Source: Ophiosphaerella korrae (lineage: Eukaryota > Ascomycota > Dothideomycetes > Pleosporales > Phaeosphaeriaceae). Taken from it: a stretch of DNA of 64,000 bases. The first letter of the stretch is position 1, and each line of letters opens with the position of its first letter. The notes beneath the pieces were generated by a model. The model saw nothing but the letters and a program-made list of their open reading frames with translations. It was not told the DNA's origin and did no database searches. This document shows, in pieces, positions 1 to 64,000 of the stretch. Made by a program: the position numbers and the translations under genes. The stretch covers positions 62,001 through 126,000 of the forward strand of contig JALNQF010000075.1 in NCBI GenBank assembly GCA_028456385.1, given 5' to 3'.

Positions 1-1102
1 TCCAGCTATGAAGTACGGAAATGCGTTCCAAGATTTGCGCTAATTTACAACTAATAATAACACCTACATGGCATTAGCTTCTCTGCTTCGTGGTGGAGCT
101 AGGGCTTTCAGCACCATCTAAGTTAGGATACTATCCTTGCCAAACGAAAAGAGCTTCTTCCCACGTGCCGCGACTTGGAAAGGCCTTGGGATTGTATCAC
201 TTCCAATAGCTTTTGTAGATTGTAATCCTGGTGCCCACCTCCATTTCATCACGACCGCCTTTTTGTCTTCGCGTTTAGATGATGTTGTGCCATTTGCGGC
301 TACGCCACGGGGTCTAGCCTCCGGTAGCTGTTGTTCCGAGGCCGCCTTGCTAAACCTCGAGAGGTGTGGCGAGACCGCGCGAATCCGCTTCTGTCATGAT
401 CGCATGCCTAAAATATCTAACCCAGTACGAATCATCGGACCGAAGGGATGGCCCAAACTTAGTAGTAGTTGTAGTGGTCGGCCTCGATCAACACAGGTCC
501 CTGTTCAGCCAAGCAACCAACAGGGGAGCTACCCCACGACAAGCCATGTGCAACTCGCGTGCTAGAATGGCATCTCTCCAGGTCAGTGCGTCGCGGGCCT
601 AAGTACACCTGCGTTTTATAGACTCTACCTTTGTCTTAGAGCCATACACGGCAGGTTACAAAGACCATGCTAGTTCCTCCACCATCTACCTTCGCCCTCA
701 CATATTTTGTCTAAGACTCGAAACAATTTCTGTCTTCAGGAGATTTCCCCGTGCCCATTCTAGCAACGAAACGTAGCTGCGCGCGCAAAAAAAAAAAAAA
801 AAAAAAAGGGGCTGGAAATTTTTGTTTTTGGGGGGCCTGTTTACGTTCCCCGTCGGTATTTGTCACCCTTTTTGGATGAACATATTGCGTGTTTGAGATG
901 GGATTGGGCGCCAACAAGCAGGAACTTTGCATTTTGGTCGTAGAGGCATGGTGTTCTATTGGTGTTTCGTTAGGGTACGATACAAGACGTCGCGGACAAT
1001 GTGAATGCATCACGAGGAGATGTCGACAACGAGAGCATACTTTCGTCGAGGCCTGGTGAATCGGGGCTCTCTCCATTGCGCAATGGCTTGTGGATAGGAA
1101 GA
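1..1102. other. Gene-free stretch
   Basis: No convincing gene is seen. The open frames here have unbiased composition and match no family I know. A run of 21 A residues lies at 787-807. Confidence 0.6.
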
Positions 1103-1232
1103 GCTATTGATACGCTTCGAATAGGGAAAGGCTATCGATACCTTTCGGATAAGAAAAGGCTATTGACATCTTTCGAATAAGAAAAGGCTATTGATGTCTT
1201 TCGAACAAGGAAAAGCTTGATGAATGTCGAAC
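1103..1232. repeat. 28-bp minisatellite, four clear copies plus a decayed fifth
   Basis: The motif gctatt/gctatc recurs at 1103, 1131, 1159 and 1187, exactly 28 bp apart. Each copy continues with a variant of gatacctttcgaataagaaa. A weaker fifth copy starts at 1215 (gcttgatgaatgtcgaac). The unit is not a multiple of 3 and no open frame runs through it, so it is probably non-coding. Confidence 0.85.
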
Positions 1233-2192
1233 CGACCCCCCTCCAGACAAGCCACAACCCACATTTTCGTTTCCACACGCCCGCATCATGAATAAAAACA
1301 ACTGCTAATCCTTCCCCCTCCTACACAATCACCTCCAACGGAAATAAATCCTGCCATCCCCACCAATCCCCGGCCTACCGCTCACCAAACCCAATAATAA
1401 TAATATATATATATATATATAAACCAAGAAAAAAAAAAAACAAGGCAACTTTCCCCAGACGCCGCACACGCCCTGAACGCCAGACTCGGCATGCATGCAG
1501 CGAGCATACCGGGCAATTTACCCCGCTCGATTTCTACCAACAGGAATAACTAGGCCTGCTCAGTTGGGGGGGGGGAGCTTGCTGCAAGGCAAGGATTGTT
1601 GGGGGAAAATCGTTGACTAAAAGCAGATGGGCTGAGCGGGCCACGACACACAAGCATTGATAAGCTTTGTTTTGATCAGCAGCGAAAAAGGCTGGGAACG
1701 TGGGGACCGGCGCGCGGATAGCGCCGCGGGTCCAAAATGTTGAGGTGAGATAGTGGGAAGGGGGGGGGGGGATGATGTAATTGGCAGATTTGGTTCTTTC
1801 TCACGTTTTCGCATGGAACGGCTACAACAGAGTTGGGTCCACGCCCCGCTGGATTAAGTATCAGCTCGTATGGTTATTGCATTTGCAAAGAATATGTAGA
1901 TACAGATGAAGCCAAATTGGGGTAGAAATGACAATCTGAAAGTAAAAACGCCCTTGTTGCGCTCTGCCCTGCCCTGCCCATGGTCCTCCTAACGGCCGTG
2001 AGGGGTCTTTTTGTAATGCTTGAGACTTTTAAGTAAGATAGGAAATGATATCGTAACATAGTAAACGCCTGCCCATAGTTTGTCCCATACCCGTCGCTAC
2101 CTAGCCAGCTATTGCGCGACAATTAATCATCACGCGCTCAGAAACCTGCTCCTCTTCGGGGTGTAAGTATGAGATGAGATCCAGAGCATGAC
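1233..2192. other. Gene-free stretch with simple-sequence runs
   Basis: It holds an (AT)n run near 1401-1421, a poly-A run near 1428-1440, and G runs near 1567-1575 and 1760-1770. No gene is recognised. The part next to 2192 is probably the 3' region of the minus-strand gene that ends at 2193. Confidence 0.55.
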
Positions 2193-2561
2193 TTAGTACC
2201 TGTTGGACAAGAAGGCGCTCCTCGCAATGGGGGTCATATCCGCCAGGCTCGCGGGCGGAAACGTAGACTTAGTGTTAAGCGCCAGAGGAGTGAAAGCCTT
2301 CGAAGCGAGGACCGGTGAAGCGGCAGCCTTGGTGGGGGGAGAAGATGGCGGGCTGACAGTGGTAGCGTCGGAGGAGGTGCTGGAGACTGACGAGATAGAT
2401 TGGTGGCGGGGAACGTAGGCCGGCCGGTTGGAAAGAAACCCATGATTAGGCTGCTGGGGCTGAACGGCGGTGTCGGCATCACCACTGGCGCTGGACTTCT
2501 TGACAGGGGTGTTGACAGGGAGAAAGTTGCTGGGGAACGGGATGTGGTAGGAGGAAGACAT
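2193..2561 (-). CDS. Small Ser/Pro-rich hypothetical protein
   Basis: A 122-residue protein rich in Ser, Pro, Ala and Thr, with a strong Ser/Thr tract near residues 55-75 that follows a PAYVPRHQS segment. The phrase FLSNR occurs twice, near residue 43 and at the C-terminus, which suggests a short internal duplication or a repeated docking motif. There is no signal peptide, membrane segment or catalytic motif, so it is probably an intrinsically disordered cytosolic or nuclear protein. The last codons lie in a potential splice donor (AG|GTACTA), so the true C-terminus could be longer. The frame is open with biased codon use, but the family is not recognised and no function is assigned. Confidence 0.6.
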   Translation of the reverse strand: MSSSYHIPFPSNFLPVNTPVKKSSASGDADTAVQPQQPNHGFLSNRPAYVPRHQSISSVSSTSSDATTVSPPSSPPTKAAASPVLASKAFTPLALNTKSTFPPASLADMTPIARSAFLSNRY

Positions 2562-4545
2562 TGCGCCAGGATGTTGTTGATGGGTATTTGTTGAGAGAAA
2601 AAGTTGTCGTTAGAATGGAGGGGAAAGAAGTTGGAGTAAGCAAGACAGGAAAGGCGGATGGCGCTTTATATGCAAGAGCCGAAGCTAAAAAAATGTAATA
2701 AAATTGTGGACGTATCCCAGGGTTGGAGAAGTTGTGCTATGCGGCGGTTCCAAGGGTCGCTTCGCCAAGTATCCCGCTGCAGTCGGTACAAGGGGTGGGC
2801 GTGGGGTGGGGGTAGTGCGTGTATCAGATGACCACTGTGACTGGCCGAAATTGCTTTCGCGATCTCGCACAAGCAGGGCAAAGTAGTGTGTGCAGCTGCA
2901 AGCTGCGGAGCGTTTCTCCTTTGCCCCAAGCGTATGCGGTCAAACCACAAGTGGAGAATGGCACCGCTCTGGAATGCAGAGTGGACTTTGCAGCGCGGGA
3001 CGTCGCGCAGTGTTCTTGGCTGTGGAGCGTTGATTTCGCGCCGCCCGTTCCTAATGGTCCGGTGCGTAGGGGATCTTCCGCTACAGACGGAGACTCCTAC
3101 GCTGATAAATCTGATCGTCGGACAAGCCTGGGCGGGGACGTGCTTGTTCCAACAGCGGCCACTCTTGATTACTGCGTACTATGTGTACGTGACGACTAGT
3201 GCATGAAACAATAGACCAAGAATCTTGGGTCTGGAGGTCGCTATAAACAAGGCTGCTTGTTGGTGGGATTGTGCTTGGCAGGCCGCGTCGGTGTGTCTGC
3301 GTGAAGATTGCCGTGACTGGGAAGGTTACGCAGGCTGTATAAGTTGATGAGCTGCGAGTTGTGTGTTGTGGATGTTTTAAGATCTCTTGGTAGTAGATCA
3401 AGACGCCTTGGCGTGGTACAGTGGAGCCTGGCGCGCCAGATGATACACGGGGGGAGAGGAAACACAGAGGCGAGTGTGGTGAAAGAGACGCCCGTGGCAG
3501 ATGATATAGGGGGACGTTTCGGCCCAGTGGCGCTTAGCAGGTGTGCGAGTTGGCTAGGGCAAAGTGAATCCGAGGTCTAGAAAGCGGTTTTGCAGGTGGA
3601 CGTCCTCGACTCATTGGAGAGGGCAAATCCGGCGTATCCATACACCCCACCCGCCGAAGGTTTGGTCCATTTGGAGCATGAGGTGAGCAGTGAAAACCTC
3701 CACGCTGGCGCAAGCCCCCAGCGCTGTGGCTCCAGACCGTGGGACACAGCATCTGGCGGAGCGTCGACACATCGTGTGAGAGTATGCCGCGGGTGGGTCA
3801 TTATCGAGTAGGGCACTGACATTGCATGAAGTTGGACTGCTCGACGCTGCGGGTTGGTCGACTGGCCGCCATGTGAGCGTAATTGCTTTTGGCGGCGCAC
3901 CAAGCGAGCGGTGAGGGCGCGTGCTTTTGCGTCATGCGGGGAGATGGAGACTGCTAGGGCCGTAGGCAGATCCGGCCCCTGCTGTGCCCTGAGCAAGCAT
4001 GCCAGAATAAGCCGAAGGTAGCCTACTTCTTTGCATAAAGCTGATAATGCAAGTCCATGGCGCGGCCGCCTCCTAGTGGAGAAATGGACGAACGGACGCG
4101 TCCCTGATACCTCTCTCCAATCGGAAACCATGGCAGCTTTTGAATAACTTCATGTCGGCCACCCTGCATGTGCTCTGTCGCCACATCTGGTGCCGCAATT
4201 CACCACCTGGATATCATCTGATATATGGCCATTGCTCGGTAAACATTTCTGTCGAATGATCCCGGACGGCCGTTTCCGCGCCTGAGCATGGTCTAGACAA
4301 ATTGCAAGAAAGTACCCCGCAAATCCAGCAAATCGCTGCTGTAAGGCATTGAAAGTAGGCCAGAAAGCGGCGGCAGCTTCGGTCTCTGACACGAAGCTTG
4401 AGCTACGGCGATATGGAAGCTGCAGCGTATGGGCTAGGCATGTGGGCCAGCGCAAGTATGCTTGCAACATGTTTAGTATGGCACTAACCCACATCAAGCT
4501 CCTTTTCGCTCATAGTATGCAAAGAACGCCCATGGCCTTGATCTC

Positions 4546-4587
4546 CATTGGCCATTGACCATTGAACATTGACCATTGAACATTGAC
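4546..4587. repeat. 7-bp tandem repeat (cattgac/cattgaa), six copies
   Basis: The tetramer catt recurs every 7 bp at 4546, 4553, 4560, 4567, 4574 and 4581. The last four units alternate cattgaa and cattgac, giving a 14-bp higher-order unit. Confidence 0.85.
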
Positions 4588-5340
4588 CAACAATGGTGTT
4601 GTAATGCGATTCTTCTGCAGCATCCTGATTTAGCGTCCTAGTCATCGACCCTTTTATAAATACCGCCTTTTCTATCCTAATCAATCTTCTCTCCTCTGCA
4701 ATATCGAACATCGTCTTGCACCGCGTCCAGCGTATATTTATGTCTTTTTTCATGCCTGGGCTGACTCGCATTTTCTTCCCTGATCAAGCCGCTCACCTGT
4801 TGTTGGCGATATGAGACAGTAGAACCACAGATCAAGAGCATCAACGAGGCGCTAGGAGTCTGATAAGAAGATGTGCATCTTCTTTCTCGGCCTTTAGCCT
4901 AGCCCCCGTCCTCTAATCCCTTGTTTCATTTATCACTCCATGTTCAGACAAAGTCTTGTCTAGACATGTACCTTGATTACATTGCTTTCCACTACGCGAT
5001 ACGAATGCAATGCCAAGTAGCCATCCCAGTCTATGATGAGGTGCTAGTGTCACTCATTCGCCATATAAGCATATGGCAAAAGTACAAACAGCCTACGAAC
5101 GAGGTGGATACTTCCTTTACATATTAATTCCACTTCAATTTTTTTTTACTATTCCTATATTCTCTTCGCGGTCAATGGCAATGACTTTGTGCAGATTTGC
5201 TACCGCGCCGCTACGGTTCACCTCTCACGTATTACTTTATATAACCTGACATACATATCACATGATGAACGATTTCATGATTCACTTCACCTTCACCTAG
5301 ATAGTGATTCTACCACTTATCTCTTGCGGGAGCTAAAGCT

Positions 5341-5346
<6 letters not shown>

Positions 5347-5371
<25 letters not shown>
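5347..5371. repeat. (TC)n microsatellite in promoter
   Basis: About 25 bp of alternating TC lie roughly 140 bp upstream of the start codon at 5508. CT-rich stretches just upstream of genes are common in fungal core promoters. Confidence 0.8.
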
Positions 5372-5424
5372 ACTAAAACAAGCCGTCCCCCACGCTCGCC
5401 TTGCGCTCGACACCAATCTCACTA

Positions 5425-5452
5425 CCTTTGGCCTTTGACCTTTGACCTTTGG
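5425..5452. repeat. 7-bp tandem repeat (cctttga/cctttgg), four copies
   Basis: Four consecutive units (cctttgg, cctttga, cctttga, cctttgg) lie about 55-80 bp upstream of the ATG at 5508, within the likely promoter or leader of that gene. Confidence 0.8.
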
Positions 5453-5507
5453 TCTTGACAGTACCTCAATTTGGCCCATAAACTGCAAAAATCACCCGAG
5501 CAAGACA

Positions 5508-6534
5508 ATGTACTCGGTGAACAAGAACACGTCTGGTGAGTTGGGCCATGTGTCTCTCACCTGGAATATGCTACTAACACTCTCAGCTGGCGCAGGCACT
5601 CCCAACGCTGCCAACCACAATGTCGTCACTGCCAAACACGAGTCCGAGGTCAAGAAGAAGGTGAGCATTCTCCAACCTGAATTTCATAGATCTATCACCT
5701 CGTGCGTACTCAAACACATGTTTACTAGGGCCTGTTGGCTTTCCCAGACGAGCTCTTGGAGAACGTGGCTTGGTGCCTTCCCAAGTCCGAGATAACCAAT
5801 ATGCGTCTCGTCAACAAGCGATTCAAGAATGCCGTACGCATTCCATTCCACTACGCTATTGCTCAAGACTGGACAATCTACGCGAGGTATGCAAGTATAA
5901 CTCATTTCCTTTTGCTTCTTACGCGATTTCCTTTATTGAAGCGTTTCGTTCGGGAGGTTACATTGGTTGCGGACTGTGTGGTGGTGCGGCAGGGTCAGCA
6001 TCGCCAATTGGGGTTCTGGGGTCTCCGCGACATGGTCTACATGACCCTACCCGAGTTCAGGTTTCTACGTGATCAGGAGGCGATGGATGTGCAGCGTTTT
6101 ATTCATAGCGGTCAATACCGTGGCTTGTTGGGCCCCTTTTTGGCAATCTTGCCCAATCTCAAAGTCGTGAAGACTCGCAGACTCAAGGTATGATCTCCGA
6201 CAACAACAACAACACACCATTATTGACCATCTGCTGGCGCAATAACTCACCACCACAGGACGACGAACACATTCCGGGATGTTTCAGGGACGGAACGCTC
6301 AATTTCACCGGACATCCTTTCAACAATGACGCCCTCTACGGCATGTATCAGTACGACACTCTCCATCTCCGAAGCACGCATCACCTTATAGATGGACAAC
6401 TGGTGCTTGAGCAAGGCGCCGGCCCCCAGGCTCGCTTCATGGACGATGTCAAGGCAGCCATTAAGCTCGCGGACAAGAAGGTCGAATTGATTGAATTCCC
6501 AATCGACCCCCAGGATTATCGGAACCCCACTTGA
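5508..6534 (+). CDS. F-box-like domain protein
   Basis: Four exons (5508-5535, 5587-5660, 5729-6187, 6259-6534) join in phase to a 278-residue protein. Residues about 36-65 (LLAFPDELLENVAWCLPKSE, then a conserved leucine/valine pattern) have the shape of a fungal F-box: L-P-x-E-L-L followed by a hydrophobic helix. F-box proteins bind Skp1 and recruit targets to SCF ubiquitin ligases. The rest, with VREVTLVAD and a short hydrophobic stretch near residue 90, resembles the substrate-side region of many lineage-specific fungal F-box proteins; no leucine-rich repeats are clear. Introns are 51, 68 and 71 nt with GT...AG ends. The substrate is unknown. Confidence 0.7.
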
Positions 6535-7000
6535 AAGATGCATGTCTCAGGCTAGGTGTCTTCTCCGGGTGAGGCCTTGGGCCATACACCTTGTACGAAT
6601 CGGAACTCTACTTAAAACCTAATACATGAGAGCTTTGATTCGTCATGAAAACCACACCCACTTTGCCATTGAGTCTTGATGTGCTTGTCTGATAGTATGA
6701 TGGTCAATTTTCTGAAGTAGAGTGCTGCATGTATTGCCTAGTCAGCGGCTCCAGAACCATACTGCTGACATCAATTCTAGAAAAACTAATATTGTAGCTA
6801 ATTGGAGCTTTAGTACGCAACTATTTGGTGTATGCACAAGGTTGTCCAACTACCGAGTGAAATTATCGCAAACTCAACACCTCTCCCACAATCTATTCAA
6901 CGGCGTGGAAAACAGACTGGTGCATAAGAGGCTAATTTTCGATTTGGGTGTTCGAGTAAATTTTGTTGCAGGCTGAAGGTGTCAAATACTGGATCTGTAC
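6535..7000. other. Intergenic, convergent gene ends
   Basis: This lies between the 3' ends of two convergent genes (5508-6534 plus, 7001-8233 minus). Nothing beyond probable 3' untranslated regions is seen. Confidence 0.6.
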
Positions 7001-8233
7001 TCATGCTGTACCGAAGGCAAAGGATGTCCAGTTCTTGCCGAGTTGCTTCACTCCCTCTTCCAATTTCCAATTCTTGATCTTACATATCCTCCGCACAATG
7101 TCCTCAATACGCACGTCTATTTCATCTCCAGCGGTATGCAAATCGCTCTCGGCCAGAAGCATATGATCCGGTACCGCTCTGATCATCTCCTCAAATGCTG
7201 CTGGCGTCTCCTCGTCCATCGCATCAGATAAATTGATCGCAGTACTAAACGAGGCAAATATCTGGGCGGGTATAGCAGGATTAAGATATTGCTTAAAGTT
7301 TGAGACATTTCCTGAATAGGAATGCAGACATATGCGAGGAGGATATGGCGTCGACTGTTGTCCTGACTGTACAATCTCTGATGTGTTCCCCTCGACCGAT
7401 GGGTGGTCCTGTCCGCGTTTTTTGCGCTCCCGTTTACTTAAAACCGCTTTCTCATGCCCTTTCCATAGCTCTTGTAGTACCTCGAGTACTAGTCCATGAG
7501 CCTGAACGCCGTGGACACTTACGCCTCGCCCCAACTCACCAGCCAGCTGTAGCTGCATTCTGAAGATCTTCTTCTGGTGTTGTGGGCCACATCGAAAAGG
7601 GGTGAGTCGCCGCCCTTCACGGCCCCCGAGCGTAAGACTGGAGTCTCGCTTGGCCCACGAGTCTGGGTTGTCCACCCAAGACTCGGGGATGCGAAACGAG
7701 CGATCAAGGCCGATTTCGCCAACAAGGGCAAAGGGAAAACGTTGGAGCTGCTGTCGCGTTTGGGCAAGGAATGCAGAAAATGGTGTTGGGTCTGGTAGAG
7801 AGAGGTATATTTGGCGGTCTCCATCACTGGGGGTATCTCGTGCTGGCTGAAGAACGTTTTGGTAGTGCTGGATCTTTGCCTCGCCTGTCAAATTATCGTG
7901 TTTCTCCATTCGACCACCGCCCTCGTCGCTCCCTTCGTCAATGTACATCTGGTGCGAGAACCATGGGTGCCAACCATAACATGGGACAACGCATTCCCGT
8001 CTCGACCATTTTGTGGGATCAGCTGATTTGACACCAAGTGTTTCTGCTGTTGACGTTACAAGATGTTGATCTTGGGCTCGAGTAGCCATCACCGTGAGCA
8101 CCCGTGTTTTCATCTCTTTGATCGTCTCTATGCTGGACATCGTATCTGTGGGGTGACAATGGGCATCGTACACGCCTAGATGCCATGGGAACTCAGCGTC
8201 TTTGCTGGTGGGCATGCTTGTTTGTGCAGACAT
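7001..8233 (-). CDS. TatD-family metal-dependent hydrolase (Scn1-like)
   Basis: A 410-residue protein if started at the ATG at 8233. An upstream in-frame ATG at 8467 would add 78 poorly biased residues and is not favoured. Metal-ligand motifs of the TatD fold are visible: YDAHCHPTD (His25, His27), YGWHPW (86-91), GEIGLD with Glu173, SVHG with His241, CLHSYSG with His304 and AESD (361-364). TatD enzymes are TIM-barrel metallohydrolases, several of them DNases. Fission yeast Scn1, which interacts with Cut9, is the closest named relative I recall. Long insertions (about 92-145 and 255-300) make it larger than bacterial TatD. Single exon. The family is confident; the substrate is not. Confidence 0.85.
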   Translation of the reverse strand: MSAQTSMPTSKDAEFPWHLGVYDAHCHPTDTMSSIETIKEMKTRVLTVMATRAQDQHLVTSTAETLGVKSADPTKWSRRECVVPCYGWHPWFSHQMYIDEGSDEGGGRMEKHDNLTGEAKIQHYQNVLQPARDTPSDGDRQIYLSLPDPTPFSAFLAQTRQQLQRFPFALVGEIGLDRSFRIPESWVDNPDSWAKRDSSLTLGGREGRRLTPFRCGPQHQKKIFRMQLQLAGELGRGVSVHGVQAHGLVLEVLQELWKGHEKAVLSKRERKKRGQDHPSVEGNTSEIVQSGQQSTPYPPRICLHSYSGNVSNFKQYLNPAIPAQIFASFSTAINLSDAMDEETPAAFEEMIRAVPDHMLLAESDLHTAGDEIDVRIEDIVRRICKIKNWKLEEGVKQLGKNWTSFAFGTA

Positions 8234-8747
8234 GCTAAATGGTTGAGGATTCAAAGCCGAGTGTTTCCTAGTCACGTAGCTTTCTGTGGCTTTGGTGTTA
8301 TTATGACTATGACGTCGATGCTGCGAGGAGCTAAGCTTGACGCGCCTCAAATTACCCCACATCACGCCTTGCCTCGACTGCGCAATACATTTCCAATTTT
8401 GCTCGTCCGGGTGTACAGCCTCGCTTATCTTTGTTGGCCCCCATTTTTTGTCGTATAGACAATACAAGTCTTACTCGAATAGACCGAGGATGTACTCTGC
8501 GACCCCTCACTAGGGCTGTCGTTCCTCTTGTACCTAGGTCGGGCTAGTTAAATTACTGCCGGCTTAGAGCAGCCATCTGGCATATAATCTGCAGTGAGAT
8601 CTGTTGGATTTACATTCTTTTCTTCCAAATCTATCACCTCTACCTGTTCTACTCAACACATATGTTTGACCTGAATCACCTAGACACCAATTATCCAATC
8701 CCCAATCCAGAACTTCGTATTAATTCTAACTTTATCACTTCCTCAAA
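8234..8747. other. Divergent intergenic region
   Basis: This lies between two divergent genes (TatD-like on minus, short-chain dehydrogenase on plus), so it is likely a shared or back-to-back promoter region. It becomes pyrimidine-rich just upstream of the ATG at 8748. No further gene is seen. Confidence 0.6.
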
Positions 8748-9630
8748 ATGCCGGGCCGTCTTAACTCAAAAGTTGCAGTCATCACGGGCGCATCATCAGG
8801 CATAGGCCGGGCTACAGCGCTCGCCTTCGCATCCGAAGGCGCAAATCTCGTCTGTTCCGATATTCGCGAGGACTTTCGCCCCGAATACCGCACTGACGAA
8901 TTGTCCGGCACTACAGTACAAGAAGCAGAGAAACTTGGTGTAAAAGTGATTTACCAAAAATGCGATACCTCGTCTTCGGCCGATGTAGAAAATCTGATCA
9001 AGAAAGCTGTAGAGACGTTTGGAAGAGTAGATATTATGGTGAACAATGCAGGCATAGCGATTGAATCAGGCGAGCACGGCGGCCGCCCGATATGGGATTT
9101 TGAAGAGGCAGCATTCGAAAAAACCCTGGATATCAATGTCAAAGGTGTCTTCCTGGGGCTCAAGTTTGCGACAAAACAAATGAAAGAGCAAGAACCACAT
9201 GCGAACGGAGACCGGGGGTGGATCATCAATCTTTCGAGTGTATATGGCTTAGGAGCTTCACCGGGGTTATGTGTGTTTCCTAATTTGCACTCTTTTGCGC
9301 TTTTTCAACTGACAAGTGCTTGCAGCCGCATATGTCACCTCCAAGCATGCTGTAATGGGCCTCACCAAGACTGCTGCATGGGACTGTGCCCCTCATCGCA
9401 TTCATGTCAACGCACTATGTCCGGGCTACACACAGACCTCTTTCATTCACAACATGCTCTTAAGCCCGGAATCACAGGCGGCCAAGGCAAGCGTAGAAGA
9501 AAAGCATCCGTTCAGGGGACTTGGTACGCCACAGGAAATTGCGCGTGCAGCAGTATTTTTGGCTAGTGAGGATGCTAGCTGGGTCACGGGTATTGGACTG
9601 CCTGTTGATGGCGGGTATTCGAGTGTGTAA
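8748..9630 (+). CDS. Short-chain dehydrogenase/reductase (classical SDR)
   Basis: Two exons (8748-9270 and 9326-9630; 55-nt intron, donor GTGTGT) give 275 residues. The Rossmann motif TGASSGIG lies at residues 13-20. Asp38 at the end of the second strand favours NAD(H) over NADP(H). NNAG is at 99-102, the catalytic Ser lies in NLSSVYG (about 164), and Tyr177 and Lys181 form YVTSK. The C-terminal FLASEDASWVTG and PVDGGYS close a standard SDR. Translating through the intron garbles the Tyr/Lys motif, so the splice is well supported. The likely role is oxidation or reduction of an alcohol/ketone; the substrate cannot be read from sequence. No pathway neighbours. Confidence 0.9.
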
Positions 9631-10294
9631 AGAGGCAATGGGGTATCACTTAGACAATCCGAGTTTGTACAAATGCCTTTTTTATTTTAAATATATCTTT
9701 GATAGACAGGCAACGGTACTGGAGAGAGCACTATGGGCGGGATACCCACGCAGTCGAAATTCATTTTTCAAAAAAAAAAAAAAAAAAAAAAAAGAAAAAA
9801 ACCCCACATAGGTGTGGCACACAGTCATTGATGAACATTAGTATGTAGCAAAGATGTACACTCAAGTCATCAAAGAAACTGTACCCCGTTTTGTGAATGA
9901 GAACACCGCACTCCTGACTAAGCGAGCGAAGCGGAATGTTAGGCATGACATTGAAATCTCACTACAGTCAGCCAGCCATTCAGATATCTGGCTGCGGACT
10001 TGAATGAACCACGTCTTGTGATGCCCCACACTCTGGCTCTTGCGCAGTTGCAATGTGCCATCACATCGGCTGGAACTACCCAAGGCTCCTCTGTTGAGAA
10101 AACAGAGCATGTGAGCATCGTCAAATCAGTATTTGCTAATGAAATCGTTCACATTAAAAAGTCTCCGATAGTGTTCCTAGAAATGGGAGTTGATTTTCAA
10201 CTTTCTGGATAGCATGGTGACAATGTGCATGCCTGTACATATACCTCAGAGCAGATCACTGATAATGCACCCCGTAAACATTACCATTTAGATT
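9631..10294. other. Intergenic, convergent gene ends
   Basis: A run of about 24 A residues lies at 9770-9793. No gene is recognised between the SDR and the gamma-tubulin-complex gene. Confidence 0.6.
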
Positions 10295-13270
10295 TCACGT
10301 ATTTGCAAAATATCCATTCATCTCCATCACCAAAACCAGCCTCTCCATTAAATTCTCCTCTGTCGTTCCCTTCCCACTTCCATATCCCTTCTTGCCCGTC
10401 AAATTTCGACAAACACTTAAGAAAACTCTAATCTTCCCTCTCAGCATGTCGTATTGTTGCTTGACACTCCCTCCGCTCTTGGCGTGCGGGTGTTGAATCT
10501 TCGCGAAGAGTAGTATGTGTTCGAAGATCTCGTCGATGAGCGCAAGGACCTTACGCTGGCGCTTGCGAAGGAAGAGGGAGAACATGATAGTGTCGAGGCA
10601 CTCTTCATGCGCGATCCGTAGTGAAGCAATACCTTCGGTGACTTGGGTGCCGTACTCTCCTGCAGCGTCCTCTTTGTTGATGCGTGTCTCAAGGGTGGTG
10701 ACGAAGGTGTCGAAGTCCTGCCAGTGCCCTGCGATGCCGGTTTTGAAGACGTAGCCAGCAAACATGGTAACGAAATGGTGGGCTTCTGTTCTGAACTGGC
10801 GAGATTCTAGGTCGGGGTAGTGGCGTGGGAGGTGGGCGATTGTGAAGAGCATGCGCGATAGGCGTAATAGGAACTTGAATATAACATCATATTTGTCCAG
10901 CGCTATGCTAGTAATGACAAGGTTGAGCGGTGTTGGCGGAACGTATTGTAGTCTGAGGAAGTCAAGGGCGGGTAGTGTATCTGGATTCATAACCTTTTCC
11001 TGCTCCGCCTCGGTGAGGTTTCGAATAGCGAAGTTGAGCTGTCCAGGAAGCTCTTTGTTATCCCTGCCGCTGATAGTCGTATGGGCTTGACCTCGTTGCC
11101 CATCCTTTGGCAAGGCATGATACAGTGATGATGAGTGATAGCTTTCGCTCAAGACACCTCGAAGGGCGAGTCGGAGCTCGGAGCTTGCCGGCGGCCATGA
11201 CGTCCGTGACCCCAACTGCAGTCCCATGTGCACACCGCTGCGCATCTGGCCCTTTTGTCGCTCTGCACTCTCTCGCTCAGGATCGAATAGGGCGGTGGCA
11301 AGTAGTGAAGAGAATACACCGTCACCAAATAGATGGTACTGTCGCTGTAAAGTGAGATGGTGCCTCAACTGGTGGGCTCGGAAGAACAACCGAAGGGTTG
11401 CGGCATTCACCAGCTTTGCCTGGGCTGAGATCAAGGGGCGAAATGAGAGCGACGATGTTAATGACAGTGGTGGAGAAAATCTGGTCGACAATGTGTTATT
11501 TACTGCATAGTCAAATTTATCGTCCATTAAGGGCTTTAGTTCTTCCGATAATGAATGCATCGGCGGTTTCGGTGCGGTATTTAGTTGCCGAATGGACTCC
11601 TCAAAGTACGACTCGAGATCAGTTGCCCGACTCTCATCATCCGTTGCTGGGTTATCCTCGAAACTGGTTGCAGTTTGAGTGTTCAAAGGTGACCCGCTGC
11701 TATATGACAACAGAGTTTGTCGAAGTTGCTCTTCATACTTCTTTGCCTTGGTCGAGATAGCTTCAATGTCTTGCCATCCAAAAGCCCACTCAAATTCGGG
11801 AGGCGAGATTTTAGCTTTGCGTAGCTGGGCCAAGGGGTGGTGTGGGTGCTGAGCCTTGAGGAATCGCAGACTCAAACCAGTTTCAAAGATGGCATTGCCG
11901 TCTTCAGGTGCGATGAACCTTGGCATCATCTCAGAGCGATAGACATACTCAGGAAGAATGTCATCGGCAGAACCAGGCTCGATTGCAACAAAACTACCTC
12001 GGGATGCGATGGGTGGGGTATCGTGCTCTTCTCTGGTGCCCATCCACTCGGCTAACAGCTCTAGGCTGGGCTTGGCTACTTCACACAGAACCCGAGTAGA
12101 CAATTGGTGGACGAAGTCGTCGCACTCGTCAAGTTCCAGCAGGCGATGGTGGAGGATGGAGGCCAGCTGTTCGTTGGTCTCGGCATGCCGTGTCGCTTCG
12201 ACCATGCGTGCGACATCTAGCAACATTTCTCGAGGTTTGGCGAAGCGGTGTTGCAGCTGGATCAAAGAGACGATTTGGGAGCTGTTTCGTCCCAGTTGCT
12301 CCTCCATGGTGGACAAAACATATGAGACTGTGGTAGCCAAGGCGACCCTTGCTGGGATAGCGGTTGCTGAGGAGAAGGTGCGTTGGGTGAAGGAGCGCAG
12401 GTAGAGGAAGGTGTTGCCGGTGCGGGAGAATTGTGCAATGACGCTCTGGGCGGCACGGAGACCGACTCCCGAGAGGCGTGCATCGGCGAGGGTGGGCTTG
12501 AAGGACCTCAGCCCGGGGTCGAAATGGAAGAGGATGGATGAGCGGCCAAGACCCAGATTCCAGAGGGACTGCAGAAAGACGTGCCCGTTGACGACTCGGC
12601 CTGCGCCCGTGTCGGCGTGGTCGTTGGCAAGCGCAGCATCGAAGGCTGCAGGGCCGCGCTCGGCGATGTAGGCGGTCTGGTTCTCGAGGTGGCGTGGGTC
12701 CTCAAAGCGGTCCCAGGTGTGGAACAAGACATGTTTGTTGGCGGGGCCCAGCTCGAAGGCAAGCTGCCATGGGTCCTGGTCCGGCTCTGGGGGGGGCGTC
12801 TGGACGGAGGGGACGGACTCGTCCAGGCCGGGGAGGTCGGGCAGGGGGCCAAACTCGAAGGTGTCGAGCTGTGGCAGGCGCAGTTCGCGGTCGAGGGCAT
12901 GCTTGGACGCATAGGGATGGTCGAGGCGGATGGCGGCGATGTCTAGCTGCAGCGGGGCGAAGAGGGTGGAGGGGCGTGCGTCCGTGTCTGCGAAGAAGGC
13001 CGGCGGTTCCCAGAGGTGGAGGGTGGAGAAGGCGTCGTGGTGTCTGTGGTCGTGGTCGTGGTCGTGGTCATTGTCACGGTTGTGGTTGTGGTTGTGGCTG
13101 TGGTTGTGGTTGTGGTTATGGTCATGGTGCATGGTGTGCTCGGTATGTGCAGTCAGCCACGTCGGTGCTGGGGAAATCGTCTGGTCCTGGGCTTTGGTGG
13201 GGCTCCGCCCTACGCCACGCGCACCCCTGCGGCCCCCACGGCGCACCCCGTCGCGTCCGGCTCGCGACAT
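10295..13270 (-). CDS. Gamma-tubulin complex component (GCP family, probably GCP5/6 type)
   Basis: A single-exon frame of up to 991 residues. The C-terminal third carries the GCP signature: RLQYVPPTPLNLVITSIALD followed by KYDVIFKFLLRLSRM, with a helical end through FDTFVTTLE and HEECLDTIMF. These proteins form the gamma-tubulin ring or small complex that nucleates microtubules at spindle pole bodies. The divergent N-terminal half (FEFGPLPDLPGLDE, GVGLRAAQSVIAQFSRTGNTFLYLRSF) suggests one of the less conserved members, GCP5 or GCP6/Alp16, rather than GCP2/3. The first 46 residues are Arg/Gly-rich and may be untranslated; the ATG at 13132 is an alternative start that places a His/Asn/Asp tract at the N-terminus. 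It is divergent from the EAF7-like gene only 40-180 bp away. Confidence 0.78.
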   Translation of the reverse strand: MSRAGRDGVRRGGRRGARGVGRSPTKAQDQTISPAPTWLTAHTEHTMHHDHNHNHNHSHNHNHNRDNDHDHDHDHRHHDAFSTLHLWEPPAFFADTDARPSTLFAPLQLDIAAIRLDHPYASKHALDRELRLPQLDTFEFGPLPDLPGLDESVPSVQTPPPEPDQDPWQLAFELGPANKHVLFHTWDRFEDPRHLENQTAYIAERGPAAFDAALANDHADTGAGRVVNGHVFLQSLWNLGLGRSSILFHFDPGLRSFKPTLADARLSGVGLRAAQSVIAQFSRTGNTFLYLRSFTQRTFSSATAIPARVALATTVSYVLSTMEEQLGRNSSQIVSLIQLQHRFAKPREMLLDVARMVEATRHAETNEQLASILHHRLLELDECDDFVHQLSTRVLCEVAKPSLELLAEWMGTREEHDTPPIASRGSFVAIEPGSADDILPEYVYRSEMMPRFIAPEDGNAIFETGLSLRFLKAQHPHHPLAQLRKAKISPPEFEWAFGWQDIEAISTKAKKYEEQLRQTLLSYSSGSPLNTQTATSFEDNPATDDESRATDLESYFEESIRQLNTAPKPPMHSLSEELKPLMDDKFDYAVNNTLSTRFSPPLSLTSSLSFRPLISAQAKLVNAATLRLFFRAHQLRHHLTLQRQYHLFGDGVFSSLLATALFDPERESAERQKGQMRSGVHMGLQLGSRTSWPPASSELRLALRGVLSESYHSSSLYHALPKDGQRGQAHTTISGRDNKELPGQLNFAIRNLTEAEQEKVMNPDTLPALDFLRLQYVPPTPLNLVITSIALDKYDVIFKFLLRLSRMLFTIAHLPRHYPDLESRQFRTEAHHFVTMFAGYVFKTGIAGHWQDFDTFVTTLETRINKEDAAGEYGTQVTEGIASLRIAHEECLDTIMFSLFLRKRQRKVLALIDEIFEHILLFAKIQHPHAKSGGSVKQQYDMLRGKIRVFLSVCRNLTGKKGYGSGKGTTEENLMERLVLVMEMNGYFANT

Positions 13271-13310
13271 AGTGTCTTGATGTCTTGGTGTCTATGGCAT
13301 CCGTCGCGCA

Positions 13311-14138
13311 ATGCCGCCACGCAAGAGAGCAAAAGCCAGCGCCGCCTCGACCCCGCTGCAGGACGAGGCAAAGCGAGACGAGCCGCGCGACGAGCCGCTC
13401 CACGATGCGTGGGCCGACGAGCAGGAGACGCAGCTGTTCAAGAGCATGATGAAATGGAAGCCCACCGGCCTGCACAAGCACTTCCGCATGATCAGCATCC
13501 ACAACGACATGCGCTCCCACGGCTTTGCCACCGACGACGCCCCCCACACCCGCATCCCCGGCATCTGGCGCAAGCTCAACCAGACCTACGACCTCGACGC
13601 CCTCGACGAGCGCGAGAACCAGTACGCCTTCGCCGACGACCCGGACCCGCTGGACCGCGGCGATGCCCCCAACATGCCCGACTTCGAGCTGCCCGAGGAC
13701 GACTTTGGCGAGCTCATGTGGCAGAAGCGCTTCCACCGTGAACACTCGGCCGCCGCCTCCTCGCCCGCCATGCTGCCCGTCGACGACGACAAGGCCCTCT
13801 ACCACCCTGGCATTGGTCTGCTCAAGGACCTGCCCGCCAGCAGCGTGCCCTCGCAAAAGGCCGAAACGCCGGCAGAAGCCACGCCCACGCCCAAGAACCC
13901 CAAGAACACGCGCGCAAGCAGAGCAACCGCAAAGAGCGCAAAGGCCGCAAGGGCCACCGCCAATCCTGCAAAGACGCCAAAGGCCCCGTCCGCCGTCTCC
14001 GAATCGCCAGAGGACGAGGATGAAGACGACGACGAAGACGAAGACAGCCCAGAATCAGACCAGGACAGCGCCCCCACCACCAGACGGACAAACCGCGCCC
14101 GCCCGCGGCCAGCCCCAAAACGGACCCGGAAGAGGTGA
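13311..14138 (+). CDS. EAF7: EAF7/MRGBP-like subunit of the NuA4 histone acetyltransferase
   Basis: A 275-residue single-exon protein. Residues about 37-105 carry the CT20/Eaf7 domain: QETQLFKSMMKWKPTGLHKHF, then a short insert, then IPGIWRKLNQTYDLDALDERE. Eaf7 is a nuclear subunit of the NuA4 acetyltransferase (human MRGBP in Tip60 complexes) and works with Eaf3 and Eaf5. The N-terminal MPPRKRAK is basic. The C-terminal half is disordered: an Ala/Lys/Thr-rich stretch, a Glu/Asp run near 225-245, and a basic tail ending KRTRKR. Such acidic and basic tails are usual in fungal Eaf7. It is head-to-head with the GCP-family gene. Confidence 0.85.
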   Translation: MPPRKRAKASAASTPLQDEAKRDEPRDEPLHDAWADEQETQLFKSMMKWKPTGLHKHFRMISIHNDMRSHGFATDDAPHTRIPGIWRKLNQTYDLDALDERENQYAFADDPDPLDRGDAPNMPDFELPEDDFGELMWQKRFHREHSAAASSPAMLPVDDDKALYHPGIGLLKDLPASSVPSQKAETPAEATPTPKNPKNTRASRATAKSAKAARATANPAKTPKAPSAVSESPEDEDEDDDEDEDSPESDQDSAPTTRRTNRARPRPAPKRTRKR

Positions 14139-14616
14139 AGATATACCCGCAAATACTCCTGCCATTCGATAATAATATGCCTTCTATGATACATCCAGCA
14201 TGCGTGACCAAAAACCTGCCTCGGCACTGACTTCATGGAATCAAGTGATGTTGGCCTCCATCACACAAATAAACACAAGGCTGACCCAATTCTTCAATGC
14301 GATAGCGTCTGTGTCTGTATTCGTGCATCCTGAGCAAACGGCGGCTCAATCGCTGTCATGGCACAAGCCTTCGTTTGTATTCTTTGCATCCATGCTCATT
14401 ATTCACCTTGATACAAGCCTGCATTTGGACCCTGCGTTGGGTCAGGCATTCAAGTGGGCCTGTGATACCGTTCCTCACTCCCCCCCCCCCCCCCCCCTAC
14501 ACGTGCCCACTCTAGATATAGCAACATTTACCACCGCCAACTTTCTTCAAGCTTTCCACTACTAATTACCCCACTGCACCCTCAACCCGTTGACAGCCTC
14601 ATCATTGACGGCAAAC
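14139..14616. other. Intergenic with poly-C run
   Basis: It contains a C run of about 18 nt at 14480-14497 some 120 bp upstream of the small secreted-protein gene. No gene is seen. Confidence 0.6.
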
Positions 14617-15012
14617 ATGAAGCTCACCATGGCTCTGATCCTGGCTTCCACCGCCCTCGTGGCCGCAAACGCTGCAAACCAGGTCAGCAATAACATCAAC
14701 TGCGAAAACTGTGTCCAACGATTCAAGTCCTGCGTCGAGGTAACTGGCCTTGATCTCGTATCAAAGTCCAAGAGGCGACTGCTGACTACCTACAAACAGA
14801 ACGGACATACCCATGGCCAGACGGGCTGTGCGCAGACTTGCCGTGAACATGTGTGCCATCAGACGGCCGAGGTACGTCATCTCACTCCTATTGCTATTGC
14901 AATGGTCTGGACTGACTATAAGCAGTGTCGTAGCTGTGGTGGCGAGTTGGCCAAATGCCCGACTCCCGATAAGTCTCGCTATCGCAATGCATGCAATGGG
15001 CCCTGTCCGTAG
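14617..15012 (+). CDS. Small secreted cysteine-rich protein (effector-like)
   Basis: Three exons (14617-14739, 14800-14871, 14926-15012), introns of 60 and 54 nt, all phase 0, giving 93 residues. Residues 1-20 form a signal peptide (KLTMALILASTALVAANA). The mature part of about 73 residues holds eleven cysteines (29, 32, 39, 51, 55, 60, 66, 69, 76, 88, 92), in pairs such as CENC and CRSC and ending CNGPCP. Size, secretion signal and cysteine density match fungal apoplastic effectors or antimicrobial-type proteins. No family is recognised. The odd cysteine count leaves one thiol free or used for dimerisation. The phase-0 introns falling between cysteine groups support the model. Confidence 0.72.
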   Translation: MKLTMALILASTALVAANAANQVSNNINCENCVQRFKSCVEVTGLDLVSKSKRRLLTTYKQNGHTHGQTGCAQTCREHVCHQTAEVRHLTPIAIAMVWTDYKQCRSCGGELAKCPTPDKSRYRNACNGPCP

Positions 15013-15227
15013 TTTTGCAAAAGAAGGTGGCAGCAGATATTGTGTTGGTTCCTTTTTTACATCTTTATCTTTAGCACATGAGTCATCAGAAACGAAGTAG
15101 GTCATTATACGAAAGCGACCGTGCCTGGCATAGGTAACATAAACGGACCCCCTAATAACCCCCAAAATCAACCCAAGTTGACTATTATTTTCCAACTTGG
15201 ATGAGCTAATCTCTGTCCACAGGCTGG

Positions 15228-16812
15228 TCACTTCCCAACCCACTCTCCAGCCTCTGTCCTTTCGCATATTTTCTCCAGTGTTCCCGCCGCCCATTCAAAG
15301 TCCTTCATCTCTAGGTAAACCTGCCCACTAAGCCTGCACCACCACGCACCACCATAAAAGAGCATCTGAAGAAATGTCCCATAATCATCAATGCTCAACT
15401 TGACCATCCAATCTCTCACATCCCGGCCAACCTCACTTTCCGCAACCCCCGCCTTGGCCCCAACCTCCTTCGCCTTCGCAAACGAAATCGGCAGCCGAAC
15501 ATTACACATACTCGTCTCCCCCAGCGTACCCTTCTGATTCTCGAGAACCTCCGTCCCAAGCTCCTTAGCAACAAGCCGCGTCCCCCGCTGTGCAAGCGCG
15601 ATGCAATACTTCCTCACTACTTCTTCCCCCCCTAGGCCCTCGCGCCACGCAATCGCAGCAGGAACGCACAAATACGGCGAATTATCAATCGTGCCCACAA
15701 ACTCGAAATTCAACGCAAACGCCGCCTTTTTCGAGCGCGGCAGCGGCGACGACGACGATCCAGTTGTGCTATTTGCCGGCATGAAGCCGTGGGATGTCGG
15801 CAGCGTGGAACGAATCAGGTGTTGGTTGCGGAGCGGCACGTAAAAGACGGCGCAGCCGCGGGGGACGTGGAGCCATCTGTGAATTCCCAGATTAGTTCGG
15901 GGCCCGGGGTCAAAGAAAAGGGGGGGGGGGGGAAGGGGGTAGGTACGCAACTTGTGGCAGTTTGAGATGAAAAAGTCCGGGTCCAGCGTTGCCATGTCTA
16001 GGTCCAATTGTCCAACTCCGTGCGCTCCATCAATGCAGCTTAGTATGCCTAGCTCTTTGCATGTCTGCGTGAGGCGCTCGTATGGGACGCGGACGCCGGG
16101 CATGCTTACCACCGTGTCGAAGATGGCGATTTTCACTTTGCCTCCGCTGTTCTCGACTTCTTTCGCTTTGGTCTTGAACTCATTTACCAGCCAGTCGTCT
16201 TCGACTGGATATGTGTATTGTATCTTCACAGCTGATGCAGGTGTTGTTTCAGTCATGTATACTACCGTCTTCTCGCACGCCCCATATATGGTTGCGAAGT
16301 AAAGAATGTGGTCGCCTGGGCTGAAAGTGAGGTTGCGCAGCACAGTATTGATACCTGTCGTAGCATTGGGAATGAAGACAATCGTCTCGCTTTGCGTATT
16401 GAGCAGCTAGAAGCGTTAGATCAGAGGTAATGCTGAAAAAGAAACGGGAAATGCACCTTTGCCATTGCTTCACGGGATTCGTCAAGTAGGTTGGGATATT
16501 GGTAACGGATGAAATCATCAGGACGAGCTTCAACCGCATCTTGGAAGCTGCGCAGCTTATCGCGGACAACCCGTGGGTACGTCCCAAATGAGCCTGAACG
16601 AAATATTAGGAAATGCCGAGCCAGCAATTCCAACGATAAGAATCTTGAATGCCTCCCTCATGAAAACCCAGAAGGAAAAAAAAATAAAAAACCGGCATAC
16701 CATGATTCATATTGAGAAACGACGGATCAAACAAGAATTCCTTGTCCCTCAACTCCTTCCCAAACCTAACCCCATATTTCGTACTGACTTCCAATTCCTG
16801 TGATGCAGTCAT
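15228..16812 (-). CDS. Class V aminotransferase (isopenicillin-N-epimerase-like, PLP enzyme)
   Basis: Four exons on the minus strand (16812-16701, 16593-16457, 16406-15952, 15876-15228) join in phase to 450 residues. The fold-type I PLP pattern is clear: NMNHGSFGTYP at the substrate end, [15 protein letters not shown] near residues 95-110 for the phosphate/ring site, IDGAHGVGQ (Asp209, His212), and SNCHKW with the Schiff-base Lys235, whose codon is split by intron 3. The family includes isopenicillin N epimerase, cysteine desulfurases and kynureninase-like enzymes. Fungal members of this shape are usually uncharacterised. Intron 3 (75 nt) contains a C-rich tract, uses donor GTTGCG, and is open in frame, so unspliced mRNA would add 25 residues right after the active-site lysine. 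Confidence 0.86.
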
Positions 16813-17405
16813 GACTCAAAAGCAGAGCAAATCGTTGGATGAGGTTTTGACCAGAGGTTTTGACGAAACATGAACAAGGATTTATACCGAAAAAACAGAT
16901 GACTCAATAGCCCTGGGTTGTGAGTCGCACATGGAGTTATCTCAGCTTTGTAGTGGCCGAATGTGGTAATGGTAGGGCGTGGTGTTCCATAACTTGTACA
17001 TTGACGGACCAATGAGCAATGCGGCGTAATCGGCTAGAAGCGGAAGGGGGGGGGGGGGGGTTTTAAGGCACATTTCCGGAAACTCGGCATTGGATAACAA
17101 TATCTATTAGTGCTGAGAGTTGGACAATCCAATGACATTCTCCCCTTGGGGGCATACATTTTATCCTAAACTATGCCTGCATATTTAATTTTTGTGTTAT
17201 AATTTTGGAGCTATCTAGTATCCTATTGCCTCTAAACGAAGAAAAACATCACCCGGATGATTAGGCGGCACTGGTCCAAACCCAACGTGAATTATGTACA
17301 ATTGAGTAAAAGAGAAGGGGTATCGAAGCGAAAGTACTCTTCAGGCATTTCTTTGAGGCAACACAAATTTACATGCAACCCGAGAACACCGACCGAAATC
17401 TCGAA
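16813..17405. other. Intergenic
   Basis: It contains a G run near 17047-17060. It holds the promoter of the aminotransferase gene and the 3' end of the next minus-strand gene. No gene is recognised. Confidence 0.6.
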
Positions 17406-18490
17406 TTAAATAGTGCGCACTCCTCTTGCTATCTCCATCCTCACGCGCCTTCGGTATTGCTCGCGGAACTGGATTCGGCCATAAGTTCCACCGCCAACAG
17501 CCATGAAGAAACCCAACGTCCATACACAGGTGATCACGAGACCAGTCGGGAAGAAGGCCAGATCCTGTCCTGGCACGACAAAGGGCGCGGCTGACTGGAC
17601 GGCAGCAGAGGCAGACGCTGCTGCGGCCGGGTCGACATTTGTTGGACCGCTGGCTGACTTTGCAAAGACGCCATTCACGAACGATGCGTCACCCGAGAGA
17701 GTGGTCTCGACGTCCTGTTTTGAGATCGGGTTGCGTGCGGCGAGGTCGATTTGTGGGACCAGCAGGGGTCTGAGTGATTCCCTAATATGACGTTAGTAGT
17801 GAAATATTGGAATGATGACAATGGTTGTTCTTACAGATTCATAGCATTTCCCATCAGGTTGTTGTTGATTCTGCCAACATACATGAGGACCTTCATCTCA
17901 GTTATGGTGTTGGCATTCTGTCTCTCAACCAACAACCCATCCCTAACTTCTCTGGCGCGCACTGGTGGCCAGCTAAGGTTTTGCGTGGCTCGTTTGGTGA
18001 AGTTGCCTTGCATATTCTGCACGGTAGCACCAAGGTACGAAAGTGTCATGCTAACATCGGCGGCGGTGACACCTACCCAGGGGTCGACAGGGGCAGATAC
18101 ATTGTACATGCGTAGCTCAGCTTGGAAGACGCCGGTACTGTTGTCAAGGAATGGCACGTTGTAGCAGACAGCAATACCACTTGGGTTGGAGGCTTGTCCG
18201 TTGAGGTTTCCTAATGAGTCCATGCATGCCTTCTTCGTCTCTACTTCCCACTTGGCATAATCGATCCGTGATGCGTCGCCAGATGCTGGCGTGAGTGATG
18301 CTAAAGGTGCGGTGTCTGGAGGGTTTGCGTTCTGTCGTCGAGTGAGGGTAGCGACGAGGTTGGCTTCCCTCCGTAGTACATCCTCCACATCGTCACTTGA
18401 CTGTAGGAGAGCGTTGGCTTGTCGAAGCTTGATGGCGGTCGCGTGTCCCGCAGCGAGCAGACCGCCGATCAAGGCAGTTTTGAACAACAT
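17406..18490 (-). CDS. Secreted or membrane-anchored glycoprotein of unknown function
   Basis: Two exons (18490-17835 and 17781-17406; 53-nt intron) give 343 residues. A signal peptide covers residues 1-19. The lumenal part has N-glycosylation sequons at NST, NVS, NFT and NLS, two cysteines (in KKACMDS and VCYNVPF), and an Ala/Ser-rich stretch before a single membrane segment near 296-318. It ends with a basic cytosolic tail (REQYRRRVRMEIARGVRTI). This is a type I single-pass protein, probably of the secretory pathway or cell surface. I do not recognise the family, and no catalytic motif is seen. Confidence 0.75.
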
Positions 18491-20596
18491 GGTGAAAGGT
18501 ATTAGAAGCGTCCGGCGATATTAAAGGTGGTAGAGCGAAGGCTGCCGAGCTGCGCTGCAGCGTGGTAGAAGGAGAGTAGTGAGCAGCGACGCTTGGAAAA
18601 GAAGAAGAAACGAAAGACACGAGAAAGCCTAGGGAAGCGGCTCTACACGGGAGTCATTAGGAGGGTAGGCGAAGCGCTCGTATGATCAAGAAAATTTGCA
18701 GGGCTTCGGGGACACGCGGTGGGTTGAGCAAGCAGGGCTTGGTTTCTCGTGAATCGTACGGCAAGCTCTAGAATGGCGTGACCAGGGAACAGCGATCACA
18801 CAGCGGGAGAAGCACCAGGCCTAAAATGCAGTGCCTTCGCAGAGTTGAGACAGGGTCTGATTGAGGATGAGACGCACAGCATAATTGATTGCCATGCGTT
18901 CACCCCGTAGCGGCTAAAGGGTAGCTTATTTTGGTAGATTAGAGCCTCAGGCCAAGCTGGCCAACCGGATTGCGGCTAGGGGCAGATCATTTTGAAAGTG
19001 GATGCAATAATGCATAGCAATTGTGAACTCCTTGAGACAATTGGTGTTGTTGACGAGACAAAGTCCAGACAGTCTACGTTAGGGGCGCTTGTAAGGGTCG
19101 GATCAGGCACGTGAGGCCGCGGCCCCAGCCAATAGGAACTGTCTCTGCCGCCTTTACCGGATAGCGCAGTCGCATCCCTGTTTGAGCCTCCTCCAACCTC
19201 CGCGTATGTGCATCCACAACCTTCCTTTATGAACAACTTCAATGCGCCATTCTCACGCGCACATGAAGGCACTCTGCGGCCGCTGTCACGCTCTGGCTGC
19301 GTTACAGTCTGTTATGTATGACGAGAGCGTATCGCTGGGGTGAAAGATGACTCCGGCCAGCGAGCTGTGGGGCGGATGGTGGAAGAAAAGTAGGATACTG
19401 GTACCTTATGACTGCACCTGGAGAACGAGCCAGCATAGTAATTATGGCCAAGAGCCTAATCATACCTATATTTACCAGCGAGTTTTCCTCGTTTTTGGAG
19501 ACGGACAGATACCCCGCTTGCAACGGTCGCACCAGATCCTGCAGAGCGGTGCTACCTTGTTCCGCATCGTGAAGCTCGGTAGATTGAACCGCATGCATCA
19601 CGCAGGCTTCAGTCCGCCTGGCCGGCACTTGCACTGGCTCTGGCACCGCCATCCCGGACACCGTTATCTAGGCACCTACTCGGCCTGACATCTCTCTATC
19701 GGGCTATTATTGCATGGCTTGAAAGCCCCCAAAGACGTTTCGCCTCCAACTGTCTGGCACATGGCGGAATAATCGCCGAGAAGATACGGTGAGCAGGTGA
19801 CGCAAACAATCGTGTTGGGCAGGTTACCAGCCCTTCGCTGTTGCGATGCCCCCCTACGGATCCAATGGCTCACCTCAGATTGATATAAGACGCTGGTCCT
19901 GCGTCCTCGTGTGCTTGCGTCAGGCACACCCCCGGGGGTCCTGCGCAAGCTCGACAGCCTCTCATAAGGCGGCTAAGGTCGCCTCAGCCGGGCCCTGTTG
20001 CTGTCGGAACGGCTCGCGCGCTATACATATGATTGCGTTGGTGATCTGGCACCACACGGCGTTGTCTAACTGCGAACATATGCGCAAGGTGCGCCTTTTG
20101 CAGAGAGGCGACTCTGAGGTGGCCACGTTCGCGTGCATACAACTAACCCACAAGGGTGCGCTCGTGCCTCATCTGCATTCGCCCAGCACACTTTTTGAGG
20201 CCCTATATTGACACCTTCTACTAATGCGCTCGAAATGCGGGCAGGTAGGTGCCAGCACATCAAAAAGCCTCTGCTTTTGCTAGAGAAGCCTTGCTCTGGC
20301 CCCGTCCGACTACCCGAGCACTCTCATCTGTGCCCGAAAGCGTGCTGTACTTCTTCTACAGACTGGGGCTCCCGGACCCAACATTCCCTCATTGCTGTCT
20401 CTCACGTTTCTCGCTCTGTTACGCTGAATTCCTCGTTTTGCTTTTTGCATCTGTACTTGATTCCAGCCGGCCCTAAACTGCCACCTGCTGCAACCATCCC
20501 GTCCGCAACTATTATCCCACACACCACCCCGACTCTAGTACTGCTCGTTGACCGCTCATTGCTCACCTGATAGAGCAATTTTTCAGTCTTGCAGCA
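18491..20596. other. Gene-free 2.1-kb region
   Basis: This is between two divergent genes. Open frames up to about 120 codons occur on both strands, with no splice logic or recognisable domain. The last 350 bp are pyrimidine-rich and are probably the promoter and leader of the pseudokinase gene. Confidence 0.5.
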
Positions 20597-22552
20597 ATGC
20601 AGCACAGCTCAAACTCTCCATGGGGAAAGCCAGCGGTAGACTATCCAAAACCCCAGTACGGTCTCCAGCATACTGTTTCCATGGTCAACTTGCACGATGA
20701 TGCACCTTGGTACACGAACCGCGGGCCATCGTCCCCCACGGCTTCGTCTGTTTCGTCTTGCAACAGCCGAAGCACGACTCCAACGACCAACAATAACCCA
20801 TGGTCCAACATTATCTCAAGCCCGGGCTCAACGTACTCAGCCAAGTCGCCCAGTTCATCACCAAAAAGGAGCCCAAACCATACCCCGCAGTACACCAGTC
20901 GATCGACAACACCCACACCACCCCATGCTCCTCAGCCAATTAGAGTCATCAATCCAGTAGCAGGATTTGTGCCCATGTCACCCCCTCCAATATCGTCTGG
21001 AGATTCGTTCAGAGGTATCGAATATCCGGCATCACCCAACCCATACAGACAGTCCGCAGCCCCTCTAACACCATTAGTGAATGGATTTATCAACACTTCC
21101 ATTTTGTCCTCCCAGGGTCAGTCATTGTCTGGATGGTTCTATGAGCTTTGCCGGAAGCAAACTTGGGAAGCAGGGCTTATCAAGAAGATTTGGCAGTGGA
21201 CCTTGTCTAACCCGCGACTCGCCATTCTACTCTATATATGCGATGACGTCGCCTCGTGGCGGCAAGCAGCTTTCTTCGATCTCAGAGATGAGAGCCTACC
21301 ATTACCTGAAGATCGCCTTCAAGGCATTGTAGGCAATGCACGAAGGGTCGTGGAAGAGCAGTGGCGTGCCACATCCAAAGAATTGCCGCTTACGGGCGCA
21401 CACGTGGACCTCGCTGCGCGCGAGACAGTTCCTCTACAGCACCTTTGTCTCATTAGACAGTCAAGGAACTCTGTGAAAAGTGTTGATAAGGTCCGTTTAC
21501 AAGGGAGCAACGAAGATCGTGTCCTAGTACGAAAGCGATTTGTGACCACTCGCCCCTCCCAGAAGGCCGCAGTTCTAGAACAAATCAATAAATTCAAGCA
21601 ATACGAGCACAAGAACATTAGCAAAATTCTTTGCTCATACGCTCAGCCTAGTCATGTTGGCATACTTACAGAAACAGTTCAGTACAGCCTGGATGAGTAT
21701 CTTGCGCTTCAAGGCAACGATTCGAACCGCTCAAAACAGCTTATAGACTGGATGTACGATCTTGCCTCTGCTCTTGAGTACCTTCACGTCCAATCCGTTT
21801 GCCACCGGAGCATTCGGCCTCGCAAAATCCTCATCGAGGGCACCCGCATCCTATTTGCACCCTTCGACATTGGTCAAACCGGAGACTCGTTCAGCCCAAC
21901 TATGGCTACATCCCAGCGCCTGGACCAGCTTCAGACCTATTTCCAGGATCAGTCCTACGTCTACGCAGCGCCAGAAGCTATTGTCTCACGTGGCAAGCGC
22001 ATGGCAGACGTGTTTTCTTTGGGCTGTGTCTTCATGTCAATGATGACCGTTGCCGCTGGGCAGTCACTGTCCATGTTTACCCAATACAGAGCAGGTTCCA
22101 CTCAGGATGCTTCTTTCCATGCTCATCTTGATCGCGTAGCAAGTTGGCGAAACCGACTGCACGCGACTACCACTTCTGGTTTGAGAAACGGACTGAATGG
22201 ATCCGGGAGGCGGTTGAGACAATTAAAAGCAGAAGCCGAATGGCTGAGCGCTATCGAAAAAATGCTCCTACCAAGGCCTAAGGAACGCATTAAAATGAGT
22301 TTCCTCATGGCAAGCATCGGTAGTGGCGGCAAGGTGGTGGGCGGCGGAAGAAGGCGAAGCCTGGATGGTGGAGGCTACAGTGGACAAGCTGCTCCCTCAC
22401 TGGGGGCCGGTGGCGGAGGCACAGGACTAATCGATCTAGGATCGCAAGGTATTTCGACGATTCCCGAGAACCTACGGAAACCAGAACTAAGTGTCTTTGA
22501 CGGCTACTTCCAATCGCAATCGAGGCGAATTGAGCCTGCCGGAGGATGGTAA
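20597..22552 (+). CDS. Protein kinase-like protein, probable pseudokinase
   Basis: A 651-residue single-exon protein. Residues 1-160 are Ser/Pro/Thr/Asn-rich and disordered. A helical segment follows (WFYELCRKQTWEAG, about 180), then a kinase-like fold from about 305 to 570. A lysine in VRKRF (about 311) may stand for the VAIK lysine. The catalytic loop reads CHRSIRPRKIL near 400 in place of HRDLKPxN, so the catalytic Asp and the Asn are lost. The DFG position reads FDIG (about 423). APE (near 457) and ADVFSLGC (469-476) are retained. This pattern argues for a scaffold or regulator rather than an active kinase. A Gly-rich tail follows. The partner is unknown. Confidence 0.78.
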   Translation: MQHSSNSPWGKPAVDYPKPQYGLQHTVSMVNLHDDAPWYTNRGPSSPTASSVSSCNSRSTTPTTNNNPWSNIISSPGSTYSAKSPSSSPKRSPNHTPQYTSRSTTPTPPHAPQPIRVINPVAGFVPMSPPPISSGDSFRGIEYPASPNPYRQSAAPLTPLVNGFINTSILSSQGQSLSGWFYELCRKQTWEAGLIKKIWQWTLSNPRLAILLYICDDVASWRQAAFFDLRDESLPLPEDRLQGIVGNARRVVEEQWRATSKELPLTGAHVDLAARETVPLQHLCLIRQSRNSVKSVDKVRLQGSNEDRVLVRKRFVTTRPSQKAAVLEQINKFKQYEHKNISKILCSYAQPSHVGILTETVQYSLDEYLALQGNDSNRSKQLIDWMYDLASALEYLHVQSVCHRSIRPRKILIEGTRILFAPFDIGQTGDSFSPTMATSQRLDQLQTYFQDQSYVYAAPEAIVSRGKRMADVFSLGCVFMSMMTVAAGQSLSMFTQYRAGSTQDASFHAHLDRVASWRNRLHATTTSGLRNGLNGSGRRLRQLKAEAEWLSAIEKMLLPRPKERIKMSFLMASIGSGGKVVGGGRRRSLDGGGYSGQAAPSLGAGGGGTGLIDLGSQGISTIPENLRKPELSVFDGYFQSQSRRIEPAGGW

Positions 22553-23988
22553 AGCCCATCAAAACATCGAAGAGCATGCTAAATGGCAGCTACACGGGGT
22601 GATACTCGGGTAAGCACGCTCAATACGGGTGGCATGCTCATGCACGCGACCATGAGACACAGGAAGTCTCTTTAACAAGAGCTGGGAATTTACGGCCTAT
22701 AGGGAATTTGGGATCACACACCATTTTTCACTCTCATTTGCATATTTCACTATGTTTTATCTTCTGTATGGGCCGGACCTTTGATACCCCTTCCAGCGAC
22801 ACCATTTTTCATCTCCAGCACCTCAGCGTTGAGCGAGCATTTTCGATGATTACGAACTTCAGCTGTTCTATACAGGAGGGAAGGCAACGATACTATCACT
22901 GGCGGCTGTTCACGAGGAGAGTTGGTTCTACTAGATTCGCACAGACTGCCTTTGCACTTTACTGGCGTATGGTACTATTTGTAGCGGGAGAACAGAGTGG
23001 GAGTCAGCAACTTGATCTCGGTAGTCTTATATATATATATATATCTTTAGACGCAGCATAATCAGAGTAACTTGCATCTCTAGATCTCTATTCTGGCCCT
23101 GTGAACATCCAAGTTTTTTTAACAAAGCAGGATAACTAATATTTGGCCTGCACTAACGTAGTTTGAATAAGTGGACACACATAGCGTCTGACTCAACTGT
23201 ACATATAAGACGGATAGGTAGGAACCACACAATTGAGAGAGAATGCAACGCGGTGAAACATGTCCTTGGAGGAGTCGCTCCTTACTTTGGAATTGGCCAA
23301 GTACGGTCTTCGCTCAGTCAGATCCTTGGACAATATTGAGTGCAATAGACCTCAATACGTGGTATGGATAATCGAATACCATAGCTATCTATCTACTTCC
23401 ATAGACGCATCGTCAGGTGAGTGTGTATTGCGCAGCACTATCCCACAACCAAACTCAAGCAAGTGGCCCTGGCGTCCCCACAATATTGTATCAAAGTGGT
23501 ACTAGCGGGGTGTGTGGCTTGTGAATTAGCCCGCCTTATTCGGTGGTGGGAGCACTTGCTCTCTTCCGTCTAGTTCGTTCCTGTGTAACTCGATGATCTA
23601 CGCCGAATAACTAGCCCCAGCGCCTCGGGATTTGTTCAATGGTATTGTCGCATACCCATCTCATCTAGCTTAGCGCAGCTCAGTTCGTGTATCAGTAAAG
23701 ACATTCTAATATAGGATCTTCACAGTACGAGAAAAAGCAAAAAAAAACAAACACGCAAGAGCCGACGCGGTATGACCTGTCAATACGATTTTCATTTCCC
23801 TGTTTTTCCCTTGCTATTGTAGGAAAATAAAGCCCGTTTCATATCGGTGTTCAAATGTTGGTGCATGGAAACTGTACAAGGGAAGCAAAAATGGGCCCTT
23901 CGTTGCGCTACATGCCGTGATGCCATACAGCTAAACGCCGAAGTGTAGTGGTAGGAGATAAAATATGTCATGCAGCCAAATGCTTATC
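22553..23988. other. Gene-free 1.4-kb region, convergent gene ends
   Basis: It lies between the 3' ends of the pseudokinase and mL44 genes. A short (TA)n run is at about 23028-23043. The open frames show no family features. Confidence 0.55.
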
Positions 23989-25239
23989 TTACACAATTAC
24001 CTCACCGCAATCAACATGGTTGGGCTGCCATGATGTCGATTCGGCTTGGCCTTCTGTACTGCTCGGGACTGTGACTTGGACGGGTGTGTATAAGTACCAG
24101 GCCTTCATGGCTGCGGCAGCAGCTCGTGTCCTCGCTTCATCAAGCGAACTTCCGGCGCCTTCACCGAGCTTGTCTTTGCCGCTGTATACACCCACTATGA
24201 AGACGGGGTGTCTGCTTAGTCGACCGGTTTCCGAAATTATGCGGGCAACGGGCGGCTCGAAGCCTTCTCTTGCGCAGAGCCGTGAGAGGTCCCGTGTTGG
24301 CGTGCGAAAATCGAACAAGGTGCTGATGTCGAGGTGTCTACTGAGAAAATGGTCGCGGAAGAAGCGCTTGACGAGGGGTGCGCCGAGGTGAACTTGGAGA
24401 GCGCCGATGAGTGCGCGAACAAAGCTCTGGGCTGCCTGCTCTAGAGGCACGGGTGTTCTTCGAAGCGAGTGCGGACTTGGCGGTGCGTTTTCAGCGCCAA
24501 ATTCGTCTGTCTTTGTAATTTTGTGTGTTGTTGTGACGTTCCAATTCCAGGGTGCTTGGCGTCTGAAAACTTCTGGTAGTTCCTCTCCACTCTTGAGCCG
24601 TTTGAATTGTAGTAGTCCAGGATCGACCTCCCCTCCTGGCTCTGCAGCCGCTTCGATGCCCCACTCGCTCGCTACCATGGCCAGCGCTCTGGGGCCAATA
24701 TATGCCTCCACTGCGGCAAAGAGAACCTCGGTGGGAAGTCGAGGGTAGGTACAGAGAATAAACTCGGATGTGTAGTAACCGAGTATGTGTCGTCCGAGGA
24801 TAGAGAGCGAGGCATTATTAAAGTGCGGATTGGGGTCGGCGGAGGGGTGGACGAGTGTGCGGGCGAGGGCTTGCAAAGGAAAGCGCGGGGGTAATGACAG
24901 CCGACTTCGCAGGGCATGCAGCTTTGTTGAAGATTCGGCGGCGCGGGGATGCGGTGATGGCAGCTTTTCAAGCGGCAGTGCCTTTCCAACATATGGCCGT
25001 GCTGTCGCGGTTGCTGTTGCTGCAATTTGGGGGGAGGGTGGTGATGGGGTGAGAGGGCCTTCTGAGCCGGCCTGGCTTTGGGCGGCTGCCGTGCTCTGGA
25101 GCCGTGCTTGTATTCGGTGGCTATGGGCTGTGGTGCTGCGACACACGTTGTGCGTGGCGGTGGAGGGACATATTGGCCGGCGAGGACGTGGTTTTGCCTG
25201 CAATTGCGAGGCGCATCGTGATATGGGAATTCGCTTCAT
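23989..25239 (-). CDS. Mitochondrial large-ribosomal-subunit protein mL44 (MrpL3-like)
   Basis: A single exon of 416 residues from the ATG at 25239 (MKRIPISR); an in-frame ATG at 25365 would add 42 residues and overlap the divergent promoter. The N-terminus is basic and Ser/Ala-rich, as expected for a mitochondrial presequence. The central part is a degenerate RNase III-like domain (FNNASLSILGRHILGYYTSE, PTEVLFAAVEAYIG, FVRALIGALQVHLG). The C-terminus is a double-stranded-RNA-binding-like domain (PVFIVGVYSGKDKLGEGAG, DEARTRAAAAAMKAWY). mL44 is a structural protein of the mitoribosome large subunit derived from an RNase III fold without the catalytic acidic residues. It is head-to-head with the next gene, 227 bp away. 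Confidence 0.87.
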   Translation of the reverse strand: MKRIPISRCASQLQAKPRPRRPICPSTATHNVCRSTTAHSHRIQARLQSTAAAQSQAGSEGPLTPSPPSPQIAATATATARPYVGKALPLEKLPSPHPRAAESSTKLHALRSRLSLPPRFPLQALARTLVHPSADPNPHFNNASLSILGRHILGYYTSEFILCTYPRLPTEVLFAAVEAYIGPRALAMVASEWGIEAAAEPGGEVDPGLLQFKRLKSGEELPEVFRRQAPWNWNVTTTHKITKTDEFGAENAPPSPHSLRRTPVPLEQAAQSFVRALIGALQVHLGAPLVKRFFRDHFLSRHLDISTLFDFRTPTRDLSRLCAREGFEPPVARIISETGRLSRHPVFIVGVYSGKDKLGEGAGSSLDEARTRAAAAAMKAWYLYTPVQVTVPSSTEGQAESTSWQPNHVDCGEVIV

Positions 25240-25466
25240 GGAAGAGAGGCAGGGAGAGGGCAGCCGGGTCGATTCCAGGGTTGGACCAGGCGGGACAGGA
25301 CGCAGCAGCAATTGGCGTGTGTGCTGCTCATGGCTGCTACGCCGTTGCCCGAACTTTTCTGCCAAGCCTGGATTATGTCAGCATCCAGGCTGCCCGCGCA
25401 GCATCGCAACCTCACCACCTCACGTCCAGCCCGCTCCCCCACGAACCCACGCATCGAATCGCAATC

Positions 25467-25853
25467 ATGGGCGGAGGAGGCAAAATCCCGTATGCCCCTT
25501 CTCCTGCGCGGCCCCTGGCGCCCGATTGACCGTGACAGATACCCCAAGCACGTCTGGTCGCCGGCCGGAGGTTGGTACTCGCAGCCCGCCAACTGGAAGG
25601 CCAACACGGTGGCCATGTTCGCCGTCATGGGCAGCATCACCGCCATGGTCTGGATGGTCAGTGCGCGCCTGGAGCACCGCGACAAGATGCCTGACCCAAA
25701 CCGATTCTTCCCGAGCCGATAGTACGCACACCACACGTACATGGACCCGTCAACCCACGCGCTAACAGGCACAGCTGGAGCAGACAGATCATCGAACACG
25801 AGCGAAAACAGAGGGAGCTACAGCAGGGTATCATATCAGAGAAAGACAATTAA
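25467..25853 (+). CDS. Small single-pass membrane protein, conserved in fungi
   Basis: Three exons (25467-25489, 25539-25721, 25775-25853) with introns of 49 and 53 nt give 94 residues. It starts MGGGGKIPYPKHVWSPAGGW. It has one membrane segment (about 32-50, with MFAVMGSITAMVWMV), then a conserved-looking ending FFPSRYWSRQIIEHER and a charged tail. Size and topology, and the head-to-head placement with mitoribosomal mL44, suggest a mitochondrial inner-membrane accessory protein such as a respiratory-complex subunit, but this is inference. The splice model is supported because each junction restores a sensible frame, and the third exon would otherwise be missed by an early stop. Confidence 0.72.
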
Positions 25854-25870
25854 GGGAGGAGCAAAACGAT

Positions 25871-27032
25871 TCATGGTTGTACATATCTATTCAGCCTTTG
25901 CTTGAATTGCGCGAGCCTATCCTCGACCTTGACCCCGTTCCAGTGCTCTCCTTGCTCTCCGCTTTGCACGACGGGCATGCCAGCCTGCTCGATTGCAAAG
26001 CTCGCCGAGATACTGCCCCACGTCGCAGCTTCTTCTAGATTCTCTATGCCGGGAGCCCGTCCGCCTCGGACCAGGCCGACTGCTAACCCCCCTAGAAAAC
26101 CATTGCCACCGCCTGTTGGGTCCACCACCTTGTCTGCTATTTGGTGATATGCAGGCATCCATTTGCGACCCCCCTTGCGCGTCACCAAACAACCGTCTTT
26201 CCCGCACCGAACTACGATCCCGCCTTGCCCATGGGCGCCAACTCCACTTCTGAGCCATTCTTCGCATAGGGACTCGATAAGGCGATAGTTGACATGTGTC
26301 TTGCCGTTCGTCTCTTTACCGAAGAAGCCGCCCAGCTCACCATGGTTTGGACTGACGACATCAACTTGTCTGAGCGCACTCAGACAGTTTTGATACTCAT
26401 CAGGCACGCAGAGGTCAGGGACAGGCTCCCAAATGAACAGAGGGCGGCTGGCAACCACCGAGTCCGATGCCTCTTCGCGTAGCCGGATGATGTTCTCAAC
26501 CAGTTCAATGCACCGAAGCGGCGAACAGATAAGGTGAAAAGACTTTGACCAGAGCAGTGATGTACCAACAAGTGCATGATGATCCAGCCGCAGCTTAGGG
26601 GTTGTGTACCGGAAGGCTGCAAACATCAACTTGCATGTTCATGCCTTGCCCGTTGCGAACTAACCTCGGTGTTCGTTCTCTCCATAGCCATTCCATGCTC
26701 GTGTAGTCAGCCGGTCAGGCGTTTCTCTGATCAGAACACCAGTGTCCCATTGAGTAAGGAGACTGCGTAGCTCGCCAGGAAAATCTGAGCCGCAGTCTAC
26801 TATCCAGCCAACCGATTTGGAAGTCGGTGGCGGGGAGAATATACGGGCGCCCAGTGCTGAGTAGGATCCAGCGCCACCTAGTATGTCTCGAACGGGTGGC
26901 TTTGGCGGGGCGAATTCGATTTCATCTGGGCCAGGATCTTACTCAGTCTGGACTTAAAAGGATAGAGTCGTGGTTACCGATGATGAACATGCCCAATGTG
27001 CAGAAGTCAATTTCATGATTGTTGGTTGCCAT
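25871..27032 (-). CDS. PfkB-fold kinase-like protein (Mak32-like)
   Basis: Three exons on the minus strand (27032-26978, 26925-26665, 26616-25871), introns of 52 and 48 nt, give 353 residues. N-terminal DILGGAGSYSALGAR is the PfkB substrate-side glycine motif. Near the C-terminus VDPTGGGNGFLGGLAVG aligns with the second PfkB signature (DTxGAGDxF), but the catalytic Asp position reads Asn. Yeast Mak32, required for maintenance of the L-A double-stranded RNA element, is the best-known relative that I recall, and I believe such a change is usual in that group. An active sugar or nucleoside kinase is therefore unlikely. It ends 17 bp from the stop of the convergent gene at 25467-25853. Confidence 0.8.
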
Positions 27033-27348
27033 GATGCCGCCTGTCTTGGGATGGTGATGGTCGCGGTCATTGGCGGTGTAAGAGGTCCCTGCTTGGCATG
27101 CGGCTAGTCGCAACGTGGGATCCACGAACTCTCGGGCCAGACGTGCTATGTAGGCTCCCGCATCAGGCATCTTCCTCCTAAAACACCTTCATACTCGTGC
27201 TTCAAGCGTGCAGAGATCAGCATATTCTTATTCCTCTCAAGCACACAAACAGCGCGCCCAAGCTGCAGCCAGCCGCCATCTGCCCCTTCCCGCCTGTCAC
27301 CAGCACCAACACCGCCGCGAAGGTCCTTTCCCCCCTCCCCCCCCCAAC

Positions 27349-29133
27349 ATGGCCCAGAACAGTATGAACAGCTTCACGACGCTGATAAAGCGGTGAGTAT
27401 GCCCAATCGCACAATACTCCAACACCCGCCATCATGACCCCGAAACCCGACCAGCAGCCCATTGGCCGCAATGGCCACCTCCAGTGTCCATCCAAAGTAC
27501 TGACGACCATGGTGCGCAGGCTTGAGGCTGCGACAAGTCGGTTGGAGGACATAGCCAGCTCTTCGTTCCCTAAGGGAGAAGAGAGCGCTCCCGCTGCTAC
27601 CAATGGAACCCAGAGCCCGGGGCCAGCTGCAAAGCTTGCTGCGGCCACCAATGCCCCGCCCACCGTGAACACGCCCACCGAAAGCTTGCCACCGGCGATT
27701 GAAGCCTTTGATCACATGATCAATACAGAGTTGAAGGCGTGGCTGGAATTGAGCGGCCGCCTAGGAGAAGTCATCGAGGGCCAGTCGAAAGCAGTGCAGC
27801 AGGCCTTCGCTGCCCAACGACACTTCATCTTCGTTGCCAACAAGGCGAAAAAACCGGATGACAGGACCATCATGGAGCTCCTCAAAGTCTTACAGGCCAG
27901 CATGGAGAAGACAGATGTATTCCGACAGCAGAATCGCGAGGCTGCCCTCAAGGACCCTCTTTCCATGGTCGCCGACGGCGTAGGATGTCTGGGATGGATC
28001 ACAATCAGCAGCAGCGGCAGTATGAAGCCTTACGAGCACATCAAGGAACTCTTTGGCGGAGCCCAAATGTACGGCAACAAGGTACTCAAGGAGTACCGTG
28101 ACAAGTATGACACGTCCTTCTCCGGCTAAACACTGTACTGACGCGCGCATGTAGGCCTGAGAACAAGACCTTTGTCGACTGGGTACGGGCATATTACAAA
28201 TTGTTCGAGACACAGGCCGAATATGCAAAGAAGCACCACCCTAACGGTGTCGCATGGAATCCAAATGGCATTGATGCCAAAGAAGCCGCGAAACAGACAT
28301 CACTTACTTCGTCTGCTTCTTCTTCTTCTTCTTCACCCTTTCCTCCACCGCCACCTCCTCCAGCAGGAGCAGTTCCACCGCCGCCCGGCCCTCCCCCGCC
28401 ACCAGGCCCACCACCACCTGGTGCCGCGCCCGCACTCAAGCCTGCGCCAGATATGAACTCGGTGTTTGAGGACCTCAACAAAGGCTCTGATGTAACAAAA
28501 GGCCTTAAGAAGGTCGATGCAAGCCAGATGACGCATAAAAATCCCTCTCTCCGCGCAAATGCCCCTGTTCCTACACGCAGTGACAGCAATGGATCGCTCA
28601 GAAGCAAGAGCCCCGCACCACCAGGCAAGAAGCCCAAGCCTGAAAGCATGCGAACCAAGAAACCTCCTCGAAAGGAACTTGATGGCAATCGTTGGATAGT
28701 CGAGAACTTTGAATCCCCTACCGATATGGTCGAAATCGACGCTGAACTCAACCACACCATCCTCATTTCCCGCTGCAAAAACACTACTATCCGAATCAAC
28801 GGCAAAACAAACGCCATTTCAATCGACAATAGCGCACGCGCAAGCCTAATCATCGACTCCCTCGTGTCCTCCGTCGACGTCATCAAGTGCCCCAATTTCG
28901 CCATTCAGGTCCTCGGCACATTGCCTACCATCCTACTCGATCAAGTCGATGGTGCAACTGTGTACTTGTCTAAGGAGTCGCTCAACACAGAAGTCTTCAC
29001 CAGCAAATGTTCGAGTATCAACATCAACCTACCAACGGAGGATGACTATGTAGAAAATGCGGTCGCAGAGCAGATTAGGAGTTACATCAAGGATGGGAAA
29101 GTTGTCAGTGAGATCGTAGAGCATGCTGGGTAA
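27349..29133 (+). CDS. Adenylyl cyclase-associated protein (CAP/Srv2)
   Basis: Three exons (27349-27392, 27520-28104, 28155-29133), introns of 127 and 50 nt, give 535 residues. The N-terminus has the cyclase-binding coiled coil (LIKRLEAATSRLEDIA), followed by the helical CAP-N domain (IEAFDHMINTELKAWLELSG ... PENKTFVDWVRAYYKLF). A long polyproline stretch follows (around residues 270-310), then the C-terminal beta-helix (CARP) domain from about 370 (NRWIVENFE, ISRCKNTTIRINGK, NAISIDNS, VYLSKESLNTEVFTSKCSS). CAP recycles cofilin-bound actin and exchanges its nucleotide, and in yeast links Ras to adenylyl cyclase. Family and gene structure are secure. Confidence 0.93.
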
Positions 29134-30103
29134 AATGGATTCGCGAAACATGATGGAGACCTGTTGGATAGTGGGAGGCTTTGTTCAGTTGGGTTCAATC
29201 AAGGACATCACTTTTTTGAGTGATAGATATTTGATGAGACAACGTGATGCTGGGAAGTGAGTTGTATGAGTAGGATATGTATAGATAATCGTTCCTATTG
29301 TGGTACTTGGTTGTGCGAGGTGCTTCAGGGAATGTTTTGGCGGGACCTTGTTTTGAGCATCTTGGAAAGTGGTGGGCATGGAAGACATAATTATGCTGAT
29401 GAAGTATGCCACATGCATATATGCAGAATTAGAAAAAGTCTTCGTAACGTTGGTCTGAACTATTTTGCTGGTATATTATTTTTACTGCCCCGTTTCACTT
29501 GGGAACGTTCGTCCTTTATTTCACCCTGCTCAAACATTTATGTCAGCATTTATTACTTTAGAAGCCTTGTCTCCTTCCCTCTCTCCAAGTTTTGAGTGTA
29601 AGATTGATTAATTCCAATGAAACAAGTTCACTGCTTTTAATTTTCAAAAGTAAAACATAGTCTAGACGCGCCCAAAATTCAATTCCGTATGCCTGGGTGC
29701 AAAAACTTTTGCACAATTTGCCTAAACATATTCCACGGGATTCATGCAAATTCATTCACTGTGTTGATCAAGGTTTTTAACTGCTATACAATAAGGCGTA
29801 AAAACTGGACTCTAGTGAAGGAAAGGATGTGCGCAGCAGGCTTCTTGTGGTGGCTATTCTACGAGCATATCTGCGTTGTTTATGCGCTGCAATAAATAAG
29901 CTTCAGTACGTGTGGAATGCAAATATCCAATTTGCCCAAAATATAAGTCATACTAGACAAATATATATATATATATATATAATGGAAAGAATATCTATGC
30001 TCCCAGTGAAAGAAAACCCATAGGGCATGCACATGGAAAATGATAATATGTCGTAATATAAACGAATGCATACAAGTAGGGCATATTATGAATTCGAGTA
30101 AGG

Positions 30104-30134
<31 letters not shown>

Positions 30135-30637
30135 CAATTTAAATACTTGTACTTCCGGGGATATACAAGTATAAAATGAACTTTGTCTTATGTGATCTCA
30201 AAGAGTTTTATACATGTATACTTGAGATATTTTCAACAGGATCAGGGCCCTATGCTTGGTGAGATAACCGTAGCCAGATTTGTAGCATGTAACGGGAATA
30301 AAGTACATCAAATCCGCAGAGTTGGTTGGGCCATGAATCATACGATATTACTACACGCTGATCTTGCCTACAATTGTGCAAGTACAACAATATATTTTTC
30401 CTTTTTTTTTTTTCTCTTGTGCCTGGGTATAACCAAGACTCTACTTCGTAATAGCATGTGCTTTGTAACATAGACGGCAGCAAACACAGCAATTTAGAGA
30501 ATTAGCCTCGAACTTCTTCGTATATTTCGTAGTTTTGTTTTTGAAAAGAATAACTCATCGCGTGCCACTAGGGCCCGCAACGGTATTGAATAAATTATAT
30601 ATAACTCTACAACGTCGACACCCCCCTCCCACTTCTT
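29134..30637. other. AT-rich gene-free region
   Basis: The sequence turns AT-rich past the CAP gene. It holds an (AT)n run near 29960-29981 and a T-rich tract near 30103-30134. No gene is recognised. The change in base composition marks the left edge of the accessory block. Confidence 0.6.
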
Positions 30638-31604
30638 CTACACGTCAGCATCGGGCATAGCGTTGTCGTTCGCCCACTCCTTAATCTCATCAAAGTTGCG
30701 ACACACATGGTGCGATTCATAGTCTGGCCAGTACCCTTCTTTGCCCTCTTTGGGATGAAATGTGAAGACATTGATATCGCTAAGACACATGAGGTTCATG
30801 CGTAGTATCTCAATACAGTGATCTAACAACATGCCTGTATTAGCAAAGATATGCTTGTGTAATACCGAATGGAAAAGGCTTACCAAGATGCCCACGGACA
30901 CGTTCTGGTTTGTCGTTTGTGTCACTCCACCACAGCTTGGGATAGTACTCAGGGTATGTGCTCATGCGTAACAAATTGAGGCAATGTAGTTGATGGAAAA
31001 CCTCCAGTCCAACGCGATACCCCGTCTCTCCGGTCTTAGGGTTTGTGACCTTCATGGCAGTATTGGGCATCTGCAGTTTGGGGAAGTCTTCAAGGGACAC
31101 CATTTGATCCGGCACTAACAGGACTATCAGTCTAGACTTGGGTACAGGGTACATTGAACCCACTTACAATACGCGATATCCATCCATGCGTTCTCCACGT
31201 CGTCCGTGATGCCGACGTACTTTGATGAATTCAAGGGGTTTGCGAGGGAAAACTTGACGGGCTCGTATCCCACCTCGTGCATGGCGGGTGCTTCTCATTG
31301 TCAATGTTTGGCTTGTTTAAAGTGAGAGTTGATTGCAACCCGGGATATCTAACTTACAATGAATACCGAATTCATCCATCAATTGGGCTGCTGAGTATCC
31401 TGCGGTATTTCGTTGTGACACGACAGAGCAGATCAACGATAACATTGACAATGTGAATAGAAATAGGTTGAAGAGGGTGAGATAAACATAGTTCTGCCGC
31501 TGACGGGTTTCCTGATTGACGTCATGTATGTTGAGGAGAGCGGCGTTCTCGAAGTCGGACTGCGAATCGTCCTGCGATGATGCAGAATCATTGTATTTCT
31601 CCAT
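30638..31604 (-). CDS. UstYa-family (DUF3328) oxidase
   Basis: Four exons on the minus strand (31604-31358, 31290-31168, 31114-30884, 30834-30638), introns of 67, 53 and 49 nt, all in phase 1, give 265 residues. There is an N-terminal cytosolic part, a membrane anchor near 39-62, and the paired metal-ligand motifs of the family: HQLHC at 164-168 (HQLHCLNLLR) and DHC at 205-207 (DHCIEILRMNLMCLSD). UstYa-type proteins are copper-dependent oxidases or cyclases. They modify fungal ribosomal peptides such as ustiloxin, phomopsin and asperipin, and in some cases other metabolites. Both histidine motifs are intact, so the enzyme may be active. About 1.2 kb away lies the divergent repeat-precursor gene at 32836, which gives a possible substrate. 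Confidence 0.88.
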
Positions 31605-32835
31605 TTTTGGTACAATTCTGAGGAAGAAATTCCAAAATTTAAATGATTAGATACTATTAAAAAACCCAATTACAATCGACCTGCGATGAGAAAGGTGCTC
31701 GAGGTTGCACACTTGGTACTTGAAGATGATGAGATGGAAAAGAAGGCGGAAAGGCGGATGCACGGAAGTTCGTTGAGGGCGGATCTAGCCTCAGAATATT
31801 CGATGACATAGCTAGTCTAACGCAGCATGGATGGAACGGAATGCAGCTCCGTTCCTGCTGCATTAATGCGTTCAATCATAGCCTATCGTTCCACAGACTC
31901 TGGCAACATTAGCCATGGACTACCAAGCATCTGCGACGCCAAGCTGTGACAAGCTTTAAACAAGCTTTTTCTGGCACTTAAAGCGGAATAAGTATCATGT
32001 TACTGGCGCCATCGTTGGTCAGCCCCATCGCAAGGTTTCGAGTTGAGCGCTAAGCCAAGACTCGTCACCCTTGCGCCTCACTACTGTTTCATTCTTGGCA
32101 AACTAACGAGGACTTGGCTTGGGCACTGATCGTTTATAGGTTCTGACACGATCATGGAACAAAAGTGCTTGAACTTTGCGTAATCCACCTTTTCTTAGGA
32201 AGTGTAGGACTCCGAGGCAGTGGAACGCGGCCGTTATGGGTCTCTATTTTGAGCCAATAGTATGACCGCATGGCCGTCTTCACACCTTGTTGATTTACTT
32301 CAACCACGGCGAAAGTGCTGAGTTAGGTAACAAGGTAGCACGACTCCATGTAAGCGGAAACGTCGGGATGGATGCTCTTGTTCCTTTCCCCGTGCGATCT
32401 ATACGGTGCCACCATGAGATCCTGCTACTGCCGGTTTTCCGTTCGTTGGCAGGCTTGCCAATTCCTGAGGATCTTGTTGGTGGATGCTAACGCCCAAACG
32501 TGCACATGTGTTTGGCCTGCCGAGATTCAAGGCCACAGGGTATTCACTTTCACAATACCCGCGAGGAGCAACCAGGATGCATACTCCCTTCATAGTACGC
32601 GGTCAATGCGAAATCGTTTCAGATGCCTCACCCTAACTCAAGCAATTAAGCAAAGCCAGTCTGAGAGGAGCCGTTGGAGTATATATTGGAACTGAAATCC
32701 AGAGGAAGGAAGGCAGGCGTAGAACGTGCTCATTCATTCGCACAACTTTCTCAGTACAGTTTCATTTCTTCACTTCTTTTCTGCTGTGCAGACCACTCTT
32801 TTAGTTTTACTTACTAGCTTTGAACCTTCTCCATC
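31605..32835. promoter_or_regulatory. Divergent intergenic region between oxidase and precursor genes
   Basis: This 1.2-kb region serves both divergent genes. On the precursor side a TATA-like gtatatatt lies at 32680-32687, about 150 bp before the ATG, followed by a strong pyrimidine-rich stretch from 32740 to 32820. No other gene is seen. Shared regulation by the nearby Zn2Cys6 protein is possible, but no site was established. Confidence 0.5.
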
Positions 32836-33640
32836 ATGAAGTTTACCATTATCACTCTTTTGGCACTGGGTGCCTCCACCTCAGCCTATGTTGTTCCAGA
32901 GAATGTGCGTGCAGCAAGAAATGCTGTTGAGGCACGCATGCCTGTAAGATACACGAACACAGATACCAAGCTATTTAGCTGACAAAAATTAGGGAAGTGG
33001 ACCAGTTCGAGAAGTGAATCTTGTTGCAGCCCTCGCTACTCGTGACCTGGAAGCTCGTGACCTTCACCATAAGGGCAAGGGCAAAGGAAAGGGCAAGAAA
33101 AACAACCGTCGCGATGTTGAGGACGTATCTACCGATGCTACCGAGGCTGATTCTGACGATGCTGAACTCGAAACCCGTGCTGCTCAGCCTGCCAAGGGCA
33201 AGGGAAAGGGAAAGAAAGCCAAGGGAAAGAAGGCCAAGGCCGCAAAGGCAGCTACAGCTAACCGCCGCGATGTTGAAGATGAGTCCGACGATGCTGAACT
33301 CGAAACCCGCGCTGCTCAGCCTGCCAAGGGCAAGGGAAAGGGAAAAAAGGCCAAGGGAAAGAAGGCCAAGGCCGCAAAGGCAGCTACAGCTAACCGCCGC
33401 GATGTTGAAGATGAGTCTGACGATGCTGAACTCGAAACCCGCGCTCCTCACCACAAGGGCAAAGGAAAGGGCAAGGGAAAGAAGAACAACCGCCGCGACG
33501 CTGAGGACGATTCTATCGAAGCTGACTCCGACAACTCTGAGGATGCTGAACTAGAGACTCGTGCCGCTAAGGGAAAGGGTAAGGGAAAGGGCAAGGGCAA
33601 GAAGGCTAAGGCAGCAAAGGCGGCTAAAGCTACTAATTAG
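32836..33640 (+). CDS. Secreted tandem-repeat precursor with Kex2-type sites (possible RiPP or cationic-peptide polyprotein)
   Basis: Two exons (32836-32943, 32993-33640; 49-nt intron) give 251 residues. A signal peptide covers residues 1-17 (ends ASTSA). After a short leader come five basic blocks rich in Lys, Gly and Ala, separated by acidic spacers such as DVEDESDDAELETR. Dibasic RR closes the first four basic blocks, at 75-76, 127-128, 171-172 and 203-204. Order: short block (HHKGKGKG, 61-76), long block (AAQPAKGKG, 99-128), long block (143-172), short block (PHHKGKGKG, 188-204), C-terminal block (227-251). Kex2 cleavage after RR would release peptides with an acidic front and a basic end. 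Each basic block begins after ETR or EAR, a possible second cut. This is the layout of Kex2-processed repeat proteins, including dikaritin precursors, but the blocks contain no Tyr, Phe or Trp. A lysine-rich wall protein is the alternative. Confidence 0.82.
33179..33442 (+). repeat. 132-bp coding tandem duplication
   Basis: Two adjacent 132-bp (44-codon) units encode identical residues 99-142 and 143-186. They differ at only about four nucleotides by eye, nearly all silent, which points to a recent duplication or gene conversion. Confidence 0.88.
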
Positions 33641-34269
33641 AGGCCGAAATACCTAATTATCAAAGCGAGTTCGAACTAGGAGGACAAGGCAATGTTGTTG
33701 AAGGGATGCGCTGTATTGAGAGGTTGAACCTTTTACTTGTATATTATATGGACGTGTCTCCCTTATGTATTTAGCTAGTAATGGTCAATTGTCCATTTCA
33801 TCAGAAGGCTGTAACTTCCAATTGTGAATGATGATGACGAGATACCGTGACGATTATTAGTGTGTTTATCTGAGTAAACCTCTTGGGTTGGAACGTTTTG
33901 CTTGCTGGAGCAACCCACTTCTGAACCGGACGTGTGTTGATGTGCTCCACGTGCGATTGCGTTCGGGTATTACGTGCATGAAGTTAGGAAAACGTTGAAA
34001 CTTTCGGATGTTGAAACCTTCCAACGTCTCGGTAGTTCTCAAACTTTGCTCGAAACAACAGGGGTGGAAGCGCACTGTGCTTGGCGTCAATATTGGACTA
34101 CCTATGGCCAAATTTTTGATATGCTCAAAGTATGAGGCTGCAGAATAATTGGCTATTGTATCCATATACATATGCCAAATAGCTGTATGTATCTGTTACA
34201 GATGCTGGTAATAAATCTTCAGGAATGAGCATCTGATCCCACACGTTTTGTGCATTGCAAACAATGAAC
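33641..34269. other. Intergenic, convergent gene ends
   Basis: This lies between the precursor gene and the convergent regulator gene. Only probable 3' regions are seen; a small minus-strand open frame at 33866-34171 has no recognisable features. Confidence 0.55.
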
Positions 34270-37159
34270 TCAAAGGTTAAGGTCTGGCATATGCGAATCA
34301 TCCCCTGCTTCCATTAGGTTCATCAAATATCGTGATCCAGAGTACCAGTCTTGCACCGAGTTTTGGCCGATACCAGCCATATCCATACCTGCAATGCCAC
34401 TACCATTGAAGTTCTGTGAGTAAGCGCCCATGCCATCCAGGGAGTGCGGGGTTGGGTAGCTTGCCATTGGCCAGGACGAGTTGGGCATGAGTCCTAAAGC
34501 ACTTAGGTACGGATCGAATTGTGTCATTGCATTTGGGTCGAGTTGGGCTCCATCTGTGGCAGCAAAGCAATTCGGGTGATTTCGTGAAAAAGCTTGTGAA
34601 TGTAGGGTGTTATCCTGTATCTTGGCTTGCAAATATAATTTCGCGACCTGTAGGAAAAGATAACACATCTTGTAAAGATTGTCGGCCCCTTCTGAGATGC
34701 CACGGCTAGACTCTAGGCTTGTGACAAATGCTTGCAAAGATTTCATGTCGGCCGGGTCGGTATTTTTGATAGTATTGCAAAATATCACGATGAATCTATT
34801 CCTTTGTTTTAGCATTGGCATTTGTAGCGCATAATCGAACTCACGGTGTGAAAGGGGCCTATTTTTTCCAATAAGTTAGCATAGAGGACCAGACAGAACA
34901 ACTTGAACACTCACCTGAAGAATTGACCAGTGTATGTAACCTGTCCAGAACTCCTCGTTGCCCTTGATATTGAATTGAGCATTACATCGCATATGCGCTA
35001 CCAGAGCCGCACGTGCTGACTCTAGGCATTCCTCATTGAATGTGACGTTATCGGGACTCACTGCGCGTTGTATTAGTGAGCAAATTGAGTAGTGCATAAC
35101 CACATCGGCATAAAATAAGACATCCTCAACTTGCTCATTTGACTCTGTCCATGTAAGCGTATGCTTCGCTGAAGAATGGCAAAACTTGCCGTCGATGTAC
35201 TGACTAGCATCCTTTGATAGGGTCATATTTGACTGTACACTACGTTTGCGCTTCGACGGCAATTCCGTATTATTTGGACTGTAGTTCGTGGCCATTCGCT
35301 TCTGTGTAGGACCTGCAGGCTTCTGACTAAGCTGAAAGTCTGCACAACGCTCATACCATGCTTGATTCAAAGCATTCACAAGATCGCTTGCGGTTTGGGT
35401 ACGCTCTTCAGCCGATCTGAGAAAAGCGGCAGGGCTGAAAAGTCTCTCATATGTCTCGCCTTGTATTCGAGCCACTTTGATCCAATAAACGAGCATCTCT
35501 TGCCCATCTAAGTTTTCATCAGGTAGCATATTATCGGCAAAGAATGGTAGGGAGATGTCCCAATCCTGTATGTAGCTTGCGCGGCCCAGGCGTAATGACA
35601 TAGTTTTGTCGAACACGTAGATCATCCAAAATATATGGATTTTCGAGTTGCGCTCGTCGTCGCTATCATCTTTCATTGTTTGGTACCTGTGATAACCCAG
35701 ATTCTGACAAAGTCCAGCGGCTGTCCCAATCATAACGGAGCAGAGCGTGGGTCTGCACATATCGATGGCGCATGCCCCTCCAAGAAGGAGCGCCATTATG
35801 TTTTCGTACGTAGCCGGAATAAATATGTCGAGTTGACTCATGGCTACTTCCATCTGCTTTTTACACTGGGCCACATAAATTCGACACTCGTCTGGATTCA
35901 TACCAGATGATGGGAAAGTGGTGAACTCTTCGAAGATGCTATGCATGACGCCATAGGCGAGCATGCGGCGAGTGGCACCACATTGACCAGGATTATGATA
36001 TGCATCTTCGAGGATGGCTTGAATGTTCTTTAACTTGAGGAAAGGGAAAACAACAGCGAGGGATGTGCCTGGGCAATCTGAAAGGATGACGTTATCATCT
36101 GACTTGTCGCCTCTCCGAGGTAACCACTTACTGTGGCAATTCTGTATCACGACCTTCACTGCCTCCCACGGCGGTTTATCTAGCTTCTCTGGGTCGATGT
36201 CCGCAAGCGAGCGGTTTATTAGAGGATGATGACTAGAAGTCGAGGATGTCAAGTGACCATGGCGCGACACCAGGTCATCAAGAGCGAGAAGCGCACTCCT
36301 AACCTCTTCATTTTGTCCAATAGAAGGTGTGCTGCCAACCGCTTTGGCTAGAAGTTCCCGTGCATAGTCAGACTGAATGTGAATGGCCGTTTCGCCTTCG
36401 AAAGGCGCGGGTGTAGAAGCCTCCTCTACTGCGCTTGGGCTCTTCATAAAACCCTTTCGACAAGATTGGGGCTGACTGCCTACTTCGCTAGAGTCTCTTC
36501 GAATATCAAGATCCCCAAGCTTTGCGGCAAGGCTTTCGAGAACATGTTCGATGCCTGCTAGCCGATCCTCTATGCGATCAATCTTCTTCTCGCTGCGAGG
36601 TCTGATTAGCTACTAATGCCCCAGGGGCGATAGTATCGACAAAGTGCGTGACCACAAGTAGCCTACTTACTATTCTTCGGAAATATGGACTCTCTGTCGC
36701 TGGGCCTTTTGTGTAGGGGCACTTGTTGTACAAGCTTTTTGTCCTATGAGTGTTTGTGCATGGTAATGTAAGTGCTTGGCTTACTCAATTTGCTTGCCCT
36801 GCAATTGGAACAGGGGAAAGTGCGATCGCAACGGATCCTGTTGTAAGACACAGTCAGTATACAATCCAGAGGTCGTTTTAACAGGATGTTCAGACTTTCT
36901 CGTTCTGCACGCATCGCACTGTCAAAAATGGTCAGTACTTGGCACGAAGTCCGCCACAGATGCGGGAACATACAGCACGCTTGGAGGTGGCTCCGTCGAG
37001 TGAGACGTCCATGTCATCTCCCTCCTCCATGGTGGGAACTGTGGCGGATGCAGGAATATCCGCGGGGCCCGTCGGTGAAAGTACTCGGGGTTGTGTACCG
37101 ATATTGTGAGAGAAGCCGGGCATGGAATTCTCGGGCTCCGGGCCCAATGGTTGTGTCAT
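34270..37159 (-). CDS. Zn2Cys6 transcription factor with fungal_trans domain
   Basis: Eight exons on the minus strand: 37159-36974, 36918-36896 (23 nt), 36837-36785, 36743-36671, 36592-36132, 36077-34915, 34858-34845 (14 nt), 34795-34270. They give 832 residues. The binuclear zinc cluster uses Cys63, 66, 73, 79, 82 and 92 (CDACRTRKIRCDRTFPCSNC, then nine residues to the last Cys) and is spread over three exons. A linker and coiled coil follow (VHISEEYEKKIDRIEDR). The middle-homology domain includes GGACAIDMCRPTLCSVMIG near 366-385. The end has APFTPFIVIFCNTI and a Met/Gly/Asn-rich tail. A 54-nt intron at 36131-36078 is open in frame. It is probably the regulator of the flanking genes, as such factors often control adjacent clusters; it is divergent from the ABC transporter. 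Confidence 0.87.
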
Positions 37160-37559
37160 AGACTAGTGCCTTTGAGTCATCCTGAGACGAAAGCCAAATC
37201 TCGACGCAGTTCTAATCCGTATCAAATCGCATCTAATTGCGCGTCGACTCTTGCAGGAGGATAACTGCAATTGCTGACGAACCATCGCGGAGGATCGACA
37301 AACATGTTCACGGGACCCCGTGACGCCAAGATAATCCTTCCCTACGCATCCACTCACATTGGAGGCTACTGACCGGCCTATGACACCTCAACTCTACTGT
37401 CCGGTCTACTTGGCGGGATGGGCCCTTCGTCTGAGATTCGTCGGGGCGCGCGGCGCCCGCTACCTACCAGGCAGCTTCATAGCGTGTCTAAGGTTGCAGC
37501 TTATTAAGTGAAGGCAATGGTTGTGCCACACCGACTAGACCACCAGCCAACCTCCATCA
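37160..37559. promoter_or_regulatory. Divergent promoter region of regulator and ABC transporter
   Basis: 400 bp separate the two start codons, so both promoters must lie here. CGG-type half sites occur (for example ccggcc near 37371 and gtccgg near 37399), as would suit a Zn2Cys6 protein, but such triplets are common by chance and no operator is claimed. Confidence 0.45.
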
Positions 37560-40500
37560 ATGTCGCCGGTCGAGGAGAAACAGTCGCCATCGCCGCCACG
37601 GCGTGAGAGTGACGAGGAGAAGCGAGGCTCAAGTGTCGGTGACCTAAAGCCTGACTCGCCAAAAGGGGGTCTCAGTCACTACTTTGTGAGAACTCGCATG
37701 CGCAATAACACAATGCGCCCTCAGCTGATATCGTGAAAGCGCGTCTTTCAGTATGCAGATAGGACAAGTTGGATACTCAATTGCATTGCCTTTATCGCAG
37801 CTGTTGGTGCTGGTACATTACTACCTGTAATGGACATCATATTTGGCAAATTTGTCACCACCTTTACTAGTTTTGCAACTGGCAGTGCAACACCAGAACA
37901 CTTTCGTTCCGAAATAAATAAATACACGTGCGTTGGACCTAGTTTCGTTTCGGTACACTTGAAACTAACAATAACCAATAAGGTTGTACTTCATCTACCT
38001 ATTCGTCGCAAAGTTTGCAGCAGTCTATATCCATTCCAGTTGCATCTCTATTTCTGCTATAAGAACCACCAAGGCTTTGCGCATCGACTTCATCAAACAT
38101 ATCCTACGACAAAACATCGCCTACTTCGACTCCGACTCCGCCGCTTCTGTCTCCACTCAAGCAACCACAAATGGCAACAACGTCAGCAATGGCATCTCCG
38201 AAAAACTAACCTTGACAATACAGAGCGTTTCAACTTTTGTTTCTGCCTTCATCATTGCGCTTGCCATACAATGGAAGCTCACATTGATAACGATAAGCGT
38301 CGTTCCCACAATCATATTGGTCACTACCGTATCCATTGGCATCGATACTAAGAACGAGGGAGAGATACTTGCCATTCACTCAAAAGCTGGGTTGCTCGCT
38401 GAAGAAGTTTTTTCGACCATCCGGACTGTCCACGCCTTCTGGCTCAACCCGCTGTTGTCACGCAAATATGACAAGTATCTCGATGATGCTATGACCGTTG
38501 GAATGAAGAAAAGCCCCAACTATGCAATTCTCTTCTCCATTGAGTTTTTCTGCGTATTTGCAGCCTATGGGTTGGCCTTTTGGCAAGGCATTCGCATGTT
38601 CTTTGATGGACAAATCAAGGAAAGTGGAGATGTGTAAGCGCTTCCCCTGACGACCTTTCCGCTTCGCTGACCATTGTTAGGTTTACTGTTATTCTTGCAG
38701 TCATTGTTGCTGCTACTGCGATGACCGCGATTGCACCCCAAATTCTGGCCCTTACAAAAGCCTCTTCATCTGCCGAAGAGTTATTCAAAACAATTGACCG
38801 AAAATCGGAGATCGATCCATTAAGCGACGAAGGTCAAGTTCCAACCACCTGCAAAGGTGTCATTGAGATCCAGGATATCACTTTTGCTTATCCCGCAAGG
38901 CCGGATATTACTGTTCTAACAGGATTCACTCTTTCTGCTCCTGCAAATAAGACAACCGCTCTAGTTGGTGCCAGCGGCTCTGGCAAATCTACTATAATTG
39001 GGTTACTTGGTATGTGCATCTGATTTCCAGGCTGAGCTCATTCTAACTGTTCTAAGAACGCTGGTACGACCACCCTACTGGCAACATATATCTTGACGGT
39101 GTCAACACCCGAGATTTGAATCTCACTTGGCTCCGTACAAATATTCGCCTTGTGCAACAAGAACCTGTATTATTTTCGGGCACTGTTTATGAAAATGTTG
39201 CTTTTGGGCTGTCTGGAACCGACAAGGCAAACCTGCCGGAAGTTGAGCAGCGTGCATTAATCGAAAAGGCATGCAAGGATGCGTACGCAGACGAATTTAT
39301 CGAGCGACTACCACAAGTAAGATATACTCAAGACATACTCTACGAGAATCTTGTGTTTAACTCAGTATAGGGTTATGACACTCAATTGGGTGAACGCGCC
39401 ATGAATCTTTCCGGTGGGCAAAAGCAGAGACTTGCAATCGCGCGCAGTATCGTCTCTGAGCCCACCGTGTTGCTCCTTGACGAGGCAACTAGCGCTCTGG
39501 ATCCTAAAGCCGAGAAAATTGTACAACAAGCGCTTGATCGCGTTTCCAAAAACCGTACAACTATCGTCATTGCCCATAAGTTGTCTACTATTAAAAATGC
39601 TGATAATATCGCTGTAATGGCCAATGGCTCTATCATTGAACAAGGGACACATGATAGCCTGTTAGAGCTGGATGGAGCGTATGGTGAGTGAATATAGATT
39701 CCGAGATTTTGAAGTCATGGCTAAAAGTTACAGCACGCCTCGTTAAAGCACAAGATCTAGGAGACACTCAAAATGAAGAGGTTGGAGATGAGGATCAAAC
39801 GATTGAAAAAGTTGCTCTTGTTCGGACACAAACACAAGCTTCTAACTTTCACGAAGTCGCGCAGAGAATAACCAAGGATGGCATCAATTATAACCTCATT
39901 CACTGTGTATACATCGTGTTAAAAGAACAGGGCTACCTTTGGAAGTGGTACAGTCTTGTTGCGATTGCCGCCATCGTTGGAGGTAACAACATTACGTACG
40001 CCAAAGGTTAGCACTTATCGCTAATCTTTTTTTAGGCGCAACATACCCTGCTCAAGCTATACTTTTCGGTCGCATAGTTGATTCATTTCAACTATCACCC
40101 GATCGAGGGGTCAAACAGGGTGATTTCTACTCCCTGATGTTCTTCATGGTGGCAATCGGAAACTTTCTTGTCTATGCTGTTGTTGGATGGGTCAGTAATA
40201 TTATTGCCCAACACGTGTCAAGACGCTATCGGCGCGAGATTTTCGACTTGATCCTTAAGCAAGACATGGCATTTTTTGATGATAAAGCGAATGCTACGGG
40301 AGCATTAGCCTCCTCCCTTTCCAGCTACCCTACGAATCTAGTAGAACTTCTAGGATTCAATTTGATGTTGATCCTCATCAACATTGTCAATATCATCTCG
40401 AGTTCTATACTAGCTCTGGTCCTCGGTTGGAAGCTTGGCTTAGTAGTTGTTTTTGGAGCCTTGCCACCAATCGTGGGTTCTGGATACCTTAGGATTCGAC

Positions 40501-41821
40501 TTGAGTTCAAGCTTGAGGAAGAAACGGGAAAGCGCTTCGCGAGCAGCGCTGCTCTTGCCTCAGAGGCAGTAACCGCCATACGAACTGTATCCAGTCTTGC
40601 GTTGGAGCGACACATCCTGGAAAAATATTGCGACCGCCTACAAGGCGTCGCAACAAAATCAATCAAAGCTTTGGTATGGACTATGTTTTGGTATTCATTG
40701 ACCCAGTCAATTAGTTTCCTCGCCATGGCCTTGGGTTTCTGGTATGTATAGTCCCCCCCAAAACATGCTGACTAGCTAACAATTAACAGGTATGGCGGAC
40801 GGCTCATTAGTTTTGGAGAGTACACAACGAACCAGTTCTTCACTGTGTTCATTGGCGTGATATTCTCTGGCGAGGCCGCTGCTCTATTCTTTTCCTATAC
40901 CACGAGTCTTACAAAGTCTTCCACCGCGGCGAACTACATTTTTTGGTTACGCAGACAAACGCCTGCTGTTAAAGAGGATCCCTCAAAGCCACCATTTGAC
41001 GATGGTAGTAACAAAGGGCCAGCACGTATCGAGGTGCAAGGCGCTGCTTTTGCATATGAATCTAGACCTCATGCAAAAGTCCTGGAAAATATTGATGTCG
41101 ATGTGAGTAACCAAGGTCGCGCCTTTTGTTGTCAGTTATTAAGTAGCAGCAGGTACTTCCAGGTCAGTTTATTGCATTTGTCGGTGCCAGCGGATGCGGT
41201 AAATCGACTATGATTGCTCTTCTCGAACGGTTCTACGATCCTGTCTCTGGACGTATATCAAGTGATGGGACTGGTCTATTGGAACTTTGTCCTAGGAAGT
41301 ACCGAAAGGATATTGCGCTCGTTCAACAGGAGCCGGTCTTATATCAGGGCTCTGTACGTGACAACATCGCCATGGGTATCGAGGGTGATGTTACAGACGC
41401 CGAGGTTGAAGCTGCAGCGAAACAGAGCAACATCAGTGACTTCATCATGTCGCTACCCGAGGGTTTTGCAACAATGTGTGGAAACAGAGGTACGCAACTT
41501 TCGGGTGGCCAACGCCAACGCATTGCCATAGCAAGAGCCTTGATAAGAAAGCCGCGCTTGCTTCTCCTGGACGAAGCAACCTCCGCATTGGACACCGAAT
41601 CCGAGAGAGTGGTCCAAGCTGCACTGGAGAAGGCCAAGAGCGGAAGGACAACAATCGCAGTAGCTCATCGTCTCAGTACTATCAAGGATGCTGATTCAAT
41701 TATTGTTTTTGCCAGAGGGAAGATTGTTGAGAGTGGTACCCATCAGGAGCTGCTATCGAAAAGGGGTGTTTATTATGAGATGTGCCTGGGGCAAAGCCTA
41801 GATCGGAGTATACCAACATAA
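37560..41821 (+). CDS. Full-length ABCB/MDR-type ABC transporter
   Basis: Ten exons (37560-37685, 37752-37927, 37983-38633, 38681-39009, 39057-39316, 39371-39683, 39734-39982, 40036-40741, 40790-41102, 41153-41821) give 1263 residues in the order TMD-NBD-TMD-NBD. NBD1 has Walker [10 protein letters not shown] (about 413), signature LSGGQKQR (about 527) and Walker [11 protein letters not shown] (about 547). NBD2 has GASGCGKST (about 1051), LSGGQRQR (about 1156) and [11 protein letters not shown] (about 1177). All motifs are intact, so it is probably active. Family members (yeast Pmd1-like, P-glycoprotein-like) export hydrophobic compounds and peptides, and the subfamily includes the a-factor-type peptide exporter Ste6. 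Its place next to the regulator and near the precursor suggests export or self-protection for that product. Confidence 0.92.
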
Positions 41822-42981
41822 TTTCTGGGGGGCTTGGCGGACTGTATTTGTAGCTGCCTTCTTTCCTAATACTGGCTAGAAAAAAGTATTTGTTTCCCAT
41901 GATCATGATGCTTGCCATCACTGTGACGCTTGTGGCGGAACCAACCGTTCCGCAGTGACGTCGCTCAGGATCCATAGCCATCATTTGAGATGTGCCTGAG
42001 GTTTTGGGTACGGAGTCTCCATCTACCGTTGATACCTTCATGCAATCGCGGGTACTTGTCAGCCGCTGTCAGCGCACAGACCTAGCGTGAGTCGCTGCAT
42101 CTTGAACCCTGAGAACAAGTAGACGGAAGTCCTGGCATCATTCCTCAACATTTGCTGTGCTATTCTACGTACATACCACCAACGTATACATATTGCTGTT
42201 ATCTTATATCGTAATAGCACAGCCATAGACGGCTATGTGATGGCTACCAGTGTTACTCTAATGTGGTCGACGTCAGCAACACCTTACAACCTACCTACCT
42301 AGTATGCTGTCTATTCAATAAAATGACTCGGTGGTATAATACCAATACCAGCCGCACAGCTGCTCATCATTTCATTATTTGCGGCTCTGCTCTTGCCGCC
42401 CGCGAACGACTTGAAGCATGTTGTGCGACACCATCGCTCGTCAAACACCGAGCTGTCTCGGAACCTCGCTGTGGCCAACCACAAACCTTAACCAGCTACA
42501 GAATGCTTGGACGACGACGACTGCATACTGCGCTCTCCAAGCCGACGTCGTGTGCTTCCATCAGTTGTACCCAGCGTGCCTTGACTTACAAATTACCCTT
42601 CGGCCAAGAACGCAGATCTCCTACTAATGGTCGTGATTCTGTTTCGATGGCGCCCGTCCGAAAGCCTGGACACTCTAAATTTGATGGCGGCAAGACCCAC
42701 AGTGGCACCCTTCGGAGACAATACATGCTTGAACGCAATGCCCCAGGCTGCAAAGACCACACATGCCAATGCGCACTCAAAACTTTGTCATTCCCATTCT
42801 GCCATTACTTTCCCTCTCTCCGCTTTCCTTGGTGTTCATCCCTCGAGAAAGTCAGGCCATACTTTCTCCATTCCGTTGAACGGATCCACTCTTTCAATTC
42901 TAGTCCTGGCGACATTTCTTTATCTTTGGATGATTACACGTGGACGGGACGCCTACTTAATATTTATTACTCACAACAGAT
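41822..42981. other. Intergenic with possible unrecognised upstream exons
   Basis: A plus-strand frame at about 42418-42627 encodes a 68-residue stretch with several cysteines (DTIARQTPSCLGTSLW, YCALQADVVC, YPACLDLQ). It could be an ectodomain exon of the next gene, but I found no start codon with a signal peptide or clean splice links, so it is not annotated as coding. Confidence 0.4.
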
Positions 42982-44468
42982 ATGGCTCGATACCAACGTC
43001 TTCGACCATCGCCTGTGAAGATCTTTCCAAAACGCATCCGTAGACAAGCCGAGGCCCCAGCAGCCTCATCAGCCCCAGCAGAGGCGGAGGAAAAAGAAGA
43101 GGAAGACGAAGACGAAGGTCCAGAGAGCCCGGACTCACCTTTCAGCAGCCCTTCAACCGTAGGAGGTTCTTCGGACGACGAATCAGACTCGGACGATGAT
43201 GAGGAGCCGCCTTCGCCAGCTGAAAGCGGTACACCTGCTCCAGCTGGAGAGGCGTCCGTATCTGAATCTGCATCGCCTTCCCTTCCGGCCCCATCAGGTA
43301 CAGACGTTCCTATAGCTGTCTCGAGTGGATTCACTCTGGCACCCACGCCTTCCCCAAGCGGAAATATTCCCATCGCCCAAGAGAGTGCATCTCAGCCCAC
43401 GCCCGGGTCAAGAGGCCCAACGCGAGTCCTTGGTCCAGATCCGACTCAAGCCTCGCAAACTTTATCGTCTAACCCGGCGTTTACTGGGAGCGCCTCGTCG
43501 AAAGGCAATTTTGCTGCTGCCCCACAGGTCACCGGTATAGGCGCTGTTGTCACAACTGCACTGCCAATTACAACAACAATTGCTCGAGGTGTGCCAAATA
43601 GCCTTGTGACATCGACACTTCCAGGGACGTCGCCGACTGGGTTACCCATGGCGCCAGCACAGTCAGAGACCGCTGGAGAAGCCGATGCTCCCCAGAGATC
43701 TACAGCGCAAGAGAGGACATTGATCACCAAAGGCGCCGCAGCGGCAGCGATTACGCTTAGTATTCTAGGTAAGATTTGCTCATTTCACTATCCATTACAA
43801 AATTTAATACTCGACTAGGTGCTCTGGCAATCATCGCCGCAGTGTTTATCTGCATCAAGCGCCGCAAGCGCAGACAGAACCAATATCACGGGCGCATTGC
43901 AGACGATGCCTTCGACCCAAGCAACACAGGCTCTCTACGCAACCCCGAAATTGCACACGTGACAACTGAGTCCCCCTTCTTCAGCAGCGCAACTGCTGGA
44001 AATGCGCATCTTACCCGCTCCACGGAACGAAGTAACACGCTCTTCGGCGCAGGTCCGTACGAACGACCCGAAACGGTATCTACTGACCGCAACAACTCAC
44101 GTTATCCCGGCCCCCAGCCTACACCGAATCCATTTGCTGATCCGCCGCTCAACAAAGCTTATGACATCCTAGGCGGTCGACCACGCTCAACCACGCTTAC
44201 AGATCGCGGAAGCTGGGTTAAGAACCCTTTCAAAGATCCAGCAAGTGAACGATTCGATCCATTTGGCGAATTGCAAGAGAAGGCGCGCCAGGAACGAAAG
44301 CGGTACCTAGAAGAATCCCGGAGAGAAGCAGAGTTAGCGCGGGAATTTGGTGCAAAGGAGAAGATGGGATTGGCGCCTCCCGAGGGTGCACAGAGGAAAG
44401 GCAGTGACGTGACAGTTGGCGGACTGGGGGTGTTGGATCGGAGTGGTGGCGGCGGCGGATATAGATGA
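42982..44468 (+). CDS. Mucin-like single-pass membrane protein
   Basis: Two exons (42982-43768, 43819-44468; 50-nt intron) give 478 residues. Residues 20-230 are Ser/Thr/Pro/Ala-rich with a long Glu/Asp run (about 35-75), like a heavily O-glycosylated stalk. A membrane segment (about 250-273, TKGAAAAAITLSILGALAII then AAVFICI) is followed by a strong stop-transfer sequence KRRKRRQ. A 200-residue cytosolic tail carries repeated NPF (NPFAD, NPFKD), motifs used for endocytic EH-domain binding, and ends Gly-rich. The topology resembles fungal wall sensors (Wsc/Mid2 type), but no signal peptide is found at this start and the first exon may be missing. Family not recognised. Confidence 0.7.
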
Positions 44469-45134
44469 GGAGGTGGGGGGGTTTTGTGCAAAAGACGTAG
44501 GGCGGGTCGAGCTGGGTTTGTGAGAATGTAATGTGAGGCTCAGTCGGGATACCTTTGTCTATGCCTTGAGAATTTTTGCGGAAACGCTTTTAGATATCTA
44601 GGTCGCAAAACCATTGGTCAAATTGACTCGCACCACGTATAACTGGGATTTTGGTGTTCTATGTGGTATGCTCCTACAGTATTTAAGCACTAGGAGAAGT
44701 AATGGTGCAGGTGTTTTGGGGCGAAGGGGGCCCTCGCACCTGCCACCAGCTCGAGCAACTTGTGGCTTGGTGATTGTGAGGCACACATGGTTTGCTATTT
44801 CTCCTTCTGAGGCCATTAGTTCATTCTATTGCTACCCTATCGATCACAGCCATATCCTATACAACAAATGTCAGGGAGATGAGCTTGTATATGAGAGCTT
44901 GGAGTGTACAAAAACATAATTTCTTGTCGGGCCCTGTTCATATGATTGAAGGTGTAGTAGAATGGAGTTTACCACGAATATCACATCTTCCTTTCACATA
45001 TGACACAGGCACGACATGTATTCCAAGCGACGCATCAAAACATAAATTAATTCAGAACAAAGACTAGGCATGGAAGTATCTCTTGTAAAGTCCATATATC
45101 ATCTCTCCACCTCCCATACATTCAAACAAGTCTC
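44469..45134. other. Intergenic, convergent gene ends
   Basis: No gene is seen between the mucin-like gene and the glutamine amidotransferase gene; probable 3' regions only. Confidence 0.6.
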
Positions 45135-46369
45135 CTAAATATTCTTATCATATTTGGGGTCCTTTGCATTCAATACCGCATCGTACTCAATCTCGGCCTC
45201 CTTCTCAACGCCATCCCCGTCTACCATCAGTGCATGATTCCTCTTGATCAAGTGCCACTCTTTCTCATCGTATGTTGTTGGTTCAGATGCAATAATGGTA
45301 TGCTTGCCAATCTTCTCGCCCTCGCCAAGGCTAGATTCCTCGTTCAGTAAATCCTTGCTATCTGGGTTACCGGGGTACTTGGTGTTGAGGGTACGGCCTG
45401 CAAATTCAGACCAATAGAGACTTGGAGGCTGTTGAGCTGCGTGGTTGCGGAAGCGGATAGCGAGCAGTCTGGTACCATCTGTGGTGCAGAAGTTGAGTGA
45501 GTTTGGGGTGTTAGATGCGCCAAGTTTGTCGCGTTGCAGTTGTAGAATCTGGATGACTGTCTTGCGCATGGCTGCAAACATTGCTTCGAGTGAGTATGTC
45601 TTCTCCCAACTCTTCTTGTCGCTATGATTGGTTAAGTTTGTCATATATAATGCCGCTGCGTGCTCCGAGTCCGTCGAGCCGAAGATGTTACAGTAGGCAT
45701 CGAACGAAAGGAGATCAGTCATGTCGCGACGGATAACGGAGAAATTGGATATCACACCATTGTGCATAAAAACATGGCGGCCAAATACAAAAGGGTGCGA
45801 GTTGACTTGTGTGACAACGCTGCCGCTACTGGCCCGAATGTGGGCAAACACGCAGTGAGTCTCGGTATTCTCGCATAGTGACTTGAAGTTGAAATCGTTG
45901 ATGGGCGGATTTTGCGATTTGTAAAGTGCTGGCCGTAGACCGGAGACATGTTTGACGTACGAGGAAGAAGCTGCAGTGTACCCTAGACATATATTTGAGT
46001 ATCTAGCTCGAACAAGCAAGAATGGGCGAAATGACAATTTCCATTCACAACCGTGGTTCGCAAGCTAGTTTAGCATGGCGTGTCAGGAGTTTATGAAACC
46101 ATGGAAATTGGGCGATAGACCAAGTTGTGTGATTTGAAAATAGCGTTTTACGTACAAGCAATGCCTAAGCCATCCATATTAAGAAGAGAGTTGCGCAAGC
46201 GAAGAAGCTCATCGGAGGTGTGGTCTAGACCTTTGTTTTGATCATGAGGTAACAGTTTGGGTAGGTAGTGCTCAGAGCATTGTTTACTGATACTATTTGC
46301 GGGAGTAATCAATACATCGGACAAGAGACAAGGCTCTGTAGGCGAGATATAGGCGAACCAACGACACAT
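45135..46369 (-). CDS. Class II glutamine amidotransferase, DUG3-like
   Basis: Two exons (46369-46156, 45982-45135; 173-nt intron, donor GTACGT) give 353 residues. It begins MCRWFAYISPTEP, placing the catalytic nucleophile at Cys2 once Met1 is removed, as in Ntn-type class II amidotransferases. SHPFVFGRHVFMHNGVISNF carries the glutamine-site residues, and GSTDSEHAAALY follows. Yeast Dug3 works with Dug2 in cytosolic degradation of glutathione. The start is fixed by the need for Cys at position 2; an upstream in-frame ATG at 46468 is rejected for that reason. The intron is long for this window and could hide an unrecognised small exon, but joining the two given exons yields the family's GxGxxWYTA-type phrase. 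Confidence 0.85.
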
Positions 46370-46881
46370 GTTGAACAGTCGAAGATGGTGTAATTGTTCG
46401 ACAGCCTGGTATCTGTTTAGGATATAACGCGACGAGGGCTCTTTAAATACTACCCTATGTTGACACAATCTTGATAAGCGCCAGGCGGTACGGTAGTGGT
46501 AGAAATGCGCCTCTCCTACGTGTCAGTAGATGGTCAGATGGGCTGCACGCGTGCACAAACTGATGATGACGAAATGTCGCTGACTTGGTACAACGCCTTT
46601 CTAGTGCCGCCCGAAAAGCGAAAAATACAAGTTAGTTTTTATAGTTGCTGTTAGGGAACATGGGGACAGTAGGTACCCCAGCAGCGGTTTGAATTATTGC
46701 TCGGTCGATCGGCCGCGGGGCATGCGCGAGGAGCGGGGCTGCTTGCTGATAAGGCAGCGATATATTAGTGAGTTTGTTGCTGGTATATCTTCCGAATTAA
46801 CTCCAAACTTTGAAATTACAGGCTGATCGAAAAGAGAGAAATGTATAAATATTACATCAATTTAAGCCTGTTCACAAAATA
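46370..46881. other. Intergenic at the edge of the decayed block
   Basis: It contains the promoter side of the DUG3-like gene and the 3' side of the monooxygenase pseudogene. No gene is recognised. Confidence 0.6.
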
Positions 46882-48493
46882 TTACGCTTGAGATGTTACG
46901 TTTAAACTCTTCGACTGAACCGGTAGCCATTTAGACAGCCATGAAAACCACACTGGCTCACTAAGCTCCCGTGTGAAAACTTCAGATCTGGAGTCAATAA
47001 ATGGCTCTACTTTCATAGTTCGTTCTACTTCATCATACACATCATATCCATACAACCATGGCTGAACCTGTGGGCAAGTCCACCGGCTTGGGAACGGTCC
47101 TTCCAGCTCTTTCCCTAGCTGTGATAGAAATAAGCTGTCGCGTGCTTGCTGTTCAGGCCCGTCAGGCATATGAAAGGCCTTGCGCTACAACAAGATACAA
47201 GTCAGTTCAGGAATCTAGCATTTGGATGGCATGTATTGGTTATGGGTAAGCGCACGCACCTGTTTGAATGTCTCCCGAACTATTGATTCACCTCGAGTTT
47301 TCCGCAGTTTTTCATACATGTTGAGAACCTGAGACACCTGGCTCCGAGACTGGATATAACCAAGTAAGAGACCCAGTACAGTACCATCTTCGATGGCCGA
47401 GTTAGCGCCTTGTGCGAGATATGGTAGCATTGAGTGGCAAGCGTCGCCCCTATATAATGGTTAGCGAGGTCTATTCAAGGTTGTCGGGGCAAGAGATGCC
47501 ATACATGAAAACAAGGTTCAACTTGTCGTTGACCCACGAAGTCATTTCGTCTCCTGTAAGCCTTTGTCAACTCCTCTACTAGTTTGGCCAACTATCTTAT
47601 CCAGACGCACGATGCATCAGCTTCCACTTCTCGACATTGTCGACGGGAGCTAGAAACCGCGATGATATTGGGTCCCAGTCTTTGAACAGGGCCTTCATCT
47701 CTTCGACAGAACCTGCTTGGCGGCTCAAACCTGGCGGGAGGTCATCAGGCACAAGTAGCACAATGTTATACATGTTGCCCCCGCGTAGTGAGTAACCGAC
47801 AGCATGAGCACCTGGGCCGATCTAGAAATGGCAGGTTGGGTTAGAGACCTAGCAGCGTAAGTCCAAATCCTCGATCTTGTCAAGCTCCAAGACTAGGCGA
47901 TAGGCCAGGTCACCTGTGGGTAGGGAAGGGCCGTCACGGTCTAGGAAACAAGAACGGCAGTGCGACCATAGTCCATCAGCGGCCACGACAAGGTCAGCGC
48001 CCATGTGAGCACCTGCTTGTGTTGTGACTTCAGGCCGGGCTAGGTCAAGTACTAGATCAACCACCTTCTCACCTAGGCGAAACTTCACACCTAGTTCCCG
48101 GGCCCGCTCGTACAGCGCCTGCTGTAGGTCGGCGCGGTGCATGTCGAGGAAAGGCGCACCGTAACGCGCTTGCATGTTGTGGGCGAAGGTTTCATCGTGC
48201 GCCAGCACCGATCCTGTATACCAGTGTACACTGAGCGAGGTCGGTTCGGCACCAGCGGCCCAGAGGGTATTAGAGAGGCCCTATCGTTGGAGGATTTTGG
48301 TGCAGTTGGGCGTCAGTTGCAATCCGGCGCCCACCTCAGCAAGTTCCCTGGCGGCTTCGAAGACCATGACCTTGTCGCCGGACTGTGCGATGGAGGCAGC
48401 GGTGGCTAGGCCGCCGAGCCCAGCACCAACGATGATTACATGGAGCTGGACGGGCGACCGACGATGAGGCGTTGCGGATGAAGAAGATGCCAT
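46882..48493 (-). pseudogene. FAD-dependent monooxygenase, salicylate-hydroxylase-like (broken)
   Basis: The reading frame starts at 48493 with a good FAD site (VIIVGAGLGGLATAASIAQS, about residues 20-39). It runs through RLGEKVVDLV, GADLVVAADGLWS (second FAD motif) and, after introns, GDACHSMLPYLAQGANSAIE (the GD motif), ending near 46882. Three TAG codons interrupt it at places where an aromatic residue is expected: after NCTKILQR (near 48281), after DLDLRC (near 47851) and before IGPGAHAVGYSL. The frame is otherwise continuous across each stop. Family members hydroxylate aromatic acids, such as salicylate to catechol. Introns otherwise have good splice sites, so the gene died recently. See the RIP finding. 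Confidence 0.82.
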
Positions 48494-48791
48494 GAAATGG
48501 AACTATAGGAAGATAAGCAACGCGGCTTGAGTTTGAGCAAGACTTGATCTCCTGTCGCGCGATTCGCAGCTGTTAATCATATTGTGAATAACTAGTAGAC
48601 TCCTTCCCGGATATCGGCTCAAGCGTGACAGCCTTGGGTTTTGGTCTATGGATGGGCATGGGGGTACTTGTTTGGAGGTTGCTCGGCATTTCCACTCGCC
48701 ACAACCGGATGCATCTCGTCGAAGACCTAAACATCACTGACAATGCTATGCGGCATTGCAGTAGAGCAACCCCGAAACAAGGTTCCCTTCC

Positions 48792-49215
48792 ATGCCTCCC
48801 AAGGAACCTTTCAAGCTGGTTACGGTTAACACGGCAGCCAAGAGAGCGAAGCTACTCATTGGCCGAATGACGGATGCGCTCAAAGAAGACTTTACGATTG
48901 ACTACGTAGCGAACTGCATAAGTAATTGTCATCCATGGACCGAGGAACAGGAACCTATAGAAATCTGACCAGGAACCACAGGCAAAGACGAAGTTGCCGA
49001 CAAGGTGCGCGAGTTTGAGCCGGACCTATTGGTAAGTGAGACTTATTAGGCTTTAGCGCGACCTCAGAATGCTAATAAATGGCGCCATAGTTCTCAGCCT
49101 CGATGTGGACGCTAGAAGACGTGGCTGAGATTCAGCAGACAGCTCGGTCGATTAAACCCGATATCAAACTGCACGCGATTCCCTTTAGTCTGTAGGTTGA
49201 GAAGGGACTAGACGC
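48792..49215 (+). pseudogene. Small conserved-looking protein, interrupted by a stop
   Basis: The frame starts MPPKEPFKLVTVNTAAKRAK and continues through ISKDEVADKVREFEPDLL and FSASMWTLEDVAEIQQTA to PDIKLHAIPFSL. Two plausible introns are present (about 48929-48982 and 49032-49090). A TAG at 49193-49195 is followed in the same frame by VEKGLDA and a consensus donor (GTAAGT), so the original protein continued into a further exon. A CAG-to-TAG change would explain the stop. I do not recognise the family. It is divergent from the monooxygenase pseudogene, so it was probably part of the same catabolic set. Confidence 0.55.
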
Positions 49216-49487
49216 GTAAGTAGATATCGTGTTCAGCCCCGAGATATGACTTAATGCCAGGTAGTATTGTCGAGCGAGCACCTTTTGAAGCAAGTTCCAC
49301 GAATGCTTGGCACATCGAGTGATTAGGAAGGCACTAGTGCTAAATCCATTAGACTCATAAATACCGTGAAACCAATGCTTCCCATTCTCTCCGCTATTGA
49401 AAATGCTGGCCATGTAATTATTGATGAATCTCATGTTTCCCTTCCGGTTCTACCCTAATGGGCCGGGTCACATCATCACACAACGCC
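49216..49487. other. Short intergenic stretch in the decayed block
   Basis: Nothing convincing. A minus-strand open frame (49132-49434) has no recognisable features. Confidence 0.5.
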
Positions 49488-49488
49488 A

Positions 49489-49523
49489 CACGGCCCCACG
49501 GCCCCACGGCCCCACGGCCAGCG
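49489..49523. repeat. 9-bp tandem repeat (cacggcccc)
   Basis: cacggcccc starts at 49489, 49498 and 49507, with a partial copy at 49516. It lies immediately upstream of the zinc-cluster coding remnant. Confidence 0.75.
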
Positions 49524-51891
49524 CTTGCGTCGGCCTCGAGCTGCGCGTGCTTGTGACCTCTGCCGCGCGAAGAAGAACAAATGCGACGAATCGTACTCAT
49601 GTTCCTACTGCAAAATTCGTCATGCCCAATGTGTTTATTAAGGTCAGCAACCCAATTCTCGACGCTTCACGACTGAGTACGTCAAACATTTGGAAGACGA
49701 GGTAAAGCGCCTCACGACCCAGGTGGTCGAATCACCGAGTGCGCCGCCAGAGAGCCCATGTGACCAGGTACCGGACAGTAGTAGGCCGCAGCGGTAACTC
49801 GATAGAGATGTTGTGCCCATTGACACCGCGTCTGCGCGACAGACTGGTGAGGAAGACATATCTGGAGTGAATTGGCATACACGTGATGTCGAATTCTACG
49901 GCAGCTCGTCGTCAGTCGCTCTTCTGTCCCACGTTTAGCACACTGGTCAGAGGCCACGCGATCATGATGATGCTGGCCACCTAGTCTCCAGTCTTCACAA
50001 TCTAGCCTTTCAGCCTACGCCAACCAACACCGCCCATGACCACGAGCCAGAGGCTGATCTAGGTCGCACTCATCACTACCCGCAATGTCGCAGCTTTATA
50101 GAGAGTTTCTTCTCCACCATCCACTACATTCATCCAATCCTAGACAAGCGCGAGTTCTTCCAGAGGTGCGAGACGCTCTGGTATGCTGCCACCAGCGACA
50201 GGGACGGTAGCTCGACCGCGGGCTCAAGCTTCATTGCCCTCTACTACAGTGTGCTCTCTCTCGGGGCTATTGTTAGCGTCCGTGATGAAGATCTCGTAGA
50301 GGACTTGAGTAACCTCCAGTGGTCTCGCAAATTTTTCGACATAACCCGAACATACTGCACCAAACTCGGTCTAGTCACAGATCTTAAGATGGTTCAGTGC
50401 TACTTCATCATGGTTAGTAGCCATCGATTGATGCTCTCGTCATTTCCGTTCGCTGATGCAGCTTCTAGGCTAAGGTCTGCCAGAATGAGCTTAACCCCCA
50501 CTGTTCGTACTAGAGCACCATTGTCGTTGCTACTATGAGAGCTTACTCTATGCCTAGGGTCATACATGTATGTTGGCTTGGCTGTACGAACAGCGCTAGC
50601 TATGGGTGTTAACCGAGACCCAGGGCCGCAAACCAAGAACCATACCTCTCAACTTAGAGCGGAATCTAGGACGTGGTGGTAAGTCTCTCCTATCTTTGAT
50701 TATATAAATCCTACCTCGTAGCTGATCCACACAACAGGAGTCTTTATTCGCTAGAGACGTAGGTTCATCCTATTATTATGTTGATCGATCCGACGTCATT
50801 ACTTGAAGCTAATTCAAAGTAGAGAAGTGTCTTTCTCCATAGGTCGACCCGATACTCTAGGTGCTAATGTGTATCATAATCGAAAATTACCAGTCGTGAG
50901 GAGCATCATGAGACACAGTCAGACTATGGACTCTCAGCTCCTCGAACCACCACATTGCGCTATCATTAGCTACATGGTCGACTTTTCTAGGATCACTAGG
51001 TCCATTTGTCAAAGAATTTACCTCTCCGACCTGAACGTATCTGATATAGTGACTAACTAATCAACTAGAAAAAGAGCTCGATAGTTGGCTTGACAGCCTT
51101 CCTGAGGCCATCAGTCCTCATTAAAGGCTGCTAAAGATGCGCAGTGGATATAGAGACGGAGGCTTGTGCTCAACATTCGTTACCATAATCTGAAAATTAT
51201 GCTATTCGGCTCTCTGTTGCTAAGGCTATCGCCTACCGAACGCACATCCATTCCCGGCTACCAGGGAAATATTCTAAAGTGTCTTGACTCTGCGAAGCAG
51301 ACCATCAGTATTATATATCAAACATATGAACACAACGACTTTTTCAGACTTGGTATGTACATGCACTCATGATTTGTATATTCAATTGCTGATATGACTA
51401 ACAGGTTCTACAATACCACATATATTGCATTCGCGGCCTCAGTTATTCTCCTTTATGTTACACAAGAGTCCACTGGCATCCAAGAATTGCAATCGCTTTT
51501 CCAGCTAGTCAACATGGCTGTCGAGATCCTCGAAATCATGGACGAATGTGTTGTTGCACTCGAAGCAGCCAAGTTGCTGCGGCGCGCACAAGAAAAGGCG
51601 GAATACAGGTTATCGTCGGAAGCGGTCACCATTTATAGCCAACAATCTATCACTGGCGAAACTATTCCTGAAACCAATGCTCAGAGTCCACTGCTCACAC
51701 ACGCCGATGGCCAGTCGCTGCAATTGAACCATTACTGGGGCGCGTTGGGTTTCATAGACAGCAGTGGTACAGACTTTGACATTGCATTTCAACTTGGGGC
51801 TTTGGACCAAAATGATCCAAGTTCCTACCCCTTGGCAACGAGTAAACCCCTTACCCTCGACTCCCCTACCTTTGATTTTCGAAGACATTGA
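49524..51891 (+). pseudogene. Zn2Cys6 transcription factor remnant
   Basis: The zinc cluster is readable near 49548-49640 (CDLCRAKKNKCDESYSCSYC, then KIRHAQC), followed at once by an in-frame TAA. The same frame goes on through FTTEYVKHLEDEVKRL. Downstream pieces of the fungal_trans domain are recognisable: FFSTIHYIHPILDKREFF and SFIALYYSVLSLGAIVSVRD (50100-50290), AVRTALAMGVNRDPG near 50590, and the C-terminal end FYNTTYIAFAASVILLYVTQ (51400-51470) to 51891. These sit in different frames with stops between them and many CTA/TAG codons. It was probably the pathway-specific regulator of the surrounding dead genes. Confidence 0.75.
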
Positions 51892-53013
51892 ACAGTGTGC
51901 CAATGTGTGGCAGGATCTCTACGGCGAATTCGTCACCATCCTTGATGGTTACCTTAGGATTGCGCCCCGCACCCACGCCCGCCGATGTTCCTGTGATGAT
52001 GACAGTACCTTCTGACAGTGTAGTGCCTTGTGATAGGAAACTGACCAGCTTACTTACACTAAATATCAAATCACTGTATCGAAAGTTAGCCTCCCTGGTA
52101 CAATGCCGACAATTTGTACACATGGACCACACTCAACGCCACAGTCCCGCATGACCTGGCCATTTTTGATACCACGGATGCGCAGTGCAGAGGGGTTCAG
52201 GATGATTGATTTGGACACTATGACTGGGCTTGAACGAGCTGGTTAATTTGCATACTTCTCACGAGTATAATGGTCACCCACCAATAGGACATGACCTGTC
52301 GAATCCTTTGGAAAAACACCACGGTGTTCGGGCAAACTGACTCGCACGACTGGAGACGCCATTACGTGCCGTGTAGCCCAGAACATATTCCAGGGACTTA
52401 TCCTCGGACACGTTTTTGCAATCTTTACCCAAGATGACGGCGAGCTCGGACTCGTAATCGCCTGTGTCAGATTCTTGGGTGAGGGCTGGTAGTATAGTGT
52501 TTGTTGGCCAAGGGTCTACCAGTGCCGTCATTGACTTTCTGAGGTGATATCAGGGGTTCAGATGTTACAATGAGCTGAGTTTTCAACGGACAAAAAAACG
52601 GTCGGCATGGTAGGTAGGTCGATGCCGAGTTCATTTGTATGTTGCACATACTGTTGGTGCTCGGTATCTCTAGGTAGGGATTGCAATTTGCATACTACGG
52701 ACTATACACTCACATTCAAGCCGATGCAGCGGATGGTACCCACCTCGCTGGCAGCTATGGGCGACAGGATACGGTCAATGACCTCGCGCTGGTCTGCCCT
52801 AGCACTGAGTGACCAGTCCAGAGAAAAATCGATACAGCCTGCCCGCCGCGTACAGGGCAGACTCGCAATCGGGCTCTTCAATACAGATCTTAGATGCGTC
52901 GTACTTTGGCACGAAACGCACAAGGCCTGGAAGGTGCCGTTAGAGTAAGACTAGGGCACGGCAAAATTACGATGCCACAGAGAAGACATACGTGTAAAAT
53001 ATGGAATGGACAT
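51866..53013 (-). pseudogene. Fumarylacetoacetase (FAH)-family hydrolase remnant
   Basis: The start is at 53013 (MSIPYFT, then an intron to RLVRFVPKYDASKICIEE). The family core is seen in pieces: VIDRILSPIAASEVGTIRCI near 52740-52790, YESELAVILGKDCKNVSED and YVLGYTA near 52380-52460, and TGTSAGVGAGRNPKVTIKDG with DEFAVEILPHIGT at the C-terminus. At least one frameshift (near 52850), one TGCTAG stop and a degenerate central stretch (52150-52260) break it. FAH-family enzymes cleave or decarboxylate diketo acids at the end of aromatic catabolism (homogentisate, gentisate and related routes), which fits the hydroxylase pseudogene nearby. Confidence 0.8.
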
Positions 53014-53379
53014 TTTTGCGTAGCTGTAAAAGAAGAGCAGTTTCAGCAGTTGTTGCCTTGGCAATTGATGAGACGGACATGGAAGCAAATCAAGAGACAA
53101 CACTAGCTCCGACAGCAGTGCGGAATAGCCGAGTGTATGCAAAACGCCTACCAGAAGACCCGGAGCTCTTAAGCGTATAAACGAGTTGCGAGCATAGGAT
53201 AGAACGGCCGAGGAGACACAAGATACAACACATGGAGGCCATGGCAAATGACGGACATGTGCCCTTTCGGCAATTTCCGCCGAACTTGAGCCAGGTGCGC
53301 TTCACAACAATGCAGCAGCGGATGCGCATAGTACGCAGCTTCATTAAAACGTGACAGGCAGCCACGGTGGCTGCACGCC

Positions 53380-54310
53380 CTGTGGCTGCACTGATTGGAA
53401 TTTTTTGCGGAGCCTTTCCGTGGTATCACGAGCGATGGAGTGGTACGGCCAGGCCTATTCGCGCTGCAGGACAGAAGTTCTGCGGTGTGCATTATCACCC
53501 GGAGGCTACGCAAAGGCAGCAGGAGCCATGCGCATCAACGGCTTCTTAGGTCACCTCATTGACGCGCCTCGAATCTGTAACACCTTCTCATACAACTTTG
53601 CGCTGTTCGGTACGCCGTCGGCCACCGCACCTTAGGGCTTCTCCTTTTATGGCCATCACTTGTGCCTCAATGTGTTGCTGTACCGCAACCGGGTGGCAGT
53701 CTCGCCCTGCTTCACTGGCGCTGAGCCCAACATTATCGATGGCCCTAGTCATATTCATTTCGGCACACGTATCCTGCACGACGAGGAGAGGCTTGGATTG
53801 CAGCTGATGCAATCCCTCTCGCCGACACTGCAGGGCAAGGCGCAGTTGTACAAGCTGCTCCACGATCCCGCCATGCCCCACGGCCGCTGGAACCACGATG
53901 ACCAGTGACACCTTTGTGACGCGTACCGAGATAACAAGGTTGTACTATACGAGGGGGTGCGAGTTTGCGATCTGCAACCCACTTCGCGAGCTACGGTCAC
54001 GGCAATTCTATCACAGTTTCTTATACACTTGCCCTTGGGTGCTTGAGAGTGCCGTCTTGCACAAGCTGAGTCCTAGTCCCATGAGACATATTTTTGTTGG
54101 ATCGGGTGTTACAGCGACGACGACGCCTTCTACTACCGCATACAGAGCCCCGTCATCATTGTCGAGTTTGATCATCATTCGGGCGTGTTCCTCAGTAACA
54201 AGGAGCCTGCGAGCTTTCACATACACACTCTGCTGTGCACGCCTAATGGCGGTGACTATGGCATGGTGCTGCGGCCACTGATGGAGTGGGTAGTGGTCTT
54301 TGTGTGCAGA
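53380..54310 (+). pseudogene. DUF3500-family protein remnant
   Basis: Recognisable pieces in shifting frames: GFSFYGHHLCLNVLLYRNRV, SPCFTGAEPNIIDGP, GTRILHDEERLGLQLMQSLS and DPAMPHGRWNHDDQ (about 53630-53905). Further on, YFCWIG with DDAFYYRIQSPVIIVEFDHH and SGVFLSNKEPASFHIHTL then NGGDYGM lie at about 54095-54275. This order matches DUF3500 proteins as I remember them. Stops and at least two frameshifts separate the parts, and the N-terminal part (53380-53630) is badly decayed. The function of DUF3500 is unknown; family members occur near catabolic genes. Confidence 0.72.
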
Positions 54311-54544
54311 TGGGGTTTACATTTTTCAGAATGAACAAATGCATGTGATTTTCGGCTTGTCTGCATGCTTGCTACGCTGGAGGGCACGACATAGTTGCGT
54401 GCCCGGATAAGCCAGTTCCAAGGGCGTTCTCAAACTTGCAGTGACCTAGACTCCGCAGAGGAAAATCCGGAAGCAATGGAAAAGCCGAGATGGCTGAGTC
54501 TGGATATAGTTGGCAGTGCCGTCGCCGATGGCTCCATCCTGCTA

Positions 54545-54710
54545 TGCACCGTCATTCGCCATGATGCAGAAACACGCCAACTTTGTCAGCTTTCTTCCCG
54601 AGCTCACCTTGGAAGAGAAGGTGACGCTCAGGCCGGGATTTTTCCATCGCGGCGGGAATGGAGCGTCTTGGCATTCCGCCCCTCCGAGTTGCCGACTCGG
54701 TTAAGCTAGC
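54545..54710 (+). pseudogene. Beta-glucosidase (GH3) N-terminal fragment
   Basis: The phrase LTLEEKVTL, then after a small frameshift MERLGIPPLRVAD, is the characteristic N-terminal stretch of fungal GH3 beta-glucosidases. The similarity stops at about 54710, where transposon sequence begins. It is a short remnant without the catalytic domain. Confidence 0.6.
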
Positions 54711-55300
54711 TGACAGGGTTCCGAGCCACCCGGGGTTTCGAGCCACCCCTCAGAAACCGGCCACCCATCTAAAAATCGTGTTATCTCAACAACCACTCTA
54801 CCAAAATGGACAACTGTAAAGAGTCTATACAAGCAGCTATTAGCGATCTCAATACTGGTGTTTTTTCAAGTCAAAGAGCTGCTGCAAAGGCGTACAAGAT
54901 CCCTCGAGCCACGCTCTCTGCGCGTATACGCGGTACATAGAACAGCCAAACTAGCTACGTATACTAGTAGCGATTAACTCTAGACTAAGAAGAGTTTCTT
55001 GTACAATAGATCCTCAAAGAGGACGCACGCGCTTTTCCTCCCTTACACGCTCACGCTCGAGAAATAGTAAATCAAATCCTAAGGATAAATAGAGACAATA
55101 ATCCTATAGGCAAGTATTAGCTATCCTTCTTTATTAAGTATAACCTACGCGTCGTATTAATTATAAGTAGAAAGATAGAGGCTATACAGGCTAAGGGAGT
55201 AACATAAGGATAGATATACGCGTTTCTTAAGTTCTTTAAGAGTACTTGTATAAGGCTAGGTGTAATAGGCTAACCTAGTCGTTAACTACTAGGTGCCCTA
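54711..55300 (+). mobile_element. Fot1/pogo-type DNA transposon, 5' part (truncated, RIP-mutated)
   Basis: A likely terminal region with a doubled motif (ccgagccaccc, cgagccacccc) starts near 54711. An ATG at 54806 opens a frame with the Psq-type helix-turn-helix of pogo transposases (ESIQAAISDLNTGVF, SSQRAAAKAYKIPRATLSAR). It stops at a TAG (54938), but the similarity continues in frame through EEFLVQ, ILKEDARAF and HARAREIVNQILRI (CENP-B-type DNA-binding region) to about 55260. The 3' part and far terminal repeat are missing. The start is still fairly GC-rich, whereas the rest is AT-rich. Confidence 0.78.
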
Positions 55301-55306
55301 GGGGGG

Positions 55307-55454
55307 GAGTATAGTAGATTAGAAGTTAATAACTAAAGCACTTGTAGTAATTAAGTAATAGGCTATAAACAATAGAATAATTCTCGCGATATCAATATAT
55401 TGTCGCTCGTAGTTAGTAATTAAATTACTAATACTATCCTAATAACGTATCTTA
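55307..55454. repeat. LTR-like fragment, interrupted by a DNA transposon
   Basis: The sequence from about 55309 (agtagattagaagttaataa, then taattaagtaataggctata) resembles that from 58010 onward, at roughly three-quarters identity by eye. It may be the left part of an LTR of the same retroelement family. The pogo element at 55455-57245 is inserted at its TA dinucleotide 55453-55454. Confidence 0.55.
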
Positions 55455-55509
55455 CTACTCCCTAGGCTACCCTACTCTCTAGGCTACCCTACTAAAACAA
55501 GTAGAGCTC
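55455..55509 (+). repeat. Left terminal inverted repeat of the pogo element
   Basis: It starts ctactccctaggctaccc, and this motif is nearly repeated within the 55 bp. It pairs with 57191-57245 at 49 of 55 positions; all six differences are C/T transitions, as RIP would cause. Confidence 0.88.
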
Positions 55510-57190
55510 TAAGATTAATTGCGCTACAATAGTATACTTAAATTAGCTAAATTTTTATAGAGAGATAGATTATATAGATTTATACTAATTCCTTCTATAT
55601 CCTTGTATATAGCACTTACTACACGTTAGTAGTATACGTTAGCGCACAGTTGTTATATCTATCTAGGTCTTTCTCTCTACTTCCTTAGCTAGTCTCTATC
55701 TATCTTAGGCCTATAATACGCCTCCTATAGCTATATACTATCTTAGCTTATCTTTCTTCTATTTCTAGTAATTATTTATAGCCTTAAGTTTAATATTTTC
55801 TTCTATAAAAATAGCTACTAAGTATATTACTATTTAATAGCCCTTAATAAGTTAAGATAGAGCTTAACTAGAGGGGCTTTAAGATTAATATTAAAGAAGA
55901 GTTCTAAGTAGTTAAGCTTACTTATTAAGCTAAGTAACTATATAAGGCGTCTCTACTACTTATAAGCTTATATTACTAGCTAGAATAAGAGATAGCGTTC
56001 TAATAAGAGTTAGGTTTAATAGGACCTAGGCGGGCTTAAATAGGATAAGTCCTATCGCCTAGAATTTACTTTTAATTATAGCTTTAGAGAAGACTTATAA
56101 GTATATATAAGTATATACCTAAAAGAACTCTTCTTTATTAATATAGAAGACTCTTTAGTATACTAGCTATCTAATCTTATAACTATATATAGACTTAAAA
56201 GAAGAGAAGTAGCTAATATTAAGTAGCTAAAAGAAGTAAGAAGAATAAGCTAGTATATAGAGGCTAATAATCTTATTGTTTTTATAATACTAGTTAAACT
56301 TAGGTATAGTATAGCTACTATACCTATCTAAGATTAGTAGCCTATACGTACCTATTAACTACTACGTATACTTATTAAAGTACTTTAGCTACTTAAGCCC
56401 TAGCTTATTAGTTATCTAGCTATTATTAGAGACTATAATTATCTAGTTAGGTAGAAGGTCTTAATACTAGCTAGCTTAGTAGACCTTACTAGCTAAAATT
56501 ATAAATAGTAGTAACGTTAAGCTAGAAGTGCTAACGCACTTAATTACTATAACCTAGTTACAATTACTAGGCTATACGTTAGTAGCTTAACTAATTATAT
56601 CTAAACTAGTAACTACTTTTAATATACTAGCTACTTTTATTATAAAGCCTATCTTATTAAAGTTATATATATCTTTATTAAGTATTTTATATATTTTATA
56701 TATCTTTTATATAAGCTTAAACTATACTCTAATCTTAACTAGGTCTTTATATTTAGTACGCTATAAGTAGAGCTTTTTATTCTACTTTATCTAAAGCTAA
56801 GACTAGCTCTTAACCTAATATAATACCTAGTTCTTACTAATAGGTTTAGGGAGAGGATTTTAGCTACGCGTAGTAAAAAGAATATCTACTATTTATTGTA
56901 TATTAATAATTTAAGGTAGAAAGCTATATTAGTTAAGGTCTAAGATCTAATTAATAAGAGACTACTTTTTACTTAGAGAGAGCTTATACTTTCTTTTATT
57001 AAACTTTTAGATTAAAAGGACGTATTAGTAGTAGTAGTAAAGCGTTATTCTTAGTATATTATAGAGTTTTATAGTCTTATACTTACTTTTTAAATATAGA
57101 TTTTAAAATAATTAAGTAGTAAGAAGAAGTTTACTACTTATTTAAGAGTATTAAGGCTCTTAGGTAGGCTATATAGCTAATAAGATAGAA

Positions 57191-57245
57191 GAGCTCTACT
57201 TATTTTAGTAGGGTAGCCTAAGGAGTAGAGTAGCCTAAGAAGTAG
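57191..57245 (-). repeat. Right terminal inverted repeat of the pogo element
   Basis: Reverse complement of 55455-55509 with six transitions. It ends aagaagtag and is followed by the TA target duplication. Confidence 0.88.
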
Positions 57246-58007
57246 TAAAATATATTAATATATATTACTACTAACTATATACTTCTACTAATCTATTATA
57301 CGCCCTTATAGATTACTCTATATTACGTGTCTAGGTTATAGTTTATTTTTTAATCTAGGTTATTACTTTACTTATCTTATACTTTATTAGTACTTAAGTT
57401 AAAGCTAATTAGTTTTATCTTAATTTCTCTTATTACCTCTATAATACTATCTCTTCTTTTAAATAGATTCTTATTTCTTTATCTTAGAGCTAAAGTTATT
57501 AATCTTATTTCTTTATTAATATTAAGTTTTTTATCTTCTCTCTTTATACCTACTAAGTTATTAAGAACTACCTTATCTTAGGTTAGCCTAAAGTAGTTAG
57601 CTCTAAGGGAAAGGTATATAAGCCTTTTAAAAGAATTACTAAGTAGTTAGTAATTACTCTATTAATTAATATACCTTTTACTATAACCTAACTCTTTATA
57701 CTCTTACTATAACGTCTCTAACCTACTAGTAACCTAGCTTAGAGTAAGCTAGTTTAATATAAGTCTACTCTTTATTATCTTTAATTAGTAGATTATATAT
57801 TATACTATAGTATTATAATATTCTTTTATTCTTATTATAAGTCTTTAAATCCTTTATTAGTTTATCTTTTTTTAAAGTATAGTAAAGCTTATAAAGTATA
57901 TATTTATACTAATACCTATTTATTTTATAACTTATCTAGTATATCTCTAGTAAAGTATAAGTTAAAGTATAATAGGGTTACCTATTATTAACTATAAGTA
58001 ACTACTA
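57246..58007. other. AT-rich sequence of unidentified origin
   Basis: RIP-like composition throughout. No reading frame, terminal repeat or similarity to the neighbouring elements could be made out. It may be the rest of the interrupted LTR-type element or another decayed repeat. Confidence 0.5.
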
Positions 58008-58510
58008 GTAGTATTAGTAGATTAAGAGTTAATAACAAAAGCTTATATTATAATTAAGTAATAGGCTATAAATAATAGAAGTATTACGATAGTAATAAGA
58101 GAACTATAGATAGACCTAATAAGCCCCTTAATAACTAACTTAGACTTATATAACAATAAGAGATATAAACCTAATTAGGAAGCTACGTATAATTATAATA
58201 CCTAGAGTAATCTATAATCTATAGACTCTTAGTATTAATAGATTATAGATTAAAGGTAATCTACAATCTATTAGTCTTAGTACAATATAGATTATAGATT
58301 AAAGGTAATCTATAAACTAATAACTTTAGTATATATAGATTACTATAAGTATATATTTAGTAGTAATACGTATTATTAAGATAGTATTAGCAATTTAATC
58401 CTTTAACTATAGAACGCTAATATAAGATAGTTACGAAATATCTTCTATTATTTATAAGTTATTATAGATTATAACCTAAGCTTTTACTATTACCTTATAA
58501 TCTACTAACT
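58008..58510. repeat. Probable 5' LTR of a Ty3/gypsy element
   Basis: It begins near agtagattaagagttaataa, which is also found at 55309, and ends near taatctactaactctttt, an imperfect inverted copy of the start. It precedes the gag-like region. Exact ends and primer-binding site cannot be set after RIP. Confidence 0.5.
58207..58352. repeat. 49-bp tandem repeat within the probable LTR, three copies
   Basis: gtaatct recurs at 58207, 58256 and 58305, each followed by a variant of ataatctattagtcttagta and then atagattatagatt. The period is exactly 49 bp; the third copy is the most divergent. Confidence 0.8.
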
Positions 58511-61500
58511 CTTTTAAATTAGGTACTTATAGTTAACAATAGGAGGCCCCTTATACCTTACTAATTAGTTATTACAAGAAGCGAAGCGTAAGTAGCGTAT
58601 AGTCTAGCTAATATAATAGTAGAAAGTTTAACTAAATAAGTAGTAAAAGCACCCCTAAGTAGTTATAAGTTAAATAACACTATATAGAAAGTAGTTAGAG
58701 ATTATATAAATAACTTAATCTCTAAGAAAGAAGATATAAAAATAGTAATTAACGCACTAGAAACCTAAAACAAAGAACTATAGGATTATATAAAGTAGAA
58801 TAAAGTATAGATTAAGGCTATTATCTAAGGATAGAACTAGATAGAACTAATTACCTAAAGACTAAAGATAAGTGCAATAAAGAAACTACTAAAGATACTT
58901 ATTCTTAAGAAGTTTAATAGAATAAGAGAGAAACTAAGATCTTTTATTATATTAGTATAACTCTAAATAGATGTATAAGTACTATACTTTAATATAGAGG
59001 AAAAGAAGGTAATATATATTAGATTACACTTTAAAGAAGACGCAATAAGATAGTATAAGCTATACTAGACTAATTATATAATATACTCTCTAATAACCTA
59101 GAAAGATAAGACTAGAGCTATCTTTAGAAGTTATAAATACTTTACTAAATAAATAAGAGTAGCGTTTAGAGATATAGACGTTACCTAATAAGCTAAAGAG
59201 TAGCTAGAAAAGCTTATATAGAAATAAAGTATTCTAAAGTACGTATTATAGTTTAAATAACTATTACAAAATATAGAATAGAATAAGTTAGCCCTAATAT
59301 TACGATTTAAACAAGGACTTAACTCTAAGATTTAATACAAGATAATATATATAAAGAAACTAAAGATACTAGAAGCTTTAAAATAATAGGTAATATAAAT
59401 TAACAATAATCTTTAAGAATAGAAGAAGAATAAATATAGAGGTTATACTTAAAACTATAATAAAGAAGACTCTATAATCCTTAATACTAATAAAGATAAG
59501 AAGAAAAAGAAGAATAAAGACTTTACGTACTTTAATTGTAGTAAACTAGGCTACTACGTAAAAAACTATAGATCTAAGTTAAAAAGAGATATAGTATACT
59601 ATAAATATAAGAAACTAGGATACTTTATAAAAGATTATAAAAGTAAGGACCTAAAGAAAGAAACCTAGTTAAAAATAACTAAAAAGAAGAAGGAAGTACT
59701 ATAAGTATAGGCTAAACCTTAAGAGAAAGTAGCTAAGAGTAAAAAAGTATAATACGTAATACTCTACTAGACCTTTTATTATAATAATAACTACTATATA
59801 TATCTTTCTAGTAAATAGAGAGTAGTATAGTTTCTATAAAAATAGAGATATAAAGTAGCTATAATAAAAGAAAGAATAAAAGCTTAGCTAGAAGAGATAG
59901 CTTAAGTAATAGGCCTACTAATAGAAGACTTAGAAAGGGAAGAGCCCCTAGTACTATTAATCTAGGCTAAAGAACTAGTACTAGATAAAGAGACTACTAT
60001 AACTACTTCTAAAAGACTATAAAGAAGTAAGAGATAAGTTAATATAAGAAGTATAGAGTATACCTAGCTAATAATATATAGTTATAATAGCTATATAATA
60101 ATAGATATAGAGAAATAAAATAAAGAATAGAAATTTATTTAAATATACTTAATAGTTATAAGTATAAAAGAGGCGTATAAAGACTAGAAAGAATATAATC
60201 CTAAAGAAACTAAGTTTATACTATTTTAAGAATAAATAAAGTAATATATAGTTATAGTAAGAAGAATACCTATATAAAGAGAATAGTAATACCTTATAAA
60301 AAAGACGCGATAGATTAATAAAGCCTATATACTAAGAGTACTAGTAGTATACTATATCTTAATAATAAATACACTTAGTAAAGATAAGTACTAGGAAGGA
60401 GATAATAAAATAATAGATCTAAAACATTTAGTATACTTTAAAGTATTATAGATATTATACTTAAATAAGAATTATATTATATATAGGAACCCTAAAGTAA
60501 ATAATAACGTATAGCTTATAAAGAGAAGAGGCTATAACTATATAAGAGTAATTATAGTAAAAAGTATCTAAGAATAGGAAATAATCTTAGAAGATAGATA
60601 CCTAGTAGTAAGGCCTAGATCTAAGTTAACTAAGAAATACATCTAGAGAGGACTATAGTATAAATATATAAACGATAAATATCTAAAATATAAAGAATAT
60701 AAACTTAAAGTAAGGCTATAGCCCTAGAAAGATAGATAATTTACTAAGTTACTAAAATAAGAAAGGCTAGAAAGTATAAGAGGCCTATATATTATAAAAA
60801 TAAGTATATACTAAAGAAAGAAAGTATAATTAATAATTAATAGTAGAGCTACAAGAAACTTTATATTAAAGAAGTTTATAGAAAAATAAAAAATAAAATA
60901 TATAATAAAAAAGTACTCTTAATAATTAAGTATAATTAAAAGAAAACTATTCTAAAAACCTATTAGGTTTAAAATAGTTCTCTCTACACTTAAACTAGAA
61001 AGAATAACAATTAAGAATATAGTTATAGATATAACAACAATTAATAATAAACAAGATATAATACTAAGAATACTATAGTTATAGATAACTAACCTATATA
61101 TTAATTAGAGAAGAGGAGAAATTAGCTACTCTAAGATAAATATATTAAAAGCTAATATAAGTACCTATAAAGGAGAATTCCCTAAAGAATATAAGAAATA
61201 GGAGAAATAGCTTATAAAGCTAGAAGATTACTTTCTAGAATATTAACTATAGGACTTAGTAATAGAACTAAAAGAAGGTAAAAATATAAGATAGAGCCTA
61301 GTCTACTAAAAAATAGAAGAAGAATCTAAGATTAAGTAAGTATTTATATAGAACGCAATAAAAAAAAGATAGATAAAAGAATCTAAATCCTTAGTAGTAT
61401 ATAGACTTATATTTATAGATAAAAAGAGAATAAGTAATAAAAGACTTTACGTAGATTTTAAGAAGACTAACATAATTATAAATAAAAACTAATACCTACT

Positions 61501-64000
61501 ACTATAAATTAATAAAATATAAGATAGACTATAAAGAGCTAAGATCTTTACAAAACTAGATATCTAGAACGCCTACTACTAGATTAGAATTAAGAAAGGA
61601 GATAAATAGAAAATAGTATTTAGAATATAGTATAGACTATATAAATACCTAGTTATACTATTTAGCTTAATAAATATACTAGTAGTATTTTAGAAAAAGA
61701 TTAATATAGTACTAAGAGAGTACTTAGATATATTTATATTTATATACCTAGATAATATCTTTATATTCTTAGAAATAAAGAAAGAATACGTATAATATAT
61801 ATATAAGGTATTAAAGAAACTAGTAGAAAATAAATTATTTCTTAAGATAAGAAAATATAAGTTTTATATAAAAGAAATAGACTTCTTTAGATTTATTATA
61901 GAACTAGGAAAGATTAAGATTAACCTAGAAAAGATTAGATTAATTAATAAATAGCTAATACTAAGAAACCTAAAAGAAGTATAATAATTTTATAGGCTAG
62001 CTAACTTTTATAGAAAGTTAATAGTAAAATATTCTAAAGATATAAAACTAATTATAAAACTTATAAAAAAAGATACACTATTTAAATAAATAAAGGAATA
62101 TAACAAGGTATTTAATAAGATTAAAAAGAAATTTATAGAGAACCTAGTTATTAGAATATATAACCTAGACCTACTAGTAAAAGTAAAAATAGACGTATCT
62201 AATTTAGTCTATAGAATAGTACTAATATAAAAAGACCTAGAGACTAAAAAAGAATACCTAGTTAAATACTTCTCTAAGAAAATAAAGATAGTAGAACTTA
62301 ACTACCTAATCTATAATAAAGAGATACTAGTAATCTATAAAGTATTTAAATAGTAGAGAGTATACTTATAAAGAGTAAAGTACTAGATAAAAGTCTATAT
62401 AGACTATAAGAATCTTATAGGATTTATAATAAATAAAGAGCTATTATAATACTATATAAGATAGTAGGAATTTCTATTAATATTTAATATAGAAATTATA
62501 TATATAAAGAGAAAAAATAATTAACTTATAGACGCCCTTAGTAGAAGACTAGACTTATAAGAAGAAGTAAGTATAACTAGTATAGTTCTAGTTAAGAATA
62601 AAGAAAGATATTTAGTCCTAAATATACCTAAGATAGCTATAACACTTAAAAGAATAAGTAATAAGCTAAATAAATAGATTTAGAAAATAATATAAGAAGT
62701 ATCTAAAGAAATAGAGAAACTAGAAATCTAAGAAGGATTTATATAAGCCTATAAAAGAATATATATTCTAAAGAAGATCTAAAGAGAATTTATATAATAA
62801 TTCTATAAATTACTAGTATATAGTTACTAAAGTATAGAAAAAATACTAGATAGACTACTATAAGACTACTATATCCTAAAAGTAAGATAACTAGTAATAG
62901 AAGTACTATAAGACTATATAGAATACTAGAAAAATAAATATAGTAGATATATACTATATAGAATACTATAACTAGTAGAAGTACTAAAATAACTATAAGG
63001 AGTTATTATAATAGACTTTATTATAAAACTACTTAAGTCTAGAGATATAATATTAGGAGTTAAATATAATAGAATCCTAATAATAGTAGATAAACTTATA
63101 AAGTATACGTACTTTAGGCTATATAAAGAAAAAAGTAGGATAGAAGTTACTATATACTAAGTTCTAAGAATAGTAATTAGTTAATATAGACTACTAGACA
63201 AAATTATTATAGATAGAGATATACGATTTATATTAAAACTATAGGGAATAATAGTAGTATAATTAGGAATATAGTATATAATATCTATAGTATATTATCT
63301 ATAAATAGATAGATAGTTAGAATAAATAAATTAGATAGTAAAATAGTACTTAAGATACTACCTTAACTATAACTAGAATAACTAGGTATAGCTACTACTT
63401 ATAGTATAGTTAGTATATAATAGTGTAAAGAATATAGTAATAAGAGTATTACTCTTTTTTATAAACTATAGATTTAAGCCTAATATATACTAAATACTAA
63501 GGAATTAGATATCTTAGTCTCTAAAAAGAGAAAACTTTGCTAATAGACTTAAAGATATATATAATTAACTAAGACAAGATATAGAATTCTTATATAACTA
63601 TATTGTAAAGTACTATAATAAGAAATATAAAGAAAGACCTTAATTTAAAGAGAGAGAAAAAGTATAGTTAGTATAGAAAAATATTAAGAGTAAGTAACTA
63701 AGTTTAAAATTAGACTATATTAAGATAAGACTATATAAAATTAAGAAAGAAGTTATACTAGTTATATTTAAACTAAAGCTACTAAATAAGATAAAGATAT
63801 ACCTAATATTTTACGTAGCCTTACTAGAATAAGTACTACAAGAAGTAAAACTACTAGTATACAAAGTAGATATATATAAAGAATAAGAAGAATAAAAAGT
63901 TAAAGAAATCTTATAGTACTAGTTTTATAATAGAAGAAACTATTACTTAGTAAAATAGATAGGTATAGATAAAAAAAGATAACTATAAGAAAAAATATAG
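58511..64000 (+). mobile_element. Ty3/gypsy LTR retrotransposon (RIP-degraded, runs off the window)
   Basis: A gag-like region ends with two zinc-knuckle remnants at 59530-59575 and 59605-59640, in which the Cys and His positions mostly read Tyr, as TGC/CAC-to-TAC changes would give. The pol-like region follows in gypsy order. Reverse transcriptase is at about 61440-61830 (FTKLDIQNAYY; YLDNIFIF at the active site). RNase H is at about 62150-62450 (LVKYFSKKI, LNYLIYNKEILVI). Integrase is at about 62800-63500 (zinc-binding part, then IDFIIKLLKS and DKIIIDRDIRF). A further C-terminal segment reaches the window end. Frames are full of TAG/TAA where Trp and Gln are expected, so it is dead. No 3' LTR is within the window. 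Confidence 0.88.

Follow-up and report, generated by a model that had tools for sequence, protein, structure and literature searches.

The 64,000-nucleotide stretch of Ophiosphaerella korrae DNA analysed here (the window) carries on its forward strand a gene, called the KEP gene below, that runs from an ATG at 32836 to a stop codon ending at 33640; these are the limits proposed in an initial annotation of this DNA, and they hold once an intron is removed. The product is 251 residues long and is interrupted at the DNA level by a single inferred intron of 49 bases (GTAAGA...ATTAG, 32944..32992), with the frame continuous on both sides. Exon 1 (32836..32943) encodes a likely signal peptide, MKFTIITLLALGASTSA, judged by eye, and the start of a pro-region, and exon 2 (32993..33640) encodes all of the repeats and the stop codon. 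A comparison of exon 2 with Pfam gave no family at E 0.1. Open reading frames in other frames across the repeats (33114-33554 on the + strand and 32978-33550 on the - strand) were judged to be by-products of the repeats.

Behind the likely signal peptide and the pro-region, the protein consists of five cationic blocks with four acidic spacers between them, all encoded on the + strand. Block 1 (33059..33112, net charge +7) is short, reads DLHHKGKGKGKGKKNN-RR and is preceded by LEAR; spacer 1 (33113..33178, -9) ends in LETR. The long block 2 (33179..33268, +12) reads AAQP-AKGKGKGKKAKGKKAKAAKAATAN-RR and is followed by spacer 2 (33269..33310, -7), which is DVEDESDDAELETR. Block 3 (33311..33400, +12), also long, is identical to block 2 at the protein level and forms part of a 132-base repeat, and spacer 3 (33401..33442, -7) is again DVEDESDDAELETR. 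The short block 4 (33443..33496, +8) reads AP-HHKGKGKGKGKKNN-RR, spacer 4 (33497..33562, -10) ends in LETR, and the long block 5 (33563..33637, +10) reads AA-KGKGKGKGKGKKAKAAKAAKATN, with the stop codon in the place of RR. The remaining two spacers, variants of 22 residues, read DVEDVSTDATEADSDDAELETR and DAEDDSIEADSDNSEDAELETR. The initial annotation had described five Lys-rich blocks in the order short-long-long-short-long, RR at the end of four of them, and an alternation of acidic spacers with cationic blocks; the translation bears out all of this: from block 1 onwards, all nine segments alternate in the sign of their charge, and block 5 ends at the position where RR stands in the other four. 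No Tyr, Phe, or Trp occurs in any of the five blocks, and HH is found in two of them, preceded by Pro in one (APHHKGKG).

A complete UstYa (DUF3328) gene, which the initial annotation did not mention, adjoins the KEP gene on the - strand (30638..31604; two of its exons match PF11807, with E 2.5e-20 and 8.3e-16). It is composed of exons at 31358-31604, 31168-31290, 30884-31114, and 30638-30822, the start of exon 4 having been set by orthologues, and encodes both HxxHC motifs, HQLHC and, after a splice-site correction by orthologues, HLDHC. The two genes are divergently transcribed from an intergenic region of 1.23 kb (31605..32835), in which scans for bacterial-type promoters and terminators, whose models are not applicable to fungi, gave signals not clearly above shuffled sequence. 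The next recognised gene on the UstYa side is that of CAP, the adenylate cyclase-associated protein (27389-29130). On the other side of the KEP gene lie a Zn2Cys6-type transcription factor gene (34270..36971, - strand; PF04082, E 2.7e-15), with a partial PF00172 match of 20.5 bits that is just below the cut-off of 21, and an ABC transporter gene (37737..41818, + strand), both positions being outer limits of open reading frames. The transporter has two membrane regions (PF00664, E 1.4e-44 and 3.5e-41) and one clear ATP-binding domain (PF00005, E 1.1e-29), a second (3e-4) being weak, partial, and below the cut-off. Beside it, the window encodes at 42961-44465 (+) a low-complexity, acidic stretch and, after it, a likely membrane segment, with no Pfam match. 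Elsewhere in the window, a secreted-looking protein (MLFKTALIGGLLAAGHATA...; 17834-18520, - strand) has LRR and LTRR sites near its N-terminus and no Pfam family; it may be secreted and carry a pro-domain. Positions 56001-64000 have a G+C content of 0.20-0.25, compared with 0.42-0.64 elsewhere, and this AT-rich block looks like a RIP-affected isochore.

A search with the whole KEP protein gave five matches (P0001-P0005); it scored the 7,990 candidates that shared most words with the query, among which Lys-rich proteins may have displaced true relatives. P0001, a protein of 397 residues from Didymella exigua (E 7.4e-27), has the layout in common with the window protein and carries EPHHKGKG, against APHHKGKG in one block of the latter, and it was the sole match to the N-terminal residues 1-72 (E 4.7e-16). 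Judging from both alignments, P0001 is a true relative, N-terminus included. P0002 and P0003, whose contigs are no longer than 2,491 bases, keep the layout and have different N-termini. P0004 (E 4.1e-4) and P0005 (E 6.7e-4) show no evident signal peptide and were rejected as matches due to low complexity, and the Pfam matches of P0001 (T6PP_N) and P0003 (Peptidase_C37 and DUF3246) were below the cut-offs and were taken as chance. A search of the organism's own genome with the protein revealed no paralogue, the four matches being its own two exons and two that were taken as chance (E 1.27 and 1.54). Scans of two contig collections that contain no fungal genomes (viral_contigs and genome_contigs) gave, as expected, no relative.

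The 132-base unit gave the highest score (572) of the 32 rows reported for the window by Tandem Repeats Finder, and the repeat pattern of the KEP gene is more than chance. Long units 2 and 3 agree in all 44 residues, with three synonymous and no nonsynonymous codon differences, and the near identity of the two units in DNA speaks for a recent duplication, as would be expected if replication slippage had enlarged a Lys/Gly-rich tract that has no selected product. Such drift is very improbable, however, when the short blocks are considered: blocks 1 and 4, each taken with RR and the following D, agree in 17 of 17 residues, although 9 of the 17 codons differ, all 9 by synonymous changes and none by a nonsynonymous one. 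P0002 and P0003, with their other N-termini, still keep the layout, which likewise argues against drift. Because the codon differences between repeat copies are synonymous, they point to selection on the peptide sequence. The KEP gene is a real gene under constraint, and it lies within a small candidate cluster that contains UstYa.

Every block of the window protein opens after LETR or LEAR (5/5), and RR closes 4/5, giving Kex2-type sites between the repeats. Over the window protein and P0001-P0003, all 16 block openings are of the form [L/I/V]-x-x-R, with Thr (11), Ala (3), Lys (1), or Gln (1) at P2; these tallies, made by eye, cover sites with a Lys-rich block behind them and thus leave out other [LIV]xxR sites, among them one of P0003 (LETR-EPHQ) after which the short sequence shows no such block. 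The preferences described for Kex2 are an aliphatic P4 and, almost without exception, Arg at P1, with Thr tolerated at P2 (PMC8528282), and the LETR and LEAR openings fit this extended motif, as far as sequence can tell. LETR would therefore itself be a plausible Kex2 site, and each block would be bracketed by two sites. At the other end, Arg closes all 14 internal blocks of the four proteins, as part of a dibasic pair in 8 (by eye). The five internal closings of P0001 are four TAR and one KR. The initial annotation had named orthologues that do not conserve RR and retain the Lys-rich blocks as a refutation of its reading, and this is in part what D. exigua presents, with RR at 0 of 5 closings and the Lys/Gly blocks kept.

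Four of the five window blocks continue directly from the opening site with XA or XP, dipeptides that in alpha-pheromone precursors are the signature of Ste13 (PMC6339444). Over the four proteins such dipeptides occupy 14 of 16 block starts vs 2 of 14 positions behind block closings (Fisher p 1.3e-4, with dipeptides entered by hand and copies within a protein that are not independent). One D. exigua block starts with HHKGKG directly behind IEAR, the other five with EPHHKGKG, which is consistent with HHKGKG being the trimmed start. Moreover, the last block stops where RR cleavage and trimming would end, at ...KATN in the window and ...KANN in D. exigua. The reading of the gene as a polyprotein gains support from the Kex2-motif openings, the XA/XP dipeptides behind them, and this end of the last block at the RR position. 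The organism's own genome has one match to the proprotein-convertase domain and four DPPIV-type domain matches at three loci. As the opening-type motif is not confined to openings, being found also in the D. exigua spacers (LHTR four times, each followed by DA, as well as VEAR and VDAR) and in the pro-region of the window protein (VEAR and LATR), the spacers and the pro-region may be cut further, and internal Lys-Lys pairs could be additional Kex2 sites. The presence of the motif inside spacers slightly weakens the case for a cleaved polyprotein and slightly strengthens that for an uncut one.

The strict charge alternation, the low complexity, and the lack of conservation of dibasic closings in D. 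exigua would also suit a protein that is not cut at all, but is secreted or bound to the wall as a whole, as a charge-patterned disordered protein that perhaps self-associates through its acidic and basic blocks. This is improbable in view of the Arg at P1 of every internal closing and the aliphatic-P4 Arg site at every opening, the concentration of XA/XP at openings relative to closings, and a last block that stops at the expected peptide end.

How close the gene is to known systems can be judged from four comparisons. With the KEPs described so far (PMC6339444, PMC7329392) it shares a likely signal peptide, tandem repeats of at least 8 residues (the KEP criterion), and Kex2-type sites between them; it differs in that its cationic blocks are bracketed by an LETR opening and an RR closing, with acidic spacers between. 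Umemura 2020 catalogued 7,878 KEPs, 22% of them with a DUF3328 gene within 15 genes and the count highest at the next gene (PMC7329392). The initial annotation had given Tyr or Phe as core residues of the described fungal dikaritins, which is too narrow for DUF3328-linked KEPs: 65.6% of their repeats contain Tyr, and the frequent types G-3 and G-8 have di-histidine with Pro in the place of Tyr (PMC7329392). Type G-8 comprises 49 KEPs from 18 genera, several of them Pleosporales, and 45 of the 49 have DUF3328 within 15 genes (PMC7329392). Its likeness to the window gene lies in blocks without Tyr, HH in the repeat, an adjoining DUF3328 gene, and the Pleosporales affinity of the UstYa gene; it differs in that only two of the five window blocks have HH, one of them with Pro before it. 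Compared thus with G-8 by its description, the window gene matches only loosely. Nine of the 18 G-8 genera (by eye) also occur among the 120 of 177 UstYa matches listed, UstYa homologues being widespread, and neither the whole-protein nor the N-terminal search gave a match named to a G-8 genus.

The dikaritins include ustiloxin, asperipin-2a, phomopsin, epichloecyclin, and victorin (PMC10512285), and nine dikaritin clusters were recognised in Venturia inaequalis by the same criteria as here, namely a repeat precursor with a DUF3328 gene close by (PMC9632046). The window likewise has a KEP-type precursor beside the gene of a UstYa-family oxidase, the marker enzyme of dikaritins, and its context is dikaritin-like, judging from this complete adjoining gene. 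The differences are predicted cores of 14-24 residues, blocks free of aromatic residues, and the Ste13-like signature; the Tyr core of ustiloxins, phomopsins, and asperipin-2a is missing, a core that is not universal in DUF3328-linked KEPs. Ascomycete alpha-pheromone precursors, for their part, also have Kex2-type sites followed by XA/XP dipeptides, but the window gene lacks Cys and the PYGxPxG core of Pleosporales (PYG[LM]P[IV]G is absent from the KEP translation), and a UstYa gene adjoins it. Since Ste13 signatures are reported absent from the precursors of cyclic tetrapeptides and epichloecyclins (PMC6339444), the XA/XP feature and the UstYa neighbour indicate different classes.

The UstYa gene has orthologues with 86% identity in Phaeosphaeriaceae sp. 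PMI808, 77% in Coniothyrium glycines, and 75% in Alternaria (among the 120 of 177 matches listed), genera that we take to be Pleosporales. While the orthologue is widespread in this order, a KEP homologue came from a single named genome, and the pair may therefore not be inherited together; D. exigua itself is not named among the 120 of 177 UstYa matches listed, many rows of which are clusters. An idea that the enzyme is adapted to its substrate by acidity found no support, as the Pleosporales orthologues were not more acidic than other UstYa proteins: the last 195 residues had a median net charge of -10 (n = 44) in the former vs -11 (n = 41) in the latter, a difference in the opposite direction (p 0.054; matches P0006-P0062 vs P0075-P0125, 240-310 residues only).

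A UstYa gene so much more widespread than the KEP matches would be expected if it served another pathway and the KEP peptides were linear and unmodified, acting as secreted signals or polycations. The lack of Tyr, Phe, and Trp in the blocks agrees with this, as do the XA/XP dipeptides typical of alpha-pheromone-type KEPs, and DUF3328 enzymes are reported to hydroxylate and chlorinate, and to act outside RiPP clusters too (PMC12048977). Nevertheless, UstYa is the nearest recognised divergent neighbour of the KEP gene, and a UstYa locus would be expected within 5 kb of a given point with a chance of about 0.3%, as calculated from 21 loci in a genome of 63 Mb (27 matches at 21 or more loci, grouped by hand and thus at least 21). 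The frequency with which the di-histidine G-8 KEPs have DUF3328 close by points the same way. We regard unmodified linear peptides as possible, if on the unlikely side.

The reading we prefer, with a probability of roughly 0.6, is that the gene encodes a Kex2-processed repeat protein that releases cationic peptides, probably modified by the UstYa enzyme, for use as secreted polycations. The initial annotation had likewise proposed a Kex2 polyprotein that releases cationic Gly/Lys/Ala peptides; this is the best-supported reading of the locus, except that the RR closings on which it leaned are not kept in D. exigua. Kex2 in the Golgi would free the two ends of a block by cutting behind LETR or LEAR at its start and behind RR at its close. 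XA/XP dipeptides (AP; AA; AA followed by QP) would be stripped off by a dipeptidyl peptidase like Ste13, and the RR left at the end by a carboxypeptidase like Kex1. Such processing is predicted to yield HHKGKGKGKGKKNN from block 4, AKGKGKGKKAKGKKAKAAKAATAN in two copies, and KGKGKGKGKGKKAKAAKAAKATN, and the product of block 1 would retain DL ahead of HHKGKGKGKGKKNN. The average masses calculated for these peptides are about 1517.7 Da for HHKGKGKGKGKKNN and 2311.8 and 2226.7 Da for the others. A short HH-peptide and long KGK/AKA-peptides would thus be released, and the acidic spacers would keep the basic blocks charge-neutral until cleavage. The UstYa-family oxidase, which is likely membrane-anchored, probably modifies the precursor or the peptides before release, judging from gene adjacency, and the transcription factor and the ABC transporter are possible cluster partners.

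The peptides would most likely be used outside the cell, where as secreted polycations they would bind to metal or to anionic surfaces and serve as antimicrobial or host-interaction peptides. The predicted peptides of the window have a net charge of +6 to +10 and contain none of I, L, V, F, M, W, Y, and C, and the absence of bulky hydrophobic residues makes it less likely that they lyse membranes in the classical way than that they bind to metal or to anionic surfaces. A centre of LGALAALA could make the D. exigua peptide more membrane-active.

The class of peptide precursors to which the KEP gene probably belongs is a known one, although its product would be unusual. The class as such is already known, since Tyr-free di-histidine KEPs beside DUF3328 genes are catalogued in Umemura 2020 (G-8). 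What look new against it are the Lys/Gly/His cores, the charge-balanced spacers, and the Ste13 signature: neither "lysine" nor "KGKG" occurs in the main text of Umemura 2020 (PMC7329392), "KGKG" is absent from that of Le Marquer 2019 (PMC6339444), and the titles and abstract openings of the open-licence literature offered no description of KEPs that combine Lys/Gly blocks with acidic spacers.

Although UstYa oxidases are best known from cyclic toxins built on Tyr, about a third of the repeats in DUF3328-linked KEPs are without Tyr (PMC7329392), and no product of the di-histidine types was encountered in the part of the literature covered. The candidate cluster, with one precursor, one UstYa gene, and peptides predicted to the residue, would make the action of UstYa on aromatic-free cores testable, and its acidic spacers suggest how strongly basic peptides might be produced safely. 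The interest of the locus would rise if UstYa proved to act on cores without aromatic residues. DUF3328 enzymes are reported to desaturate residues in phomopsin (PMC10512285), and here the chemistry might be, for example, hydroxylation, desaturation, or cross-links of Lys and His. That the enzyme acts on Lys, Gly, or His of such cores to give a class of polycationic, possibly metal-binding ribosomal peptides, freed by Kex2 cleavage on both sides and pheromone-style Ste13 trimming, is a tentative proposal that we consider rather doubtful.

As a control, the open reading frames of the other 20 UstYa loci of the genome were scanned for repeats over about 1.5 kb on each side of a match, and a wider look was taken at four of them (C318, C32, C126, and C457). 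The wider look added no further KEP-like gene to the single one found in the scan, which lies on contig C318 (L039 1334-1618, + strand; L008). This gene has a KEP-like repeat beside a UstYa gene, with Tyr-bearing SSYA(Q) units such as IFESDGELQVNNADTSSYAQKR, and is a candidate for a dikaritin precursor of the classical type.
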